Made by a program: the position numbers and the translations under genes. A stretch of 64,000 nt of DNA from Sphingomonas sp. SORGH_AS_0879 (lineage in GTDB: Bacteria; Pseudomonadota; Alphaproteobacteria; Sphingomonadales; Sphingomonadaceae). The stretch is taken from the NCBI RefSeq assembly GCF_030819175.1, contig NZ_JAUTBJ010000002.1, positions 3,495,001-3,559,000 on the forward strand, in the 5' to 3' direction. Each line of letters opens with the position of its first letter. Position 1 is the first letter of the stretch. Shown here one piece after another: positions 1 through 64,000 of this stretch. The notes beneath the pieces were generated by a model. The model saw only the letters and a list, made by a program, of their open reading frames with translations. It did not search any database and had not been told where the DNA came from.

Positions 1-2501
1 CTGAACGGTCCGGTATATTGGGCGGGCGGGCCGCTCGATCGCGCCAGGCTGTTCGTCAGGTTCTGAACCGTCAGATCGACGCCCCACGCCTCGCCCTTGT
101 CCAGCGTGAACCGGCTCCCCACCAGGCCATAGCCGGGTATCGAATAGAAGAAGCTCGAAGCGCTGGGGAGCGCGGCGACGATGGAACTGCGATAGGACGC
201 ATTGAGATTGGCGCCGATCGTCCAACCGCTGTCTCGCAGGCTGGTTCGATAATCGATGAAACCGCTCAACGAATGCCGGGGCGTCGCCGGGAGTCGCGCA
301 CCCGCAGCACCACGGATGGCGACGATCGGCCTGCCGCCATATTGCGGCAGGTCGATGATCTCGAAAGACCGCGTGAGCCGCGCATCCGTATAGGCATAGC
401 CAGCCGATAAGGTGAGCGCGTCGCTCACCCGCGCCGTCCATTCGATCTCGCCCCCGCGACTGCGCGCCTCACTACCATTGAAGACCGCGGGAATCGCCGA
501 GGGCGTCAGCGCCTCGAATTGGAAAGCGGACCAATCGATCTGGAAAAGAGCCAGTGTGAAATCAACACGACGCCGCACCGAACCCTTGAATCCGATCTCG
601 TAATTCCTGGCGAAATCGGGCTCGAACGACTGGTAGGCCGGTAACGACGCGAAATTGCCGCTATTCGCCACCGTATTGGCTCCCCCGCGCCGGAAGCCCT
701 CCGAATAGGTCGCGTACACCCTTATGCTAGGGCTCGGTTCATAGGATGTGTTGAGCTTCTTGATCGCGCGGTGAAAGGACCGCGTCCGAGAGACGAAGCT
801 GCCGCCCCGTTGCTGGCCAGGTGAAAAGCCATCCCCGCAATATAGCCCGCATATGGGGTATTCCTGGCGATAGCTGTTGGCGAAGCGCTGCCAGAATACG
901 CGCGTACCGCCCGTGACCTGCCATTTGGGCGTAAGATGCGCGGTAACCTCGCCAAAAACCGCCTTGTCCTCAAACGTGATCCGCCGGTCCGCATGCCAGT
1001 TCAGGTCACCGGCTTCGGGGTTCGCATGGAAGCGGGTCGTGGCATTGGAAAATGCCAAGATTCCCGGGTTGGACTGATGGACGATGTCCCGCTGTCGGTC
1101 CTTGGAATAATAGACCCCGGCCACATAATCGATGATGTTCGAACCTTCGGAAGCCAATCGAAGCTCCTCGGTGAAGACCCGATTGCGGCGTTCGTTAAGG
1201 GTTGGGGCCATCAGCCGGGGATAATAATTGTAGAATGAGGCCAGCGGATAGCCGCCAGCCGGGTTCGAGACGTTCAGATAAAGATCCGTATTATTGGTCA
1301 GGAAATCCACTTGGTTGTCGGCATAGGTCGTGGTCGACGTGACCGTCGCGAAGCCAAGATCCATGCTGGCATCGAGGCTGACGAGATCGACATCACGATC
1401 ATTATATTGCCTGATGAAGCTCGTGCTGCGATACTTTCCTCCATCCGGCAGGAACGTCGCTCCATTGGGATAAAGCCCGCCCGCTGGAGTGGTCGTATCG
1501 CGGTTTCGCCCTCTGGAACCGGGAAAGTCGGCGACGCTGTAATCGACCGTCTGCCCCTGCCAGAACCTGTTGACAGACTGCGCATCGTCGACCGCCGTCC
1601 GTTCATGATGATAGGTCAGATCGACGATGGCGGCCTCGCTCGCCTCCCAGCGCAACGTGCCGCGCGCGAACCAGTTGGCGGAGCTGTTGGTATCTTCGCG
1701 GGGGGCGAGCACGAAACCGCTGGCGATATCCGACGCGACACGGCGGCTTGGAATGCCGAAGGGATCTTGGGTGTCCGTCGCGACCAGTCCCACGGCATCG
1801 ATGAAGCCCGCCAAGCGCTGGTATCCCCCGACGGCACGAAGCGTGATGGCGCCCGAAATCGGAAGATTGAAAACGGCGCCGAGGTCGTAATTGGGCGAAC
1901 CCGCACGCTCGCTCCAGCCGAAGCCCGAACGCGCCTCGGCGAGAAATTGCCCAGATTGCGGCTTCTTCGGGATGAATCGCAATGTGCCGCCGACCGAGCC
2001 GGAACCGTAGAGCGTACCCTGCGGGCCACGCAGCACCTCGACGCGCTCGATGTCGTTCATCGTGAGTGCGAAGAAGACAGGAACATTGCCGAAATAGGTC
2101 AACACAGGCGACACGGTCTGCGTCGTCCCGCCCGTGCCGATCCGGCTCTGGGACTGGGCATTCAGACCCCGCATGACGACGTTGTTGCCGCTGCCGTATA
2201 GCGCTGGCCCCTGATCGTTCTGGACCAGTCCGGGAACGAGCCGGATGACGTCGTTGACGGAAGACGCACCCGTCCTCGACAATGTGTCTGCGCTCAATGC
2301 GGTGATGTTGTACGGTACATCGAGAACAGTTTGCGACCGCCGCCCCGCCGTGACGACAATCTCTTCGGATGGCCCCTCCTCTTCCTCGTGCACCGAAACG
2401 ACCGCGACTTGCGCCACCGCAGGGTCGGTTCCCAACGACATGATCGCTGTCGCACACAAAAACCCGAGTTTGCCCGAAACCCGATCACTCCCACGACGCA
2501 T
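1..2501 (-). CDS. TonB-dependent receptor, truncated by the window edge
   Basis: Outer-membrane receptor expected to import a ligand with TonB energy; the ligand is unknown. The frame is open from an ATG at 2501 down to base 3, so about 833 residues are visible and only the last C-terminal strands are missing. The first ~30 residues form a signal peptide ending near AVAQ. A TonB-box-like EEIVVTAGRR follows, then a plug domain with VPYNITALSADTL, a GLNAQSQSRIG stretch and VEVLRGPQGTLYGSGSVGG, and then the beta-barrel with repeated YATYSEGFRRGGANT-type strands. The start has a strong GGGGGGAAG ribosome site. The gene lies downstream of the amine dehydrogenase on the same strand but 350 bp away, so it probably has its own promoter. 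Family certain, substrate not predictable. Confidence 0.9.
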   Translation of the reverse strand, partial: MRRGSDRVSGKLGFLCATAIMSLGTDPAVAQVAVVSVHEEEEGPSEEIVVTAGRRSQTVLDVPYNITALSADTLSRTGASSVNDVIRLVPGLVQNDQGPALYGSGNNVVMRGLNAQSQSRIGTGGTTQTVSPVLTYFGNVPVFFALTMNDIERVEVLRGPQGTLYGSGSVGGTLRFIPKKPQSGQFLAEARSGFGWSERAGSPNYDLGAVFNLPISGAITLRAVGGYQRLAGFIDAVGLVATDTQDPFGIPSRRVASDIASGFVLAPREDTNSSANWFARGTLRWEASEAAIVDLTYHHERTAVDDAQSVNRFWQGQTVDYSVADFPGSRGRNRDTTTPAGGLYPNGATFLPDGGKYRSTSFIRQYNDRDVDLVSLDASMDLGFATVTSTTTYADNQVDFLTNNTDLYLNVSNPAGGYPLASFYNYYPRLMAPTLNERRNRVFTEELRLASEGSNIIDYVAGVYYSKDRQRDIVHQSNPGILAFSNATTRFHANPEAGDLNWHADRRITFEDKAVFGEVTAHLTPKWQVTGGTRVFWQRFANSYRQEYPICGLYCGDGFSPGQQRGGSFVSRTRSFHRAIKKLNTSYEPSPSIRVYATYSEGFRRGGANTVANSGNFASLPAYQSFEPDFARNYEIGFKGSVRRRVDFTLALFQIDWSAFQFEALTPSAIPAVFNGSEARSRGGEIEWTARVSDALTLSAGYAYTDARLTRSFEIIDLPQYGGRPIVAIRGAAGARLPATPRHSLSGFIDYRTSLRDSGWTIGANLNASYRSSIVAALPSASSFFYSIPGYGLVGSRFTLDKGEAWGVDLTVQNLTNSLARSSGPPAQYTGPF

Positions 2502-2851
2502 GCACTTCCCCCCAAGCTTTGCGTCCAGACGAACGGGAGGTCCACCGCCCGCTCACCACTTCAATCGGGCAAGGGATTAATCGGCCACCCTAAAACGTAA
2601 AATCGAAAAATCCGAACCAATGCGTAGATTAAACCTAACGCTTCGGGAGAACGTCGCCATTTCGTATCACATCAGTGCACAGCCTCCATATGCAACATCT
2701 CTTCCTTATTTTGCGTGGTTTAGCTGACAGCATTGATACCGGGAGGATCGTCTTCCCACCACGACAATATCTATTCTTCAAAACGTGTTAGCGACAGACG
2801 ACTCCGGTTTATGGATCTCGGCCCAGCAATCAAATCGTCTTTCGCGCGACG
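2502..2851. other. Intergenic region between amine dehydrogenase and TonB receptor
   Basis: 350 bp with no credible gene; the short frames here have no recognisable product. It is clearly more AT-rich than the flanking genes and should hold the promoter of the leftward TonB receptor. I saw no terminator hairpin with a T-tract and no convincing operator. Confidence 0.5.
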
Positions 2852-4943
2852 TCAGCCCGCACCCGATACCCCCATCAGTTCGGTGATCTCACGCCGAAAC
2901 GGGATAGTGTCTTCAGCGACCGGTGGCGCATCCAGTTCCTCGGCGAAACGGCGGCCCGCATAGGTCGCATGGGCGATCGTCGCGGGTGCCAGAGCGTCGC
3001 CGATCACCGTCACCGCCTCGATCCCGGCATCCGCCCATTCGATCTCGCGAGCTTTCAGGTCGAATGCCAATCCATCCTCAGGCAGACGCGCCGTCACCAG
3101 GACGACGGCATCCACCTCGATCAGGGTCTCACGCCCGGTAAACACGCATTTCAGGACGGCACGCCCCGTCTCGATGCGCTCGAGCGCTAGGAAGGTGCGG
3201 ATGGCGATCCCCTTCTCCAGCATCCGCTTTTGAATGAAATGCTGCTCCAGCGTGTTGCGCGTCCAGGTGGACGCCTCCGAGGCGGGCGTGACGTAGATCG
3301 TCTCGTAGCCCTCATCGGCCAGCCGCTCGGCGACGACGCCGCCCATATAATAATGGTCGTCGTCCCAGACGAGCACGCGCTTGCCCGCCGGCAACCGCCC
3401 TGCCAGCATGTCGGTCGCGGACAGGACCTCCATCGCCTCGTCGATCGCGATCAGCCGGGTATGAACATGGCCCACGCCATCGCGCCGCCACGTCGAGCCG
3501 GTTGCCATCACGATCCGGGGAATGCCGAGCGCCAGAATATGGTCGGCATCCAACCGGCTGTCGAAAAAGACCTCGACGTTCGGCAATTTGCGGATCTGGA
3601 GCTCCCGATGGTCCCGTACCCGGCGCCACGCCGCAAGGCCCGGCATGCGCGCCTCGAGGGTCACGCGCCCCCCAAGCTCCTTGCCCGCCTCGGCCAGCAT
3701 GACGTCATAGCCGCGCTTTCCCAGAGCCTGCGCCGCCTCCATGCCCGCAGGTCCCGCGCCGACGATCAGCACGGGCTTGTCCGTGGTCCTCGGCCGGATC
3801 GTCTCGGGGTGCCAGCCCTTGCGCCATTCCTCACCCATGGTCGGGTTCTGGGTGCACCGCAACGGCGACTGGGTGAAATCGCCCGACACGCAGATGTTAC
3901 AGCCGATACACTCCCGAATATCATCGAGCCGACCGTCGCGCACCTTGTTGGGCAGGAACGGATCAGCGATCGAGGGCCGCGCCGCCCCGATCAGGTCGAG
4001 CACGCCCTGGCGCACAAGGCTCGCCATGCGGTCGACCGAGGTGTAGCGGCCGACCCCGACGACCGGCTTATCCGTCAGTCGCTTGATCCCGGAAATGAAC
4101 GGCTCGGAATAGCCCTCCTGCGCGAAACGCGAGGTCGCGCTGTCATTCTCCCATCCCGCAAGCGTGACATCCCACAGATCGGGAAGGTCGCCGAGCAGGC
4201 CGATCATGTCCTCGACCTCCTCCTTGTAGAGGCCTTGCTCGCCGATCAGTTCGTCCACCGAAATACGGATCGGGATCGCGCAGCTATCTCCGACGGCCGC
4301 CTTGGTGTCCTCGGTGATCTCGCGCAGCAGGCGGACCCGGTTCTCCAGGCTGCCGCCATATTCGTCGACGCGATCATTGTACCGGCGCGAAAGGAAATGA
4401 TGGAGGAACCCCAGGGCATGGGCGGCATAGACATAGATGAGGTCGAACCCCGCCCGTCGCGCACGCCGAACGGCGTCCAGATGCCAGCGCCGGATATTGG
4501 CGATATCCGCTCTTGTCCATCCGGCGGGCCTGTACCGGGTCGTAGGTGAAGGTCGCCACCGGCAAGGGTGACGGCGCCATCGGCACCTCGCGCGAGTAGA
4601 GATTGGGGCCGTTGAGACCGTTATAGGCCAGTTCTATCCCCGCCAACGCACCATGTTCGTGGATCTTCTCCGCCATACGCGCAAGGGCAGGAATGTCGCG
4701 ATCGTCCCAAAGGCGCAGTTCGATAAAGGGCGTGATATCCGACGAATAATGAAGTTCGACCTGCTCGGTACAGACGACCGCCCATCCCCCCTCGGCCTTG
4801 ATACCCCGCATCGCCGCCAGCGCGGTCGGATCACGATATCCCATGCCGTTGCAATGCGGCACCTGGTAAAAGCGATTGCGCGCCGTCACCGGCCCGATAT
4901 CGATCGGCTCGAACAGAATATCGTGGTGCGGCTCACATGGCAT
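2852..4943 (-). pseudogene. Trimethylamine/dimethylamine/histamine dehydrogenase family oxidoreductase, one frameshift
   Basis: Full-length member of the TMADH/DMADH family (old-yellow-enzyme barrel, 4Fe-4S cluster, ADP-binding domains), which oxidatively demethylates or deaminates amines. Reconstructed length is about 696 residues, near the family norm of ~700-730. The N-terminus HDILFEPIDIGP and FYQVPHC carry the Cys that binds FMN covalently in this family. CIGCNIC plus a later Cys in PLRC match the cluster ligands, and VLIVGAGPAGMEAAQALG is a dinucleotide fold. Two positions that form the aromatic methylamine pocket of TMADH appear to be Gln (CTEQVE) and non-aromatic (CVSGDF), which favours DMADH- or histamine-dehydrogenase-like specificity; this comparison is from memory. 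The frame shifts by +1 at about 4507-4508 (minus-strand AGCGGATATC): removing one base restores MDKSDIANIRRW. A TTG at 4949 is an alternative start. It lies 15 bp after the permease, so the two form an operon. Confidence 0.85.
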
Positions 4944-4958
4944 TCGCAACTATTCCCC

Positions 4959-6443
4959 TCAAATCGTCACGCTCGAACGACGCCCGCCCAAAAGCGAGAT
5001 GCGCATATTGTTCATATAGCCAAGCAGAGCGATCACGATGAGCAGAGCCAATGTTCCCAAGGTAAAGACCTCGAAACGAAGCCGTGAAACGCCCCAGTTT
5101 TCTTCAAAGGCATATTGAAAGCCCAGGATATACTCCAGCGAACCGGGAAGTATGGCGCTCCAGGACCCCAGTATCGCCCAGAACATCGCCAGCGCCGCTG
5201 CAACGCCCATACCTGCAAGGCCCCCTGGTACGGCGTAGGGCCGCGCTACCCGAGGGTAGCGCAAGCGCAACCTGACGGCGGCCGGAAAAACGAACAGCAA
5301 CGTCAGCAAGAAGGTGGATGTCGCGATCGACAGGACGACCTTGAACGTCGCTTCGCTATCCCCCTGGGAGAAGATCGTCCCTGCGGCCATGAAGAGCAGC
5401 GCGACGACAGTGCCCAAGCCACTCACGCGAAGCGGCACCCCGGTGCGTCGCTCGACCTTTCCGAAAGCGGAGAAGAAGGCACCATCTGCGGCCGCCACGG
5501 CGAGGGTCCGGTTGGCTGCGGTAGCCCATGCCGCTCCCGTGATCATCAGACACGCGATGAATGCGATCACCGCCCCACCGAGCAGGATCGGCGCGAACCG
5601 CCCATAAACACCCAGGACCATCGCCACGGCGGACATGAACCCCGAGATGCCGGTGATGGAAGCCGGGGGAAGCACCAGAAAGAGCGACAGCATCGGCAGC
5701 GCATAGGCGAGCACACCGATGACGCCGCTCAGCCCCACCCCGCGGGGAATGTCACGTTGCGGATTGCGCAGGCCGCCGCCTGCCTGGCTTGGCACCTCGA
5801 AGCCCGACAAGGAGAAGACCAGCAACGGCGCGAGCCCGAGAAAGCCCATCATCGTCGGCGTCATCGCGTTAACCCCGGCACCACGGAAACCCGACAGCGC
5901 ACCATAGATCAACGTGGATGAAATGAACGCGGCCGTCAGCACAAGCTTAAGGCATGCGCCGATCCTGAATAGTATGATCGACCGCTCCAGCGGGAGCACC
6001 GTGATGATAAAGGTCACCAGCACGAATATCGTCTTGAACCCCAGATCTCCCAACGATCCGGGGGTGACGGGATGAATATAGCCGTTCCATGCCTCCACGC
6101 TGAGAAACGCGAGGGACCCGCCAATCCAGATCGGGTTGATCGACCAATATAGCATCGTAGCCAGACAGGCCGGCAGCCGGCCGAATGCCAGTTTCACCCA
6201 GATGTACAGGCCACCCTCGCCGGGAAATGCGCTCCCCAGTTCCGCCGTGATAAGACCATAAGGTACCATCCAGAGAACGGCCATCACGATCAGCATCGTA
6301 AAGGTCTGTCCTCCGAAGGTCGAAATCTGGCCGACCATGTCCAGGCTGATCAGCGCAGCCAGGATCATGAACGGCACATCCAACCGCTTCAGCGGACCGA
6401 GCGGCAGCCCTGCCGGGCCATCCCGCTTCGCTCCGCCGTCCAT
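4959..6443 (-). CDS. APC-superfamily amino acid/polyamine permease
   Basis: Cytoplasmic-membrane transporter of about 494 residues with roughly 12 to 14 hydrophobic segments. The N-terminal half shows the APC pattern: GQISTFGGQTF in the first helices, ITAELGSAFPGEGGLYIWVK, and later SLSGFEVPSQAGGGLRNPQRD, a common APC signature between helices 6 and 7. The C-terminal arm ends SLLGGRRSSVTI. I prefer the start at 6443 because an AGGAAG ribosome site sits 5 bases upstream; an in-frame ATG at 6473 would add ten residues. It lies directly upstream of the amine dehydrogenase, so it most likely imports that enzyme's amine substrate. The LysR gene is divergent from it. The exact substrate cannot be read from the sequence. 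Confidence 0.85.
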   Translation of the reverse strand: MDGGAKRDGPAGLPLGPLKRLDVPFMILAALISLDMVGQISTFGGQTFTMLIVMAVLWMVPYGLITAELGSAFPGEGGLYIWVKLAFGRLPACLATMLYWSINPIWIGGSLAFLSVEAWNGYIHPVTPGSLGDLGFKTIFVLVTFIITVLPLERSIILFRIGACLKLVLTAAFISSTLIYGALSGFRGAGVNAMTPTMMGFLGLAPLLVFSLSGFEVPSQAGGGLRNPQRDIPRGVGLSGVIGVLAYALPMLSLFLVLPPASITGISGFMSAVAMVLGVYGRFAPILLGGAVIAFIACLMITGAAWATAANRTLAVAAADGAFFSAFGKVERRTGVPLRVSGLGTVVALLFMAAGTIFSQGDSEATFKVVLSIATSTFLLTLLFVFPAAVRLRLRYPRVARPYAVPGGLAGMGVAAALAMFWAILGSWSAILPGSLEYILGFQYAFEENWGVSRLRFEVFTLGTLALLIVIALLGYMNNMRISLLGGRRSSVTI

Positions 6444-6769
6444 CACCCCTTCCTCACGCTCCCCAAGCGTCATCGTCTGCCGATCCCATCATCCATGAGC
6501 TCAACCCTCGGGACCGCCCTCGATCGATTGTCGTGGCCGATCTGGCCTTTCACTGTGCCTCACGCGCTCCAGCCTGGCTTGATCCCGTTGGGGAATAAGG
6601 GCTTAGCCGCGGCGGAAATTTAACCTTTCCACCTGATATTTTTATAATCTATATCAGCATTATAGGAGCAGCAATACGTCAAAAATAAACCTTGTTTACC
6701 ATATGAGTTAACGCCGATTACTGGCCGATAGCGCTCGCACAGTCTCTGAAACGTACAAAGAAGGACTTC
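6444..6769. other. Divergent intergenic region, permease / LysR gene
   Basis: 326 bp without a gene, between the leftward permease operon and the rightward LysR gene. The part next to the LysR gene (about 6615-6720) is strongly AT-rich and contains the T-N11-A dyad at 6633-6657, which is listed separately. Both promoters must lie here. Confidence 0.6.
6633..6657. promoter_or_regulatory. Perfect T-N11-A dyad, probable LysR binding site
   Basis: CTGATAT at 6633-6639 and ATATCAG at 6651-6657 are perfect inverted repeats separated by exactly 11 bases. This is the classic LysR-type box (T-N11-A within a dyad). It lies 112 bp before the LysR start and about 190 bp before the permease start, a normal place for control of a divergent pair. 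Confidence 0.75.
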
Positions 6770-7690
6770 ATGCGCTTCACTCTCAAGCAGCTCAGCTATT
6801 TCATTGCGGCTGGGGAAGCTCGCAGCATCACGCTGGCCTCGGAGCGGGTACACATTTCCCCGCCCTCCATCTCCTCTGCAATATCCCAACTCGAGAGCGA
6901 ATTCGGCGTCCAGCTCTTCTTCCGCCATCATGCACAGGGCATGTCGCTGACCCCGGCCGGTGAGCGCTTTTTGATCGCAGCGCGTGACCTATTGGGTCAC
7001 GCCCAGCGCCTCCATGATCTGGCCCATGACATTACCTCCAGCGTGGCAGGCCCATTGCGGGTAGGAACGTTTCGCACCTTCGCTCCGCTTATCATGCCCG
7101 CCTTGTTCAAGGATTTCCTCGACCAGCATCCGCAGGTCCAGATGCAGTTTTTCGAGGACGACGAGTTCGAGCTGGTATCGAAGGTTCGCAGGGCCGAGCT
7201 CGACATTGCCATCACCTATGAGCAGGAAGGTATCGATCTTCAATTCGAGCGCCTGGCCTTGTTGCCGACCTATCTGCTCCTGTCCGCGAGCCACCCGATG
7301 GCGACCAGCGAGAGCCTCAGCCTGGCGGAGCTGGCCGACCAGCCCTTCGTCCTGCTCGATCTGCCGGTCAGCCGCGAATATTTTCAGTCGCTGTTCGACC
7401 GGCTGGGACTTCGGATGAATGTCATCGCGCGCAGCGCGCAACCCGAAACGGTGCGAAGCTTCGTGGCGAGCGGCCTCGGCTTCTCCTTGCTGACCTCACG
7501 CCCGGCCTCGCGGATCGCCGCGAACGGCGGCAAACTCGCTTATATTCCTATGAGCGATGATACCCCCCCGATGAAACTGGGTCTCGTGACCGCCAAGAAT
7601 ATCCGCAAAACACGCGCGATACTGGCCTTCGAGGACCATTGCCGCAGGCGGATCAGCACCAATGATATTCCCGGTATGGCCCCGCTTTGA
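6770..7690 (+). CDS. LysR-family transcriptional regulator
   Basis: 306-residue LysR-type activator/repressor. Residues 1-60 form the winged helix-turn-helix (FTLKQLSYFIAAGEA, then SISSAISQLESEFGVQLFFR and LTPAGERFL). From about residue 90 a periplasmic-binding-like effector domain starts with GPLRVGTFRTFAPLIMP and continues through LDIAITYEQEG and SGLGFSLLTSRPA. Divergent transcription from the permease/amine dehydrogenase operon and the dyad between them indicate that it controls that operon, with the amine or a breakdown product as likely effector. The start ATG follows an AAAGAAGG ribosome site. Family assignment is firm; effector is inference. Confidence 0.92.
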   Translation: MRFTLKQLSYFIAAGEARSITLASERVHISPPSISSAISQLESEFGVQLFFRHHAQGMSLTPAGERFLIAARDLLGHAQRLHDLAHDITSSVAGPLRVGTFRTFAPLIMPALFKDFLDQHPQVQMQFFEDDEFELVSKVRRAELDIAITYEQEGIDLQFERLALLPTYLLLSASHPMATSESLSLAELADQPFVLLDLPVSREYFQSLFDRLGLRMNVIARSAQPETVRSFVASGLGFSLLTSRPASRIAANGGKLAYIPMSDDTPPMKLGLVTAKNIRKTRAILAFEDHCRRRISTNDIPGMAPL

Positions 7691-7749
7691 GGCGGATCGA
7701 CATTCACCCTGCACCACCTTCTTTTCTCCGCTGACAGGGCAGAAATAGA

Positions 7750-9306
7750 ATGCGCTCCCGCCAGGCAGGACACCAGTTCGTGGCCCCATCCGACCCACTC
7801 GATCCGATCGTCGCGCGCTGCCGGGCCGCGCCCGACGCCCCGCATCTCTGGGTCCAGCTTCTGGACGTCGCGCTGTCCGTGGGCAATTTGCGCGTGGCGT
7901 GTGCGGCGTCCGATCATCTGCGCGACCTGGCCGTTTCGGATTGGCGGATCGAATTGAAACGCGCGATGCTTCTCGCCCTGATGGGACAACGGCGGCCCGC
8001 GCTGGATCAGGTCGCCCACGCGCTCGACCTGGCACAGTCATCGTTCGACGACCATGCGACGTTGGGGCTCATCTATAGCTATTGCAACGAAGCCGCCTTG
8101 GCCGAACCGGCTTTCCGACAGGCCCTGACGGAAAATCCCGCCAGTCCGACCCTGTGCTACAATCTGGCGGTGACTTTGCGCATGACGGGCAAATTCCCGG
8201 AGGCGCTGGCGTTATGCGCGACGCTCTTGCGCGCCCGCCCCGACCATGTCGACGCCCTGAGCCTACAGTCCGAACTCCGCCGCCAAACCGAAGACGACAA
8301 TCATGTCGCCACCTTGCAGGCGCAACTGGACGGCGGCGACCTCAGCCACCGGGATCAGATACGGCTCCGATTTGCACTCGCAAAGGAACTGGAGGACCTC
8401 AAACAGGCCGACGCCGCATTGGAACAAGTGAATCTGGGCTGCGAACTGCAACGTCGTGTCATCGCCTATACCGTCGAGGATGATCTGGAGACGCTCGATC
8501 TCATCCGCCGATCGCATGATGCAAGGGGCCTTGCGAGCATGGCCAACGGCCGGACCACCGCCGCCCCCATTTTTCTGGTCGGCCTCCCGCGAACCGGCAC
8601 GACGCTTCTGGAGCGCATGCTCACCATGCATTCCTCGATCGGCACCGTCGGAGAGACCAACGCCTTTGCGCTCGAACTCATGGCTGAGGCCGGTCGCAAA
8701 GGCCGACGGCTCGACAAGAAGACGCTGGTGGAAGAGTCCCTTACTCTTTCCCCCGATAGCCTGGCCGACGCCTATCAGCACGCCGTGGGAGCCGATCTCC
8801 ACCCTGGTCTCAGGCTTATCGACAAGATGCCCCTGAATTACCTCTATCTCGGGCTGATTGCGCGGGCGATGCCCCAGGCCACGCTGGTGTTCATGGATCG
8901 CAGTCCGATGGATTCGATCTACGCCATGTACAAATCCTTGTTCGCCAACGCCTATCCCTTCTCCTATCAACTGGAAGAGCTCGCTCGCTACTATGTGCAC
9001 TGGCGTGCTCTGATGACGCATTGGCGCGACACGCTTGGCGATCGCCTTCTGATCGTCCGCTACGAGGATCTCATTTCGCGACCCGAACCGGTCCTCCGCA
9101 AGGCGCTGGCACATTGCCGACTGGCCTTTGACGAGCGCTGCCTGAACTTCACCCGAAACCCGATCGCGTCGCAAACCCTCAGTGCCGTGCAAGTGCGCCA
9201 ACCACTGCATCGGGAATCCATCGGGCGCTGGCGGCAACATGCTGTTCACTTGCAGCCTGCCGTCGCGATTTTGACCGAGGCGGGCATACCGCTCGAATGG
9301 GGTTAG
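7750..9306 (+). CDS. TPR-containing sulfotransferase family protein
   Basis: 518-residue cytoplasmic protein with two parts. Residues ~40-200 are helical TPR-like repeats (LMGQRRPALDQVAHALDLAQ, EPAFRQALTENPASPTLCYN, FPEALALCATLLRARPDHVD). From about residue 275 a sulfotransferase domain begins with the PAPS 5'-phosphosulfate loop GLPRTGTTLLERML at residue 278. It continues with IDKMPLNYLYLGLIARAMPQ and the MDRSPMDSIYAMYK stretch that normally holds the 3'-phosphate-binding Arg/Ser, and ends with RYEDLISRPEPVL. Such proteins transfer sulfate from PAPS to an acceptor that is usually unknown. It starts 59 bp after the LysR gene on the same strand and precedes a P450 gene, so a small secondary-metabolite or lipid-modification function is possible but unproven. 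Confidence 0.85.
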   Translation: MRSRQAGHQFVAPSDPLDPIVARCRAAPDAPHLWVQLLDVALSVGNLRVACAASDHLRDLAVSDWRIELKRAMLLALMGQRRPALDQVAHALDLAQSSFDDHATLGLIYSYCNEAALAEPAFRQALTENPASPTLCYNLAVTLRMTGKFPEALALCATLLRARPDHVDALSLQSELRRQTEDDNHVATLQAQLDGGDLSHRDQIRLRFALAKELEDLKQADAALEQVNLGCELQRRVIAYTVEDDLETLDLIRRSHDARGLASMANGRTTAAPIFLVGLPRTGTTLLERMLTMHSSIGTVGETNAFALELMAEAGRKGRRLDKKTLVEESLTLSPDSLADAYQHAVGADLHPGLRLIDKMPLNYLYLGLIARAMPQATLVFMDRSPMDSIYAMYKSLFANAYPFSYQLEELARYYVHWRALMTHWRDTLGDRLLIVRYEDLISRPEPVLRKALAHCRLAFDERCLNFTRNPIASQTLSAVQVRQPLHRESIGRWRQHAVHLQPAVAILTEAGIPLEWG

Positions 9307-9512
9307 GTCTGCTACCCGCGATCGCGGGGTTCCGCGCCAGTTCACCGACTGCCCCTTTTTCGAACCGAGGGGTATGATCTTGCGGAGGCCATGGGCAACC
9401 GCTTTGGAAATCTCAAAGCCTTCGTTTTGAACTTCAGAATTCTCAACGCCGCTCGGCATCGACTATGAAAATGCCATCAGGATCAATGACGCTGACGGGG
9501 GGGGCGTTACCG

Positions 9513-10736
9513 ATGAACTTTCCAGCAAGCTGTAGCGGCACAGACCCGGGCCAATCGGTTCATGATATCGTCGTCGATATCTCGCTGGAGGCACTCGAAA
9601 ACGATCCTTATCCCTTTTATGATTGGGCACGCCGCGCCTGCCCGGTCGCCTATGTGCCTGCCACCGGCCGGGTGCTCGTCATGACATGGGATCTGTGTCG
9701 GCAGGCGGGTGCGAACGACAGGATATTCGGCCCCTCCGCCGCCACGCATGAGGCGGTCTACGGCAAACCCAACATCATGAGCATGTCAGGTTGTGCCCAC
9801 CAGCAGATCCGCACGGCCGTCGCAGCCCCTCTGCAGCCCAATGCCATCGCCGCTTATCGCGAGACGGCCATTCGCGACGTCGTGGTCCGCTACATCGAAG
9901 CGGTACGCAAAAAGGGAGCCGCCGATATCGCCACGGCTATCGCAGAGCCGATCAGCGCGCGCGTCGTGGGCGATCTGATCGGCTTCCGTGACGTTGACGA
10001 TGCCACATTGCGTCGGTGGTTCCGGGCCTATGCCGCCAATCTCGTCGATCATGGACGCAACCCGCTCGTCGCGGACGAAATCGGTATCGTCAAAGCCGAG
10101 GTCGCCGACCATCTCGCCCGTCAAGCGGACGGAGCCAGCCGCGCGGCCGGGGACAGCATCGTCTTACGGCTCTTGCGATATGGCGTATCGGCGGGGACCA
10201 TCCGCTCCGTCGAGGAAATTCTGCCGACCGTCGGCGTCCTGATCGTCGGCGGTTTTCAAGAACCTGCCCATGCCATCGCCAATACCCTGCTCGGCCTGTT
10301 CACCGACCCCTGCCAGGCCGCACGGGTTGCGGCCGATCCGCGCGGTCGAAGCGCCGCCGCGATCCTGGAGGGCCTTCGTTGGCTGCCGCCCTTCGGCATG
10401 ACCGAGAAGCGCACGACCCAGGACATCGTGCTTGGCCATGTCAGCATCCTCGCCGACACCGAAATCGCCCTCGTCATCGGTTCGGCGAACCGGGACCCGG
10501 CACGCTTTGAACGCCCCGACATGTTCGACCTGGAACGCCCACGGCAATCCACCCTGGCGTTCGGCTTTGGCGGGCATTTCTGCCCCGGCCACGGCCTGGC
10601 CAGAACGCTCGCGTCTATCGTCCTGGAAGAGATGTTTCTCCGATTGCCGGGCCTGCGACCAGACCCGCGTGGTTCCGCGGTCGTTCATGGTTGGCTGTCT
10701 CGCGGGGTCACGTCGCTGCCGATGGTCTGGGATTGA
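9513..10736 (+). CDS. Cytochrome P450
   Basis: Soluble bacterial P450 of about 407 residues. The haem loop FGFGGHFCPGHGLAR places the thiolate Cys at residue 357, and the K-helix ExxR is EGLR (E286, R289). The I-helix reads LIVGGFQEPAHAIANTLLG: the usual acidic/Thr pair (AGxxT) is replaced by GGFQEPAH, so oxygen activation may differ or the enzyme may use substrate-assisted chemistry. I chose the ATG at 9513 because a G8 run ends 8 bases before it; an in-frame ATG at 9465 would add 16 residues with a poorer ribosome site. No ferredoxin or reductase gene is adjacent. Substrate unknown. Confidence 0.88.
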   Translation: MNFPASCSGTDPGQSVHDIVVDISLEALENDPYPFYDWARRACPVAYVPATGRVLVMTWDLCRQAGANDRIFGPSAATHEAVYGKPNIMSMSGCAHQQIRTAVAAPLQPNAIAAYRETAIRDVVVRYIEAVRKKGAADIATAIAEPISARVVGDLIGFRDVDDATLRRWFRAYAANLVDHGRNPLVADEIGIVKAEVADHLARQADGASRAAGDSIVLRLLRYGVSAGTIRSVEEILPTVGVLIVGGFQEPAHAIANTLLGLFTDPCQAARVAADPRGRSAAAILEGLRWLPPFGMTEKRTTQDIVLGHVSILADTEIALVIGSANRDPARFERPDMFDLERPRQSTLAFGFGGHFCPGHGLARTLASIVLEEMFLRLPGLRPDPRGSAVVHGWLSRGVTSLPMVWD

Positions 10737-10914
10737 GGGGGGCGAACCGGAATTGCCTCGCGTCTGCAAGGATCGTCGCAGCGCGCCGCTGACCCACGCG
10801 GCATAGGCGTTTTCGTTCGGATCATCTGCATCACGACCCGATGCGACACCATGATCGTCCTCACATCGGGGCGAATCATGGTGGAGGAAAAGCGCGCCCG
10901 AATGGAGGCGATCG

Positions 10915-11710
10915 ATGACCAGCAGTGTCTTCAATCAATATGGAACGCGCAAATATCTCACCATGGCGGAGATCGACCGCTTCGTGCTTGCCGCCGGTAC
11001 ATCACCGGTCCGAAACCCGCGCGTTTTGCTGGCTGATGGCATTTTCCGGTTGCCGAATCTCGGAAGCGCTCTCCCTGACCGCGCAAAGCATCGATTTCGC
11101 CTCCGGTCAGGTCGTGATCAAATGCCTGAAAAAGCGCGGAAAGACCGTGTTCAGATCCATACCACTGCCCTCCAACCTTCTCCAACTGTTCAAAAGCTGG
11201 TTCGCAACGCGGCCCAACGACGCCGATCTCTTATGGCCCTGGTCGCGAATGACGGGATATCGACGCATTCGGGATGTCATGCTGGAGGCCCGGATCAGGG
11301 GCAGCCATGCATCGCCCAAGGGGTTGCGGCACGGTTTTGGAGTCCGCGCCATCCAGACCGGCGTTCCCCTGACGCTGGTTCAGCGCTGGCTCGGCCATGC
11401 CGATATCAAGACGACGGCGATCTATACGAGCGCGATGGGCCCGGAAGAGCGCCAGATCGCCGAGCGCATGTGGAATGGTCGTGCGCGGCGACCCACCGGG
11501 ATCGTTCCGCCCGCTCCTCCCGAGGTCGATTGCACAGCGGCTACGCGGCCGCTCGATGCCCATGCGTCCGTGCAACGCCATAGCGAGCCGCCGCCCGCCT
11601 GCCAGGGCTCGCCGCTGGCCGGCCCGACGCGCGGGCCACTGCGCAAACTACTGCGTTTTCTTACGACCAATCTGAGTTCTGCCAGTCGAATGCAAACAGC
11701 GGGGCCATAA
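10915..11710 (+). pseudogene. Short tyrosine recombinase/integrase, one frameshift
   Basis: Member of the small alphaproteobacterial site-specific integrase type that lacks a large N-terminal SAM-like domain. The start MTSSVFNQYGTRKYLTMAEI has a GGAGG ribosome site 7 bases upstream. The catalytic part follows in the next frame: GCRISEAL (Arg), KGLRHGFG (Arg with preceding Lys), WLGHADIKTT (His) and AIYTSA (Tyr). The frames join if one base is removed from the AAACCC stretch at 11013-11018, giving SPVRTRAFCWLMAFSGCRIS. The tail after AERMW is about 90 residues of low-complexity sequence not typical of the family. Either an inactivated mobile-element relic or an intact gene with a sequencing indel. 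No att site or flanking direct repeat was found. Confidence 0.75.
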
Positions 11711-12126
11711 GGGTCTGACCATAAAGGGTGATTGTCGCGTCGTCCACGAAACGACAGCGACTGACGCTGTCTCCTTCAAAATTTTTCGCCGACCGGACAA
11801 AGACAGGCCCCGTGCGAATCGTCTGCGGACAATCCTTTTTTACCTTGCGGTCCTAGCCCCGGCCTAGACCGACCAAGGCCGTGTCTAGCGCAAGCAAGGC
11901 CCAATCGGGATCCGTCAATCTTCTCGTCAATCAACACATAACGGCAAATACCAATGAGCAAATATATGATCGGGAATGCATTTTATCCTTAATTATCGAA
12001 AATTCACTGTGATCGGATGCGATGTATTTGAAATATTTTTTTGCCTATGGTATAACTATGGAACTTATTCAGCCGCTTTAAATGTTATGAACTTACATTA
12101 AACGGCGGCTCCGCTGGGAGGCATCG
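11711..12126. other. AT-rich intergenic region upstream of the metallopeptidase
   Basis: 416 bp without a credible gene. The composition drops sharply in GC from about 11930 to 12100, unlike the flanking genes, which fits horizontally acquired DNA or a strong promoter region. It contains the promoter at 12028-12056 and a GGGAGG ribosome site at 12115-12120. Confidence 0.55.
12028..12056 (+). promoter_or_regulatory. Sigma-70-like promoter of the M66 peptidase gene
   Basis: TTGAAA at 12028-12033 and TATAAC at 12051-12056 are separated by 17 bases, the optimal spacing for a vegetative promoter. The start codon is 70 bp downstream. No other promoter candidate in the region is as close to consensus. 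Confidence 0.55.
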
Positions 12127-14070
12127 ATGTTTAACTTGAAAATCGGCAGCTCCATTGGGATCAAGATCATCGCTGCATCCTCGATATCACTCCTCACCGG
12201 CGGCACCGCCTTTCTCGCGCTTTCATCCCAAGATATGGAAACCACGGCGACCGATGGCCTCTCCGGATATGTCCAGGTCGTGACGGGCGCCTCCTCGGGC
12301 CCATCCTCGGCGGGCGCACTACCGATGACGGTCCTGAGCGCCACGATGGAATTTGCGCAGACGCATGTCCTGCCCGCACAGGGCATCACCTGGACCTCGG
12401 AGGACAGGACGACCAACCTCCATCTCATCGCAAATCGCGCCGCATTGGCGATCGTTCGGCTCGGCGCCACCGACGCCGTGTCCCCCTCGATCGAGGCATT
12501 GCGCGACGGTGTGGTCCTCGGTTCGGTCGAACTCGCCCCACCCTCGGCCGTGCCCTCGTCCGAAGGCGGCGGCCCGGCCTTTGCCACGGACGCCTGGACC
12601 GCCGACCTGCCCCGAAACTGGATCGCCCCGGGTACGCAATTCATCGTCAAGGCGGCGAATTACGCTCCTTCCGCTCCGATCAGCCCCCTCATCGGGGCGG
12701 ACAGTTCGATGTTGTTACGAGTGCTGCCCTTCTATCTGTTCGGCGGGACAGAGGCGAACACCCAGCCACTTTGGGTGGCGCAGCGGCCCAATCCGGCCAT
12801 CGAAAGCGAACTGGCCGCCAAATGGCCGGTCGCCAATCTCGAGGTCGCGCCCCATCCTGCGGGCTTCGTCAGTTGGGATCACCTCGTAATTTCACCCAAT
12901 GACGGTCGGCCCGCCTATGTCATGAGGAACGCCGATCAGGAGCAGGGCGGCTCGGAACTGCTTGGCGCCGTGCTCGGCATTCTGAACGCCTTGCGCAAGG
13001 CGAATGGCGAGAGCCGGACCAACAATCAATATTACGCCTCCCTGCTGCCATTGGGTGCCGCCGGGACGTATCGCTGGTCGGGAGGCGGGCTAGGCACGGT
13101 CGGTGGCGGCATCGGGGCGGGCACATTCCGCTTCGGCAGCATTTTCTTTCACGAGCAAGGGCATGCGTTCGGCCTCGGGCATGCGGGTCATGAAGACGGC
13201 TATCCTTATCCGGCCGGCAGCCTCAAGGGCTCCGCATGGGGCTACGATCCCGATCGGCGACAGTTCCTATCGCCCCTCGTCCCGACGACGGCCTCGAATT
13301 ACGCGGGCTGTGCGCGGGACCATGAACTCGATGAAACCGGTCGCTGCTACAAGCAGGATCCGATGCAGAACGGCGCGGGCGATCAGGACCCCTCCTATCG
13401 CTTCACCATGTTCTCCGATTTCAATACCGCCCGAATGCAGCGCTGGTTGGAGGGAACGACCACGATCGGGTCAGACGGACAACCCCTATTCTCCGGTGGC
13501 CGGATTTTCGCGCAGCCCAATGGTTACGCGCGTTGGAACAGCCTGAGCCAGGCATGGTCACCTTTGCCGGACGACAATACCGAGGATCGGGGACTTTACG
13601 GGGTCAACCTCAATCTGCCCGTCGAGCGGAACCTGCCCGTCTACGCGATCGTCATTACCTACAGCCTGACGGCAACGCCCGGTGTATCCCAGATTTATCC
13701 GGTATTGCGCTTTACCGGAAATACGATCCGGACCTTCGATCCGACCAACGCCCAGGATCGGGCGGATATCGACATCAGGACGGGAAAATACCGGCAATAT
13801 TGCCAGAATAGCGGTTGCGATTACACGCTACGCGTAACCTATTCCGACGGCTCTATCATCCACCGCATATTGAAGGACGGTTTCCGCGGCTTTATCGGCG
13901 CCGACCGGCCCCTGCCCGCCAGAGCAAGCGATCCGACAAGCGACGGAAGCTTCAAGACCTGGGCGATCAATATCCCCGCGACCCATGCCATCAGCAGGAT
14001 CGAACTGCTTGAAACACCGACGGCATGGCGCGGCATGCCCGCCGAACCGCGCGTCGTCCTGCGGCAATAG
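12127..14070 (+). CDS. Secreted zinc metallopeptidase, M66 (StcE/TagA-like) type
   Basis: 647-residue exported protein. The N-terminus has a hydrophobic stretch (IKIIAASSISLLTGGTAFLAL) that can serve as signal peptide or anchor. The zinc site is HEQGHAFGLGH, an HExxHxxGxxH motif with ligands His342, His346 and His352 and catalytic Glu343. It is preceded by a glycine-rich SGGGLGTVGGGIGAGTF and followed by GHEDGYPYPAGSLKGSAWGY and DPMQNGAGD, a plausible Met-turn. This arrangement is that of the M66 peptidases, whose known members cleave mucin-type O-glycoproteins. The C-terminal ~200 residues look like beta-sandwich domains. The gene stands alone between an integrase relic and a transposase fragment, which suggests acquisition by transfer. 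Substrate unknown. Confidence 0.75.
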   Translation: MFNLKIGSSIGIKIIAASSISLLTGGTAFLALSSQDMETTATDGLSGYVQVVTGASSGPSSAGALPMTVLSATMEFAQTHVLPAQGITWTSEDRTTNLHLIANRAALAIVRLGATDAVSPSIEALRDGVVLGSVELAPPSAVPSSEGGGPAFATDAWTADLPRNWIAPGTQFIVKAANYAPSAPISPLIGADSSMLLRVLPFYLFGGTEANTQPLWVAQRPNPAIESELAAKWPVANLEVAPHPAGFVSWDHLVISPNDGRPAYVMRNADQEQGGSELLGAVLGILNALRKANGESRTNNQYYASLLPLGAAGTYRWSGGGLGTVGGGIGAGTFRFGSIFFHEQGHAFGLGHAGHEDGYPYPAGSLKGSAWGYDPDRRQFLSPLVPTTASNYAGCARDHELDETGRCYKQDPMQNGAGDQDPSYRFTMFSDFNTARMQRWLEGTTTIGSDGQPLFSGGRIFAQPNGYARWNSLSQAWSPLPDDNTEDRGLYGVNLNLPVERNLPVYAIVITYSLTATPGVSQIYPVLRFTGNTIRTFDPTNAQDRADIDIRTGKYRQYCQNSGCDYTLRVTYSDGSIIHRILKDGFRGFIGADRPLPARASDPTSDGSFKTWAINIPATHAISRIELLETPTAWRGMPAEPRVVLRQ

Positions 14071-14192
14071 ACGCCATATCATCGTTGCAACAACTTTAAC
14101 TGTGCAAGCCGGTCGCCAGCGACAACGATCGCGGCGATCGGCATGAACATGCGCAATTCATGCTTTCGAATATCAAACCGTCGGAGCGGCTT

Positions 14193-14383
14193 TCTTTCAG
14201 GCTCATAACCGCAGGAACCAATATAGACAGTTGGTGCGCTCCTGCGGCCGAAACTGTCGACCAGCTTACCGATGAACGACCACAGCCCGGATACTATCCG
14301 CTCGCTAACCTTTCGGGGCATGCCTTGAGGAAAACCTTCTCGATCCAATTGAAGTCGGGGCTGTAGCCCGTCATGGCGAAGGC
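14193..14383 (-). pseudogene. C-terminal fragment of an IS630-family transposase
   Basis: Read on the minus strand, one frame gives GYSPDFNWIEKVFLKACPE, matching the catalytic-Glu block of IS630-type DDE transposases (usual form YSPDLNPIExxF). The next frame continues KVSERIVSGLWSFIGKLVDS and ends near YIGSCGYEPE, which matches the usual C-terminus (WxxIGxLxDxF then AGYxP). A frameshift separates the two around 14310-14335, and nothing upstream of the Glu block is recognisable, so this is a decayed relic of about 190 bp. No terminal repeats were found. Confidence 0.6.
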
Positions 14384-14624
14384 CGGCGCGCGCGATCCCG
14401 CTCGGCCGCGCGCCCGGTCCCTCTTGCAGCACTCCGCTCACCGCGACCCGGTCCAGCTCACGGCACACTCAACCCGGACAACGTCGCGAGGAGGCCTGCG
14501 TGCCGCGCTAGGATCATATGTGCATGCGCCTCTGTCCGTCGGTCCGCCGCACTAAGCCTTGGATCGCGAGGGTGCTTGGTCATGGACGCCGGAACCCATC
14601 CCCACCGAGATACTATTTGCGCTT

Positions 14625-14645
14625 CAAATAAATATGATATTAAAT
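14625..14645. promoter_or_regulatory. AT-rich operator candidate upstream of GH36 (type 1 element)
   Basis: Contains CAAATAAATATGATATTAAA. Its complement shares ATATCATATTTATT and the following GAAG with the element at 26187-26204, and a core with those at 16962-16980 and 30094-30111. The centre AATAT-G-ATATT is a short perfect dyad, which suits a dimeric regulator. It lies 45 bp before the GH36 start. Confidence 0.6.
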
Positions 14646-14689
14646 CCAGCGCGCGTCCGCCAGGCCGCTGTCGATATGAAGGAGAGAAT

Positions 14690-16891
14690 ATGCGAGCGAT
14701 GGGCAAAATAGCGGCTCTGCTTCTGCTGGGTACGGCACCGGTTCCGGCGCTCGCACAGGCCAGCTACGATGGCGCGGCGCGTATGTTCCGGCTCGATGGC
14801 GGCGACGTGACCTATGCGTTCAAGGTCAATGCACAGGGTATATTGCAGTCGGTCTATTGGGGCAGGCGCCTGCCCGATCGCGTCCCCTTGAGCGCTCCCG
14901 AACTGTCGGGCCTGAGCGGATTCGACATCGCCGCCAATGTCGTGCCGCAGGAATATGCCGGTCAGGGCGGCGGGCTCTATGCCGAACCCGCGCTGAAGGT
15001 CGCCTATCCCGATGGCAATCGCGATCTGGTCCTATACTATCGCAGCCACCGGATGGACGGCGATGCCGTACATGTTACGCTGAGCGATCTGGACCGGCCG
15101 CTGTTCGTCACCCTGACATACCGGATCGATCGCGGCACCGGCGTCATCGCGCGTTCGGCGGTCATCGAAAATCGCGGCACCGCGGACGTTCGGCTCGATC
15201 AAGTCGCCGCCGCCGGGCTGACACTGCCGGTCGCCTATGACTACAAGTTGCATTTCTCCACCGGGCGCTGGGCGGCGGAATGGACGATGCGCGAACGCGC
15301 GATCACGCCGGGCGCCACCGTGCTGGAGAGCCGTCGCGGATCGACCGGAAGCGAGAACAACCCGTGGTTCATGGTGACCCGCCAAGGCACCGACGAAGCC
15401 AAGGGTCCGGCCTGGATCGGCGCGCTCGCCTGGAGCGGATCGTGGCGGCTGAACTTCAACCAGGATGTGACCGGACGCATCCGTATCGTCGGCGGCTATA
15501 ACCCGTTCGACTTCGCCTATCGCCTGCAACCGGGCGGGAAGCTGGAAACGCCGATCTTCTATGTCGGCTTTTCCGACGCCGGCAAGGGCGGCGCCAGCCG
15601 CATCTTCCACCGGTTCCAGCGCGAACAGGTGCTGCCACGACATGGCGGTCGCCTGCCCTTGCGCAAGGTCCTCTACAATAGCTGGGAAGCGACCGAGTTC
15701 GACGTCAACGAGGCGGGGCAGATCGCGCTGGCCGAACGCGCCGCGACGCTGGGCGTGGAGCGGTTCGTGATGGACGATGGCTGGTTCGGCGGACGTAACA
15801 ACGACCGTGCGGGCCTGGGCGACTGGAGCGTCAACCGTACGAAATTCCCCAACGGGCTGACGCCGCTGATCGACCGGGTCAAGGCGCTGGGCATGGATTT
15901 CGGTCTGTGGGTCGAACCGGAGATGATCAACGCCGACAGCGACCTGTACCGTGCCCATCCCGACTGGGTGATGCAGTTCAAGGGCCGTCCGCGCAGCGAG
16001 GGGCGCAACCAGCTGGTCCTCAACCTCGCGCGGACCGATGTGCGCGACTATGTGCTGGCGACGCTCGACGGCCTGCTGAAGACCAACGACATCGCGTTCC
16101 TCAAATGGGACTATAACCGCAACTGGTCCGAACCCGGCTGGCCCGACGCCGATGTCGCCGACCAGCAGGCCATCTATGTGGCGTATGTCCGCAACCTCTA
16201 CTGGATCCTCGACGAGCTGCGCAAACGGCATCCGCGCGTGGAGATCGAGAGTTGTTCGGGCGGCGGCGGTCGGGTCGACATGGGGATCATGGCGCGCACC
16301 GATCAGATGTGGCCGTCGGACAATACCGACCCGCTCGACCGGATGGATATCCAGGACGGCTATACCCAGGCCTATGCGCCCGCGACGATGATGGCGTGGG
16401 TGACCGACAGCCCGCATTGGGTGAACCATCGCCAGACGACGCTGGCGTTCCGGTTCCTGTCGGCGATGCAGGGCGGGCTGGGGATCGGCACCAACCTGAA
16501 CAAATGGCAGGAGATCGATTTCACCATCGCCCGTGCCTATATCGCCGCATACAAGCGTATCCGCGAAACGGTGCAGCAGGGCGACCTGTACCGGCTGAAC
16601 CGTCCGACCGAGGCCGATCCGCGCTGGACCAACCTCTATGTGTCCGCCGATCGCAAACAGGCGGCGTTGTTCGCGCTGGTCGCCAACACCCACAAGCTGG
16701 ACGTGATGCCCGCCATCGCGCTCACCGGACTCGACCCCGATGCGCAATATCGGATCGAGTCGATGGACGGGCAGAAACTGCCCGCCACCGTGCCGCCCGT
16801 CGCCAGCGGCGGCTATTGGATGCGGCATGGATTGGACGTCACGCTGAGAGGCGACTTCCAAGGGGTCGGCGTGATCCTGACGCGGCAATGA
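14690..16891 (+). CDS. Secreted alpha-galactosidase, GH36
   Basis: Exo-acting hydrolase that removes terminal alpha-galactosyl groups from oligo- or polysaccharides. About 733 residues, in the family range. A signal peptide (MRAMGKIAALLLLGTAPVPA, cleaved near LAQ) directs export to the periplasm. The TIM barrel carries the nucleophile in FLKWDYNRNW (D474) and the acid/base Asp in MWPSDNTDP (D544), with the ESCSGGGGR loop that binds the galactose. WVEPEMINADSDLY and the N-terminal beta-sandwich are also typical. The start at 14690 follows a GGAGAG site; the upstream in-frame ATG at 14576 would precede the signal peptide. Downstream lie a TonB receptor and galM on the same strand. Confidence 0.93.
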   Translation: MRAMGKIAALLLLGTAPVPALAQASYDGAARMFRLDGGDVTYAFKVNAQGILQSVYWGRRLPDRVPLSAPELSGLSGFDIAANVVPQEYAGQGGGLYAEPALKVAYPDGNRDLVLYYRSHRMDGDAVHVTLSDLDRPLFVTLTYRIDRGTGVIARSAVIENRGTADVRLDQVAAAGLTLPVAYDYKLHFSTGRWAAEWTMRERAITPGATVLESRRGSTGSENNPWFMVTRQGTDEAKGPAWIGALAWSGSWRLNFNQDVTGRIRIVGGYNPFDFAYRLQPGGKLETPIFYVGFSDAGKGGASRIFHRFQREQVLPRHGGRLPLRKVLYNSWEATEFDVNEAGQIALAERAATLGVERFVMDDGWFGGRNNDRAGLGDWSVNRTKFPNGLTPLIDRVKALGMDFGLWVEPEMINADSDLYRAHPDWVMQFKGRPRSEGRNQLVLNLARTDVRDYVLATLDGLLKTNDIAFLKWDYNRNWSEPGWPDADVADQQAIYVAYVRNLYWILDELRKRHPRVEIESCSGGGGRVDMGIMARTDQMWPSDNTDPLDRMDIQDGYTQAYAPATMMAWVTDSPHWVNHRQTTLAFRFLSAMQGGLGIGTNLNKWQEIDFTIARAYIAAYKRIRETVQQGDLYRLNRPTEADPRWTNLYVSADRKQAALFALVANTHKLDVMPAIALTGLDPDAQYRIESMDGQKLPATVPPVASGGYWMRHGLDVTLRGDFQGVGVILTRQ

Positions 16892-16961
16892 CGCATCGCA
16901 ATAAGTAATACAAAATCTGCATTCATCTGGACGAAACCCCGAAAAAACGCTGGACACCCGT

Positions 16962-16980
16962 TTTAAAGTAATATTTATTG
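16962..16980. promoter_or_regulatory. AT-rich operator candidate upstream of TonB receptor (type 1 element)
   Basis: TTTAAAGTAATATTTATTG shares ATATTTATTG and the preceding A with the element at 26187-26204. It lies about 32 bp before the receptor start, in the 121-bp gap after GH36. It is the weakest of the four type 1 copies because its left half is less conserved. Confidence 0.45.
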
Positions 16981-17012
16981 TCGGCCAGTCACAACAAAAT
17001 GGGGGGATCGTC

Positions 17013-19776
17013 ATGCGAAAATTTCGTCACAATGCGGCCTTGCTGCTGTCGGGAGCATCACTGCTGCTGCTGGCCGGAACCGCACCCGCGCTGGCACAGG
17101 AGGCGCCGACCGCGCCCAGCCGAACGACGGAAGACGATCCCCTCAGGGAAGGCGACGAAATCGTCGTCACCGGCATCCGGGCCAGCCTGGCCAACGCGCT
17201 GGAGGTGAAGCGCGACACGATCGGGGTGGTCGACGGTATTTCGGCCAAGGATATCGGCGACTTCCCCGACGCCAATATCGCGGAATCGCTGCAACGCATC
17301 ACCGGCGTCGCGATCAGCCGCACCAATGGCGAAGGTCGCGGGATCACGGTTCGCGGCCTGGGGCCGGAATTCAATACGGTCCTGCTCAACAACCGGCTGC
17401 TGTCGACCGATGCGGGTGGCCGCTCCTTCTCGTTCGACATCCTGTCGTCCGAACTCATCACCGGGGCCGAGGTCTATAAATCGTCGGAAGCGCGGTTCCA
17501 GGAGGGCGGCATCGGCTCGACGGTCATCCTGCGCACCGCGCGCCCGACCGACCGCGCCGGTCTGCGCTTTTCGGGCAGCGTCCAGGGGCGGCACGACAAC
17601 ACGTCGGACACCATCACCCCGGTCGTGTCGGGCGTCATCAGCCATAGCAACGCCGATCGCACCTTCGGCGTGCTCGCCAGCGTGATCTACGACAAGCGTC
17701 GCTTCGCGCTGCGCAACATCTCGACCGATGGCTGGATCGTCAACCAGCGGGTCGACACCGATGGCGACGGCGTGCGCGAAAGGACCGGGGTGGCGCTGCC
17801 GCGCACATTGAACTTCACCGCCAGCGAAACGAGCCGCGAACGCATCGGCGGCACCTTCGCGCTGGATTATGTGATCTCCGACAAGGTGCGCTTCGAGCTG
17901 GACGCGCTCTATACCCAGCAAAAGGCCGACAGCCGCACCAACCAGCTCGGCTATTATGTCGATCCGGCGCGGATCACGTCGGCGACGATCAACGCGAACG
18001 GCACCGCCACGCAGTTCACCGTGCTGCCCGCGACCGCCACCGCAGGGCTGGCCGCCGACCATATCGTGTCGACCGCGCCGCAGGATGCCCGCACCTATCA
18101 GATCGGCGCGCGCATCAAGTGGAAGCCGACCGACACGCTCTCCATCGATTTCGACGCGGCGCATTCCAATTCGCGCAATGCATCGGACCAGTTGTTCTAT
18201 GTCGTCGGCGTGCGCCAGACCGGCGTGACGCCGACCTTCGTCCTGAACGGGCCGGACGGCCTGCCGACCATGACGAACATCCTGCCGACCAACGACAATT
18301 CGGCGGTGCGGCTGCATTGCTGTTCGGAACGCGGCGGGCGCAACGGCGATACGGTGAACCAGGGCGCGGTCGATCTGACGTGGGACCGCAACGGCTTTCT
18401 CGACACGATCCAGGCGGGGCTGCTGTTCACCAACCGCAAGAAGATCACCGTCGCGCGCGAATCGCCGGAACCGCTCGGCTGCTTCTATTGCGGCTATCAG
18501 GCGCTGGCGCCGTCGTCGCTTTTCACCAATTTCAACGCCAATGTCCTGGGCCGCAACCTGACCTGGCTGAACTATGATCGCGACGCGCTGGTCCGCTATT
18601 GGGGATCGGCCGAGGCCGCCAATCAGGTCGGCGGATCGTCGCAATCGGCGATCGACGCGCGCAACCGGTTCCTCGCGGTGTTCGCCGGGAACAACAACAG
18701 CCTGAATCCGATCGACCTCGAACGTGGATCGGGTACCGTGCGCGAGAACACCTATGCCGGCTATGTCCAGGCGGCGTTCGCGGGTGAAATGGGCGGCGGC
18801 CGCTGGACCGCGATGGCGGGCGCGCGGCTGATCCACACCGATCTCTATGCCACCGGCTATTCGGTGACGCTGCTCAACGTCATCAAGAACCCGGCGGACC
18901 CTACGGCGGCGCAACCGGTCTATAGCCCGAATATCCCGGTCGATGCGCGCAACAACTATACCTATGTCCTGCCGTCGCTGAACTTCCGCTTCGACGCGAC
19001 CGACCAGTTGACCTTCCGCCTCGCGGGGTCGCGGACGATGACCCGTCCGACGCTCAGCCGATTGGGGCTGTCGCAGTCCTTCACCTTCCGCCCGCCCGAT
19101 TCCAGCTCGGTCAGCGGCGGCAACCCCTATCTGCTGCCGTTCCTGGCGTGGAACGTCGATGCGTCGGCCGACTATTATTTCAGCCGGACCAGCTATGCGA
19201 GCATCGCCGCCTTCTACAAGAAGTTGCAGAACTTCATCATCTCCGCCCAGCGCGAAGAGGTGTATTTCGGCGAACGCTTCCTCGCCAACCGACCGTTCAA
19301 CGCACAGAACGGCGATGTGTACGGGGTGGAAGCGGCGGTGCAGACGGTGTTCGACTTCCTGCCCGCGCCGTTCGACGGCTTCGGCGCATCGGCCAACTAT
19401 ACGCTGGTCCGCAGTTCGATCCGGTTCGATCCGACGCTGAGCAATCAGACGTTCAACGTCGAAGGGCTGTCGGATACCGCCAACCTCGTGCTGTTCTATG
19501 AAAAGGACGGTTTTTTCGATCCGCGGCGCCTATAACTGGCGTGCGCCGTTCCTCGCTGCGACGTTCGGGGCGCAGAGCCAGCCGACCCAGGTCTTCGCCT
19601 ATGACCAGATCGACCTGTCGGCATCGGCCAAGCTGAACGACTCGATTTCGGTCTTTGCCGAGGTGCTGAACCTGACCGACAACCGCTACCAGGATTATTC
19701 GCGGTTCGAAGAGCGGCGGATCACCGTATCGACGCAAGGCCGCCGTATCGGAGCGGGTATGCGGTTCAACTTCTGA
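17013..19776 (+). pseudogene. TonB-dependent receptor of the sugar-utilisation locus, one frameshift
   Basis: Outer-membrane receptor expected to import oligosaccharides released or bound at the surface. The N-terminal signal peptide runs to ALAQ, followed by the TonB-box region DEIVVTGIRAS. The plug has DFPDANIAESLQRITGVAIS and ITVRGLGPEFNTVLLNNRLL, the pattern of the large Caulobacter/sphingomonad carbohydrate receptors. The frame breaks in a T6 run at 19511-19516. Dropping one T gives EKDGFSIRGAYNWRAPFLAA and runs to a stop at 19776, ending RRIGAGMRFNF with the terminal aromatic expected of a barrel. The reconstructed protein is 920 residues, so the gene is complete apart from one base. 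GalM follows 22 bp later. Confidence 0.88.
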
Positions 19777-19798
19777 TCGGCTATGGAGGGGGGAGACC

Positions 19799-20806
19799 AT
19801 GACGGCTTCCCCCTCCCCTTCACCGTTCATGTCCGGGATCGACAGCTTCATCCTCCGCCGCGACGGCGGTATCCGCGTCACGCTGACCAATCTGGGCGCG
19901 ACGCTGATGGCGATCGATGCGCCGGACCGGCATGGTCGCCATGCGAACGTCCTGCTCGGCCATGCGCGGGTGCGGGACTATCCCGCCGCCGGTGCGCCGG
20001 GGCCCGACGCCTATATGGGGGCGACGTGCGGGCGCTATGCCAATCGGATCGCGGGCGCGACCTTCCCGCTGGACGGCGGGATCGTCCGGTTGGTGGCGAA
20101 TGACGGGCCCAACCATCTCCATGGCGGCATACCCGGCTTTCACCGGGCGATCTGGCGGGTGGAACGGGCGGAGGCGACGCGCCTCGTCCTGGCGCACCAC
20201 AGCCCGGATGGCGATGCGGGCTGGCCCGGCGCGCTGCATGTCACCGCCACCTTCCTGCTCCCCACGCCGGACCGGTTGCGGGTCGAGTATCGGGCGACGA
20301 CCGACCGTCCGACGCACGTCAATCTGGTCAGCCATCCCTATTTCAACCTGTCGGGCGATCCGGCGACGACGATCCACGATCACCGCCTGCGCATCGCCGC
20401 CGACCATGTCCTGTCGATCGACGAGGCCGCGCTGCCGACCGGGGAGCGCCAGCGCGTCGGGGGAACGCCCTTCGACTTTCGGACCTCGCGGCCGATCGGT
20501 CGGGGTGTCCATCCCGGATACAACCACAACTACTGCCTGGCCGGGGACGGCCTGCGCGAAGTCGCCTGGCTCGACCATCCCGCCAGCGGCCGGAACCTGA
20601 CGATCACGACCGACCGGCCGGGACTGCAATTCTATGACGGATACGCCTTGTCGGGCGCGTTCGCACCGCATGAAGGGCTGTGCCTGGAGGCGCAGGGCTG
20701 GCCGGACGCGGTCCACCATCCGCAATTTCCCTCCAGCCGCCTCGATCCCGGTAATCGCTGGCAGGCGGTTACCGAATGGCGCTTCGGCGTGACCCCGGCG
20801 TCATAA
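19799..20806 (+). CDS. galM: Aldose 1-epimerase (galactose mutarotase)
   Basis: Interconverts alpha and beta anomers of galactose or other aldoses, feeding the beta form to dehydrogenases. 335 residues. Family signatures include GATCGRYANRIAGATFPLDG, NDGPNHLHGG (catalytic His region), VNLVSHPYFNLSG with the second catalytic His, YNHNYCLAG, and LQFYDGYALSG followed by GLCLEAQGWPDAVHHP with the catalytic Glu. No signal peptide is obvious, so it should be cytoplasmic. A GGAGGGGGGAG site precedes the ATG, and an internal ATG at 19829 is also possible. It overlaps the last 6 bases of the convergent SDR gene. Confidence 0.93.
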   Translation: MTASPSPSPFMSGIDSFILRRDGGIRVTLTNLGATLMAIDAPDRHGRHANVLLGHARVRDYPAAGAPGPDAYMGATCGRYANRIAGATFPLDGGIVRLVANDGPNHLHGGIPGFHRAIWRVERAEATRLVLAHHSPDGDAGWPGALHVTATFLLPTPDRLRVEYRATTDRPTHVNLVSHPYFNLSGDPATTIHDHRLRIAADHVLSIDEAALPTGERQRVGGTPFDFRTSRPIGRGVHPGYNHNYCLAGDGLREVAWLDHPASGRNLTITTDRPGLQFYDGYALSGAFAPHEGLCLEAQGWPDAVHHPQFPSSRLDPGNRWQAVTEWRFGVTPAS

Positions 20807-21517
20807 CCGCCCCATCCTGCCGCCATCGGCAACCAGCTCCGCGCCGGACACGAAGCGCGCCCCATCCGAGGCGAGGAACAGCGCAAGCGAGGCGATATCC
20901 GCCGGTGTGCCGATATCGGCGGGATCGATCACCTCGATCCCCGCCGCGATGTTCGGGCTGGCGCGCAGCAGCGGCGTGTCGATCGCGCCGGGCAGGATCG
21001 CGTTGCAGCGGATGCCGCGCGCCGCCCCCTCGATCGCGGTCGATCGCGTCAGGCTGACCAGCGCGGCCTTGGATGCGGCATAGGATGCGACCTCGGCGGA
21101 GGTGCGATGGGCATGGATCGACGCCACGTTCACGATCGCCCCGCCCGACGGCATGTGGCGCAACGCGTGGCCGGTGAACAGCGCCGGCGCGATCAGGTTG
21201 ACCGCCAGCAAGCGCTGCCAGTCGGCGGCGTCCTGTTCCGTGATCGGCTTGTAGATCATGATCCCGGCGACGTTGACCAATATGTCGAACCGCCCGAACC
21301 GGTCGAGCGTCGCCGCCACCGCCCGGTCGACAGCGGTCGGGTCGGCGATGTCGCACGCGATCGCCAAATGCCGGTCGTCGTGGCGCAGTGCATCGGCAGT
21401 GCGGTCGACCATCGCGACCGCCGCCCCCGCTTCCGCCAGCGCCTTGGCGATCGCCCCGCCGATGCCGCCGCCCGCACCGGTGACGATCGCCCCCCTGCCA
21501 TCGAACCCCGTCACCAT
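20801..21517 (-). CDS. SDR-family sugar dehydrogenase (probable D-galactose 1-dehydrogenase)
   Basis: 238-residue classical short-chain dehydrogenase. NAD(P) site VTGAGGGIGGA near the N-terminus, LVNVAGIM, the active-site Ser in VNVASIHAH and the YAASK catalytic Tyr/Lys pair are all present; PGAIDTPLLR follows. I chose the start at 21517 because GGGAG lies about 9 bases upstream; the ATG at 21547 lies within dgoD. It overlaps the end of dgoD by 7 bases, so the two are translated together. Next to galM, a lactonase and D-galactonate dehydratase, oxidation of D-galactose to the galactonolactone is the natural role, but SDR substrate specificity cannot be proved from motifs. Confidence 0.82.
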   Translation of the reverse strand: MVTGFDGRGAIVTGAGGGIGGAIAKALAEAGAAVAMVDRTADALRHDDRHLAIACDIADPTAVDRAVAATLDRFGRFDILVNVAGIMIYKPITEQDAADWQRLLAVNLIAPALFTGHALRHMPSGGAIVNVASIHAHRTSAEVASYAASKAALVSLTRSTAIEGAARGIRCNAILPGAIDTPLLRASPNIAAGIEVIDPADIGTPADIASLALFLASDGARFVSGAELVADGGRMGRL

Positions 21518-22656
21518 TCGCGAAGACTCCCGTCGGTGCCGCGCCATACCGGATTGCGCCAGCGATGCGGAACCCGTGCCGCGTCGCGCACCCGCGCCTC
21601 GTCGATCGTCACGCCCAGTCCCGGTCCGCGCGGCACGGCGACGCGGCCATTGCGCACGGTCAGCACCTCCGGATCGCTCAGATAGGTCAGCAGATCGGCA
21701 TCGGCCTGGTTATAATGGATGCCGAGCGAGATTTCCTGGATCACGAAATTGGGCGTCGTAGCCGCGACCTGGAAACAGGCGGCCAGCGCCAGCGGTCCCA
21801 ACGGGCAATGCGGGGCGAGCGCCACGTCATAGGCCTCGGCCATGGCGGCGATCCGGCGCCCCTCCGAAATGCCACCGGCATGGGCCAGATCGGGCTGCGC
21901 CACATCGATGACCGCGCGCTCGAAAAAGGGTTTGAAATCCCACCGCGAATAAAGCCGCTCGCCCATCGCCAGCGGCACCGTGGACTGGGCAGCGATCTGC
22001 GCCAGCGCTTCGGGGTGTTCGCCCAGCAGCACCTCCTCGACGAACAGCGGGCCGAGCGGGGCCAGCGCCTCCACCAGCCGCCGCGCAACCGGTTTGTGGA
22101 CCCGGCCGTGGAAATCGATGCCCACGTCCATCCCCGTCTCGCGCACCATCGCCAGCCGTTCGACGGCGGCATCGACCGCGCTGGGGCTGGCCAGCCATTC
22201 CATCTCCTCCGACCCGTTCATCTTGATCGCGTCGAACCCTTGCGCCTTGCGGGTAAGCGCGGCGGCGGCGACGTCGCTCGGCCGGTCGCCGCCGATCCAG
22301 GCATAGACGCGGATGCTGTCGCGCACGCGCCCGCCCAGCAGGTCATGGACCGGTACGCCCAGCGCCCGCCCGCGCAAGTCCCACAAAGCCATGTCGATGC
22401 CGGAGATCGCCGACATCAGCACCGGGCCGCCGCGATAGAAGCCCAGGCGATAGAGCATCTGCCACGCATCCTCGATCCGGTCGGCGTCATGGCCGATCAG
22501 CCGGTCGCGCGCGGCGTCCAGCGCCCCCGCCACCGCCTCCGCATGGCCCTCCAGACTGGCCTCGCCCCAGCCGACGCTGCCGTCGTCGCACTCGATCCGC
22601 ACGAACAGCCAGCGCGGCGGCACGAGAAAATGTTCGATCCTGGCGATGCGGGCCAT
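21511..22656 (-). CDS. dgoD: D-galactonate dehydratase (enolase superfamily)
   Basis: Dehydrates D-galactonate to 2-keto-3-deoxy-D-galactonate. 381 residues, the same length as the Escherichia coli enzyme, and similar along its whole length. LVPPRWLFVRIE at the N-terminus, LGFYRGGPVLMSAISGIDMA, the metal/catalytic pair in GIDFHGRVHKP (Asp and His), metal Glu in VEEVLL and GERLYSRWDFK, catalytic His in APHCPLGP, and ending WRNPVWRGTDGSLREW. It lies downstream of the sugar ABC importer genes on the same strand, with the SDR gene overlapping its end. No dgoK or dgoA gene is in the window, so the later steps must be encoded elsewhere. Confidence 0.93.
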   Translation of the reverse strand: MARIARIEHFLVPPRWLFVRIECDDGSVGWGEASLEGHAEAVAGALDAARDRLIGHDADRIEDAWQMLYRLGFYRGGPVLMSAISGIDMALWDLRGRALGVPVHDLLGGRVRDSIRVYAWIGGDRPSDVAAAALTRKAQGFDAIKMNGSEEMEWLASPSAVDAAVERLAMVRETGMDVGIDFHGRVHKPVARRLVEALAPLGPLFVEEVLLGEHPEALAQIAAQSTVPLAMGERLYSRWDFKPFFERAVIDVAQPDLAHAGGISEGRRIAAMAEAYDVALAPHCPLGPLALAACFQVAATTPNFVIQEISLGIHYNQADADLLTYLSDPEVLTVRNGRVAVPRGPGLGVTIDEARVRDAARVPHRWRNPVWRGTDGSLREW

Positions 22657-22657
22657 G

Positions 22658-23638
22658 TCAGCGAATGCTCCGTTCGGGGGCCGCGCGCGTCAGCGACAGG
22701 CGCGGCAGGCGCCCCGTCTGACGCAGCCGGTCGGCGATGACCGCGATCAGCAGGATGCCGCCGCGCACGACATATTGATAGAAGGTGGGGATGTTCAGCA
22801 GGTTCAGCGCATTTTGCGCCGCGCCCATGATGAGGACGCCGATCATCACCCCGCCGATCGTCGCGACCCCGCCCGACAACGACACGCCGCCCAGCACACA
22901 GGCCGAGATCACCGCCAGCTCCAATCCGATGCTGGTATTGGGCTGGCCGCTGGTGATGCGCGCCGCCAGGATGATACCAGCCAGCGCCGCCATCAGCCCC
23001 TGCAACGCGAACACGATGATCCGCACCCGGGTGATCGGCACCCCCGCCAGGCGCGCTGCCTCGGCATTGCCGCCGATCGCCAGGATGTTGCGACCGAACA
23101 CCGTGCGGTTGAGCACGACGCCGAACAGCGCGAACCCGGCCACCATGATCCAGATCGGCCAGCCGATGCCCAGCATCCCGCCCGACCCCAGCGTATAGAA
23201 GCGCTGGAGCGGGATGGCGACGCTCTGTCCGCCCGAGGTGAGGAAGGCGAGGCCGCGCACCATTTCCATCGTCGCCAGCGTGACGATCAGGGAATTGACC
23301 TGGAAACCGGCGATCAGCACGCCGTTCACCAGCCCGACCGCCAACCCGCCGCCCAGCCCGGCCAGCACGCCCAGCGTCACGCTGCCGGTCGCGCCCATCG
23401 TCACCGCCGCCAGCACGCCCGAAAAGGCGACCGTCGAGCCGACCGACAGGTCGACTTCGCGCATCGCCAGCACGAGCATCATCGTCGCGGCGATGGTGCC
23501 GACCAGCGTGACCGACAATAACAGGCCCTGTGCGTTTCGTACCGACAGGAAGTCGGGAACGAACAGGCCGAGCGCGGCGAGCAGTAGGACGAGCAGCAGC
23601 AGCGGCCCTGCGCGCGAAAGGATCGAGGAAGGCGTCAT
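22658..23638 (-). CDS. araH: Sugar ABC transporter permease (AraH/RbsC type)
   Basis: Inner-membrane permease of about 326 residues with 8-10 hydrophobic helices (LLLLVLLLAALGLFVPDFLS, VGTIAATMMLVLAMREVDLS, and later GVSLSGGVATIGGVMIGVLI). The MREVDLSVGS and GGNAEAARLAGVP segments are typical of BPD-type monosaccharide permeases and contact the ATPase. The start ATG at 23638 overlaps the stop of the ATPase gene by 4 bases, so translation is coupled. Upstream in-frame sequence belongs to the ATPase gene. With the two genes before it, it forms a complete importer. Confidence 0.9.
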   Translation of the reverse strand: MTPSSILSRAGPLLLLVLLLAALGLFVPDFLSVRNAQGLLLSVTLVGTIAATMMLVLAMREVDLSVGSTVAFSGVLAAVTMGATGSVTLGVLAGLGGGLAVGLVNGVLIAGFQVNSLIVTLATMEMVRGLAFLTSGGQSVAIPLQRFYTLGSGGMLGIGWPIWIMVAGFALFGVVLNRTVFGRNILAIGGNAEAARLAGVPITRVRIIVFALQGLMAALAGIILAARITSGQPNTSIGLELAVISACVLGGVSLSGGVATIGGVMIGVLIMGAAQNALNLLNIPTFYQYVVRGGILLIAVIADRLRQTGRLPRLSLTRAAPERSIR

Positions 23639-25155
23639 ACGGGCATCGGCTCCCTGACAGATGAAGTTGTGGATTCGGGCAGCGCTAGCCGCAGCAACGT
23701 CTCGGCATTCGCCTGTTCGCGGGGGATGACGGCGGCCAGCGTGCCTTCGCGCATCACCGCGATGCGATCGGCGACGCCCAGCACTTCGGCCATGTCGGAC
23801 GAGGCGAACAGGACGCTGCCGCCCGCTTCGGCGAAGCGGTACAGCCGGTCGTAGATTTCGCTGCGCGCGCCGACATCGATACCGCGCGTCGGTTCGTCGA
23901 GCAGCAGGACGCGGGCCTCCGCCATCAGCCAGCGGCCGATCACTGCCTTTTGCTGGTTGCCGCCCGACAATTGCGCGATCGGCGTCTCGGCGCTGGCGGT
24001 CTTGACCCGCATATCGGCGATGACCGCCGCCGCGCCGTTGCGTTCGGCACGGCGCCGCAGCCACGGCGTACCGCCCCGCAGGTTACGCCAAGCCATCGCG
24101 ATATTCTCCCGCACAGAGGCCAGCGGGATCAGCCCGGCGTCCTTGCGATCCTCTGGGCACAGGCCCAGGCCGGCGGCGATCGCCGCACGCGGCTCGCCGG
24201 GCGGCAGTACGACACCATCGCGCAACACCCGTCCCGCGCTCGGTCGTGCCGCGCCGTACACCAGCCGGAACAGCTCGGAACGCCCCGCCCCGACCAGCCC
24301 GAACAGGCCCAGTATCTCTCCCTCGGCCACCTGCAACGACAGCGGCGCGCGGACCCCCGGCCCCGTGATGCCGTCGATCGTCAACGCCTCGCGCCCCCTT
24401 GCGCGGGGGCGATAGTGATAGATGTCGGCGATCTCTCGTCCGGCCATCGCGGCGATCAGCCGGTCGGCGTCGCTGGGACCGATCGGCGAGACATCGGTCA
24501 CATGACGCCCGTCGCGCAGCACCGTGGCGCTGTCGGCCAGGGCATAGACCTCTTCCATCCGGTGGCTGACATACAGGATCGCCGCACCGCCCGCGCGCAA
24601 TTCGCCGATGATCGCCATCAGTCGGTCCGTCTCGCGCGCGCTCAGCGAACTGGTCGGCTCGTCGAACGCGATGATGCGGGCGTCGCGCAGCAGCGCGCGG
24701 CCGATCTCGACCATCTGACGCTGGCCGATCGACAGGCTGCCGAGCCGCGTGTCCGGCGCGATCTCCTCGCCCAGCCGGGCCAGCACCGAAGCGGCGCGGG
24801 CGTGCAGATCCGCGCGATCGACCCAGCCGCCCCGCGCGGGCAGCGTACCGAGCATCAGATTCTCGGCGACCGACAGGTCGGGCACGAGTTGCAATTCCTG
24901 ATGGATGATCGCGATTCCGGCATCCTGCGCGTCGCGCGGTCGGTGAAAGGCACAAGGCCGCCCATCGACCGCCAGCGTACCGGCATCGGGGCGATACTGG
25001 CCAGACAGGATCTTCAGCAGCGTCGACTTGCCCGCGCCATTCTCGCCGATCAACGCGCGCACCTCGCCCGCCGCGACGGTGAAGGATATGTCGTCGAGCG
25101 CGACAACGCCGGGAAACCGCTTGCCGACATGATCGAAGCGCAACCGTTCGCTCAT
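23635..25155 (-). CDS. araG: Sugar ABC transporter ATP-binding protein (AraG type)
   Basis: 506-residue duplicated ATPase of the monosaccharide importer class. The first domain has Walker A GENGAGKSTLLK, signature LSIGQRQMVEI and Walker B IIAFDEPTSSL. The second has the degenerate GLVGAGRSELFR, LCPEDRKDAG, LSGGNQQKAVIGRWL and LLLDEPTRGIDVGARSEIY. The spacing and the VRAPLSLQVAEGEILGLFG linker follow E. coli AraG closely. It overlaps both neighbours by 4 bases, so the three importer genes form one translationally coupled unit. Energises uptake of arabinose- or galactose-like sugars. Confidence 0.92.
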   Translation of the reverse strand: MSERLRFDHVGKRFPGVVALDDISFTVAAGEVRALIGENGAGKSTLLKILSGQYRPDAGTLAVDGRPCAFHRPRDAQDAGIAIIHQELQLVPDLSVAENLMLGTLPARGGWVDRADLHARAASVLARLGEEIAPDTRLGSLSIGQRQMVEIGRALLRDARIIAFDEPTSSLSARETDRLMAIIGELRAGGAAILYVSHRMEEVYALADSATVLRDGRHVTDVSPIGPSDADRLIAAMAGREIADIYHYRPRARGREALTIDGITGPGVRAPLSLQVAEGEILGLFGLVGAGRSELFRLVYGAARPSAGRVLRDGVVLPPGEPRAAIAAGLGLCPEDRKDAGLIPLASVRENIAMAWRNLRGGTPWLRRRAERNGAAAVIADMRVKTASAETPIAQLSGGNQQKAVIGRWLMAEARVLLLDEPTRGIDVGARSEIYDRLYRFAEAGGSVLFASSDMAEVLGVADRIAVMREGTLAAVIPREQANAETLLRLALPESTTSSVREPMPV

Positions 25156-26144
25156 GCCATCGCCTCCTCGGCCAGGATGCGGCGGAAATTGCCGCGATCG
25201 AGCAGGACCCCGCTGGTCAGCGTGAGCGGCGGCGGGGCCAGACCGTCGCGAACCCAGCGCGCCACCGCCGCCGCCGTGTCATATCCATGCCGCCGCGCGC
25301 TGAGCAGCACGGTGGCGAAGAAGCCGGTCGGGACGGGCTTGGCCAGTTCGGCGATCGCCGCCTCCGATCCGCCGATACCGATGCCGATCAACGCGGCGGG
25401 CGACAGGCGCAATCCTTCGGCGGCGCGCACCCCGCCAACGACCGTCTCGTCATTGAGGCCTAGGATGATCCAATGGTCGATATCGGCATGCGCGGTCAGC
25501 ACCGGCGCGGCGGCGGTGAACGCCCCCTCGGTATCGGTGGTCCGTTGCGGCGCATCGAACACACGCGCGAAGCCCGCCGCCCGCAACGCGCCGACCGCGC
25601 CAGCCGTGCGTTCGCGCCCGGTGTCGAGACTGTCATAGGCGATGCGCAACACGCCCGTGGTCGCGGGGGACCAGCCACGCCGCCCCGCCTCCGCCGCCGC
25701 CGCACGCCCTGCGACTTCGCCGATCGCGGTCGCCGAAATGCCGACATGCGGCACCGATTCGATCGGCTGTCCGTCCGCGCCGATCAGCCGGTCGTCGACC
25801 GATAGCAGCTTCATTCCCGTCCGCGCGGCGAACCCCGCAATGGCCGGGCCCAGCCGGGGATCGGGCGTGCAGATGACCAAGCCCCCGGCATAACGCGCAT
25901 AGAGGGTCCACAAGGCGGAGAGCAGCCGGTCGCCATCCTCCGCGCCGATCTCGATGACCGAAAAGCCCAGATGGCGCGCCGCCGCGCGGGCGAAGCGCCA
26001 CTCGTCCTGAAACCATTGTTCCTGCGGCATCTTCACGACGAAGCCGATCCGCACGCCGTCCGCTGCGGCAGAACAACCGCCCAGCGTGCCGCCCAGCGTC
26101 GTGGCGGCCAACGTGCCCAGCATCGCCCTGCGCGTGCTTATCAT
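25152..26144 (-). CDS. araF: Sugar-binding lipoprotein (AraF type)
   Basis: Periplasmic solute-binding protein of 330 residues. The N-terminus MISTRRAMLGTLAATTLGG continues to a lipobox LGGC, so it is probably a lipoprotein anchored at the inner membrane; the twin Arg also permits Tat export. The mature part matches AraF in order: GFVVKMPQEQWFQDEW, VICTPDPRLGPAI, KLLSVDDRLIGADGQPIES, WIILGLNDETVVGGVRA and GIGIGGSEAAI. The E. coli relative binds L-arabinose, D-galactose and D-fucose, which fits a galactose locus. The start at 26144 has GAGAGGGGG upstream. It is divergent from the SMP-30 gene with an operator-like site between. Confidence 0.88.
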   Translation of the reverse strand: MISTRRAMLGTLAATTLGGTLGGCSAAADGVRIGFVVKMPQEQWFQDEWRFARAAARHLGFSVIEIGAEDGDRLLSALWTLYARYAGGLVICTPDPRLGPAIAGFAARTGMKLLSVDDRLIGADGQPIESVPHVGISATAIGEVAGRAAAAEAGRRGWSPATTGVLRIAYDSLDTGRERTAGAVGALRAAGFARVFDAPQRTTDTEGAFTAAAPVLTAHADIDHWIILGLNDETVVGGVRAAEGLRLSPAALIGIGIGGSEAAIAELAKPVPTGFFATVLLSARRHGYDTAAAVARWVRDGLAPPPLTLTSGVLLDRGNFRRILAEEAMA

Positions 26145-26186
26145 CGTGCCGCCCCCTCTCCTATCGGCTTGCATCCTTCCGCTCGT

Positions 26187-26204
26187 TATATATCATATTT
26201 ATTG
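26187..26204. promoter_or_regulatory. AT-rich operator candidate between araF and lactonase (type 1 element)
   Basis: TATATATCATATTTATTG lies in the 76-bp gap between the divergent araFGH-dgoD unit and the SMP-30/GntR unit. Its closest relatives are at 14625-14645 (shared ATATCATATTTATT) and 30094-30111 (ATCATAT, one mismatch, then TATTG). It is a good candidate binding site for the GntR protein encoded 0.9 kb downstream. Confidence 0.65.
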
Positions 26205-26220
26205 AAGGGAAAGGGCCAAG

Positions 26221-27078
26221 ATGACCGATTTCGAGATCGTGGCGCGCGACGGCGTCGACCAACTGGGCGAAGGACCACTGTGGCGGGTGGCGGACCGGAG
26301 CCTCTGGTGGGTCGATATCGTCGCCCCGGCGCTCAACCGGCTGACGGTGGCGACCGGCGCGGTCGAACGCTGGGCGATGCCCGAACCGATCGGCTGGGTG
26401 GTGGAACGCGCGGGCGGCGGCCTGCTCGCCGGGTTCCGCAGCGGGATCGCGGCGCTCGACCCCGACAGCCTTGCGATCGACTTCTGGGTCGCGCCCGAGC
26501 CGGACCGGCCGCACAACCGGCTGAACGACGCGAAGGTCGATGCGACCGGACGGCTGTGGTTCGGGTCGAAGGACGATCGCGATCTCGACGACAGCGGCGC
26601 ACTCTATGCGATGGGTGCGGATCGCCGACCGAGGCGGCATGACGACGGCTATCGGGTCGCCAACGGCCCCGCCTTCTCGCTCGACGGGCGTTTCCTCTAC
26701 CATGCCGACAGCGGACGGCGTGTCGTCTATCGTTTTGCCGTCGATGAGGACGGAGCGCTCGCCGAGCGTGTCCCGTTCCTAACCTTCGACCCGGCATGGG
26801 GCTATCCCGACGGCATGACCGTCGATGCGCAGGACTGTCTGTGGGTCGCGCACTGGGGTGGCGGCGCGATCAGCCGGTTCGATCCTGAGGGGCGACGGAT
26901 GCAGACGGTGGCGCTGCCCGCGACCAATGTGACCAGTTGCACATTCGGCGGGGCGGGACTCGATCGGCTTTACGTCACATCGGCGGCGATGACGTCGCCG
27001 GGGATGCCGGCGGATGGGGCGCTGTTCGTGCTGGAGGTCGGCGTCGGCGGCCGTCCCGCCACGGCGTTCGCCGGGTAA
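26221..27078 (+). CDS. SMP-30/gluconolactonase-family sugar lactonase
   Basis: 285-residue six-bladed beta-propeller enzyme that hydrolyses sugar lactones to aldonic acids. LGEGPLWRVADRSLWWVDI carries the metal Glu, RLNDAKVDATGRLWFG the metal Asn, and WGYPDGMTVDAQDCLWVAHW the metal Asp; GAISRFDPEGR and NVTSCTFGG are also typical. There is no signal peptide, so it is cytoplasmic and suited to hydrolyse galactonolactone produced by the SDR enzyme. A GAAGGGAAAGGG site precedes the ATG. The GntR gene follows 25 bp downstream in the same operon. Confidence 0.9.
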   Translation: MTDFEIVARDGVDQLGEGPLWRVADRSLWWVDIVAPALNRLTVATGAVERWAMPEPIGWVVERAGGGLLAGFRSGIAALDPDSLAIDFWVAPEPDRPHNRLNDAKVDATGRLWFGSKDDRDLDDSGALYAMGADRRPRRHDDGYRVANGPAFSLDGRFLYHADSGRRVVYRFAVDEDGALAERVPFLTFDPAWGYPDGMTVDAQDCLWVAHWGGGAISRFDPEGRRMQTVALPATNVTSCTFGGAGLDRLYVTSAAMTSPGMPADGALFVLEVGVGGRPATAFAG

Positions 27079-27103
27079 AGCCCGCTTGGCGCATTCTTGT
27101 CGC

Positions 27104-27850
27104 ATGCCCTATGGGAAGGAGATGACAGAGGAATCCGGATCGCATGACGGCCGCAACCTGACCGCAAAGATCGTCGACGATCTCGGCCTGGCCATCGTCA
27201 CCGAGCATTTCCGGTCGGGATCGCCCTTCCCGACCGAAGCGGAATTGTGCGAACGCTATGACGCCAGCCGCCCGGTCCTGCGCGAGGCGGTGAAGATGCT
27301 GGCGGCCAAGGGGCTGCTGGTCGGGCGCAAGCGGGCAGGGACTCTGGTCCAGCCGGAAGACAATTGGAACCTGCTCGACCCCGATGTGCTGCGCTGGATG
27401 TTGCAGCGTGACTTCTCTATCGACCTGTTGATCGACTTCACCGAAATCCGCCTCGCCATCGAACCGCGCGCCGCGACGCTGGCGGCGCATTCGGCGTCGG
27501 GGCCGCAGCGCGCCGCGATCGTCGCCGCGACCGAACGCATGGCCGCCGCCGACCGGGGAGAGGAAGATGCGCTGGAAGCCGATATCGCCTTCCACATCGC
27601 GGTGCTCCGGGCGAGCAACAACCGGTTCCTTCGCCAGTTCACCGACCTGACGGAGACGACGCTGCGCTTCTCGATCCGGCGGACCAACGAATATAAGGGC
27701 GTGCCCCGCGCCAGCGCACGCGACCACAAACGCGTCGCCGATGCGATCGTAGAGGGCAATGCCACACTGGCGGGCACGCGGATGTACGAACTGATCTACG
27801 GCGCGCTGGAGTTGCTGCTGGTGGCGGGAAAGCACCCGCTGCGCCCCTAG
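27104..27850 (+). CDS. FadR-type GntR-family transcriptional regulator
   Basis: 248-residue regulator. The winged helix (residues ~15-85) reads FPTEAELCERYDASRPVLRE with the GRKRAGTLV wing. The C-terminal all-helical FCD domain contains IRLAIEPRAATLAA, DIAFHIAVLRASNN and DHKRVADAIVEG, whose Asp and His residues normally bind a metal and a sugar-acid ligand. It is co-transcribed with the lactonase and is the only local regulator inside the galactose locus, so control of the type 1 elements is the simplest model, with galactonate or its keto-deoxy product as effector. The start is uncertain: ATG at 27104 is used; ATG at 27122 directly abuts GGAAGGAG and is less likely. Confidence 0.85.
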   Translation: MPYGKEMTEESGSHDGRNLTAKIVDDLGLAIVTEHFRSGSPFPTEAELCERYDASRPVLREAVKMLAAKGLLVGRKRAGTLVQPEDNWNLLDPDVLRWMLQRDFSIDLLIDFTEIRLAIEPRAATLAAHSASGPQRAAIVAATERMAAADRGEEDALEADIAFHIAVLRASNNRFLRQFTDLTETTLRFSIRRTNEYKGVPRASARDHKRVADAIVEGNATLAGTRMYELIYGALELLLVAGKHPLRP

Positions 27851-30072
27851 CCGCAGGGCGCGCCAGGGAGTGTCGGGGCGCGCGCCGGGGCGGCGGGACG
27901 CGGTTCGCCCGGGTGATAGGCGCGGCTCGCAATCGGTCCCAAAGGGATGGCGCGCAAATCACCGGCGGCATAGCGCACCGCCTGGTCGTCGAAATGGGGT
28001 GAAGCGGGATCGCCGCTCTGCCCACCCGCCGATACCGACCAGGCGCGCGGCCCCTGCGGCGTGAATTCGACCATCGCGACGAAGCTGTTGCCGCTGGTCC
28101 CATAGAAACAGCGCTGCCCCGCCTGCCGCTCCACGCCGAACGACGCGAGCGACCCAAAATTGCCGCTGGTGAAGGGCACGGGAACGCTCGGCGCGCGGTC
28201 GTCGAAACGCGATACGATCGCCCCGCTCAGCCGCTGGAACCGGTTGACCCGCCCCCAGGCGATCGGACCGCCGAAATCGGCATTCAGCCGCCGCCACCCA
28301 TCGGCCAGCGCGGCGATCCGGTCGGCATCGATGGTGCTATCGGCCAGCCATGCGAAGATCGGGCGGCCCGCGGCCCGGGCCTTCGGCCCCTCTCGCCGCC
28401 AGAGCGCCTCGCCCCAAAAGACCGCAACGGTCGTCGCCACCGACTCCAGCCCCCAGCGACGGTCCCATGCGGTCAGCAGCGCCATCGCCTGTCGAAGCTC
28501 TTCGCGGCGTGGATCGCCCGGCGGCAAGGCGGCGAAACCACGGGCCAGCAACGGGATCTGCTGATCGAATAATGGCAGGAAGGAATCGAACGCCGCATCG
28601 CGCAGCATGGTCGGCGTGAACCGCCGATCCCCGGACAGCAGAGCCGTGGCATGCACCCCGCGCGGGTTCTCACCGAACTGGTCCATATAGCGCGGATAGT
28701 CGGCCGGCCGTGGACTATCGGCACCGGAGGCGGTCCATGGCGCGTCGTTGACGTTCATCACCCAGCCGCTGCGAGGCCGCACGACCTGCGGCAGGTCGGC
28801 GAGACGGTGCAGCCCACGCCATGCCGTCGCCGGATCGCTGCCATCGACGGGACGGGTATAATCGAACCGGTCGTCGCGGATCGGCACGAATTGCGGGTGG
28901 AGATAGGCGATCGTCCCGTCATCGGCGGCGAGGATGGTGTTGTTGGACGAATTGGCCTTGCGGTCGGCGACCCGCAAATAATCGGTCAGCGTCGTCGCCT
29001 TGGTCCGCAGCCAGCTCTGCTCCAGCGCCGGGCGCGGCGCGTTCAGCATCGCCACCGCGACCCAGCGCCCGCCTTCGCTGCGAATGATCGGCCCGTGCCG
29101 CGTCGCCAGCGTGGTGAAGACCCGTTCGCGCAAGCCGCCATCGGCCGCACGCACCAGCAGCCGCACCGTGCTTCGGGCGAAGGGCCGCCACACGGTGCCG
29201 TCGCGCCAGCGGGCCGCGTCGCCCCGCCCGCGCACCTCGACCGCAAATTCGTCGATATTGTCCACGCCGCTCGACGTATGCATCCAGCCGAGCCGCCGGT
29301 TGAACCCCTGATAGACGAAGAACTGGCCCCAGGTCGCCGCGCCATAGACCGACAACCCCTCGTCGCTGCTGACCTGTTGCTCGGAGCGGAAGAAGAAGGA
29401 TGTATGCGGGTTGATCCACAACAGGGCATGGCCGCTGGCGCTGCGCGACGGGCCGATGGCGATGCCGTTCGACCCCTTGGGCTCGACCAGCCGCCCGGCA
29501 TCGGCCAGCATCGGGTCCGACGCCCGACGCGCGCCGGGCGTGCCGTAAAAGGCGGCGAGCGCGGTCGGATCGACCCCGCGTTCGATATCGCCGCCGATGC
29601 TGCCTTCGGAAAAGGCCAGCGCCATCCATGGCTCGAACCGGGTGATCCGCGCCGGGCGTACCGCAGGGTGATCGGCAAGATACTGGTTCAGCCCCGCCGC
29701 CCATGCATCCATCAGCCGCCGCAGCCAGGCCGGGCTGCGGCGATATTCGGCGGGCAGGCGCGCAGGATCGACGAACAGGCGCTGACGCAGGTCCAGCCAC
29801 AGGGCCGCTTCCCCCTCCACCTCCGCCAACCGACCCAGCGCGGTCAGATAATTGCGTTCGATCCGGGGAAAATCATCTTCCGCCTGGGCATAGATCATGC
29901 CGAACACCGCATCGGCATCGCTGCGGCCATGGACATGGGCGATCCCCACCTCGTCCCGGACGATGCTGACCCGTGCGGCATGGGGCGACGGCGCCGCCGC
30001 GCAGGGTAGCGCGCACGTCAGCGCCGCGCCGATCAGGAACAGCCTATGGAGGGCATGGATGCGGTGCTTCAT
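27847..30072 (-). CDS. Penicillin acylase-family N-terminal nucleophile hydrolase
   Basis: Exported 741-residue precursor with a signal peptide ending near PCAAA. Such enzymes (S45 family) cleave themselves before a Ser that becomes the N-terminal nucleophile. Here the site is VEPKGSNGIAIGPS, Ser201, giving a ~170-residue alpha chain and a ~540-residue beta chain. Other family features are DEVGIAHVHGRSDADAVFGM, the LLWINPHTSF segment, ANSSNNTILAADDGTIAYLH and PFTSGNFGSLASFG near the C-terminus. Substrates in the family include beta-lactams, acyl-homoserine lactones and lipopeptides; the sequence does not say which. It ends 4 bases into the convergent GntR gene and starts divergently from the M24 gene, with a type 1 element between. 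Confidence 0.88.
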   Translation of the reverse strand: MKHRIHALHRLFLIGAALTCALPCAAAPSPHAARVSIVRDEVGIAHVHGRSDADAVFGMIYAQAEDDFPRIERNYLTALGRLAEVEGEAALWLDLRQRLFVDPARLPAEYRRSPAWLRRLMDAWAAGLNQYLADHPAVRPARITRFEPWMALAFSEGSIGGDIERGVDPTALAAFYGTPGARRASDPMLADAGRLVEPKGSNGIAIGPSRSASGHALLWINPHTSFFFRSEQQVSSDEGLSVYGAATWGQFFVYQGFNRRLGWMHTSSGVDNIDEFAVEVRGRGDAARWRDGTVWRPFARSTVRLLVRAADGGLRERVFTTLATRHGPIIRSEGGRWVAVAMLNAPRPALEQSWLRTKATTLTDYLRVADRKANSSNNTILAADDGTIAYLHPQFVPIRDDRFDYTRPVDGSDPATAWRGLHRLADLPQVVRPRSGWVMNVNDAPWTASGADSPRPADYPRYMDQFGENPRGVHATALLSGDRRFTPTMLRDAAFDSFLPLFDQQIPLLARGFAALPPGDPRREELRQAMALLTAWDRRWGLESVATTVAVFWGEALWRREGPKARAAGRPIFAWLADSTIDADRIAALADGWRRLNADFGGPIAWGRVNRFQRLSGAIVSRFDDRAPSVPVPFTSGNFGSLASFGVERQAGQRCFYGTSGNSFVAMVEFTPQGPRAWSVSAGGQSGDPASPHFDDQAVRYAAGDLRAIPLGPIASRAYHPGEPRPAAPARAPTLPGAPCG

Positions 30073-30093
30073 TCGGTTCCCCTTTGCATCGCC

Positions 30094-30111
30094 ATAAAAT
30101 CATATATATTG
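30094..30111. promoter_or_regulatory. AT-rich operator candidate between acylase and M24 genes (type 1 element)
   Basis: TAAAATCATATATATTGG shares ATCATAT-x-TATTG with the element at 26187-26204 with one mismatch. It lies in the 69-bp divergent gap, so it could control both the acylase and the M24 gene. Confidence 0.55.
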
Positions 30112-30141
30112 GAACGGCGCAAGAATATGCAGGGAGCGTTC

Positions 30142-32860
<2,719 letters not shown>

Positions 32861-32895
32861 ACCGGGTCGGGGCGGCTGACCCGTGCCCGCCCCGA

Positions 32896-33876
32896 TCAGA
32901 GGATGCCCGGCGTTCGCAGGGCGATCGCATGGACGCTGTCGGTCGCGCAGAGATAGAGCGTCCGACCGTCCCGCCCGCCAAAGGCGATGTTGGCGCAGGG
33001 CTTGGGCGTCGGGATGGTGCCCAGCCGTTCGCCATCCGGGGACCAGACCCCCGCCCCCTCGGCCACACCGGCATAGACGCGCCCCGCCCGGTCCACCGCC
33101 AGCCCGTCGGGAATACCGCGTTCCAACCGCGCGAAGACCCGGCGGCGGGCCAGTTTCCGCCCGTCCACCACGTCGAAGGCCAGGATCTCGCGCGGGCCAT
33201 CGAGCTTCAGCGCCCCGCCCGTCTCGCTGACGTACAGGATGCGGCCATCGGGGGAAAAGACGATGCCGTTGGGCTGGTCCATATCCCCCTCGACCATGGT
33301 CAGCGCACCCGAGGGATCGATGCGATAGACGAACCGGCCCGGCTGCTCGGGCTCGGCGCGTATTCCCTCATCGGGCACGGTGATGCCGTAGATCGGATCG
33401 GTGAACCAGACCGCACCATCGGCGGCGACCGTCAGGTCGTTGGGCGAATTGAGCCGCTTGCCCCGATAGCGATCGGCAAGAACGGTAATCCGTCCATTCG
33501 CCTCCTGCCGCACCACCCGCCGCGTCCGCTGCTCGCAGGTCAGCAGACGCCCGCGCGCGTCGAAACAATTGCCGTTGGCGTTGTTCGAAGGCGAGCGGAA
33601 AATGCCGACACCCTTGGCATCGACGCGCATCATGACGTTGCGCTTCACGTCGCTGAACACCAGAGCGTTCCTGCGGCGGTCCCAGGCCGGTCCTTCGATC
33701 CAACGCCCGCCGCTGTAGAGGGTCCGCAACGGCGCGGCGGGATCGACGATATCGGCCATGGCGGGCTGCGCCATGGCGGGGCTGGCGAAGGCCAGCAGCG
33801 AGAGGCCGGTTCCCGCCATCATCGCCCGGCGGTTGAGGATCGGACCGTCAAGGCCAGGGTCGGAATTCATCGGCAT
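32896..33876 (-). CDS. Exported SMP-30/gluconolactonase-family lactonase
   Basis: About 326 residues. A Tat-type signal peptide (LNRRAMMAGTGLSLLAFASP, then AMAQ) sends this second lactonase to the periplasm, unlike the cytoplasmic one at 26221. Propeller motifs are GGRWIEGPAWDRRRNALVFS with the metal Glu, RLNSPNDLTVAADGAVWFTD with the metal Asn, QPNGIVFSPDGRILYVSE and IPDGLAVDRAGRVYAG with the metal Asp. It may hydrolyse periplasmic aldonolactones formed by a membrane dehydrogenase. Start 33876 follows an AAGGAT site; another ATG lies two codons later. Divergent from GH27. Confidence 0.88.
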   Translation of the reverse strand: MPMNSDPGLDGPILNRRAMMAGTGLSLLAFASPAMAQPAMADIVDPAAPLRTLYSGGRWIEGPAWDRRRNALVFSDVKRNVMMRVDAKGVGIFRSPSNNANGNCFDARGRLLTCEQRTRRVVRQEANGRITVLADRYRGKRLNSPNDLTVAADGAVWFTDPIYGITVPDEGIRAEPEQPGRFVYRIDPSGALTMVEGDMDQPNGIVFSPDGRILYVSETGGALKLDGPREILAFDVVDGRKLARRRVFARLERGIPDGLAVDRAGRVYAGVAEGAGVWSPDGERLGTIPTPKPCANIAFGGRDGRTLYLCATDSVHAIALRTPGIL

Positions 33877-34000
33877 CGCATATCCTTGCGAGACTGGAGA
33901 AGGACCGCGCGGCGCGCACCGGCCGGTCGGGATGATCTTGAAAATCCACCGTAAAGACAAGCCGGACCGCACCCAAAGCCCATCCGACCCCAAATTATCC

Positions 34001-34017
34001 AATGTCGGACTTTATTG
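34001..34017. promoter_or_regulatory. Operator candidate between SMP-30 and GH27 genes (type 2 element)
   Basis: AATGTCGGACTTTATTG matches the element at 36780-36796 in 11 of its first 12 bases (AAWGTCGGACTT). The core is close to the palindrome AAGTC-S-GACTT. A separate inverted repeat, GTTCG at 34094-34098 and CGAAC at 34107-34111 with an 8-bp spacer, lies nearer the GH27 start and may be a second site. Confidence 0.5.
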
Positions 34018-34128
34018 CCCCCGCGAGAGCCAGCTTTTCCGTCCCTAATATGGGCAAGCAAGACTTGCCGTCGCCATGATCCTCTCTACAATTGTTCGAC
34101 TATAAGCGAACGACATAGGGAGTGGAGC

Positions 34129-35499
34129 ATGACCGAAACCGGCGCGGGGATCAGCCGCAGACAGGCGCTGGCCGGAGCGGCCTGGACGGGAACCGCGATG
34201 CTTGCCAGTGGCCCGGCGCAGGGCGCGGCCCAGCCCGGATCAAGGCCCCTCGCCCAGCGGCCGCCGATGGGCTGGAATAGCTGGAACAGCTTCGCCACCA
34301 CCATCACCGAGGCGCAGGCGCGCGAAACGGCGGCGATCATGCGGGAAAAGCTGCTGCCCTTCGGCTATGACATCTTCACCGTCGACATCCAATGGTATGA
34401 GCCGGAGGCGTCGAGTTACACCTACAACGCCGCGCCGGTGCCCGCGATGGACGGCCATGGCCGGTTAATCCCCGCGCCCAACCGCTTTCCCTCCAGCGCC
34501 GACGGATCGGGCTTCACCAAGCTGGCCGCCGACGTGCACGCCATGGGGATGAAGTTCGGCATCCATCTGATGCGGGGCATTCCCCGGCTGGCGGTAAGCA
34601 AGAACCTGCCGATCCTCGGTACGCGCTACCGCGCCGCCGACATCGCCGATACCGGCAGCATCTGCACCTGGAACCCCGACATGTACGGGGTCGACATGAC
34701 GAAGCCGGGGGCGCAGGCCTATTATGACAGCGTCTTCGCGCTCTATGCCTCCTGGGGCGTCGATTTCGTCAAGATGGACGATATGAGCCGCCCCTATGAC
34801 GCCCACGCGCCGGAGATCGAGGCGGCGCACAAGGCGATCGGCGCGACCGGTCGCCCCATCGTCCTCAGCCTGTCGCCCGGCGAAACCCCGGTCATCCGCG
34901 GCCCCCATGTCCGCCGCTTCGCACAGATGTGGCGCATCTCGGACGATTTCTGGGATGAGTGGGCGATGCTGGAGGCACAATTCACCCGGCTGGAAAATTG
35001 GACGCCCCATCGCGGACCGGGCGGCTGGCCCGATGCCGACATGCTGCCGCTCGGGCGACTGGCGCTCGGCAAGCGCGATACCAAGTTCACCCCCGACGAG
35101 CAGCGGACGCTGATGACGCTCTGGTCGATCGCGCGGTCGCCGCTGATCATGGGCGGCGATCTGCGCTATCTCGACGCGCCGACGCTGGCGCTGCTGACCA
35201 ATCGCGCGGTGCTGGCGGTGAACCAGGCCTCGACCGACAACCAGCCGCACTTCGTCGAGGACGGCACCCGCATCTGGTCCGCCAAGCCCGAAGGCGCGGG
35301 CGGCGACCGTTACCTGGCGCTGTTCAACACCACCGACAAGCCGAAGGAGGTGGCGATCTCGCTGCGGCAACTGGGCCTGACCGGTGCGGTGACGGCGACC
35401 GATCTCTGGGAGGGCAGGAGCCTGGGCCGCATCACGGGCCGGATGGCGCGGACCCTGCCCGCGCATGGCGCGGGGCTGTACCGGTTGCGGGCGGGGTGA
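34129..35499 (+). CDS. Alpha-galactosidase, GH27
   Basis: Exported retaining alpha-galactosidase (456 residues) acting on terminal alpha-galactose, complementary to the GH36 enzyme. A Tat signal (GISRRQALAGAAWTG) is followed by the GH27 start motif PPMGWNSWNSF. The nucleophile is in VDFVKMDDMS (D217) and the acid/base in WRISDDFWDEW (D272 or D273). GGWPDADMLPLG and RSPLIMGGDLRYLD are typical, and the last ~90 residues form the beta-sandwich C domain. Some GH27 members act on beta-L-arabinopyranosides, so that is an alternative. ATG at 34129 follows GGGAGTGGAGC. Convergent with the GH-A gene; a terminator-like hairpin separates them. Confidence 0.92.
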   Translation: MTETGAGISRRQALAGAAWTGTAMLASGPAQGAAQPGSRPLAQRPPMGWNSWNSFATTITEAQARETAAIMREKLLPFGYDIFTVDIQWYEPEASSYTYNAAPVPAMDGHGRLIPAPNRFPSSADGSGFTKLAADVHAMGMKFGIHLMRGIPRLAVSKNLPILGTRYRAADIADTGSICTWNPDMYGVDMTKPGAQAYYDSVFALYASWGVDFVKMDDMSRPYDAHAPEIEAAHKAIGATGRPIVLSLSPGETPVIRGPHVRRFAQMWRISDDFWDEWAMLEAQFTRLENWTPHRGPGGWPDADMLPLGRLALGKRDTKFTPDEQRTLMTLWSIARSPLIMGGDLRYLDAPTLALLTNRAVLAVNQASTDNQPHFVEDGTRIWSAKPEGAGGDRYLALFNTTDKPKEVAISLRQLGLTGAVTATDLWEGRSLGRITGRMARTLPAHGAGLYRLRAG

Positions 35500-35510
35500 C
35501 GACATTCAGC

Positions 35511-35538
35511 CCCCTCCCCCCTGGACAGGGGAGAGGGG
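35511..35538. terminator. Bidirectional hairpin between GH27 and the GH-A hydrolase gene
   Basis: CCCCTCCCCCCTGGACAGGG and the following GAGAGGGG form a hairpin with a 12-bp stem (one mismatch) and a short loop in the 71-bp gap between two convergent stops. There is no T-tract, so it is a weak terminator or a dispersed intergenic repeat. Confidence 0.45.
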
Positions 35539-35570
35539 CAAGGGGAGGTTGCACACGCACGGCCTATGGA

Positions 35571-36716
35571 TCACCGCACCGCCGGAACCACCCCCTTGGG
35601 CGCCGCCGCCAGCCGCCGGATCAGGTCGGTTTCCGCCTGGCGATAGGGCGTGCCGTCGGCGCGAAACACCTCGTGGAACCAGATGGTGGGTTCCTCCAGC
35701 ACATAGGGCTTCTTCCAGCTATCCCAGGGCAGCCGCGTCTGCGTCTTCCCGTCGACGAAGCCCCAGTTCATCATCGCCACATTGTACCGCTTGGCGATGG
35801 GCAGCGATCCGTCGAAAGTCGATCCGTTGCCGCGCGCCATATATTCGGTGCACAGGATCGGGCGCTTATAGGGCAGCAACTGCTTCACCCGCCGCTCGAA
35901 CGTCTCGGGCCAGCTATAGTCGTGGAAGGTGATGACATCGGACTGCGACAATTGCAGCCTGTCCATCGCCGAGGTCCGCCCGCCGCCACTTCCATCGGGG
36001 GTCCAGTCATCGCCCTGCCACACGCCCGACGTCAGTGGCTGTGAAGGCTCCGATGCGCGCGCCCAGTCGAACACCTGCGCCAGCAGCGCGCGGACCAGCG
36101 GTTCCTTGCCCTCCTGCCCCTTATACTGGTCCGCGCCATTGTCGGGCTCGTTCCACAGGTCCCAGCCCAGGATGCGCGGATCGTCCTTGAACGCGCCGAT
36201 CACGCCTTGGACATAAGCGCGGTATTTCCGCCAGTTCGCCCGGTCGCGAAGCCCCGCCATGCCCGGTCCCTGCACCCAGCCCGAATTGTGGACGCCGGGG
36301 ATCGGCGGATGCTGCGGCCCCAGCACCGGGTTCGGGTCCCAGCAACTGTCGAACAGCACGAACAGCGGGCGGATGCCGTGCTTTTGCGCGATGGTCAGGA
36401 ATGCGTCGGTGCGTCGTTTGAACCCTTCGGGGTCCTGCACCCAGAGCTGGTCGTGCAAGAACACGCGCATGGTGTTCATCCCGTTCCCCTGCGCCAATCC
36501 CAGTTCGTCATCGATCCGCCTGGGATCCCAGCTTTCGACCTGCCACATCTCCAACTGGTTGATAGCGCTGGCCGGAGTATAGTTCGCGCCGACCAGCCAG
36601 GGCTGGCGGTCATACCAGGCCCTGGCCTGCGCCTCGGTCCAGCGGCCCCGCGCCTCGGCGGGCGCGGTCGCCAGCATCGCGACGATCGCCGCCCCCAGAA
36701 ACAGACGCATCCTCAT
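35571..36716 (-). CDS. Secreted clan GH-A glycoside hydrolase (GH5/cellulase-like)
   Basis: 381-residue exported endo- or exo-hydrolase. Signal peptide MRMRLFLGAAIVAMLATAPA ends near EARG. The TIM-barrel acid/base is Glu190 in LGWDLWNEPDN and the nucleophile Glu291 in ILCTEYMARGNGST, both diagnostic of clan GH-A. ITFHDYSWPETF and MMNWGFVDGKTQT are further barrel strands. I cannot place it in a GH5 subfamily; mannanase, galactanase or xylanase activity would all fit a locus with alpha-galactosidases and a GH43 enzyme. Start 36716 follows GGGAGAGATGG. Divergent from GH43 with a perfect dyad between. Confidence 0.82.
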   Translation of the reverse strand: MRMRLFLGAAIVAMLATAPAEARGRWTEAQARAWYDRQPWLVGANYTPASAINQLEMWQVESWDPRRIDDELGLAQGNGMNTMRVFLHDQLWVQDPEGFKRRTDAFLTIAQKHGIRPLFVLFDSCWDPNPVLGPQHPPIPGVHNSGWVQGPGMAGLRDRANWRKYRAYVQGVIGAFKDDPRILGWDLWNEPDNGADQYKGQEGKEPLVRALLAQVFDWARASEPSQPLTSGVWQGDDWTPDGSGGGRTSAMDRLQLSQSDVITFHDYSWPETFERRVKQLLPYKRPILCTEYMARGNGSTFDGSLPIAKRYNVAMMNWGFVDGKTQTRLPWDSWKKPYVLEEPTIWFHEVFRADGTPYRQAETDLIRRLAAAPKGVVPAVR

Positions 36717-36774
36717 CCCATCTCTCCCGCTTGGACGCCCGTGGTTCATGCCCGGGCTGTTGGTACGAATGTCC

Positions 36775-36796
36775 TTGATAAAGTCGGACTTATCAA
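36775..36796. promoter_or_regulatory. Perfect inverted repeat between GH-A and GH43 genes (type 2 element)
   Basis: TTGATAA (36775-36781) and TTATCAA (36790-36796) are perfect inverted repeats around AGTCGGAC, and AAGTCGGACTT inside is itself a perfect 11-mer palindrome. It lies in the 145-bp divergent gap and shares AAWGTCGGACTT with 34001-34017. It is a strong candidate for a dimeric repressor or activator site controlling both hydrolase genes. Confidence 0.68.
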
Positions 36797-36861
36797 GTGA
36801 TGTCGAGATCGGAACGAGGCACGGCCCGGCACAGGGCACCCGTTGGAACGAGAGGATGCGG

Positions 36862-37845
36862 ATGAAAGTGATCCCCTGTATCGCCGCCGGAATGGCGCTG
36901 GCCATGACCGGATCGGTCGCAGCAAAGAACCCGCAATTCGAAGGCGCCGATCCCCATGCAATGATGATCGGCGACGAGTTGTGGATCTTTCCCACAGGCG
37001 GTCCGGGGGGAAGCTGGGCGGCGGACCGCTTCGGCGCCTTTTCCAGCCGCGACCTGAAGAACTGGCGGCCGCGCGGCGAGTTGATCCGCCGCGACCAGAT
37101 CGGATGGATCAAGGATGACGGCGCGCCCGAACATTTCCTCTGGGCGCCCGGCGTCGCGACGCGGAACGGGAAATATTATCTCTATTACTCGGTCGGTCCA
37201 CAGAATCCGACACCCAGCCGGATCGGCGTCGCCGTCGCCGACAAACCGCAAGGCCCCTATCGCGACAGCGGTCGTCCGCTGATCACCGGCGGCCAGGGCT
37301 TCGAGGCGATCGATCCGATGGTCTTTCCGGATCGCAAATCGGGGAAGACCTATCTCTATGCGGGCGGCAGCGCGGGCGCGAAGCTGCGCGTCTGGGAACT
37401 GAAACCCGACATGGTCACCATCGCCCGCGAAGTCACGGTGCCCAACCCGCCCGCATTCATCGAGGGGGCGTTCATGCATGAGCGCAACGGCACCTATTAC
37501 CTGTCCTACAGCCATGGCCGCTTCGACGGGCCGGACTATTCTGTCCATTACGCCACCGCCCCCTCCCCCATCGGGCCCTGGCGCTATCGCGGGCCGATCC
37601 TGACCAGCGACGACCGGCATCAGGGGCCGGGGCATCACAGTTTCGTCAGGACGCCGGACGGACGCTGGCTGATCGTCTATCACCGCTGGGACCGCGCCCC
37701 GGGGCCGGGGCCCTTCCACGGCGAGCGCGTCGTGGCGATCGACCGGATCGACTATGCCCCGGACGGCAGCATCCGTGCCGTTCGGATGACCGACGCGGAT
37801 GCGCCCATCCTAAAAGCGGCACGACCCCGCCGACGTGGCGCTTAA
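36862..37845 (+). CDS. Secreted GH43-family glycoside hydrolase
   Basis: 327-residue five-bladed propeller enzyme; the family contains arabinofuranosidases, arabinanases, xylosidases and exo-1,3-galactanases. A signal peptide ends near SVAAK. The three catalytic acids are in place: general base Asp30 in EGADPHAMM, pKa-modulating Asp151 in FEAIDPMVF and general acid Glu201 in AFIEGAFMHERNG. The ATG at 36862 has AGAGGA about 5 bases upstream; ATG 36856 is in frame but lacks a site. It probably trims arabinose or galactose side chains together with the neighbouring enzymes. Confidence 0.9.
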   Translation: MKVIPCIAAGMALAMTGSVAAKNPQFEGADPHAMMIGDELWIFPTGGPGGSWAADRFGAFSSRDLKNWRPRGELIRRDQIGWIKDDGAPEHFLWAPGVATRNGKYYLYYSVGPQNPTPSRIGVAVADKPQGPYRDSGRPLITGGQGFEAIDPMVFPDRKSGKTYLYAGGSAGAKLRVWELKPDMVTIAREVTVPNPPAFIEGAFMHERNGTYYLSYSHGRFDGPDYSVHYATAPSPIGPWRYRGPILTSDDRHQGPGHHSFVRTPDGRWLIVYHRWDRAPGPGPFHGERVVAIDRIDYAPDGSIRAVRMTDADAPILKAARPRRRGA

Positions 37846-37867
37846 ACTTTCATTAACCATTTGAATC

Positions 37868-37885
37868 AATTCCGAAATCGGAATT
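37868..37885. promoter_or_regulatory. Perfect inverted repeat upstream of the adhesin gene
   Basis: AATTCCGA-AA-TCGGAATT is a perfect 8-bp inverted repeat with a 2-bp spacer, 138 bp before the adhesin start and 22 bp after the GH43 stop. No T-tract follows directly. It may be an operator for adhesin control (for example by the MarR-type protein at 51739) or a terminator stem of GH43. Confidence 0.5.
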
Positions 37886-37979
37886 TCGGCATCGCATCCC
37901 GGTCCGCCATGGTTCCGGCCTTCGCATAGGGGGAGGTCGCGAGCCCATGTGCGCAGATACGTGCGTGGCCTTCCCCGCC

Positions 37980-37998
37980 CGTCCCCGAACCGGGGACG
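37980..37998 (+). promoter_or_regulatory. Leader hairpin just before the adhesin ribosome site
   Basis: CGTCCCCG-AAC-CGGGGACG forms a perfect 8-bp, GC-rich hairpin whose 3' side ends 11 bases before the GGAGGA ribosome site (38010-38015). A stable stem this close to the site could affect translation initiation or messenger stability. No known riboswitch class was recognised. Confidence 0.4.
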
Positions 37999-38022
37999 GA
38001 CATGTTATGGGAGGAACAGGCC

Positions 38023-41000
38023 ATGCAGACCGAGATCATCGCCAAGGCGAGCCGCGCCACGACGACGACCAGCGCCGACGTCATCGAACTCGACACCCCC
38101 AGCATCGTCCGGCTGAACCTGGACCGCGCCCAGGTCACGGCGATGGAGCGGCAGGGCGATGACCTGATCCTCCGACTGGTGGACGGCAGCACGCTGCGCA
38201 TCGATAACTTCTATCAGGCGCAACAGGGTGCGGTCAGCGATCTGGTCCTGCGCGACGAACAGGGCGGGCAGTGGCTGGCTCATCCCGCAGCGACGGGTGC
38301 GGGCCGGTTCACGGCGCTGGGCGACTTGGACGAGTTGCTGGGTGCCGGTGCGGCGGCGGAAGGCGCGAGTTCCTCCTTCATCCTTCCCGCCGTGCTGGGC
38401 GTGGCGGGCGTAGGCGGCCTGGTCGCGGCGGTGTCGGGCGGGGGCGGCAATGGCGACGGCCGGACGCCCGAGCCGCCCGCCGATACCGTGGCCCCCGGTC
38501 GTCCCACCGCCGTCTTCGGCAGCGCCGGAAGCAGCGTCAGCGGGACCGGCGAGCCCGGCGCGACCATCCGCGTGACCGATGCCGCTGGCGTGGTGATCGG
38601 CACCGGCACGGTCGGCGCGGACGGCAATTTCACCATCCCCGTCAATCCGCCGCAGACCAACGGCCAGCCCGTCACCGTGACCCAGTCCGACGCGGCGGGC
38701 AACACTTCGCCCGGCCTGAGCGTCAGCGCCCCGGACACCACGCCCCCGATCGCACCGACCGCAACCCTGACGGGACAGGGCACGACGATCACCGGCACGG
38801 GTGAGGCCGGTGCGACCGTCACCGTGCGCGACGCCGCCGGGCAGGTGCTGGGCACCGCCATCGTCGGGGCGCAGGGCGGCTATACGCTGACGCTGACCAC
38901 GCCGCAGACCAATGGCGGCACCCTGACCGTGACGCAGAGCGATGCGGCGGGCAATGTCTCCCCCCCCACCACCCTGACCGTCGCCGACACCAGCGCGCCC
39001 GCCGCGCCGGTCGTAACCTTGGGCGAGGGTGGCGCCACCGTCTCCGGCACCGGCGAGCCCGGCGCGACGGTGCGGATCACCGGCCCCGACGGACAGGTGC
39101 TGGGCACCGCCACGGTCTCGGCGGACGGCAGCTTCGCCGCGCCGCTCTCCGCCGCTCAGACCAATGGCCAGACACTGACCGTCACCCAGTCGGATGCGGC
39201 AGGCAACACCTCCCCCGCCGCCAGCGTGACCGCCGCCGACACCACGCCGCCCACCGCTCCGACCGCCACGATCGACGGACAGGGTACGGCCATCACCGGC
39301 ACCGGCGAGGCGGGTGCGACCGTCACGGTGCGCGACGGCACGGGCCAGCCGCTGGGGCAGGCCACGGTCGATGCGCAGGGCAATTACAGCATCCCGCTGA
39401 CCACTCCCCAGGCCAATGGCGGCACCTTGACGGTGGTGCAGAGCGATCCGACCGGCAACGCCTCCCCGGCCACCACCATCGCCGCGCCGGACATCACGCC
39501 GCCCACCGTGCCGACCGCCATCGTCAGCGCGGACGGCACGACCCTGACCGGAACCGGCGAGCCGGGCGCGACGGTCAGCGTCACCGATGCGGGCGGCCAG
39601 CCGATCGGCACCGCCACGGTGGGGGCGGATGGCGGCTTCACCGTCACCCTGCCCGCGGGCGCGGCCAATGGTCAAACCCTGTCGGTCGTGCAGATCGACC
39701 CTGCGGGCAATCTTTCGCCCGCCGCGAGCATCGCCACCCCCGATCTCGTCGCGCCGTCCGCGCCCACCGCGATCGTCAGCACCGACGGCACCAGCATCAG
39801 CGGTACGGGCGAACCCGGCGCGACCCTAGAGGTGCGCGACCCCGCCGGAACGGTGATCGCCACCGTCCTTGTGTCCGCTGCGGGCACCTATGACGTCGCG
39901 CTCACCACGCCGCAGGCCAATGGCGAGACGCTGACCGTGACGCAGACGGATGCCGCCGGAAACGCCTCCGCCGCCGCAACCGTCGTCGCACCCGATATCA
40001 CCCCGCCCGCGCCGCCGAGCGCGATCCTGTCGGCGGACGGCAGTTCGGTCTATGGCAATGGCGAACCCGGCGCGACGGTGCGTGTGGTCGATAGGAGCGG
40101 CAATGCGCTGGGCACCGCCGTGGTCGGCGCGGATACCAGCTTCACCCTGCTCCTGATCCCGCCGCAGACCAGCGGCCAGACCCTGGCCGCCGTGCAGGCC
40201 GATCCGGCGGGCAATGTCTCGCTGCCCAGCCAGGTCGGCGCGCCCGACCTGACCGCGCCCGATGCCCCCCTCGCCACCATCTCGCCCGATGGCACGAGCG
40301 TCACCGGCACCGGCGAGCCCTTCGCCACCGTGACGGTCCGCGAGGCGGACGGGACGATCCTGGGCCAGGCGGTGGTGGGCGCGGATGGCGGCTTCACCGC
40401 GACGCTCTCGCCCCCTCAGGCCAATGGCGAGACGCTGTCGATCGACCAGAGCGACCGGGGCGGCAACCTGTCGCCCGCCGCGACGCTGACCGCGCCCGAC
40501 ATCACCGCGCCCATAGGACTTACGGCTGCCGTCAGCGGTGACGGCGTCTTCGTCACCGGCAGGGGCGAAGCCGGGGCCAGCGTCACCATCCGCGACGCGG
40601 GCGGCAATGTGATCGGCACCGCGACGGTCGCCGCCAACGGCGTCTATACCGCGACCCTGACCACGCCGCAGACCAATGGGGAAGCGTTGCAGGTGACGCA
40701 GGCCGATGCGGCGGGCAATGTCTCCGCCCCCGCCACCGTCATCGCGCCCGACATCACCGCGCCGCTCGCGCCGACCGGATCGGTCGTCGACAATGGCGCG
40801 ACCCTGTCGGGGACGGGCGAGGCAGGCGCGACGGTCACGGTCCGCGCCGCCGACGGTACCGTCATCGGCAGCGGACAGGTCGGCGCGGACGGCAATTTCG
40901 CCGTCATCCTGACCCCGGCCCAGGCCAATGGCCAGCCGTTGCAACTCGTGCAGAGCGATGCGGCGGGCAATTCGTCGCCCGTCGTTACCGTGACCGCGCC

Positions 41001-44000
41001 GGACACGACCGCGCGCCCATCGGCCTTACCGCCGCGATCAGCGCGGATGGCGGCATCGTGACCGGTCTGGGCGAGGCGGGCGCGACCGTCACGGTCCGCG
41101 ACCCGGCGGGTGCCACGATCGGCACCGCGCTGGTCGGCTCGGACGGCAGCTACGCCGTCGCCCTCATCCCGGCGCAGCGCAATGGCGAGACGCTGCGAGT
41201 GACCCAGGCCGATGCGGCCGGCAACGCCTCCGCCCCCGTGACGCCCATCGCCCCGGACCTGACCGCCCCCGCCGCGCCGCTGGGGACGCTGGCGGCGGAC
41301 GGCACATCCGTGACCGGCACCGGCGAGGCGGGCGCGACCGTCACCGTGCGCGCCGCCGACGGCACCGTGCTGGGCAGCGTCGTCGCGGCGGCGGACGGCA
41401 GCTTCACCGTGCCGCTGTCCACGCCGCAGGTGAACGGCCAGACCCTGTCGGTGGTGCAGGCGGATGCGGCGGGCAATGTCTCGCCCCCGCTCGGACTGAC
41501 CGCGCTCGACACGACCGCGCCGGTCGGGCTGACCGCGACGCTGGACGGCGGCGGCACGATCGTCAGCGGCCAGGCGGAGGCGGGCGCGACCGTCACCGTG
41601 CGTGACCCCGGCGGACAGGTGATCGGTACTGGCACCGCCTCGGCGACGGGTGCCTATGCGCTGGCGCTGACCACGCCGCAATTGAACGGCCAGGTGCTTC
41701 AGGTGACTCAGGCCGATGCCACCGGCAATGCGTCCGCACCTGTCTCCGTCACCGCGCCGGACGTCACCGCGCCCGACGCACCGCTCTTCACGCTCGATGC
41801 GACGGGCGCCAACGCGAACGGCACCGGCGAAGCGGGCGCGACGGTTACCATCCGCGATGCGGGCGGCAACGTCATCGGCACCGGCGTCGTGGCTGGGGAC
41901 GGCAGCTTCAGCGTGCCCCTGACGACCGCGCAGGCCAATGGCGGGACGGTGTCCGCGACGCTGACCGATGCGAGCGCGAACGTCTCGGGTGCGACCATCG
42001 TCGCCGCGCCCGACATCACCCCGCCCGCCGCGCCCGCCGCGACGCTCGATGCGACAGGCACCATCGTCACCGGCACCGGAGAGGTCGGCGCGACCGTCAC
42101 CGTGCAGGATGCGGGTGGCGGTGTGCTGGGCACCACCGTCGTCGGCCCGCAAGGCAATTACGCCGTCACCCTGTCGGCGGCGCAGTTGAACAGCCAGGTG
42201 CTCAGCGTCACCCAGGCCGATGCGATCGGCAACCCCTCCCCCGCCACGATCGTCACCGCGCTGGACCAGACGCCTCCGGCGGCCCCCGTCGCGACCGTCT
42301 CCGCCGATGGCGCGACCGTGTCGGGCACCGGCGAGATCGGCGCGACCGTGACGATCACCGACCCGGTCGGGCTGGTGCTGGCCACGGTGCCGGTGGGCGC
42401 GGACGGCGCCTTCAGCGTGACGCTGGGTACGCCGCTGATCAACGGCCAGGTGCTCACGCTGACCCAGGCCGATGCGGCGGGCAATGTCTCCGCCCCCGGC
42501 ACGGCGAACGCGCCCGACCTGATCCCCAACGACACACCGCTCGCCCCGACCGCGACCGTCGCGCTCGACGGGGCGAGCGTCACCGGCACGGGTCAGCCGA
42601 CGACAACCATCATCGTCCGCGATACGACCGGCGCGGTGATCGGCACGACCATCGTCGCCGGGGACGGCAGCTACACCGCCCTCCTCACCACGCCGCAATT
42701 GAACGGAGAGACGGTCCGCGTGACCCAGACGGATGCGGAGGGTGATGTCTCGCCCCCCGCCATCGCCATCGCGCCCGACCTCACCCCGCCCGCCCCGCCG
42801 GTCGCGGCGATCGACCCGACCGGCACGATCGTCAGCGGCTCGGGCGAAGTCGGTGCGACGGTGCAGGTCACCAACGCGGGCGGCACGGTGCTGGGCACCG
42901 CGACGGTCGGGGCGAATGGCAGCTATGCCACGATCCTGACCCCGCCGCTGACCAATGGCGAGGCATTGACCGTGGTGCAGATCGACGGCGGCGGCAATGC
43001 CTCCCCGCCCGCCGCCGTCACCGCGCCGGACCTGACCGCCCCTGCGGCTCCGCTGGGCATCGTCGCGGTCGACGGCACCAGCATCACCGGCACCGGCGAG
43101 CCGGGCGCGACCGTCACCATCCGTGGTGCCGGTGGTGCGGTGATCGGCACCGCGCTGGTCGCCCCGGACGGCAGCTATACCGCGCCCCTGACCCCGGTTC
43201 AGGCCAATGGACAGGTGGTGACGCTGACCCAGGCGGACGCGGCGGGCAATGTCTCGGTCCCCGTGCAGGCGACCGCGCCCGACATCACCGCGCCTACCGG
43301 CCTGACCGCCGCGATCAACAGCGCGGGCAGCCTGATTACCGGTCAGGGTGAGGCGGGCGCGACCGTCACCATCCGTGACGCGGGCGGCACGCTGCTGGGC
43401 ACGGCGACGGTCGCCGCCAGTGGCAGCTATGCCGCGATCCTGACCACGCCGCAGGTCAACGGACAGGCGCTGTCGGTCACGCAGGCCGATGCGGCGGGCA
43501 ACGCCTCCATCCCCGCCGCCGTCACCGCACCCGACCTGACGCCCCCGGCGGCCCCGATCGGCCTGGTCTCGGGCGACGGCACCACCCTGACCGGCACCGG
43601 AGAGGCGGGCGCGACCGTCACCATCCGGGGCGTCGGCGGGGCGGTGATCGGCACCGCCGTGGTGGCAGCGGACGGCAGCTTCACTGCACCGCTGACCCCG
43701 GCACAGGCCAATGGCCAACTCCTGTCGCTGACCCAGTCGGACCCGGCGGGCAATGTCTCGCCCGTCGCTCAGGCACCCGCACCCGATATCACCGCCCCCA
43801 TCGGCCTGAGCGCCACGATCAATGGCGCGGGCACCGTCGTCACCGGCCAGGGCGAGGCGGGCGCCACCGTCACCATCCGCGATGCGGGTGGCGCGGTGCT
43901 GGGCACCACGGTGGTCGCCGCCAATGGCAGCTATGCCGCGATCCTGACCACGCCGCAGATCAACGGCCAGGCGCTGAGCGTCGTGCAGGCGGACGTGGCG

Positions 44001-46977
44001 GGCAATGCCTCCACCCCCCGCCGCCGTCACCGCGCCCGACCGCACCCCGCCGCTGGCCCCGGTCGGCACGATCGCGGGCGACGGCACGAGCCTGACCGGC
44101 ACCGGCGAGCCCGGCGCGACCGTCACCATCCGTGGGGCGGGCGGCGTCACGCTGGGCTCCGCGCTGGTCGCGGCGGACGGCGGCTTCACCGCGACCCTGA
44201 CCCCGGCGCAAGCCAACGGACAGGTGGTGACGCTGACCCAGGCCGACCCGGCAGGCAATGTCTCGCCGGTGGCGCAGGCGACCGCGCCCGACATCACCGC
44301 CCCCATCGGCCTGACCGCCGCGATCGACGCGACCGGCGTGATCGTCACCGGGCGCGGAGAGGTCGGCGCGACCGTCACCGTGCGGGATGCTGGCGGCGCG
44401 GTGATCGGCACCGCCATCGTCGCGGCGAACGGCGCCTATAGCGCCACGCTGACCACGCCGCAGGCCAATGGGCAGGCGCTGACCGTGACCCAGGCGGACG
44501 TGGCCGGGAACGCCTCCGTGCCCACGCCGCTGACCGCGCCCGACATCACCCCGCCCGCCGCGCCGACCGCGCTGGTCAACGGCGTCGGTACCATCGTGAC
44601 CGGCACGGGAGAGATCGGCGCGACCGTCCGCATCCTCGATCCGCAAGGCACGCTGGTCGGCACCGCGCTGGTCGGGGCGGACGGCAGCTACTCCGCGACG
44701 CTGACCACGCCGCAGGCCAATGGCCAGACGCTGACCGTGACCCAGGTCGATGCGGCGGGCAACGGGTCGCTCCAGACCCCGACCCTCGCCCCCGACATCA
44801 CCCCGCCCGCGCCGCCCGCCGCCGCGATCAACGGGCTGGGCACCATCGTCACCGGCACCGGCGAGCCCGGCACCGTCGTCGAGGTCCGCAATGCCGGCGG
44901 CACCGTCCTGGCCAGCGGCGGCGTGACGGCCGGCGGCACCTTCGCCCTCACCCTGCCCGTCCCGCAGGTGGCGGGCGAGACGCTGAACGTGGGCCTGCGC
45001 GATGCGGCGGGCAATGTCTCGGCCACGGTGTCCGTGATCGCGCCCTTCGACATCGTCGCCTTCGACAACACGGCCACCGCGCTGGTCGATCTGGTTCCGG
45101 TCCAGACCAACCAGAATCTGGGCAATGCCAATTACACCGCGCTCGTCTCGCTCGGCCTGGTCAATCTCGATGCGCAGGTGCTGGCGATCCCCAATGTCCA
45201 GTTCACCGTCCAGCCGGGTCATACGCTGGATGCGACCTTCACCTATGACGCGACGCTCAACCTGGGCGTGGCGAGCGGTTATTCGGTGGTGGTCCAGCGG
45301 TTCGACGGCACCAATTGGGTCGCGGTCAATGGCGGGAGCGGCAATTCGACGCTGCTGGAGGTCGGGCTGCTGAACGGCAATCTGGTCGCCAATGCCGATC
45401 TGGGGCCGGGCCAGTATCGTGCCTTCGTCTCGTTCGACAATACGCTGGGCGTCGGCCTGCTCGGCGGGTTGAGCGTCGCCGGGGTCGATTCCGACTTCAC
45501 CGATATCGGACAGGTCATCCCGGCGCTCACCACCGGCAACGTCATCACCGATGTCGGACCCGGCGGGCAGGTCGATGTGGTCAGCCCGCAGACCCGGGTC
45601 GAGAGCGTCACCCTGAACGGCGTGACGACCGCCGTCGTCGCCGACGATACGGTGATCGTCGGGCAATGGGGCACGCTGACCATCGATCGCGACGGCAGCT
45701 ACAGCTACACGCCCAATGCCAGCGCCACCGTGCTGGGCAAGGTGGACAACTTCACCTACACGCTGCTCGACGCCAGCGATGGCGAGCGGGAGAGCGCCAC
45801 GCTGTCCATTGCCATCGGCAGCCCCGACGTGACCGGTGCGCCGATCGCGATCAACGATACCGCCATCGCCGCCGCGACCTTCGCCAATGTCGTGGAGACC
45901 CGCGCTCCCGCGATCGACAGCAGCTTCGGCACCCCCACGGCGGCGGTGCTGAACGGGCCGCAGACCGGGCGGATCGTCGACAGCTTCACCGTCGAGCCCA
46001 ACAGCGTCGCCAACGTCACCCTGTCGGCGGTGATCGCACCGGGGCTGTCGGTCCTGCCCAGCTATACGATCACCGTCACCAATGCGGCGGGCACCGTTGT
46101 CGGCACCGCCAACGGCGTCGCGATAGCGGGGGTCGGCGGGCTGCTGGGTTCGGGGATCAGCGTGACGCTGCCCAATCTGCCATCGGGCACGTACAACTAC
46201 ACCGTCACCAGCACCAACATATTGGGGGCGGGTTATACCACCAATGTCTATGTCGGCGAGACGATCACCCATCTCGACCAGTTCACCCTGACCGGCACCA
46301 CGCCGGTCAGCGGCGACCTGCTCGCCAACGACACGCTGGGCAGTCCCTTCCTGGGCATCAAGGTGCTCAGCGGCGGCGCATTCGTCGAGGTGGGCGATAC
46401 GCCGCTGACCCTGAACGGCGCACACGGCACGCTGACCATCGATGAGGTCGGACGGTACAGCTATCAACCCTTCTCGACGCTGACCTATGCCGCGACCGAT
46501 CCGGTGGACCGCTTCACCTATCAGATCGTCCAGCCCGACGGACAGGTTTCGACCGCCCGGTTGGACGTGGCGATCGACCTGAACAACGGCGTCGCGCCCG
46601 CCTTCCCGACCGCAACGATCACCAGCCTGTCGGTGCATGATGCCGTCACGCTGGACGCCGATGTCGTGCCCCTGTCGCTGACCGCGCAGACCGCCAACCA
46701 TATGACCGCCGACCATGCGACGCCGGACCATGCCACCGATGCGCAGGTCACCCTGTCGCTGATGGAAGGACAGGGCAGTCTGGAGGACGTGCTGTCGCGC
46801 TATCTCGACGCTCAGCAAGGCATCGCCGAACCGGCCCCGACCGACTCAAGCCTGCACAACGTGCCCATCGTCGCCGACACCCCGGTCGTCGCGTCGGAGC
46901 CGATCGATCCGCTCGGCTATCTGACCGTTTCGGTCGATCCCGAACATGACCGAACGACGCAAATGCACGTCATCTGA
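38023..46977 (+). pseudogene. Giant BapA-like repeat adhesin secreted by type I system, two frameshifts
   Basis: Cell-surface/biofilm adhesin of about 2,980 residues after reconstruction. The N-terminal ~110 residues (VIELDTPSIVRLNLDRAQV, LRLVDGSTLRIDNFYQAQQG) are the Bap/LapF prefix-like domain, followed by a hydrophobic glycine segment (FILPAVLGVAGVGGLVAAVS). Then come 26 Ig-like repeats, a BapA-type C-terminal beta-rich region from about 45050, two VCBS-like blocks (GTLTIDRDGSYSYTP and GTLTIDEVGRYSYQP) and an acidic tail that should carry the secretion signal. Frame breaks: a GC expansion at 41011-41016 (net +2 or -1) and one extra C in the C6 run at 44014-44019. Each side matches the repeat consensus exactly, so only bases are missing or added. 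Start 38023 follows GGAGGA. The secretion genes follow. Confidence 0.88.
38490..45050 (+). repeat. 26 tandem Ig-like protein repeats, about 84 codons each
   Basis: Counting the conserved start of each unit (GTGEPGATVTV or GTGEAGATVTIRD) gives 26 copies spaced about 252 bp apart. The consensus runs from GTGEAGATVTVRDAGG through VIGTATVGADGSF, PQANGQTLTVTQADAAGN and VSAPATVTAPDITAP. Copies are diverged in DNA, with more alike neighbours towards the 3' half (units 19-24 share TIRGAGGAVIGTA or TIRDAGG). Such arrays change length by recombination. Confidence 0.9.
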
Positions 46978-47015
46978 CCGTCTTGGCCAGCGATCCGGAA
47001 ACGGAGTTGATTTCC

Positions 47016-47049
47016 AGTGCCGAAGGGGTTTCCCTTCGGCACTAATTTT
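47016..47049 (+). terminator. Rho-independent terminator after the adhesin gene
   Basis: AGTGCCGAAGGG, a GTTT loop and CCCTTCGGCACT form a perfect 12-bp hairpin followed by AATTTTC. It lies 39 bp after the adhesin stop, so the secretion genes from 47107 need their own promoter or read-through. Confidence 0.85.
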
Positions 47050-47106
47050 CAATCTGTTAAATATGTTAGCCGGAACCTCCGCGGCAATTGATAAGAAGAG
47101 GCCGTA

Positions 47107-48420
47107 ATGGAACCGCAGTGGCGAGAACGCTACCATTTGCGATCGGGGAGGATCATGACGGCTATGCTCGCCTTTCTGGTCACCACCGCGGCGGGTGCCG
47201 AGTCCGCCGTGACGATGGAAAGCGCGATGCATGAGGTGCTGCAATGGCACCCCGCCGTCACCCAGGCCGCCGCGACCGTCGAGGCGCGGGGCGAGGATGT
47301 CGAGGTCGCCCGCGCGGGCTATCTTCCCCGGATCAGCGCCGGGGTCGGCAGCGGCTATGACAGCCGGTTGGGCAGCATCTGGCGTCCCCGCCCCCAGGTC
47401 TCGGCATCGCAGATGCTCTATGATTTCGGCAAGGTCGCGGGCGCGGTCGATGCCGCGCGCGCGGGCACCCGGATCGGGCGTGCCGACATGCTGCTGGCGG
47501 TCGACGGGCTGATCCGCGACACCGGCTATGCGATGATCGAGGTGCAGCGCAACGCCGCGCTGCGCGACATCGCGATCGAACAACTGGCGCGCATCCGCGA
47601 GATCAGCGACCTGGTCGAAAAGCGCTTCGGCAAGGGCGCGACGACCCGCTCCGACGCACTCCAGGCCCAGTCGCGCGTCGCCGCGGCGGAGGCGACCTTG
47701 ACCCGGATCGAGGCGGAGCAGCGGCGCTGGACCACCGGCCTGTCCTTCCTGCTGGGTCGCGACACGGCCCCGGCGGTCGATCCGGGCGTCCCCGACTGGC
47801 TGATGGCCAGTTGCACCCGCGCCGCGACGGTCGAATGGGCGGACGTCCCCGCGATCATGCGCGCCCGCGCCCAGTTCGAGCAGGCGACCGCCGAGAGCCG
47901 CCGCGTCCATGCCGCGCGCCTGCCCACCGTCGCGCTGGCGGGTGATGCGGCGGCGGATGTCAGCTCGCCCTTCTCCGACCGAAGCCTCTATAATTTCGGG
48001 CTGAACGTCAGCAGCGACGTGTTCGGCGGCAATGCCGTGCGCGCCCGCGTGCGCAGCGCCGATTACGGCGTCCGCGCCGCCGAGGCCGCCGAACGCCAGG
48101 CCCGCAACGAGGTCGCCTCGCAACTGGCCGAAGCGCAACAGCAGATCGCCGGGCTGTCCCAGCTTCTCAGCACGCTGGCCGCGCGGCAGGACAATATGGT
48201 CGAGACGGGCAAACTCTATCGCCTGCAATATCTCGACATGGGCACGCGCACGCTGGTCGACCTGCTCAATGCCGAGCAGGAATTGCAGCAGGCGCGCTTC
48301 GACGCGGTCAATACGGTCCACGACCTGCGACGGCTGGCGATGGAGTGCCTCTATGTCTCGGGCAAGGCGCGAGACGATTTCGGGCTGACCGGCACCGCGA
48401 TCCGGGGCGTCACTCTGTGA
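47107..48420 (+). CDS. TolC-family outer-membrane protein of type I secretion
   Basis: 437-residue outer-membrane efflux channel for adhesin export. An N-terminal signal (MTAMLAFLVTTAAGAESA within the first 35 residues) precedes two TolC repeats of long coiled helices: MHEVLQWHPAVTQAAATVEA, the LPRISAGVGSGYDSRLG strand, QMLYDFGKVAGAVDAARAG, and in the second half SSDVFGGNAVRARVRSADYG and LDMGTRTLVDLLNAEQELQQ. ATG 47107 has AGAGG six bases upstream; ATG 47155 with GGGGAGG is equally possible and would give a shorter leader. Its stop overlaps the GTG of the ABC gene. Confidence 0.9.
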   Translation: MEPQWRERYHLRSGRIMTAMLAFLVTTAAGAESAVTMESAMHEVLQWHPAVTQAAATVEARGEDVEVARAGYLPRISAGVGSGYDSRLGSIWRPRPQVSASQMLYDFGKVAGAVDAARAGTRIGRADMLLAVDGLIRDTGYAMIEVQRNAALRDIAIEQLARIREISDLVEKRFGKGATTRSDALQAQSRVAAAEATLTRIEAEQRRWTTGLSFLLGRDTAPAVDPGVPDWLMASCTRAATVEWADVPAIMRARAQFEQATAESRRVHAARLPTVALAGDAAADVSSPFSDRSLYNFGLNVSSDVFGGNAVRARVRSADYGVRAAEAAERQARNEVASQLAEAQQQIAGLSQLLSTLAARQDNMVETGKLYRLQYLDMGTRTLVDLLNAEQELQQARFDAVNTVHDLRRLAMECLYVSGKARDDFGLTGTAIRGVTL

Positions 48421-50558
48421 CCGCCGCCACCCTGCCGCCGACCGGCCCGCTGGCGTGGATCGACATGCTGGGACAGGTCGCGCGGCATTACCGCATGCCC
48501 TTTGCCGAGCAACGCGCGCGGCTGACCGCCTTGTGGCAGGGCGACGACGGGGAGGAGACACGCGTCCGGGCGATCGCGCGCGCTTCCGGCCTGTCGGTGC
48601 GTTTCGTCGCGCCGGGCGCGATCAAGCTGACGAGCTGGCGGCTGCCGGTCATCGCCTGCCTGACCGATGGCGAACTGGCGCTGGTCACCGGGATCGATGC
48701 CGAGGGGCAGGTCGAGTTCATCGTCGCGGGCGAGGACGGACAGGCCGTGCAGCGTCCGCTGGCGATGCTGGTCGAACAGACCCGCCTGTTCGTCGTCCCC
48801 CGCCCGGCCCGATCGGCGGCGGATGTCCGGGTCGACAGCTATATCCGCCCGTTCGAGGAGCATTGGCTGCGCAGCCTGCTGCTCCAGGACGCGCGCAGTT
48901 ATGGCAATGTCGCCGTCGCGTCGGTGGTGACCAACTGCCTGGGGCTGGCGGGCGTGCTATTCTCGATGCAGGTCTATGACCGCGTCGTCCCCGCCCAGTC
49001 GATGCCGACGCTCTATATCCTGTTCCTGGGCGTGCTGCTGGCGACCGGGTTCGATTTCGTGCTGCGGCGGCTGCGGGTCGGGATCACCGATATTCTCGGC
49101 AAGCGCGCCGATCTGCGGCTGTCGGACCGGGTGTTCGGCCATGCCCTGCGCGTCCGCAACCGGGCGCGGCCGACCTCAACCGGCACCTTCATCGCGCAGC
49201 TTCGCGATCTGGACCAGGTGCGCGACATGCTGACCTCCACCACCGTCGCGGCGGTGGCGGACCTGCCCTTCTTCCTGCTGTTTCTGGTCATCCTGGCCTT
49301 TATCGGCGGGGTGCTGGCGCTGGTGCCGGTGGTCGCATTGATCGCGCTGCTGCTGCCCAGCCTGCTCGCCCAGCGCCGCCTCCGCGCCTATGCCACGGAG
49401 TCGATGCGCGAAACTTCGCTGCGCAACGCCCTGCTGGTGGAGGCGGTGCAGGGGATCGAGGATATCAAGGCGCTTCAGGCGGAGGAGCGGTTCCAGCGCC
49501 AGTGGAACCATTGCAATGCGGTGGCGGGCGAGGCGCAATTGCGGCTGCGCGGCCTGACCGCCAGCCTGTCGACCTGGGCGCAGAGCGTGCAGAACGCCGT
49601 CTATGCCACCGTCATCTTCGTCGGCGCGCCGATGGTGATCGCAGGCGACATCACGACCGGCGCGCTGGTCGCCACCTCGATGCTGGCCAGCCGGATGATG
49701 GCACCGATGGGGCAGGTGTCGCACCTGCTCGGCCGCTATCAGCATGCCAAGGTCGCGGCGAACAGCCTGGACCAGATCATGGCCTTGCCGGTCGACAACC
49801 CGGACGCCGAACATCGCATCCCCCTGCCCTCCGCGCGCGGCGGCTTCACCCTGCGCACGGCGGTCTTCTCCTATGCCGATCCGCAATCGCCTCCGGCACT
49901 GACCGTCCCCCGGCTGGAGATCGCGGGCGGTGAGAAGATCGCGGTGCTGGGCCGAAACGGCGCGGGCAAGTCGACCTTGCTCCAGGGCCTGTCGGGCATG
50001 TTGCAGCCGGTCTCGGGCGAGGTGCTGCTCGACGACCTGGCGCTGCATCAGATCGACCCGGCGGATGTCCGGCGCGAGGTCGCGCTGCTGACCCAGAACA
50101 GCCGTTTGTTCCACGGCACGCTCCGCGAGAACCTGACCATGGGCGCGCCGGTGGCGGGCAATGACGCGATCCTGGCCGCGCTGGAGATGGTCGGCGCAGT
50201 CGATTTCGTCCGCCGTCTTCGCGACGGGCTGGAACATGTCGTGCTGGAGGGCGGGCGCGGCCTGTCGGGGGGCCAGCAACAGGCGTTGCTGCTCGCCCGG
50301 CTGCTGATCCGCCAGCCGCAGGTGATGCTGCTGGACGAACCCACCGCCGCGATGGACGAAGCCTCCGAGCGCCAGTTCATCGCGCGCTTCCAGGAATGGA
50401 GCCGCGACCGGACGGTGGTGGTCGCCACCCACCGGATGCGGGTGCTCGACTGGGTCGACCGGGTGATCGTGATCGACAACGGCCTGATCCTGCTCGACCA
50501 GCCCAAGGCGCAGGCGCTCGCGACGCTCCAGGGCGCGGCGCGGAGCCAGGCGGCATGA
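48417..50558 (+). CDS. Type I secretion ABC transporter (LapB/HlyB-like)
   Basis: 713-residue inner-membrane exporter. GTG start overlapping the TolC stop (GTGA). The first ~140 residues are a C39-peptidase-like domain without an evident catalytic Cys motif, as expected for systems that do not cleave a double-Gly leader. A six-helix membrane domain follows (VVTNCLGLAGVLFSMQVYDR, ADLPFFLLFLVILAFIGGVL). The nucleotide-binding domain has Walker A LGRNGAGKSTLL near residue 511, Q-loop LLTQNSRLFHGTLREN, signature LSGGQQQALLLARLL, Walker B VMLLDEPTAAMDE and switch His in VVATHR. It powers adhesin export with the adjacent HlyD- and TolC-like proteins. Confidence 0.92.
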   Translation: MTAATLPPTGPLAWIDMLGQVARHYRMPFAEQRARLTALWQGDDGEETRVRAIARASGLSVRFVAPGAIKLTSWRLPVIACLTDGELALVTGIDAEGQVEFIVAGEDGQAVQRPLAMLVEQTRLFVVPRPARSAADVRVDSYIRPFEEHWLRSLLLQDARSYGNVAVASVVTNCLGLAGVLFSMQVYDRVVPAQSMPTLYILFLGVLLATGFDFVLRRLRVGITDILGKRADLRLSDRVFGHALRVRNRARPTSTGTFIAQLRDLDQVRDMLTSTTVAAVADLPFFLLFLVILAFIGGVLALVPVVALIALLLPSLLAQRRLRAYATESMRETSLRNALLVEAVQGIEDIKALQAEERFQRQWNHCNAVAGEAQLRLRGLTASLSTWAQSVQNAVYATVIFVGAPMVIAGDITTGALVATSMLASRMMAPMGQVSHLLGRYQHAKVAANSLDQIMALPVDNPDAEHRIPLPSARGGFTLRTAVFSYADPQSPPALTVPRLEIAGGEKIAVLGRNGAGKSTLLQGLSGMLQPVSGEVLLDDLALHQIDPADVRREVALLTQNSRLFHGTLRENLTMGAPVAGNDAILAALEMVGAVDFVRRLRDGLEHVVLEGGRGLSGGQQQALLLARLLIRQPQVMLLDEPTAAMDEASERQFIARFQEWSRDRTVVVATHRMRVLDWVDRVIVIDNGLILLDQPKAQALATLQGAARSQAA

Positions 50559-51742
50559 GCGCGGCGGCGACCTTCGACGACCGGCCCTTTGCCGATGAGG
50601 GCGGCGCACAGTTGCTGGCCGCACGGCGGATGCTGTGGGTGCTGACCGCGCTGTTCCTCGTGGCGCTCATCTGGGCCTGGTTCGCCGAACTGGACGAAGT
50701 GGCGACCGGCACGGGCCGGGTCGTGCCGACCAGCCGCGAACAGGTGCTGCAATCGCTGGAAGGCGGCATCCTGGCCAAGATGCTGGTGCGGCAGGACGAT
50801 ATCGTGAAGCCGGGGCAGGTGCTGGCCCAACTCGACCCGACCCAAGCCGGATCGACCGTCGAGGAGAGCGCCGCCAAGTACCGCGCCGCACTGGCCGCGC
50901 AAGCCCGGTTGCAGGCGGAGGTGAACGGCACGCCCCTGACCTTCTCGCCCGAGTTGAACGACTTCCCCGCGCTCAAGGCGGAGCAGCAACGCCTCTATGA
51001 CGCGCGCCGTCGCAGTCTGGCGAGTTCGCTGGGACTGATCGACGAATCCCTCGCGCTGATCGGGCGCGAGGTCGGGATCGGCGAGTCGCTGATCGAGGTC
51101 GGCGCGGCGAGCAATGTCGAGGTGCTGCGCCTGAAGCGGCAACGCGCCGATCTGGACTTGAAGAAATCCGACCTGCGCTCGCAATATACCGTCGAGGCGC
51201 GGCAGGATCTGGCCAAGGTCAGCGAGGAGGTGGAGGCGCTGGCCCCCGTGGTGCGCGGCCGCTCGGACACGCTCAGCCGCCTGACCCTGCGCTCGCCGGT
51301 GCGCGGCGTGGTCAAGAATATCGAAGTGTCGACCATCGGCGGCGTCATCCCGCCGGGCGGCAAGATCATGGAGATCGTGCCGATGGACGAACGCCTGCTG
51401 GTCGAGGCGCGAATCTCGCCGCGCGACATCGCCTTCATCCGCCCCGGTCAGCGCGCCAGCGTCAAGATCACCGCCTATGACTATGCGATCTTCGGGGGGC
51501 TGGAAGGCCGGGTCAGCAGCATCTCGCCCGACACCATCCGGGACGAGGTAAACCCGGACGTCTATTATTACCGCGTCTTCGTGCGGACCACGGCGGACTC
51601 GCTGGTCAACAAGGCGGGCAAGCGCTTTCCGATCGTGCCCGGCATGATCGCGACCGCCGACATCCACACCGGCAGCAAGACCGTGCTGCAATATCTGCTC
51701 AAGCCCCTCAACCGTGCGCGCGAAGCGATGCGCGAGCGATGA
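50555..51742 (+). CDS. HlyD-family membrane fusion protein of type I secretion
   Basis: 395-residue periplasmic adaptor linking the ABC exporter to the TolC channel. One N-terminal membrane helix (MLWVLTALFLVALIWAWFA), then the lipoyl half-motif LDEVATGTGRVVPTSREQVL and LEGGILAKMLVRQDDIVKPG, a coiled-coil hairpin, the second lipoyl half (LTLRSPVRGVVKNIEVSTIG) and the beta-barrel MEIVPMDERLLVEARISPRD. It overlaps the ABC gene by ATGA, and the MarR gene overlaps its own stop in the same way. Confidence 0.92.
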   Translation: MSAAATFDDRPFADEGGAQLLAARRMLWVLTALFLVALIWAWFAELDEVATGTGRVVPTSREQVLQSLEGGILAKMLVRQDDIVKPGQVLAQLDPTQAGSTVEESAAKYRAALAAQARLQAEVNGTPLTFSPELNDFPALKAEQQRLYDARRRSLASSLGLIDESLALIGREVGIGESLIEVGAASNVEVLRLKRQRADLDLKKSDLRSQYTVEARQDLAKVSEEVEALAPVVRGRSDTLSRLTLRSPVRGVVKNIEVSTIGGVIPPGGKIMEIVPMDERLLVEARISPRDIAFIRPGQRASVKITAYDYAIFGGLEGRVSSISPDTIRDEVNPDVYYYRVFVRTTADSLVNKAGKRFPIVPGMIATADIHTGSKTVLQYLLKPLNRAREAMRER

Positions 51743-52251
51743 GCCGCACCCTTTCCCATCCGCCGCAATCCCGTGGGCATGGATCGCCCATGGCCTCAGC
51801 TCAGGATATTCGCATGCCGAAAACCATGGCCGCGGGCCACCATGTTTCCAACGGATTCGGAAGGGTCCCCGGACTGCGTTCCCAGGGGGAGGGCCGCGCC
51901 ACCCTGGTCGATCTGGCGCGGCAGACCCAGGCCATGCGCGCCAATGTCGCGGAGTTCTTTCCGCGCGACATCTTCCGCGATTCCGCTTGGGACATGATGC
52001 TGGAGCTATTCATCGCCGAGCAGGAGAGCCGTCCCCTCTGCGTCAAGGAACTGATCCTGGTCTCCGGCGAAAGCTCGACCAGCGCGCTGCGCCGGATCGA
52101 CCGGCTGGAAAGCGCCGGGCTGCTGCGCCGACGGACCGACCCCGCCGATCACCGGCGGCTGGCCGTCACCCTGACGCAGCGTGGCACCGACGCGATGACC
52201 GCGATGCTCCGCCACCTCTATCTGACCATGGGCGACGGCGACGGCCATTAG
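51739..52251 (+). CDS. MarR-type winged-helix regulator
   Basis: 170 residues. The first ~55 residues are unstructured-looking and unlike MarR proteins, so a later start (for example ATG 51790) is possible. The DNA-binding part spans about residues 60-165: PLCVKELILVSGESSTSALR as helix-turn-helix, RIDRLESAGLLRRRTDPADH as recognition helix and wing, and RRLAVTLTQRGTDAM after it. The ATGA overlap with the HlyD-like gene makes it the last gene of the secretion operon, so feedback control of the adhesin/secretion genes is likely. Sphingomonad strains often carry a similar regulator next to such genes, though I cannot verify this here. Confidence 0.78.
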   Translation: MSRTLSHPPQSRGHGSPMASAQDIRMPKTMAAGHHVSNGFGRVPGLRSQGEGRATLVDLARQTQAMRANVAEFFPRDIFRDSAWDMMLELFIAEQESRPLCVKELILVSGESSTSALRRIDRLESAGLLRRRTDPADHRRLAVTLTQRGTDAMTAMLRHLYLTMGDGDGH

Positions 52252-52267
52252 GCTCCGCAGGGAGGCC

Positions 52268-54511
52268 CTACCACCGCGCGTCCCATCCCAAGGTGAAGGT
52301 CCGGCCCCGCCCGGCGAAGAAGGCGAAATTGTCGTTCGGCAGGCGCGTGTCGCTGTTATAGTCGATATAGAAGCGGTTGAAGATATTCTGCGCGCTCAGC
52401 GAAAGCCCGCCGAATCGGGTCTGATAGCGCAGATAGGCGTCCGTCACGGTATAGCCGCCGAAATTGTTGCGCGGATCGGGATTGGCCTTGCCCCGGAAGT
52501 TGCGCGCCAGATACATTTGCGTCTGCACCCGCGCCGTCACCGGCCCGGAGGCGAAGTCGGCGGCGGCGTTCATCCGGTCGGGCGAGATGTTGGTGCCGTC
52601 CAGATCGGTATCGACGATCCCGTCCGGGTTGCGCGTATCGCTGTCATAGCGGCCGACCAGATGCGCATAGCCGGTCGTGACGCGTAAGCCCGGGACCGGG
52701 GTACGCAGGCCCAGATTGATCTCCAGCCCCTGTATCTCCACCCTCTGGCGCTGCACCTGGAAGATGCCGTTGCCCAGTGCCAGCAGCACCTGGCCGTTGT
52801 TGCTGGTCGACCAGAAATAGGTGGTGCTGGCATCGAACGGCCCGCGCTTCACCTCCACCCCGATCTCGCGATTGTTGGAGATGACCGGATCGATCGCGCG
52901 GAAACTGCTCAGGTCGGTGCCGGGCGTATCGACCGCGCGGGTGATCCGCCCGATATCAGCCATGGTGAAGCCCTCGGCATAGCTGGCATAGGCGCGGATG
53001 CCGGTCAGCGGTTCCACGATCACGCCGCCATTGGCCATGATCCGGTTGAAGCCCGGTTCGCCGCCCTTGACGCTGACCCCGCCATAGGTCGCCAGGTTGC
53101 GGCCGTCATAGGTGTTGGAGGCCAGCGTGCGGTAATCGGCGATGCGGACCTTCACATTCTCCCATCGCGCGCCACCGGCCAGCCGCACCACACCGTCGAA
53201 CAGCTTCAGATTGGCCTGGACGAAAGGGGCCAGGCTGCGGAAATCGGCGGGCGGCACCCAGACGCGGTTGGTCGCGATCAGCCGCTGTTCCGACTTGTCG
53301 GCCAACGCGTCGAAGCCGATCGTCGCCACCAGCGCCTCGAACCCCGGCACCGCACGCTCATAGCTGGCGCGCAGGCCCAGCTTGCGCGAACGGTTCTCCG
53401 ACTGGTCGAACAAGGTGCCGACCGGGGCGATCGCCGGGTCCTGGAAGGTCGGGATCGGGTTCGGCTCGCCGCCGAACGTGTCGTAGGTGCGGTTGAAGAA
53501 GAGTTGCGCGACCAGATTGCCGCCCGCCACGTCATGATCGGTATAGGATAGCGACACCGCCTCCGCCAGGTTGGCGGCGGGCTTGCCCGGCGGGTCGCCA
53601 CGCACCGCGCTGGTCGGCAGGCCGGTCAGGCGGTTGCCCGCCAGCGGGACGAAGCGCCCCTCCCCGTTCAGTTCGTAGCGATTCAGGATCAGGTCGAACC
53701 GCCCACTCTCGCGCACCTGCGCGCCCAGTCGCGCAAAGACGTCGGTGGCGCGCGAATCCTGCGTCTCGCCCTGGGTCAGGTTGATGCCGATCCGGCGACC
53801 GCGCGCATCGTAGAAGACGCCGCGCCGTTCATAGGACGCACCCACCGTCGCGTCGAACATCCCCGCCTTATACTGGACCAGCCCCGCGACCTTGCCGCCC
53901 GGCGAGTCCGACTCGAACCCGTTGGCGACGGTGCCCTGCACCAGCGTCCGGCCGGACAGCCCCTCGGTCGTCGGCGGGCCGACCGTCACCTGGTTGACGA
54001 TACCGCCGGTCCCGCCAATCCCCTGAAGCGCGTTGGAGCCATAGATCAACTCGACCCGATCGACGAAGAAGCCGTCGATGGTGAAGCCGTCCCGGCTGCC
54101 GTCGCGAAGCGGCGTCGTCTGCGGAATGCCGTTGATCGCATAGAGCGGCGAGCGACCGCGCAGAGTCTCCCCCGCGCCGGACAGCTTGCCGCGCGTCGGC
54201 GAGAAGCTGGGCGTCAGCGCCGCGACCGCGTCGGTCACGCTGCCCGAGATCGCGATCTGGCGGTCCAGCGCCTCCTTGTCGATGATGTCGATGGTCAGCG
54301 GCAAGGCGTTGGGCGGCAGGACGGTGCGAGCGGCGGTGACGACCACTTCCCGGTCCTGCGGCATGTCGGTCCGCTCGTCAGGCGCGACATCAGCCTGTGG
54401 CTGGCTCTGCGCCAGCGCGCCGGAGGCCCCGGCCATCAATGCCGTCAGCGATGCTCCGAACACCATGGTCCGGCGCATTTCATAGGCCACGCTCTTCCCC
54501 CAACGTTTCAT
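52268..54511 (-). CDS. TonB-dependent siderophore-type receptor
   Basis: 747-residue outer-membrane receptor. Signal peptide through ASGALAQ, TonB box REVVVTAART, plug with LPLTIDIIDKEALDRQIAIS, GAGETLRGRSPLYAINGIPQ and VDRVELIYGSNALQGIGGTG, then a barrel with TNRVWVPPADFRS, AYASYAEGFTMADIGR and a final FFAGRGRTFTLGWDARW that ends in an aromatic residue. The TonB box, plug layout and divergent pairing with a PepSY-flavoprotein and Fur box indicate ferric-siderophore import. ATG 54511 follows GGGGTGAG; a GTG at 54517 is in frame. Ends 17 bp from the MarR gene, convergent. Confidence 0.9.
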   Translation of the reverse strand: MKRWGKSVAYEMRRTMVFGASLTALMAGASGALAQSQPQADVAPDERTDMPQDREVVVTAARTVLPPNALPLTIDIIDKEALDRQIAISGSVTDAVAALTPSFSPTRGKLSGAGETLRGRSPLYAINGIPQTTPLRDGSRDGFTIDGFFVDRVELIYGSNALQGIGGTGGIVNQVTVGPPTTEGLSGRTLVQGTVANGFESDSPGGKVAGLVQYKAGMFDATVGASYERRGVFYDARGRRIGINLTQGETQDSRATDVFARLGAQVRESGRFDLILNRYELNGEGRFVPLAGNRLTGLPTSAVRGDPPGKPAANLAEAVSLSYTDHDVAGGNLVAQLFFNRTYDTFGGEPNPIPTFQDPAIAPVGTLFDQSENRSRKLGLRASYERAVPGFEALVATIGFDALADKSEQRLIATNRVWVPPADFRSLAPFVQANLKLFDGVVRLAGGARWENVKVRIADYRTLASNTYDGRNLATYGGVSVKGGEPGFNRIMANGGVIVEPLTGIRAYASYAEGFTMADIGRITRAVDTPGTDLSSFRAIDPVISNNREIGVEVKRGPFDASTTYFWSTSNNGQVLLALGNGIFQVQRQRVEIQGLEINLGLRTPVPGLRVTTGYAHLVGRYDSDTRNPDGIVDTDLDGTNISPDRMNAAADFASGPVTARVQTQMYLARNFRGKANPDPRNNFGGYTVTDAYLRYQTRFGGLSLSAQNIFNRFYIDYNSDTRLPNDNFAFFAGRGRTFTLGWDARW

Positions 54512-54554
54512 TCTCACCCCGTAATCATTGACGTCATTCGCGCGGTCGCCTAAC

Positions 54555-54573
54555 GCAAGTGATTATCAATAAC
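54555..54573. promoter_or_regulatory. Fur-box-like site between receptor and reductase genes
   Basis: GCAAGTGATTATCAATAAC carries a perfect central TGATTATCA, the core of the 19-bp Fur consensus GATAATGATTATCATTATC, with partial agreement at the ends. It lies in the 78-bp gap between divergent iron genes, so iron-dependent repression of both is the likely role. Confidence 0.7.
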
Positions 54574-54589
54574 AAGGGCTGACAGGCCG

Positions 54590-57079
54590 GTGATTTCGAC
54601 CCGCACGATCCTGTTCCAGATTCACTGGTTCCTAGGGATCACCGCTGGACTGGTGCTGGCTGTGATGGGCGTCACGGGTGCGCTGATCAGCTTCGAGCCG
54701 GAGATCATGGCGGCGACCAATCCCGGCATCGTCACGGTGACACCGGGGCATAGCGCGCCGCTTTCCGCCCCGGCACTGATCGCCCGGATCACCGAGCAGA
54801 TGCCGGACGCGCGCATTGCCCGGCTGGTGGTCGACAGCGCCCCGACCAAGGCGGCCTTTGTCGGCTATACCTTGGGCGAGGATAAGACGCGGCTTAACGC
54901 CTATGTCGATCCGACGACGGGCCGAATACTGGGCGAGCCGCGCGGCGCGGGTTTCTTCGAGACGGTAGAGGAACTGCATCGCTGGCTCGCGCTGCCCGGC
55001 AAAGGGAACGGCATCGGACGCCAGATCACGGGTTTCGCCGCGCTGTCGCTCATCTATTTCGCGCTGTCGGGTCTCTATCTGCGCTGGCCGCGCAAGCCGC
55101 TGGACTGGCGCAACTGGTTCGTGCTCGACCTGCGGATGACCGGGCGCAACCTGTACCGGGCGCTCCATGCGGTCATCGGCGGCTGGGTGCTGATCTTCTA
55201 TCTCATCAGCGCGGGCACGGGGCTGTGGTGGTCCTATGACTGGTACCGCACCGGGGTCCGGCACCTTCTGTCCAGCGAACAGGCCGCGCATGGCCCACGC
55301 GAGGGTGGCAAGGACGGTCGGGGCAAGCAAGCCACGCCCGTCGACCTCGCGACCATCTGGCAGCGTTTCGATCAGGCGACCGGCCATCATCCCTATGAGC
55401 GCGTCACCGCCTCGGTTCGCGACGGCGTGGTCCAGTTCCGGGGCAAGCTGGCCGAAGGGCGGCACGACCGCGTCTCCGACGAAGTCAGCATCGACAGCGT
55501 GACCGGGCGCGTCACCTCCAACCAGCCCTATGCGAAGCGTCCCTTGGGTGATGATATCGTCACCAGCGTCTATGAAATCCATCGCGGCGCCTATTTTGGT
55601 CTGGTCGGGCGGATCGCCATGACGCTGGCCAGCCTGACCATGCCGCTGTTCACCATCACCGGCTTCCTTCTCTATTTCGCACGGCGGCGGCGGAAAGCGG
55701 CCCTGGGCGCGGTCCTCACCGATACGGCTCCGGTCCCGACAGAGGCGGCGGCCACCCTGGTCGCCTATGCGAGCCAGACGGGCTCCGCCGAGCGGATCGC
55801 CCGGCTGACCGCACAGGCACTGCCCGGCGCCGCCGCGCTGCCCATCGCCTCGCTGACCGCCGAGCAACTGGCACGGGTCGACCGGCTGTTCGTCGTCGCC
55901 AGCACCTATGGCGAGGGGGAGCCGCCCGACGCCGCGCGCGGCTTTGCCCGGACCATGGCACAGACGCCCGCCGACCTGTCGCACCTCTCCTATGCCGTAT
56001 TGGCGCTGGGCGACCGGGAATATCCCGACTTCTGCGCCTTCGGGCACCGGATCGACCAGTGGCTGCACAGCGGCGGCGCGCAGCGGCTGTTCGACGCGAT
56101 CGAGCAGGATGGCGAGGATGCCGATGCGCAGCGCCTGTGGCAGCAGCAACTGGCCGGGCTCGGCGCGCGCACAGACCAGCCCGATTGGGCCCCCGCCGCC
56201 ATGGCCGACTGGCGGCTGGTCGAGCGGCGCCTGCTCAATCCGGGCAGCAGCGGCGGCGAGACATGGCATATCGCGCTGGAACCGCTGGCGGGGCCCGCCG
56301 ACTGGGCGGCGGGCGACATATTGGAAATCCTGCCCCGCCAAGACCCCCGCCGGGTCGATGCCTTTCTGTCGGCCACCGGGCTGGCCGATACGCCCGAATT
56401 GCGCGAGCGGCTGATGGACAGCATCCTGCCTGCGGAGGCGGGGCCCGGTTTCGACTCCACCGCGCTGCGTCCCCTCGCCCACCGCGAATATTCGATCGCC
56501 TCGATCCCGGTTGCGGGCCGCGCCGAGCTGATCGTCCGGCTGGCGGAGGCGGAGGATGGCCTGCCGGGGCTGGGATCGGGCTGGCTATGCCATGGCGCGC
56601 CGCTGGGCTCGGTGGTGCGGGCGCGGGTCCATGCCAATGCGGCGTTCCACTCGCCCGCCAATCCGGCCACGCCGATGGTGCTGATCGGCAACGGCACGGG
56701 CCTGGCGGGCCTGCTCGCCCATCTGCGCGGACGCGCGGCGAGCGGTGGCGGACCCGTCCTGCTGTTCTGGGGGGAGCGGCATCCCGAACATGACGATTAT
56801 CACCGCGAGGAACGCCGGGCGCTGCTCGATGCCGGGGTGCTGTCGGGCATGACCACCGCCTGGTCGCGCCTGGGCCATGGTCCGCGCTATGTGCAGGACG
56901 CGCTGGCGGACGCGGCGGATGTGCTCCGCGACGCGGTGGCGGCGGGCGCCGCCCTCTATGTCTGCGGCAGCCTGAAGGGCATGGCGGGCGATGTGCACCG
57001 CGTGCTGACCGATATCCTGGGCGACGACATGCTGGAGGATATGGCGGCGACGAGCCGCTACGCCCGCGATGTCTATTAA
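54590..57079 (+). CDS. PepSY membrane/flavodoxin/NADPH-reductase fusion, probable siderophore-iron reductase
   Basis: 829-residue inner-membrane protein with three modules. Residues 1-375 are a PepSY-type membrane region with four hydrophobic segments (FLGITAGLVLAVMGVTGALI, GWVLIFYLISAGTGLWWSYD) and conserved His in ELHRWL and EIHRG that could bind haem. Residues ~390-520 are a flavodoxin domain (LVAYASQTGSAERIARLTAQ, VVASTYGEGEPPDAA, VLALGDREYPDFC). Residues ~540-829 resemble sulfite/P450 reductases with the FAD motif HREYSIASIP and the NADPH motif LIGNGTGLAGLLAH. Electrons could pass from NADPH through FAD/FMN to a membrane cofactor and then to periplasmic ferric-siderophore. GTG start at 54590. 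Divergent from the siderophore receptor across a Fur box. Confidence 0.85.
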   Translation: MISTRTILFQIHWFLGITAGLVLAVMGVTGALISFEPEIMAATNPGIVTVTPGHSAPLSAPALIARITEQMPDARIARLVVDSAPTKAAFVGYTLGEDKTRLNAYVDPTTGRILGEPRGAGFFETVEELHRWLALPGKGNGIGRQITGFAALSLIYFALSGLYLRWPRKPLDWRNWFVLDLRMTGRNLYRALHAVIGGWVLIFYLISAGTGLWWSYDWYRTGVRHLLSSEQAAHGPREGGKDGRGKQATPVDLATIWQRFDQATGHHPYERVTASVRDGVVQFRGKLAEGRHDRVSDEVSIDSVTGRVTSNQPYAKRPLGDDIVTSVYEIHRGAYFGLVGRIAMTLASLTMPLFTITGFLLYFARRRRKAALGAVLTDTAPVPTEAAATLVAYASQTGSAERIARLTAQALPGAAALPIASLTAEQLARVDRLFVVASTYGEGEPPDAARGFARTMAQTPADLSHLSYAVLALGDREYPDFCAFGHRIDQWLHSGGAQRLFDAIEQDGEDADAQRLWQQQLAGLGARTDQPDWAPAAMADWRLVERRLLNPGSSGGETWHIALEPLAGPADWAAGDILEILPRQDPRRVDAFLSATGLADTPELRERLMDSILPAEAGPGFDSTALRPLAHREYSIASIPVAGRAELIVRLAEAEDGLPGLGSGWLCHGAPLGSVVRARVHANAAFHSPANPATPMVLIGNGTGLAGLLAHLRGRAASGGGPVLLFWGERHPEHDDYHREERRALLDAGVLSGMTTAWSRLGHGPRYVQDALADAADVLRDAVAAGAALYVCGSLKGMAGDVHRVLTDILGDDMLEDMAATSRYARDVY

Positions 57080-57897
57080 CCCGCCGCCCCGTCATCGGGG
57101 CGATAGCCCAGTTGCTGCGAAATGCGGGCGGTGGTCTCGGCCAGGATGCGCCGCGCCTCCTCGATCGTCACCGATTGCGAGCCGTCGATCGTCTCCAGGA
57201 ACGGGATGGTCAGCGCCGCCATGCAGTCGCCGCCGAACCCGAACACCGGATAGCTGATATCGGTGACGCCGCGCGTGATCGGGCTTTCGCGCAGTTCATA
57301 GCCCTGCGCCCGCACCCGCTCCAGATCCTCGATCAGGCGGGTCCGCCCGATCGGCCTGCCCTGTGCCAGTTCGACCCGGTCGACGATCCGCCCGAACTGC
57401 GCGCGCGGCGCGAAGGCGAGCAGCACCTTGCCCGAGCAGCTGGTGACGATATCGATCGACGCGCCCATGCGCAGCGCGAAGCCCCGCGTCCCCGGATTCT
57501 CCTCGCGCGCGATGACCAGCCCCGCACCGCCCTCGATCACCACCAGGTGACAGGACTGCCCGACCGTCAGCGCCAGCGACTGCATCTCGGGCAGCGCGGC
57601 GGCGGTCAACTGGCGCGCGGGCGTGGCGCGATAGGCTATGTCGAGGAATTTGTACGTCACCCGGTACCGATCGTCGATCGGCGACTTTTCCAGATAGCGC
57701 GCCTCTTCCATCACCACGACGATGCGGAACAACTCGCCCAGCGAGCGGCCCAGCGCGGTCGCCATCTCGCTGACCAGCATGCCCTGCGGATGGCTGGCGA
57801 GCAGTTCGATGATGAGAAACGCCTTGTCCAGCGCGGGCGCGGCATAGCTGCCCTTGCGGACACGCCCCTCGACCGTCTTGCCGCCCTCACCCGTCAT
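57076..57897 (-). CDS. IclR-family transcriptional regulator
   Basis: 273-residue regulator. N-terminal winged helix (APALDKAFLIIELLASHPQG, SEMATALGRSLGELFRIVVV) and C-terminal GAF-like effector domain (SCHLVVIEGGAGLVIARE, TSCSGKVLLAFAP, RGVTDISYPVFGFGGDCMAA). IclR regulators commonly control aromatic or sugar-acid pathways; here it follows the LgoD-like gene on the same strand and probably senses an aldonate or keto-deoxy acid of that cluster. I prefer ATG 57897 with GAAGGGGATGG upstream. Its stop overlaps the PepSY gene stop by 4 bases, convergent. Confidence 0.88.
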   Translation of the reverse strand: MTGEGGKTVEGRVRKGSYAAPALDKAFLIIELLASHPQGMLVSEMATALGRSLGELFRIVVVMEEARYLEKSPIDDRYRVTYKFLDIAYRATPARQLTAAALPEMQSLALTVGQSCHLVVIEGGAGLVIAREENPGTRGFALRMGASIDIVTSCSGKVLLAFAPRAQFGRIVDRVELAQGRPIGRTRLIEDLERVRAQGYELRESPITRGVTDISYPVFGFGGDCMAALTIPFLETIDGSQSVTIEEARRILAETTARISQQLGYRPDDGAAG

Positions 57898-57961
57898 GCC
57901 ATCCCCTTCCATCGTCATCGGATTAGGACGACGCCGGATGGCGGGCAATAGGGCATGGGGA

Positions 57962-58978
57962 TCAGGCGATGGTGACGATCGCCTTCAGCACCGAATCCGC
58001 CTCCGCGATCAGTTCGGGCAGGCGGCGGGGCGCCTCGTCCAGCGTCAGCGCATGGGTGCGGATCGCATCGGTCGGGATCGCGCCGCTGCGGATGCTGGCG
58101 ATGACATGGTCAAAATCGACCGACAGCGCGTTGCGGCTGCCGATCAGCGTCGTCTCGCGCTTGTGGAATTCGGGATCAGGAAAGACCAGATCGTCCTTGC
58201 ACACGCCCACCAGCGTGAAGCTGCCGCCATGCGCCAGCCAGTTCAGCCCGTCGCGCATTGCATGGATATTGCCCGTCGCGTCGAAGACATGGTCGAACAT
58301 CTCGCCATTCGTCATCGCCGCCAGCCGCGCGGCCATGTCGACATCGGCGACCACCCCCTCGGCAAAGCCCAGATGCTCGCGCGCATAGGCCAGGCGCGGT
58401 GCGCGGGTATCGACCAGCACGATCCGCCCCGCCCCCGCGATCCGCGCGAACAGGGCGACCGCGATCCCGATCGGCCCCGCGCCGATGACGATCACCTCCT
58501 CGCCCGCCGTCAGCATCGATCGCCGCACGGCATGCGCGCCGATCGCCAGAAACTCGACCATCGCCGCCTGGTCGAGCGACAGGCCCTCCGCATCGATCAC
58601 CGCGCTTTCGGGCGCCGACAGCATCTCGCACATGCCGCCATCGGCATGGACGCCCAGCACGCTGATCCGCGCGCAGCAATTGGGCTTGCCCCGGCGACAG
58701 GCGCGACAGGTGCCGCAGGCGATATAGGGATTGATCGTCACCACCTGCCCGACCGCGAAGCGCGAGCCCGATGGCACCTCGGCCACCTCACCCGCCAGTT
58801 CGTGTCCGATCAGCCGAGGATATTCGAGGAAGGGGTGCTTGCCGCCATAGATATGATAGTCGGTGCCGCAAATCCCCGCCCGACGCATCCGCAGCAGCAC
58901 CTCGCCCTCACTCCGCACCGGCGCGGGGCGATCCTCCACGCGGATTTCGTTCGGCCGCACACAGACCAGAGCCTTCAT
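57962..58978 (-). CDS. Zinc alcohol dehydrogenase, L-galactonate 5-dehydrogenase (LgoD)-like
   Basis: 338-residue medium-chain dehydrogenase. Catalytic zinc ligands in AGICGTDYHIYGG and GHELAGE, structural zinc Cys in ACGTCRACRRGKPNCC, and NAD site VIGAGPIGIAVALFARIAG. The C-terminal stretch VFPDPEFHKRETTLIGSRNA closely follows E. coli LgoD/YjjN, which oxidises L-galactonate to D-tagaturonate. In a cluster with UxaB-like and UxaA-like genes this reaction fits; with a 6-deoxy substrate it would act on L-fuconate. GAGGGTG precedes the ATG. Divergent from the mutarotase gene. Confidence 0.85.
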   Translation of the reverse strand: MKALVCVRPNEIRVEDRPAPVRSEGEVLLRMRRAGICGTDYHIYGGKHPFLEYPRLIGHELAGEVAEVPSGSRFAVGQVVTINPYIACGTCRACRRGKPNCCARISVLGVHADGGMCEMLSAPESAVIDAEGLSLDQAAMVEFLAIGAHAVRRSMLTAGEEVIVIGAGPIGIAVALFARIAGAGRIVLVDTRAPRLAYAREHLGFAEGVVADVDMAARLAAMTNGEMFDHVFDATGNIHAMRDGLNWLAHGGSFTLVGVCKDDLVFPDPEFHKRETTLIGSRNALSVDFDHVIASIRSGAIPTDAIRTHALTLDEAPRRLPELIAEADSVLKAIVTIA

Positions 58979-58998
58979 TTCACCCTCTTCCACATTCC

Positions 58999-59024
58999 TA
59001 TATGCGACCATGCTCTCACATATG
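58999..59024. promoter_or_regulatory. Inverted repeat in the divergent promoter of the L-sugar cluster
   Basis: TATATGCGA (58999-59007) and TCACATATG (59016-59024) are inverted repeats with 7 of 9 matches and an 8-bp spacer. It sits between the LgoD-like and mutarotase genes. It is a reasonable IclR operator candidate, although IclR sites are variable. Confidence 0.45.
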
Positions 59025-59128
59025 CCATTGAAGCGCTAGTGCAGGATGGCTAGTCTGGCAAGAATTGCTCTCGGGACGACCGATGGTACGCATCCGGGGG
59101 CGACATGAGAGAAGAGAGGAGGCCCGTT

Positions 59129-59467
59129 ATGGCCCGACGCCTGTGTTTCGCGCTCGATCTGGTCGCGGATGCCGAACTGATCGCGGAATATGAACATGCC
59201 CATGCCGCCGGACGCGCCTGGCCCGAGGTGACGGCGGCGATCCGGGCCAAGGGGTTCCTGGCGATGGAGATCTGGCGCACCGGCGACCGGCTGTTCATGA
59301 TCGCCGAGGTCGCGGACGACTGGCCCCGCGCCATCCCCGCCGAACTGGCCGCCACCGATGCGCGCTGGGAAGCGGCGATGGACCGCTTCCAAAAGCCCCT
59401 GCCCCATGCCGCACCGGGCGAGAAATGGGTGGCGATGGAGCGCATCTATTCGCTGGACGAACAATGA
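59129..59467 (+). CDS. L-rhamnose/L-fucose mutarotase-family protein
   Basis: 112-residue member of the RhaM-like family (dimeric alpha-beta-barrel), which interconverts sugar anomers. Family features are LCFALDLVADAELIAEYEHA, AWPEVTAAIRAKGFLAMEIW and the strand GDRLFMIAEV, then RWEAAMDRFQKPLP. ATG 59129 has GAGGAGG six bases upstream; the in-frame ATG at 59105 adds a charged stretch unlike the family. Overlaps the next gene by ATGA. Supplies the correct anomer to the aldo/keto reductase at 62231. Confidence 0.85.
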   Translation: MARRLCFALDLVADAELIAEYEHAHAAGRAWPEVTAAIRAKGFLAMEIWRTGDRLFMIAEVADDWPRAIPAELAATDARWEAAMDRFQKPLPHAAPGEKWVAMERIYSLDEQ

Positions 59468-60597
59468 CCGACGTGGCCCCGCCCAACTCCTGCATCCTGC
59501 AATTCGGGACCAGCCGCTTCCTCCAGGCGCATGTCGACTTCTTCGCCGAGGAAGCGCGCGCCGGGGGACAGGCGGTGCCGCCGATCGTCATCGTCCAGAC
59601 CACCCGCGACCCGGAGCGGGCGAAGAGGCTGGCGGGATTTGCCGATCCGGCGGGTTTCCCGGTCATCCTGCGCGGCTTGCGCGAGGGCACTCCCTTTGAG
59701 CGGACCGTCACGATCCGCAGCGTGCGCGAGGGGTTGAGCGCCGCCGCGCAATGGGATCGGCTGACCCGGCTGGCCGTGGAAGAGGCGACGCATATCGTCT
59801 CCAACTCCGGCGATAGCGGCTATCAGGTGCCCGACAGCGATCGCATCGCCCCGGACGAAGGTGAGGTTCCGGTGAACTTCGTCGGGATGCTGACCGAATT
59901 GCTCCATCGCCGGTGGCGGGCGGGTGATGCGCCCGTAACCATGCTGCCGTGCGAGTTGGTCGCGCGCAACGGCGACGCGCTGAAGGGCGTCGTCACGGGG
60001 CTCGCGCGCGAACAGGGGCGCGACCCTACCTATCTCGACTGGCTGGAGCGGGCCTGCGTCTGGGCCAACACGCTGGTCGACCGGATCGTCAGCGAACCGC
60101 TCTCCCCTGCCGGGGCGGTCGCCGAACCCTATGCGCTCTGGGCGGTCGAGCGGCAGCCGGGGCTGGTCCTGCCCTTCACCCATCCCGACATCGTCCTGAC
60201 CGACGATCTGGAGCGATATGAGCGGCTGAAGCTGCATATCCTCAATCTCGGCCATAGCTGGCTGGCGGCGCGCTGGCATGCACGGAGCGGCGCGGCGGAC
60301 CAGACGGTCCGCGCGGCGCTGGCCGATGGCGAGACGCGGGCGGCGCTGGAGCGGGTGATGGTGCAGGAGGTCATCCCCGGTTTCGCCGCGCATGGGCTGG
60401 CCGAGGAGGCGCGCGATTATGCCGCGACGACGCTGGAGCGCTTCGCCAATCCGTTCCTCGACCACCGGCTGTCGGATATCTTTTCCGGACATGCGGCGAA
60501 GATCGACAAGCGGGTGGGCGCGTTCATCCGCTGGGTCGATGCGACGGGGGAGAAGGTGGCGATGCCGGAGTTGCGGATGCTGGTGGAGCGGGCCTGA
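59464..60597 (+). CDS. Mannitol dehydrogenase-family reductase, UxaB (tagaturonate reductase)-like
   Basis: 377-residue NAD-dependent long-chain polyol dehydrogenase. N-terminal dinucleotide fold begins ILQFGTSRFLQAHVDFFAEE; ISNSGD-like IVSNSGDSGYQ follows. The C-terminal catalytic motif K-x4-N-x2-H is present in KLHILNLGHSW. ELVARNGDALKGVV and the FANPFLDHRLSDIFSGHAAK segment match fructuronate/tagaturonate reductases, which give D-mannonate or D-altronate. The expected reaction here is D-tagaturonate to D-altronate, the step after the LgoD-like enzyme and before UxaA. Coupled by ATGA to the mutarotase gene. Confidence 0.85.
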   Translation: MTDVAPPNSCILQFGTSRFLQAHVDFFAEEARAGGQAVPPIVIVQTTRDPERAKRLAGFADPAGFPVILRGLREGTPFERTVTIRSVREGLSAAAQWDRLTRLAVEEATHIVSNSGDSGYQVPDSDRIAPDEGEVPVNFVGMLTELLHRRWRAGDAPVTMLPCELVARNGDALKGVVTGLAREQGRDPTYLDWLERACVWANTLVDRIVSEPLSPAGAVAEPYALWAVERQPGLVLPFTHPDIVLTDDLERYERLKLHILNLGHSWLAARWHARSGAADQTVRAALADGETRAALERVMVQEVIPGFAAHGLAEEARDYAATTLERFANPFLDHRLSDIFSGHAAKIDKRVGAFIRWVDATGEKVAMPELRMLVERA

Positions 60598-60611
60598 ACT
60601 TCCCTACCTCC

Positions 60612-60695
60612 GTTCAGCCTGAGCGAAGTCGAAGGCCAAGGGATTCCCGTGCTCTAAGGTCGGGGGCGTGCACTTCGACTTCGCTCAGTGCGAAC
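60612..60695. repeat. Long inverted repeat between convergent genes (REP-like/bidirectional terminator)
   Basis: CTGAGCGAAGTCGAAG (60619-60634) and CTTCGACTTCGCTCAG (60673-60688) are perfect 16-bp inverted repeats, with partly matching GTTC/GAAC flanks at 60612 and 60695. The loop is 38 bp. From memory, this sequence recurs as an intergenic palindrome in many sphingomonad genomes. Placed between two convergent operons it can end transcription from both sides. The only copy seen in this window. Confidence 0.75.
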
Positions 60696-60714
60696 GGGCG
60701 TCGAAAGTCCCTCC

Positions 60715-61938
60715 TCACGCCGCGCGCGGCAGACAGGCGGGCCCCTTGGCCCCCGCCGCCTTGTAGGTCAGGACGAACTCCTGATGCCCCAGCGCTTCAG
60801 ACTTGGTTTCCGCGCCCGCCGACACCGCGACGATCAGGTCGACGATCTCCGCCCCCACTTCGTCCAGCGTCGCCTCGCCATAGAGGATGCGACCGGCATT
60901 GACGTCCATGTCGCCTTCCATGCGCGCGTACATTTCCGGGTTGGCCGCGATCTTGATGACCGGCGAGATGGCCGAGCCGACCACCGAGCCGCGCCCGGTC
61001 ACGAACAGGTTGATATGCGCTCCGCACGCGATCAACTCGCCGATCTCGGCATTGTCGACGATATTGGGGAAGCCGAACTTCGGGTCGCCCGCAGGCACCA
61101 CGTCGAGCAGATACAGCCCCGGCCCCGGCGCCTGTTCGGCGGGCAGGATGACGCCGGTGATCGGACGGCTGCCCGACTTGGCATAGGCGCCCGCCGACTT
61201 CTCCTCCTGGCTCGACAGGCCGCCTTCGGCATTGCCCGGCGCGAAGCTGCCATAGCCCATTGCCCGGTAATAGCGTTCGGCCTGCGCGACCGAGGCGATC
61301 AACGCGTCGGCCACCTCCGGCGTCGCGGCACGCTCGGCCATATGGCCCTCGCACCCGATCATCTCGCCGGTTTCTTCAAAGATGCAGATCGCGCCCGCAT
61401 CGTACAGCGTGTCGAAGGCGCGGCCGACCGCCGGGTTGCCGGTGATGCCGCTGGTCCCGTCCGATCCGCCGCAGATGGTGCCGATCACCAGTTCGGACAT
61501 GGTCATCGGCACCCGCACGGCCTGCGCATCCGCCGCCGCGCGGACCCGCTCGACCGCCGCGATCCCCGCCTCCATCGCGCCGCGCGTGCCGCCCGACTGC
61601 TGGATGACGATCGTCTCGACCGGACGCCCCTGCTCGCGCGCATTGGCGGCCAGCGCCTCGCGGTTGAAGCTCTCGCAGCCCAGCGACAACAGGACGACGC
61701 CACCGACATTGGGATGCGTCGTCAGCGCCTTCATCATCGCCAGCGCATAGTCATTGGGGTAGCAGCCGGGAAAGCCGATCAACTGCACGCGCGGGTCGTC
61801 CATGCGGTCGACGATCCGTCGCGCGACATGATGCGCACACTCGACCAGATAGACGACGACGATCGCGTCGCGAATACCCTTGCGGCCATCGGGACGTGCC
61901 CAGGCCTGCCAAGTCCGTCCAGTCATGCCCAGCGTCAT
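60715..61938 (-). CDS. UxaA-family dehydratase, large (C-terminal) subunit
   Basis: 407-residue catalytic part of an altronate/galactarate dehydratase-type enzyme, encoded apart from its SAF domain. RDAIVVVYLVECAHHVARRI, HPNVGGVVLLSLGCESFNRE, TIVIQQSGGTRGAMEAGI, ELVIGTICGGSDGTSGITGN and CEGHMAERAATPEV are family blocks with conserved Cys and His that bind the catalytic metal. With the UxaB-like gene it should dehydrate D-altronate (or a 6-deoxy analogue) to 2-keto-3-deoxygluconate. The ATG overlaps the SAF gene stop by 4 bases. Confidence 0.88.
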   Translation of the reverse strand: MTLGMTGRTWQAWARPDGRKGIRDAIVVVYLVECAHHVARRIVDRMDDPRVQLIGFPGCYPNDYALAMMKALTTHPNVGGVVLLSLGCESFNREALAANAREQGRPVETIVIQQSGGTRGAMEAGIAAVERVRAAADAQAVRVPMTMSELVIGTICGGSDGTSGITGNPAVGRAFDTLYDAGAICIFEETGEMIGCEGHMAERAATPEVADALIASVAQAERYYRAMGYGSFAPGNAEGGLSSQEEKSAGAYAKSGSRPITGVILPAEQAPGPGLYLLDVVPAGDPKFGFPNIVDNAEIGELIACGAHINLFVTGRGSVVGSAISPVIKIAANPEMYARMEGDMDVNAGRILYGEATLDEVGAEIVDLIVAVSAGAETKSEALGHQEFVLTYKAAGAKGPACLPRAA

Positions 61939-62234
61939 GCGTGATCTCCGTGCGCGTCGCGCAGATGCGCGGGAATATAATCGCTTTGCATATTGTGCAT
62001 GTGGACCCAGCCCCCGGCGGGCGCGTCCTGCGTCATCGATCCGATGGGCATGCCGTATTTGATGACCTTGTCCCCCGCCGCCAGCGGCACGACCGCCAGC
62101 TTGTGGCCCAGCGCCACGCGCTCGCCGATGACGAGTTCATGGCCGTCCACGACGATATGCTCGCCCGGCTCGACCGTGCGACAGCAGACCGCGACATTGT
62201 CCGTCGGGGTCAGGCGGATCGCCGCGACGCTCAT
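61935..62234 (-). CDS. UxaA-family small (SAF-domain) subunit
   Basis: 99-residue SAF domain that in single-chain UxaA forms the N-terminus. AAIRLTPTDNVAVCCRTVEP, the ERVALGHKLAVVPLAAGDKV core and IKYGMPIGSMTQDAPAGGWV are diagnostic; the terminal HVHN-type motif appears as VHMHNMQSDYIP. Overlaps the genes on both sides by 4 bases, which ensures equal synthesis of the two subunits. Split UxaA also occurs in L-fucose clusters of other bacteria. Confidence 0.88.
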   Translation of the reverse strand: MSVAAIRLTPTDNVAVCCRTVEPGEHIVVDGHELVIGERVALGHKLAVVPLAAGDKVIKYGMPIGSMTQDAPAGGWVHMHNMQSDYIPAHLRDAHGDHA

Positions 62235-63259
62235 GCCGCGTCCCCCGGAACGGGCGCATCGGGGCGGACGAGCCCTTCGTCCCGCAGCTCCGCCCAGAAG
62301 GCGGACGGAATGGGTTCAGCATAAAGACGCATGGTATCGGCCACTTGTTGCGGATCGGCGATGCCCGGAATGACGCTCGCGACCTGGGGATGCGCCAGGA
62401 CGAAGGCGAGCGCGGCGGCGGGAAGCGAGACATGGTGCCGCCCCGCGACCTTTTCCAGCGCGCGGACCTTGTCCAGCACGGCGGCGGGCGCGGGGGCGTA
62501 GTTGTAGCGGGCGGCGGCCTCGCTGCCCGTCGCGAGGATGCCGCTGTTATAGGGCCCGCCGACGACGATGGCGGTATCCGCCTCCGCGCAGGCCGGGAAC
62601 AGCGCGTCGAGCGCCCCCTGCTCCAGCAGCGTATAGCGCCCGGCGAGCAGGATGACGTCGAACCGCGCCACCTCCATCAGCTCCAGACAGACCTCGACCT
62701 CGTTCACCCCCAGCCCGAACCCGGCGATCGCGCCCTCGTCGCGGAGCCGCTCCAGCGCCTTGAGGCCACCGCCCGCGATCAGTTGCTCGCGATATCGCGC
62801 ATCCGCCTCGCCATGCGTGACGCGGCCGATATCGTGGATGAAGGCGAGATCGACCCTGGCCAGCCCCAGCCGCTGAAGGCTGTGCTCATGGCTGCGCATG
62901 ATGCCGTCATGCGTATAGTCGTAGCGCATGCGGAAGGGCATGGCGGTGTGGAAGCCGTCGCGCTCGCGATCGTCGGTGATGCCCGCATCCGGGTCCATCA
63001 GCCGCCCGACCTTGGTCGAGACGATCACGTCGCCCCGCCCGCGCAGCGCGTCGCCCAGCCGCCGTTCGCTCAACCCCCGGCCATAATGCGGCGCGGTGTC
63101 GAAATAGCGGAAGCCGGCGTCCAGCGCCGCCGCCAGCGTGGCGGCGGCCTGCGTATCGCTCATCGCGGCGTAGAGATTGCCCATCGCCGCCGCGCCGAAG
63201 CCCAGTTCGGGAAGCCGGCAACCGGTCCGACCCACCGGGCGGCGGGGAATATCGGTCAT
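62231..63259 (-). CDS. Aldo/keto reductase, L-galactose/L-fucose 1-dehydrogenase-like
   Basis: 342-residue TIM-barrel oxidoreductase. The N-terminus VGRTGCRLPELGFGAAAMGN and the catalytic residues are typical: Asp and Tyr in FDTAPHYGRGLSERRLG, Lys in VIVSTKVGRL and His in LAFIHDIGRV. GFGLGVNEVEVCLELM follows, and the C-terminus has the cofactor-binding VIPGIADPQQV. It belongs to the group called D-threo-aldose or L-fucose 1-dehydrogenase, which oxidises L-fucose, L-galactose or D-arabinose to lactones. Overlaps neighbours on both sides by 4 bases. Confidence 0.85.
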   Translation of the reverse strand: MTDIPRRPVGRTGCRLPELGFGAAAMGNLYAAMSDTQAAATLAAALDAGFRYFDTAPHYGRGLSERRLGDALRGRGDVIVSTKVGRLMDPDAGITDDRERDGFHTAMPFRMRYDYTHDGIMRSHEHSLQRLGLARVDLAFIHDIGRVTHGEADARYREQLIAGGGLKALERLRDEGAIAGFGLGVNEVEVCLELMEVARFDVILLAGRYTLLEQGALDALFPACAEADTAIVVGGPYNSGILATGSEAAARYNYAPAPAAVLDKVRALEKVAGRHHVSLPAAALAFVLAHPQVASVIPGIADPQQVADTMRLYAEPIPSAFWAELRDEGLVRPDAPVPGDAA

Positions 63260-64000
63260 AGGTCCAGGTCCAGTCGATAGATCCGGTTGGCGTTGCGGCC
63301 CCACAGGTCGCGCCGCTCATCCTCCGAAAAGCCCGCCAGCAGCGTCTCATAGGCGCTAAGCGTCCGTTCGAGATCGGCGGCCAGCCGGTCGGTCGGGAAG
63401 TTGGTCGCGACCATCACGCGGGAGGGGCCGAACCGGTCGATCACCTCCGCAATGATGTCGGCGAAACCGGCGGGATCGAAACGCGGCCCGATAAAGCCCG
63501 CCCCCGACAGCTTGATCGCGGCATGCGGCATGGCGGCGAAGGCGTTCAGCCCGGCGCGCCATTCCTCCAGCCCGTCCGCCGGGATCGGCAGCGCGAGATG
63601 GTTGAGGATGACCGGCACCTCCGGATGCCGAACCGCCACCTCCGCCAGCCCCGCAAGTTGCGCCGGAAAGCCGTGAAAGTCGTAGCTGAGGCCGTAGCGC
63701 CCGAGCAGCGCATAGCCGTCCCGCCAGCGTGGATCGCGGGTCAGGTCGCGATCATAGGCCCGGCGCGCCGCATCGGTCGGGTGCCAGTTGATGAGGTGAC
63801 GGATGCCCTTCACGCGAGGATGCGCCGCCTGCCATGCCAGTTGCGGCTCGACCGCCGGACGGTCCAGTTCGACCCGCGCGACGATGCCGCTCGGCAGTCC
63901 GTCCGCATCGGCGACGCGATTCAGCCAGACGGTCTCGTCCGCGCCCTGATCGGGATGCGCGCCCGCATCGACATGCACAGCGCCGACCAGGTTCCACGCG
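63256..64000 (-). CDS. Amidohydrolase-family sugar lactonase (COG3618), 5' end outside window
   Basis: Metal-dependent TIM-barrel hydrolase of the L-fucono/L-rhamnono/L-galactono-lactonase group. The visible 248 residues run from AWNLVGAVHVDAG at the window edge to the C-terminus ending NRIYRLDLDL; the first strands and their HxH region are missing. Seen are KGIRHLINWHPTD (metal His), LSYDFHGFPAQL, VILNHLALPIP (metal His), AIKLSGAGFIG and MVATNFPTDRL (catalytic Asp region). It would open the lactone produced by the overlapping aldo/keto reductase. Substrate choice between L-fuconolactone and L-galactonolactone cannot be read. Confidence 0.82.
   Translation of the reverse strand, partial: AWNLVGAVHVDAGAHPDQGADETVWLNRVADADGLPSGIVARVELDRPAVEPQLAWQAAHPRVKGIRHLINWHPTDAARRAYDRDLTRDPRWRDGYALLGRYGLSYDFHGFPAQLAGLAEVAVRHPEVPVILNHLALPIPADGLEEWRAGLNAFAAMPHAAIKLSGAGFIGPRFDPAGFADIIAEVIDRFGPSRVMVATNFPTDRLAADLERTLSAYETLLAGFSEDERRDLWGRNANRIYRLDLDL

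Follow-up and report, generated by a model that had tools for sequence, protein, structure and literature searches.

Introduction

In plants, L-galactose is a precursor of vitamin C; it also occurs in the side chains of polysaccharides from plants and algae. According to the available text of PMC6336799, an aldo/keto reductase (AKR) of Paraburkholderia mimosarum, of the same superfamily as the one described below, oxidises D-arabinose, L-fucose and L-galactose, and a UxaA-family dehydratase accepts D-altronate, L-fuconate and L-galactonate, three acids with the same C2-C4 configuration. The D-altronate rate given there is 12% of the D-arabinonate rate, and that D-altronate-active enzyme is a different, single-chain family member. 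The same text describes a heteromeric UxaA-type dehydratase in P. mimosarum cluster 2, to which we liken our split enzyme by description. The short-chain dehydrogenase (SDR) of Herbaspirillum huttiense that acts on L-2-keto-3-deoxyfuconate (L-KDF) is 105-fold poorer on D-2-keto-3-deoxygluconate (D-KDG). PMC12632266 cites an L-galactose pathway in Phocaeicola vulgatus (Hobbs 2014), and its available text reports that the Luteolibacter L-galactose dehydrogenase failed to use L-fucose; one enzyme therefore need not serve both sugars.

A sequence-only reading of 64,000 nucleotides from Sphingomonas sp. SORGH_AS_0879 (the window, meaning the whole stretch of DNA analysed) had proposed an apparently complete, linear L-galactose (or L-fucose) pathway ending, for L-galactose, in KDG. 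From gene content and comparison with relatives, we judge it somewhat probable, just above an even chance, that the locus is instead a dual cluster, serving the non-phosphorylating catabolism of both L-fucose and the 6-hydroxy analogue of this sugar, L-galactose.

Results

Gene content and extent of the cluster

All families named by the sequence-only reading were recovered in 57076..64000 by profile matches, and the order of chemical steps fits them. The features are listed below in window coordinates, or in contig coordinates where marked C2.

57076..57918, minus strand: IclR-family regulator (IclR_C 66.3 bits, HTH_IclR 35.9 bits)
57962..59011, minus strand: Zn-dependent medium-chain dehydrogenase (ZnDH), LgoD-like (ADH_N/ADH_zinc_N)
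58996..59006, minus strand: CGCATATAGGA, a copy of the degenerate block CGCNYATARRA in the ZnDH/rhaM divergent promoter region; possible shared operator
59105..59467, plus strand: RhaM-family mutarotase (PF05336; 83.9 bits, cut-off 23.4)
59464..60597, plus strand: UxaB-like dehydrogenase, short, tagaturonate reductase subfamily, 377 aa (Mannitol_dh, Mannitol_dh_C)
60715..61938, minus strand: large subunit of a split UxaA/GarD-type dehydratase, UxaA C-terminal (GD_AH_C 266 bits)
61935..62234, minus strand: small subunit of the split dehydratase, UxaA N-terminal part, 99 aa (NCBIfam alignment to the galactarate dehydratase N-terminus)
62231..63259, minus strand: AKR (Aldo_ket_red 161.3 bits)
63256..64000, minus strand: Amidohydro_2 (COG3618-type) lactonase, cut by the window end (Amidohydro_2 116.7 bits)
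C2:3559140-3559871, minus strand, outside the window, operon continues: SDR of the L-KDF 4-dehydrogenase family (nearest structure 8XWK)
C2:3559871-3561193, minus strand, outside the window, operon continues: FucP, L-fucose:H+ symporter type (TIGR00885 match)

The IclR protein has 280 aa counted from the first ATG, the longest ORF starting at a TTG at 57948, and the RhaM orthologue in L128 is annotated from a later ATG, equivalent to 59129 in the window. In the genome the lactonase gene is whole (L002:7256-8155, C2:3558256-3559155; 299 aa), and the operon extends past it with the SDR and FucP genes on the same strand. A transporter-less cluster was thereby rejected. Extension of the contig for a transporter, kinase and aldolase thus gave FucP in the operon, but neither a kinase nor a KDPG aldolase in the cluster; with the last two families encoded elsewhere in the genome and SDR and FucP beyond the window, the idea of a complete pathway in one cluster had to be given up.

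FucP exceeded the TIGR00885 fucP cut-off (371.4 bits against 280.4), but not the stricter PRK10133 cut-off (348.7 against 427). The five best PDB matches of the AKR, a predicted L-fucose/L-galactose 1-dehydrogenase, all bear the name L-galactose dehydrogenase. The lactonase had L-fucono-1,5-lactonase as its best NCBIfam model, at only 110 bits against a curated cut-off of 400, and its nearest solved chains, 6UVZ and 4DLF, are both named only amidohydrolase 2. The SDR was closest to structures of the H. huttiense L-KDF 4-dehydrogenase (best PDB matches 8XWK, E 1.6e-84, 8Y11 and 8Y4J, all E about 1e-84), and equivalents of the substrate arginines R148, R192 and R214 are present, counted with a four-residue offset.

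The ZnDH was 42% identical to E. coli LgoD versus 31% to RspB, which bears out its earlier assignment as LgoD-like; its best-model score was 184.8 bits under a cut-off of 376, and it is predicted to oxidise C5 of L-galactonate. The UxaB-like enzyme (28% identity to E. coli UxaB; top NCBIfam model tagaturonate reductase, 184.8 bits, below the 359 cut-off) keeps N169, K256, N261 and H264, invariant in a 20-sequence alignment, and its predicted function is C5 reduction to D-altronate. Every substrate and reaction given for the cluster enzymes is inferred.

Conservation in relatives

The same gene set and order recurred in six other loci (L009, L010, L012, L013, L128, L149), and dN/dS was 0.02-0.29 across ten genes in all 60 pairwise comparisons, so the cluster is more than chance. 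In all seven loci of this type, IclR (at least 55% identity) is present, and UxaB and split UxaA accompany AKR, lactonase, mutarotase and FucP; in 4/7, a gene of the FAH family, like 2,4-diketo-3-deoxy-acid hydrolase, lies upstream of fucP in the stretch. UxaB (0.20-0.29) and ZnDH (0.10-0.23) were under purifying selection in six comparisons each, and UxaB ranked first among the ten genes by dN/dS in 6/6. What the data show directly is the gene content and its synteny, the placement in subfamilies, the key residues, the purifying selection and a promoter block in common.

The survey took the best 80 among at least 582 confirmed loci and is thereby weighted towards close UxaB relatives; the identity thresholds for scoring were set by us, and some loci end at contig ends. 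UxaB was combined with fused UxaA in 50 scored loci (two of which, L027 and L147, are probably one locus); among these, a ZnDH homologue (at least 45% identity) was in the same stretch in 49, the L-fucose-type SDR was absent from the stretch in 43, and both SDR and FAH were present in six (L019, L053, L054, L056, L060, L069). Both also occurred in three UxaB loci without a recognised UxaA (L047, L048, L076). The sister sphingomonad loci L015, L016 and L017 carry FucP, AKR, lactonase, ZnDH, UxaB, fused UxaA and IclR, with no L-fucose-route SDR or FAH, and L015 and L016 also have a GH95 glycosidase gene; this is the content expected of a cluster devoted purely to turning L-galactose into KDG. 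The linear pathway proposed earlier gains partial support from these simpler versions, but the window cluster probably serves both sugars.

The split dehydratase

The small subunit (99 aa) had no Pfam match; it aligned with the NCBIfam galactarate dehydratase N-terminus at 38.9 bits (full-length cut-off 730.85), and its gene adjoins that of the large subunit in relatives too. Cys 34, 59, 88 and 156 of the large subunit are kept in 21/21 split and 48/48 fused homologues, as well as in UxaA and GarD of E. coli. The split enzyme had been read as the dehydratase type of the L-galactonate module. This was not borne out, given its 34-38% identity to the fused UxaA that accompanies ZnDH/UxaB in relatives and its separate clade, and ordinary membership of that fused group was likewise rejected, the split enzyme lying on the other side of the tree. 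A single branch with SH-aLRT 100 sets the split rows apart in a quick tree that leaves out split loci L112, L114, L117, L122, L148 and L149, does not separate fused and E. coli rows into distinct groups, and possibly misplaces long branches (two E. coli rows, L126, others).

Across 20 other loci of the split subfamily, the neighbours were SDR (11), FAH (10), mutarotase (10) and AKR (9), whereas UxaB and this ZnDH type were found in none; within the stretch examined, a recognised SDR was missing in 9 and FAH in 10. Because in those loci this subfamily is often found with Route III genes and never with UxaB or this ZnDH, the window locus resembles a Route III operon for L-fucose that has merged with a C5-inverting L-galactonate module without its own dehydratase. 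The relative G683 provides a natural control for the dual reading: one of its contigs has UxaB beside a fused UxaA, while the split UxaA lies on a different contig in the company of AKR and SDR. No UxaA-family protein other than the split enzyme was found in the genome, and no FucD-type enolase at 45% identity or more was found in the cluster stretch. As a caution for annotation, split-subfamily proteins named altronate hydrolase may be L-fuconate-type dehydratases.

Related genes elsewhere in the genome

The members found of the KDPG-aldolase (the aldolase family searched), PfkB-kinase and FAH families were all encoded outside the cluster, among them a candidate gene for KDG kinase (288 bits against a cut-off of 400) and two KDPG-aldolase-family genes. 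No FAH gene was found in the cluster stretch of this genome; a homologue at C2:1204.7 kb is 87-95% identical to the FAH of four sister loci. A second cluster at C2:2674-2686 kb encodes an SDR 72% and an AKR 58% identical to those of the window operon, and an FAH 65% identical to that at C2:1204.7 kb. It was set aside as the home of the missing hydrolase, since the sister-cluster hydrolase matches the C2:1204.7 kb gene instead. Its enolase has 2OZ8 (Mll7089 protein) as nearest structure, far ahead of L-fuconate dehydratase chains. At C2:3875-3881 kb, a gene of the glucuronate isomerase family (557 bits against a cut-off of 387; C2:3878 kb) lies together with a KDG kinase candidate, a mannonate dehydratase and a fructuronate-reductase-like gene. 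The genome has three GH29 (alpha-L-fucosidase family) genes; the GH95 N-domain had no match, and a GH95-linked substrate was set aside for this genome.

Promoter block and regulation

The block CGCNYATARRA occurs at two promoters, ZnDH/rhaM and fucP (C2:3561267-3561277). It had 13 matches in seven loci, all at the promoters of fucP and ZnDH, against an expectation of 0.03-0.20 per locus; the block was chosen by eye from six loci before counting, which makes the counts post hoc. The stricter CGCNTATARRA had one match in the window (0.12 expected; at least one in 11/100 shuffles) and two in L002 (0.06 expected; two reached in 0/200 shuffles). Over the whole genome the block had 23 matches against 60 for a reversed control pattern, and it was not found in eight loci with an IclR 57-67% identical (L014-L017, L021, L022, L034, L056). 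The block common to fucP and ZnDH hints at one regulon, and the fucP operon, rhaM-uxaB unit and ZnDH-iclR unit are probably under IclR control together.

Discussion

In the dual pathway that we propose, FucP would import the sugar, RhaM would speed anomer exchange, the AKR would oxidise C1 to give the lactone, and the COG3618-type enzyme would open it to L-fuconate or L-galactonate. L-Fuconate would be dehydrated directly by the split UxaA to L-KDF, which the SDR would oxidise at C4 and the FAH-family enzyme (C2:1204.7 kb) would cleave to pyruvate and L-lactate. That L-fucose, at least, probably ends in Route III hydrolytic cleavage follows from the SDR and FucP beyond the window, the split UxaA type and the FAH in 4/7 loci. 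L-Galactonate would be inverted at C5 to D-altronate by the LgoD-like dehydrogenase and UxaB-like reductase and dehydrated to KDG by the same split UxaA. KDG would then be processed either by KDG kinase followed by KDPG aldolase or by the SDR together with the hydrolase.

Operon content, the SDR arginines, split-subfamily neighbours, the activity of a UxaA-family dehydratase on all three acids (PMC6336799, available text), the single UxaA protein, purifying selection, recurrent co-location of both routes, G683, the GH29 genes and the promoter block all favour this dual reading. Against it count the lack of a cluster FAH here, the split loci without SDR (9/20) or FAH (10/20), the highest dN/dS in UxaB, the low lactonase score and the lack of a GH95 N-domain match in the genome. 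The weakness of the H. huttiense SDR on D-KDG, the low D-altronate rate of the single-chain family member (PMC6336799, available text) and the failure of the Luteolibacter dehydrogenase to use L-fucose (PMC12632266, available text) also speak against it.

A so far undescribed 'C5-inverted Route III', in which D-altronate made from L-galactonate passes through dehydration, SDR and FAH to pyruvate and D-glycerate, is a tentative and rather unlikely version; L-fucose would skip the inversion but share the dehydratase, SDR and hydrolase. If true, a hexose would be split without a sugar phosphate, to D-glycerate rather than L-glycerate. A D-glycerate 3-kinase needs D-glycerate, and in L013 (S. paucimobilis) and L149 (G735) a D-glycerate-3-kinase-like gene and a hydroxyacid dehydrogenase gene fill the interval from fucP to the hydrolase gene, all in one orientation.

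Among the alternatives to the dual pathway, a pure L-galactose pathway through L-galactonate, D-tagaturonate and D-altronate to KDG, with kinase and aldolase elsewhere and the SDR incidental, seems unlikely to us. The LgoD-like and UxaB-like genes, the KDG kinase candidate and two KDPG-aldolase-family genes, the simpler clusters L015-L017 and a Luteolibacter pathway of the same design (PMC12632266, available text) agree with it, but the split UxaA falls outside the fused clade, and SDR and FucP share the operon, with FAH nearby in 4/7 loci. Next, and improbable too, comes use of L-fucose only, with Route III functional and ZnDH/UxaB either acting on 6-deoxy acids (6-deoxy-D-altronate, finally D-lactate) or left over from a former L-galactonate module. 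FucP, the KDFDH-type SDR, the split subfamily, the three GH29 genes and UxaB as the least constrained gene are consistent with it; purifying selection on UxaB and ZnDH in 6/6 comparisons, the block common to the ZnDH and fucP promoters, and the 43/50 scored fused-UxaA and UxaB loci without an L-fucose-type SDR in the stretch argue against it. Another sugar of the same C2-C4 configuration, such as D-arabinose or O-methylated fucose, is very unlikely as the true substrate: the P. mimosarum AKR also oxidises D-arabinose (PMC6336799, available text), but D-arabinonate lacks a secondary alcohol at C5, which would leave ZnDH/UxaB idle, and FucP reaches an L-fucose permease cut-off. That window UxaB and UxaA complete a D-galacturonate route with the isomerase at C2:3878 kb, the sugar-oxidising genes being separate, is hardly credible, since that locus, although it also holds a KDG kinase candidate, itself encodes a mannonate dehydratase and a reductase, as would suit glucuronate, and UxaB and split UxaA keep company with AKR, lactonase, mutarotase and FucP in 7/7 loci.

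If the dual pathway is correct, two sugar-acid routes share one dehydratase in one regulon, a concrete case of promiscuous enzymes letting catabolic modules recombine, and plant-associated sphingomonads would be predicted to use L-galactose together with L-fucose. Work by Watanabe on altronate dehydratase family proteins (Mol Microbiol, 2019) may hold part of what we call new. The Campylobacter jejuni fucose cluster Cj0480c-Cj0489/0490, which we take to contain IclR, split UxaA, FucP, COG3618 and mutarotase genes, presumably differs in its aldolase and aldehyde dehydrogenase ending and in having no ZnDH or UxaB.

With L-fucose Route III of Xanthomonas, H. huttiense and P. mimosarum cluster 2, the window cluster has in common the permease, mutarotase, predicted 1-dehydrogenase, predicted lactonase, UxaA-type dehydratase and L-KDF 4-dehydrogenase family member, and FAH is nearby in some relatives; unlike Route III, it adds the LgoD-like and UxaB-like C5-inverting genes and IclR, and FAH is not in the cluster. 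The Luteolibacter LG18 lgu cluster, in the available text of PMC12632266, matches by predicted function in sugar dehydrogenase, C5 dehydrogenase, tagaturonate reductase and UxaA-family dehydratase. Compared with the Phocaeicola/Luteolibacter type as far as that text describes it, the window cluster has a split UxaA whose subfamily differs from that of the UxaA beside UxaB in relatives, FucP, a lactonase and an L-KDF dehydrogenase, and no KDG kinase or KDPG aldolase. Its sister clusters L015-L017 (Sphingomonas sp. PP-CE-1A-559, S. gellani and Sphingomonas sp. Leaf208) share FucP, AKR, lactonase, ZnDH, UxaB and IclR with it, but differ in their fused UxaA, in having no L-fucose-route SDR/FAH and, in L015 and L016, in the GH95 gene. 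The locus seems to be an unusual variation on familiar chemistry, with two known breakdown routes merged and sharing one enzyme.

Gene content of the cluster

The genome of strain SORGH_AS_0879 (4.33 Mb) carries the cluster on the 4.21-Mb contig NZ_JAUTBJ010000002.1 (C2), whose bases 3495001-3559000 make up the window. The sequence-only reading had proposed a complete L-galactose or L-fucose oxidation pathway at window 57076..64000, and family and profile searches recovered every family it named within that span. By transcription orientation the locus forms three units: a minus-strand run, the plus-strand pair rhaM-uxaB (4-base overlap), and a minus-strand pair consisting of iclR and the gene for a LgoD-like Zn-dependent dehydrogenase (ZnDH). 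The minus-strand run reads fucP (start C2:3561193), SDR, lactonase, aldo/keto reductase (AKR), UxaA-N and UxaA-C, its fucP and SDR genes lying past the window end. FucP scored 371.4 bits, above the curated L-fucose:H+ symporter cut-off of 280.4. Upstream of the run, ORF reading named a DedA-type membrane protein, a XerD-like recombinase, adk and secY.

To the left, window 54590-57079 encodes an 829-aa protein with PepSY transmembrane, flavodoxin and reductase-like parts that adjoins a TonB-dependent receptor; no connection of these to the sugar cluster was seen. TolC-like, type I secretion and adaptor genes (window 47107-52251, by reading) flank the cluster, as do genes so annotated at L128 on the Sphingomonas parapaucimobilis plasmid NZ_CP155753.1, where a large Bap-type adhesin follows. 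Cluster and secretion block belong to the 4.2-Mb contig in this genome and to a record labelled as a 385-kb plasmid in S. parapaucimobilis.

The best solved relatives of the SDR were 8XWK, 8Y11 and 8Y4J, which are L-2-keto-3-deoxyfuconate (L-KDF) 4-dehydrogenase of Herbaspirillum huttiense (PMC11199699). The substrate-binding arginines 148, 192 and 214 of that enzyme (PMC11199699) correspond to NR, SLDER and AFIAR in the cluster SDR, given a four-residue offset by our own count. The kcat/Km of the H. huttiense enzyme (per min per mM) falls from L-KDF (7900) through L-KDGal (1480) and D-KDP (641) to D-KDG (75) (PMC11199699).

The split dehydratase forms a distinct group

The large subunit of the two-gene UxaA/GarD-type dehydratase (split UxaA) shared 57-69% identity with split homologues from outside the S. 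sanguinis group (n = 20) and 34-38% with the single-gene (fused) UxaA of UxaB loci (48 rows). A quick maximum-likelihood tree (71 sequences; long-branch warnings) placed the 21 split rows on one side of a branch (SH-aLRT 100). Cys 34, 59, 88 and 156 were kept in 21/21 split and 48/48 fused rows, as well as by UxaA and GarD of E. coli; four conserved cysteines of the superfamily have been named as likely iron ligands (PMC6336799). Dehydration by a single-chain family member has been reported for D-arabinonate (100%), D-altronate (12%), L-fuconate (5.6%) and L-galactonate (2.4%); a two-gene member of Paraburkholderia mimosarum was inferred there from gene context to be an L-fuconate dehydratase (PMC6336799). 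A PF20629 search of the genome returned one match, the cluster's own, and no other UxaA-family member.

ZnDH and UxaB are under purifying selection

ZnDH was 42% identical to E. coli LgoD versus 31% to RspB. UxaB was 28% identical to E. coli UxaB; its identity to a Sphingomonas sp. 2378 protein was 96%, and to a Sphingomonas sp. Leaf21 protein 83%. Its N169, K256, N261 and H264, which match the catalytic residues known for the mannitol dehydrogenase family, were invariant across a 20-sequence alignment. Comparison of ten genes with six relatives gave dN/dS of 0.02-0.29 in 60/60 comparisons, indicating purifying selection, so the ZnDH/UxaB pair is in use. UxaB ranked highest of the ten genes in each of the six comparisons (0.20-0.29) and the split UxaA large subunit gave 0.02-0.08, so the pair is under weaker constraint than the dehydratase.

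Loci with both split UxaA and UxaB share one gene set

We scored 104 loci with self-chosen identity thresholds: the own locus and the best 80 UxaB loci of at least 582 from genome contigs; 15 split-UxaA loci out of 398 drawn phylum genomes (16 genomes matched at E 1e-120, including the own); five plasmid records out of 317 with a match; and a further three loci in two family genomes. Split UxaA and UxaB occurred together at 7/104 loci, all with ZnDH, SDR, AKR, lactonase, FucP, mutarotase and IclR; four had a 2,4-diketo-3-deoxy-acid-hydrolase-like gene (FAH), and two had D-glycerate-3-kinase-like and hydroxyacid dehydrogenase genes. The 20 loci with split UxaA and no UxaB had ZnDH in 0, SDR in 11, FAH in 10, AKR in 9, lactonase in 11, FucP in 5 and mutarotase in 10. 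UxaB accompanied fused UxaA at 50 loci (L027 and L147, both on contigs of 83,072 bases, are probably one locus), with ZnDH in 49, AKR in 18, mutarotase in 14, lactonase in 11, SDR in 7 and FAH in 6. A further 27 UxaB loci had no recognised UxaA in the stretch, among them L011, a short contig end of this cluster type.

Among 397 family genomes drawn, three carried UxaB-like proteins (E up to 1e-60) and 96 UxaA-family proteins (E up to 1e-20), 18 having one at >=48% identity. One of the three, G683, has UxaB adjacent to a fused UxaA on one contig and split UxaA, AKR and SDR on another.

A Route III-like cluster (non-phosphorylating L-fucose route) on the Ponticoccus alexandrii plasmid NZ_CP047170.1 (L127, 6758-12803) has split UxaA, SDR, FAH, mutarotase, a Gfo/Idh/MocA oxidoreductase and a MaoC-domain protein; AKR is absent there. 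Nine loci of Rhizobium, Ensifer and relatives (L072-L075, L077-L080, L083) all carry fused UxaA, UxaB, AKR and ABC sugar-transport genes, the last belonging to three shared clusters, and 7/9 a FucU-like mutarotase. With no L-fucose-route SDR or FAH found within their stretches, they are candidate pure L-galactose clusters of the Rhizobiaceae.

A promoter block is shared by the seven loci

The block CGCNYATARRA, chosen after inspection of the loci, lies in the fucP promoter at 7/7 and the ZnDH promoter at 6/7 (0.03-0.20 matches expected per locus), with no match elsewhere within these loci. The own genome has 23 matches, two at this cluster, and 60 to a reversed control pattern; 66 other loci (L023-L088, 1.34 Mb) have 9. 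At L019, where IclR identity is 79% over 263 residues, a match lies ~60 bases before the uxaB start; none occurs at eight loci with 57-67% IclR identity. Because the pattern was picked after looking, this evidence is suggestive only. We infer that IclR regulates the cluster.

The hydrolase and further sugar-acid loci

Further loci noted:
L013:15533-19709 (S. paucimobilis) and L149:15800-19900 (genome G735), same strand as the fucP operon: FAH, hydroxyacid dehydrogenase and D-glycerate-3-kinase-like gene before that operon
G000:C2:2674308-2685803 (L089:9308-18917 + L090:1-1803; G000, own genome): cluster 2, second sugar-acid cluster of the genome
G000:C2:3874010-3880896 (L144:8010-14896): GH29 gene, KDG kinase candidate, mannonate dehydratase, uronate isomerase and fructuronate-reductase-like gene

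In S. sanguinis (L010, L012) FAH is the immediate upstream neighbour of fucP; at L013 and L149 it also lies upstream, with two genes in between. The own FAH, at C2:1204.7 kb, is 87-95% identical to these four, and the glutamine-amidotransferase-like gene beside it is the same as in L010, L012 and L013. A rearrangement upstream of fucP has thus probably parted this gene pair from the cluster in this genome. At L009 and L128 the amidotransferase-like gene adjoins fucP, and the stretch yielded no FAH. The best model for the own FAH and its cluster 2 paralogue was 2,4-didehydro-3-deoxy-L-rhamnonate hydrolase (422 and 444 bits, cut-off 500).

Cluster 2 encodes, consecutively, an L-KDF-dehydrogenase-family SDR, an LldD-type L-2-hydroxyacid dehydrogenase, FAH, AKR, a hydroxyacid dehydrogenase and a D-glycerate-3-kinase-like protein (best match the D-glycerate-3-kinase structure 7XPC, E 1.3e-24), to which the L013 and L149 kinases are 57-61% identical. 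Next come a beta-helix protein that matches a GH141 insertion domain, genes read as regulator- and MFS-like, and an enolase-superfamily protein close to 2OZ8. Cluster 2 would be consistent with an L-hexose route whose last steps run to L-glycerate, hydroxypyruvate and D-glycerate; the L013/L149 set points to glycerate as an end product. The third locus is likely a glucuronate locus with a fucosidase-family gene.

Proposed route and comparison with known systems

L-Fuconate, L-galactonate and D-altronate have a common C2-C4 configuration, and L-galactonate and D-altronate are C5 epimers. A single dehydratase for both sugars, with C5 inversion by ZnDH and UxaB for the hexose alone, would explain the presence of these two genes beside a Route III operon. 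When the 2,4-diketo acid is hydrolysed, the product is L-lactate from L-fucose, L-glycerate from uninverted L-galactonate and D-glycerate from inverted L-galactonate. KDG derived from D-altronate would be either phosphorylated and split by an aldolase, or cleaved by SDR and FAH. KDPG-aldolase-family genes are present in the genome, and the KDG kinase candidate at C2:3875.9 kb scored 288 bits (cut-off 400).

The literature already describes L-fucose Route III, heteromeric UxaA-type dehydratases and the L-galactose-to-KDG route. In searches of an open-access library we found no published account of a cluster in which both routes share a single dehydratase. The authors of PMC12632266 state that they found no organism carrying the Luteolibacter gene set without the epimerase; the simpler clusters of sphingomonads and Rhizobium, with more distant genes, may be functional counterparts of that set.
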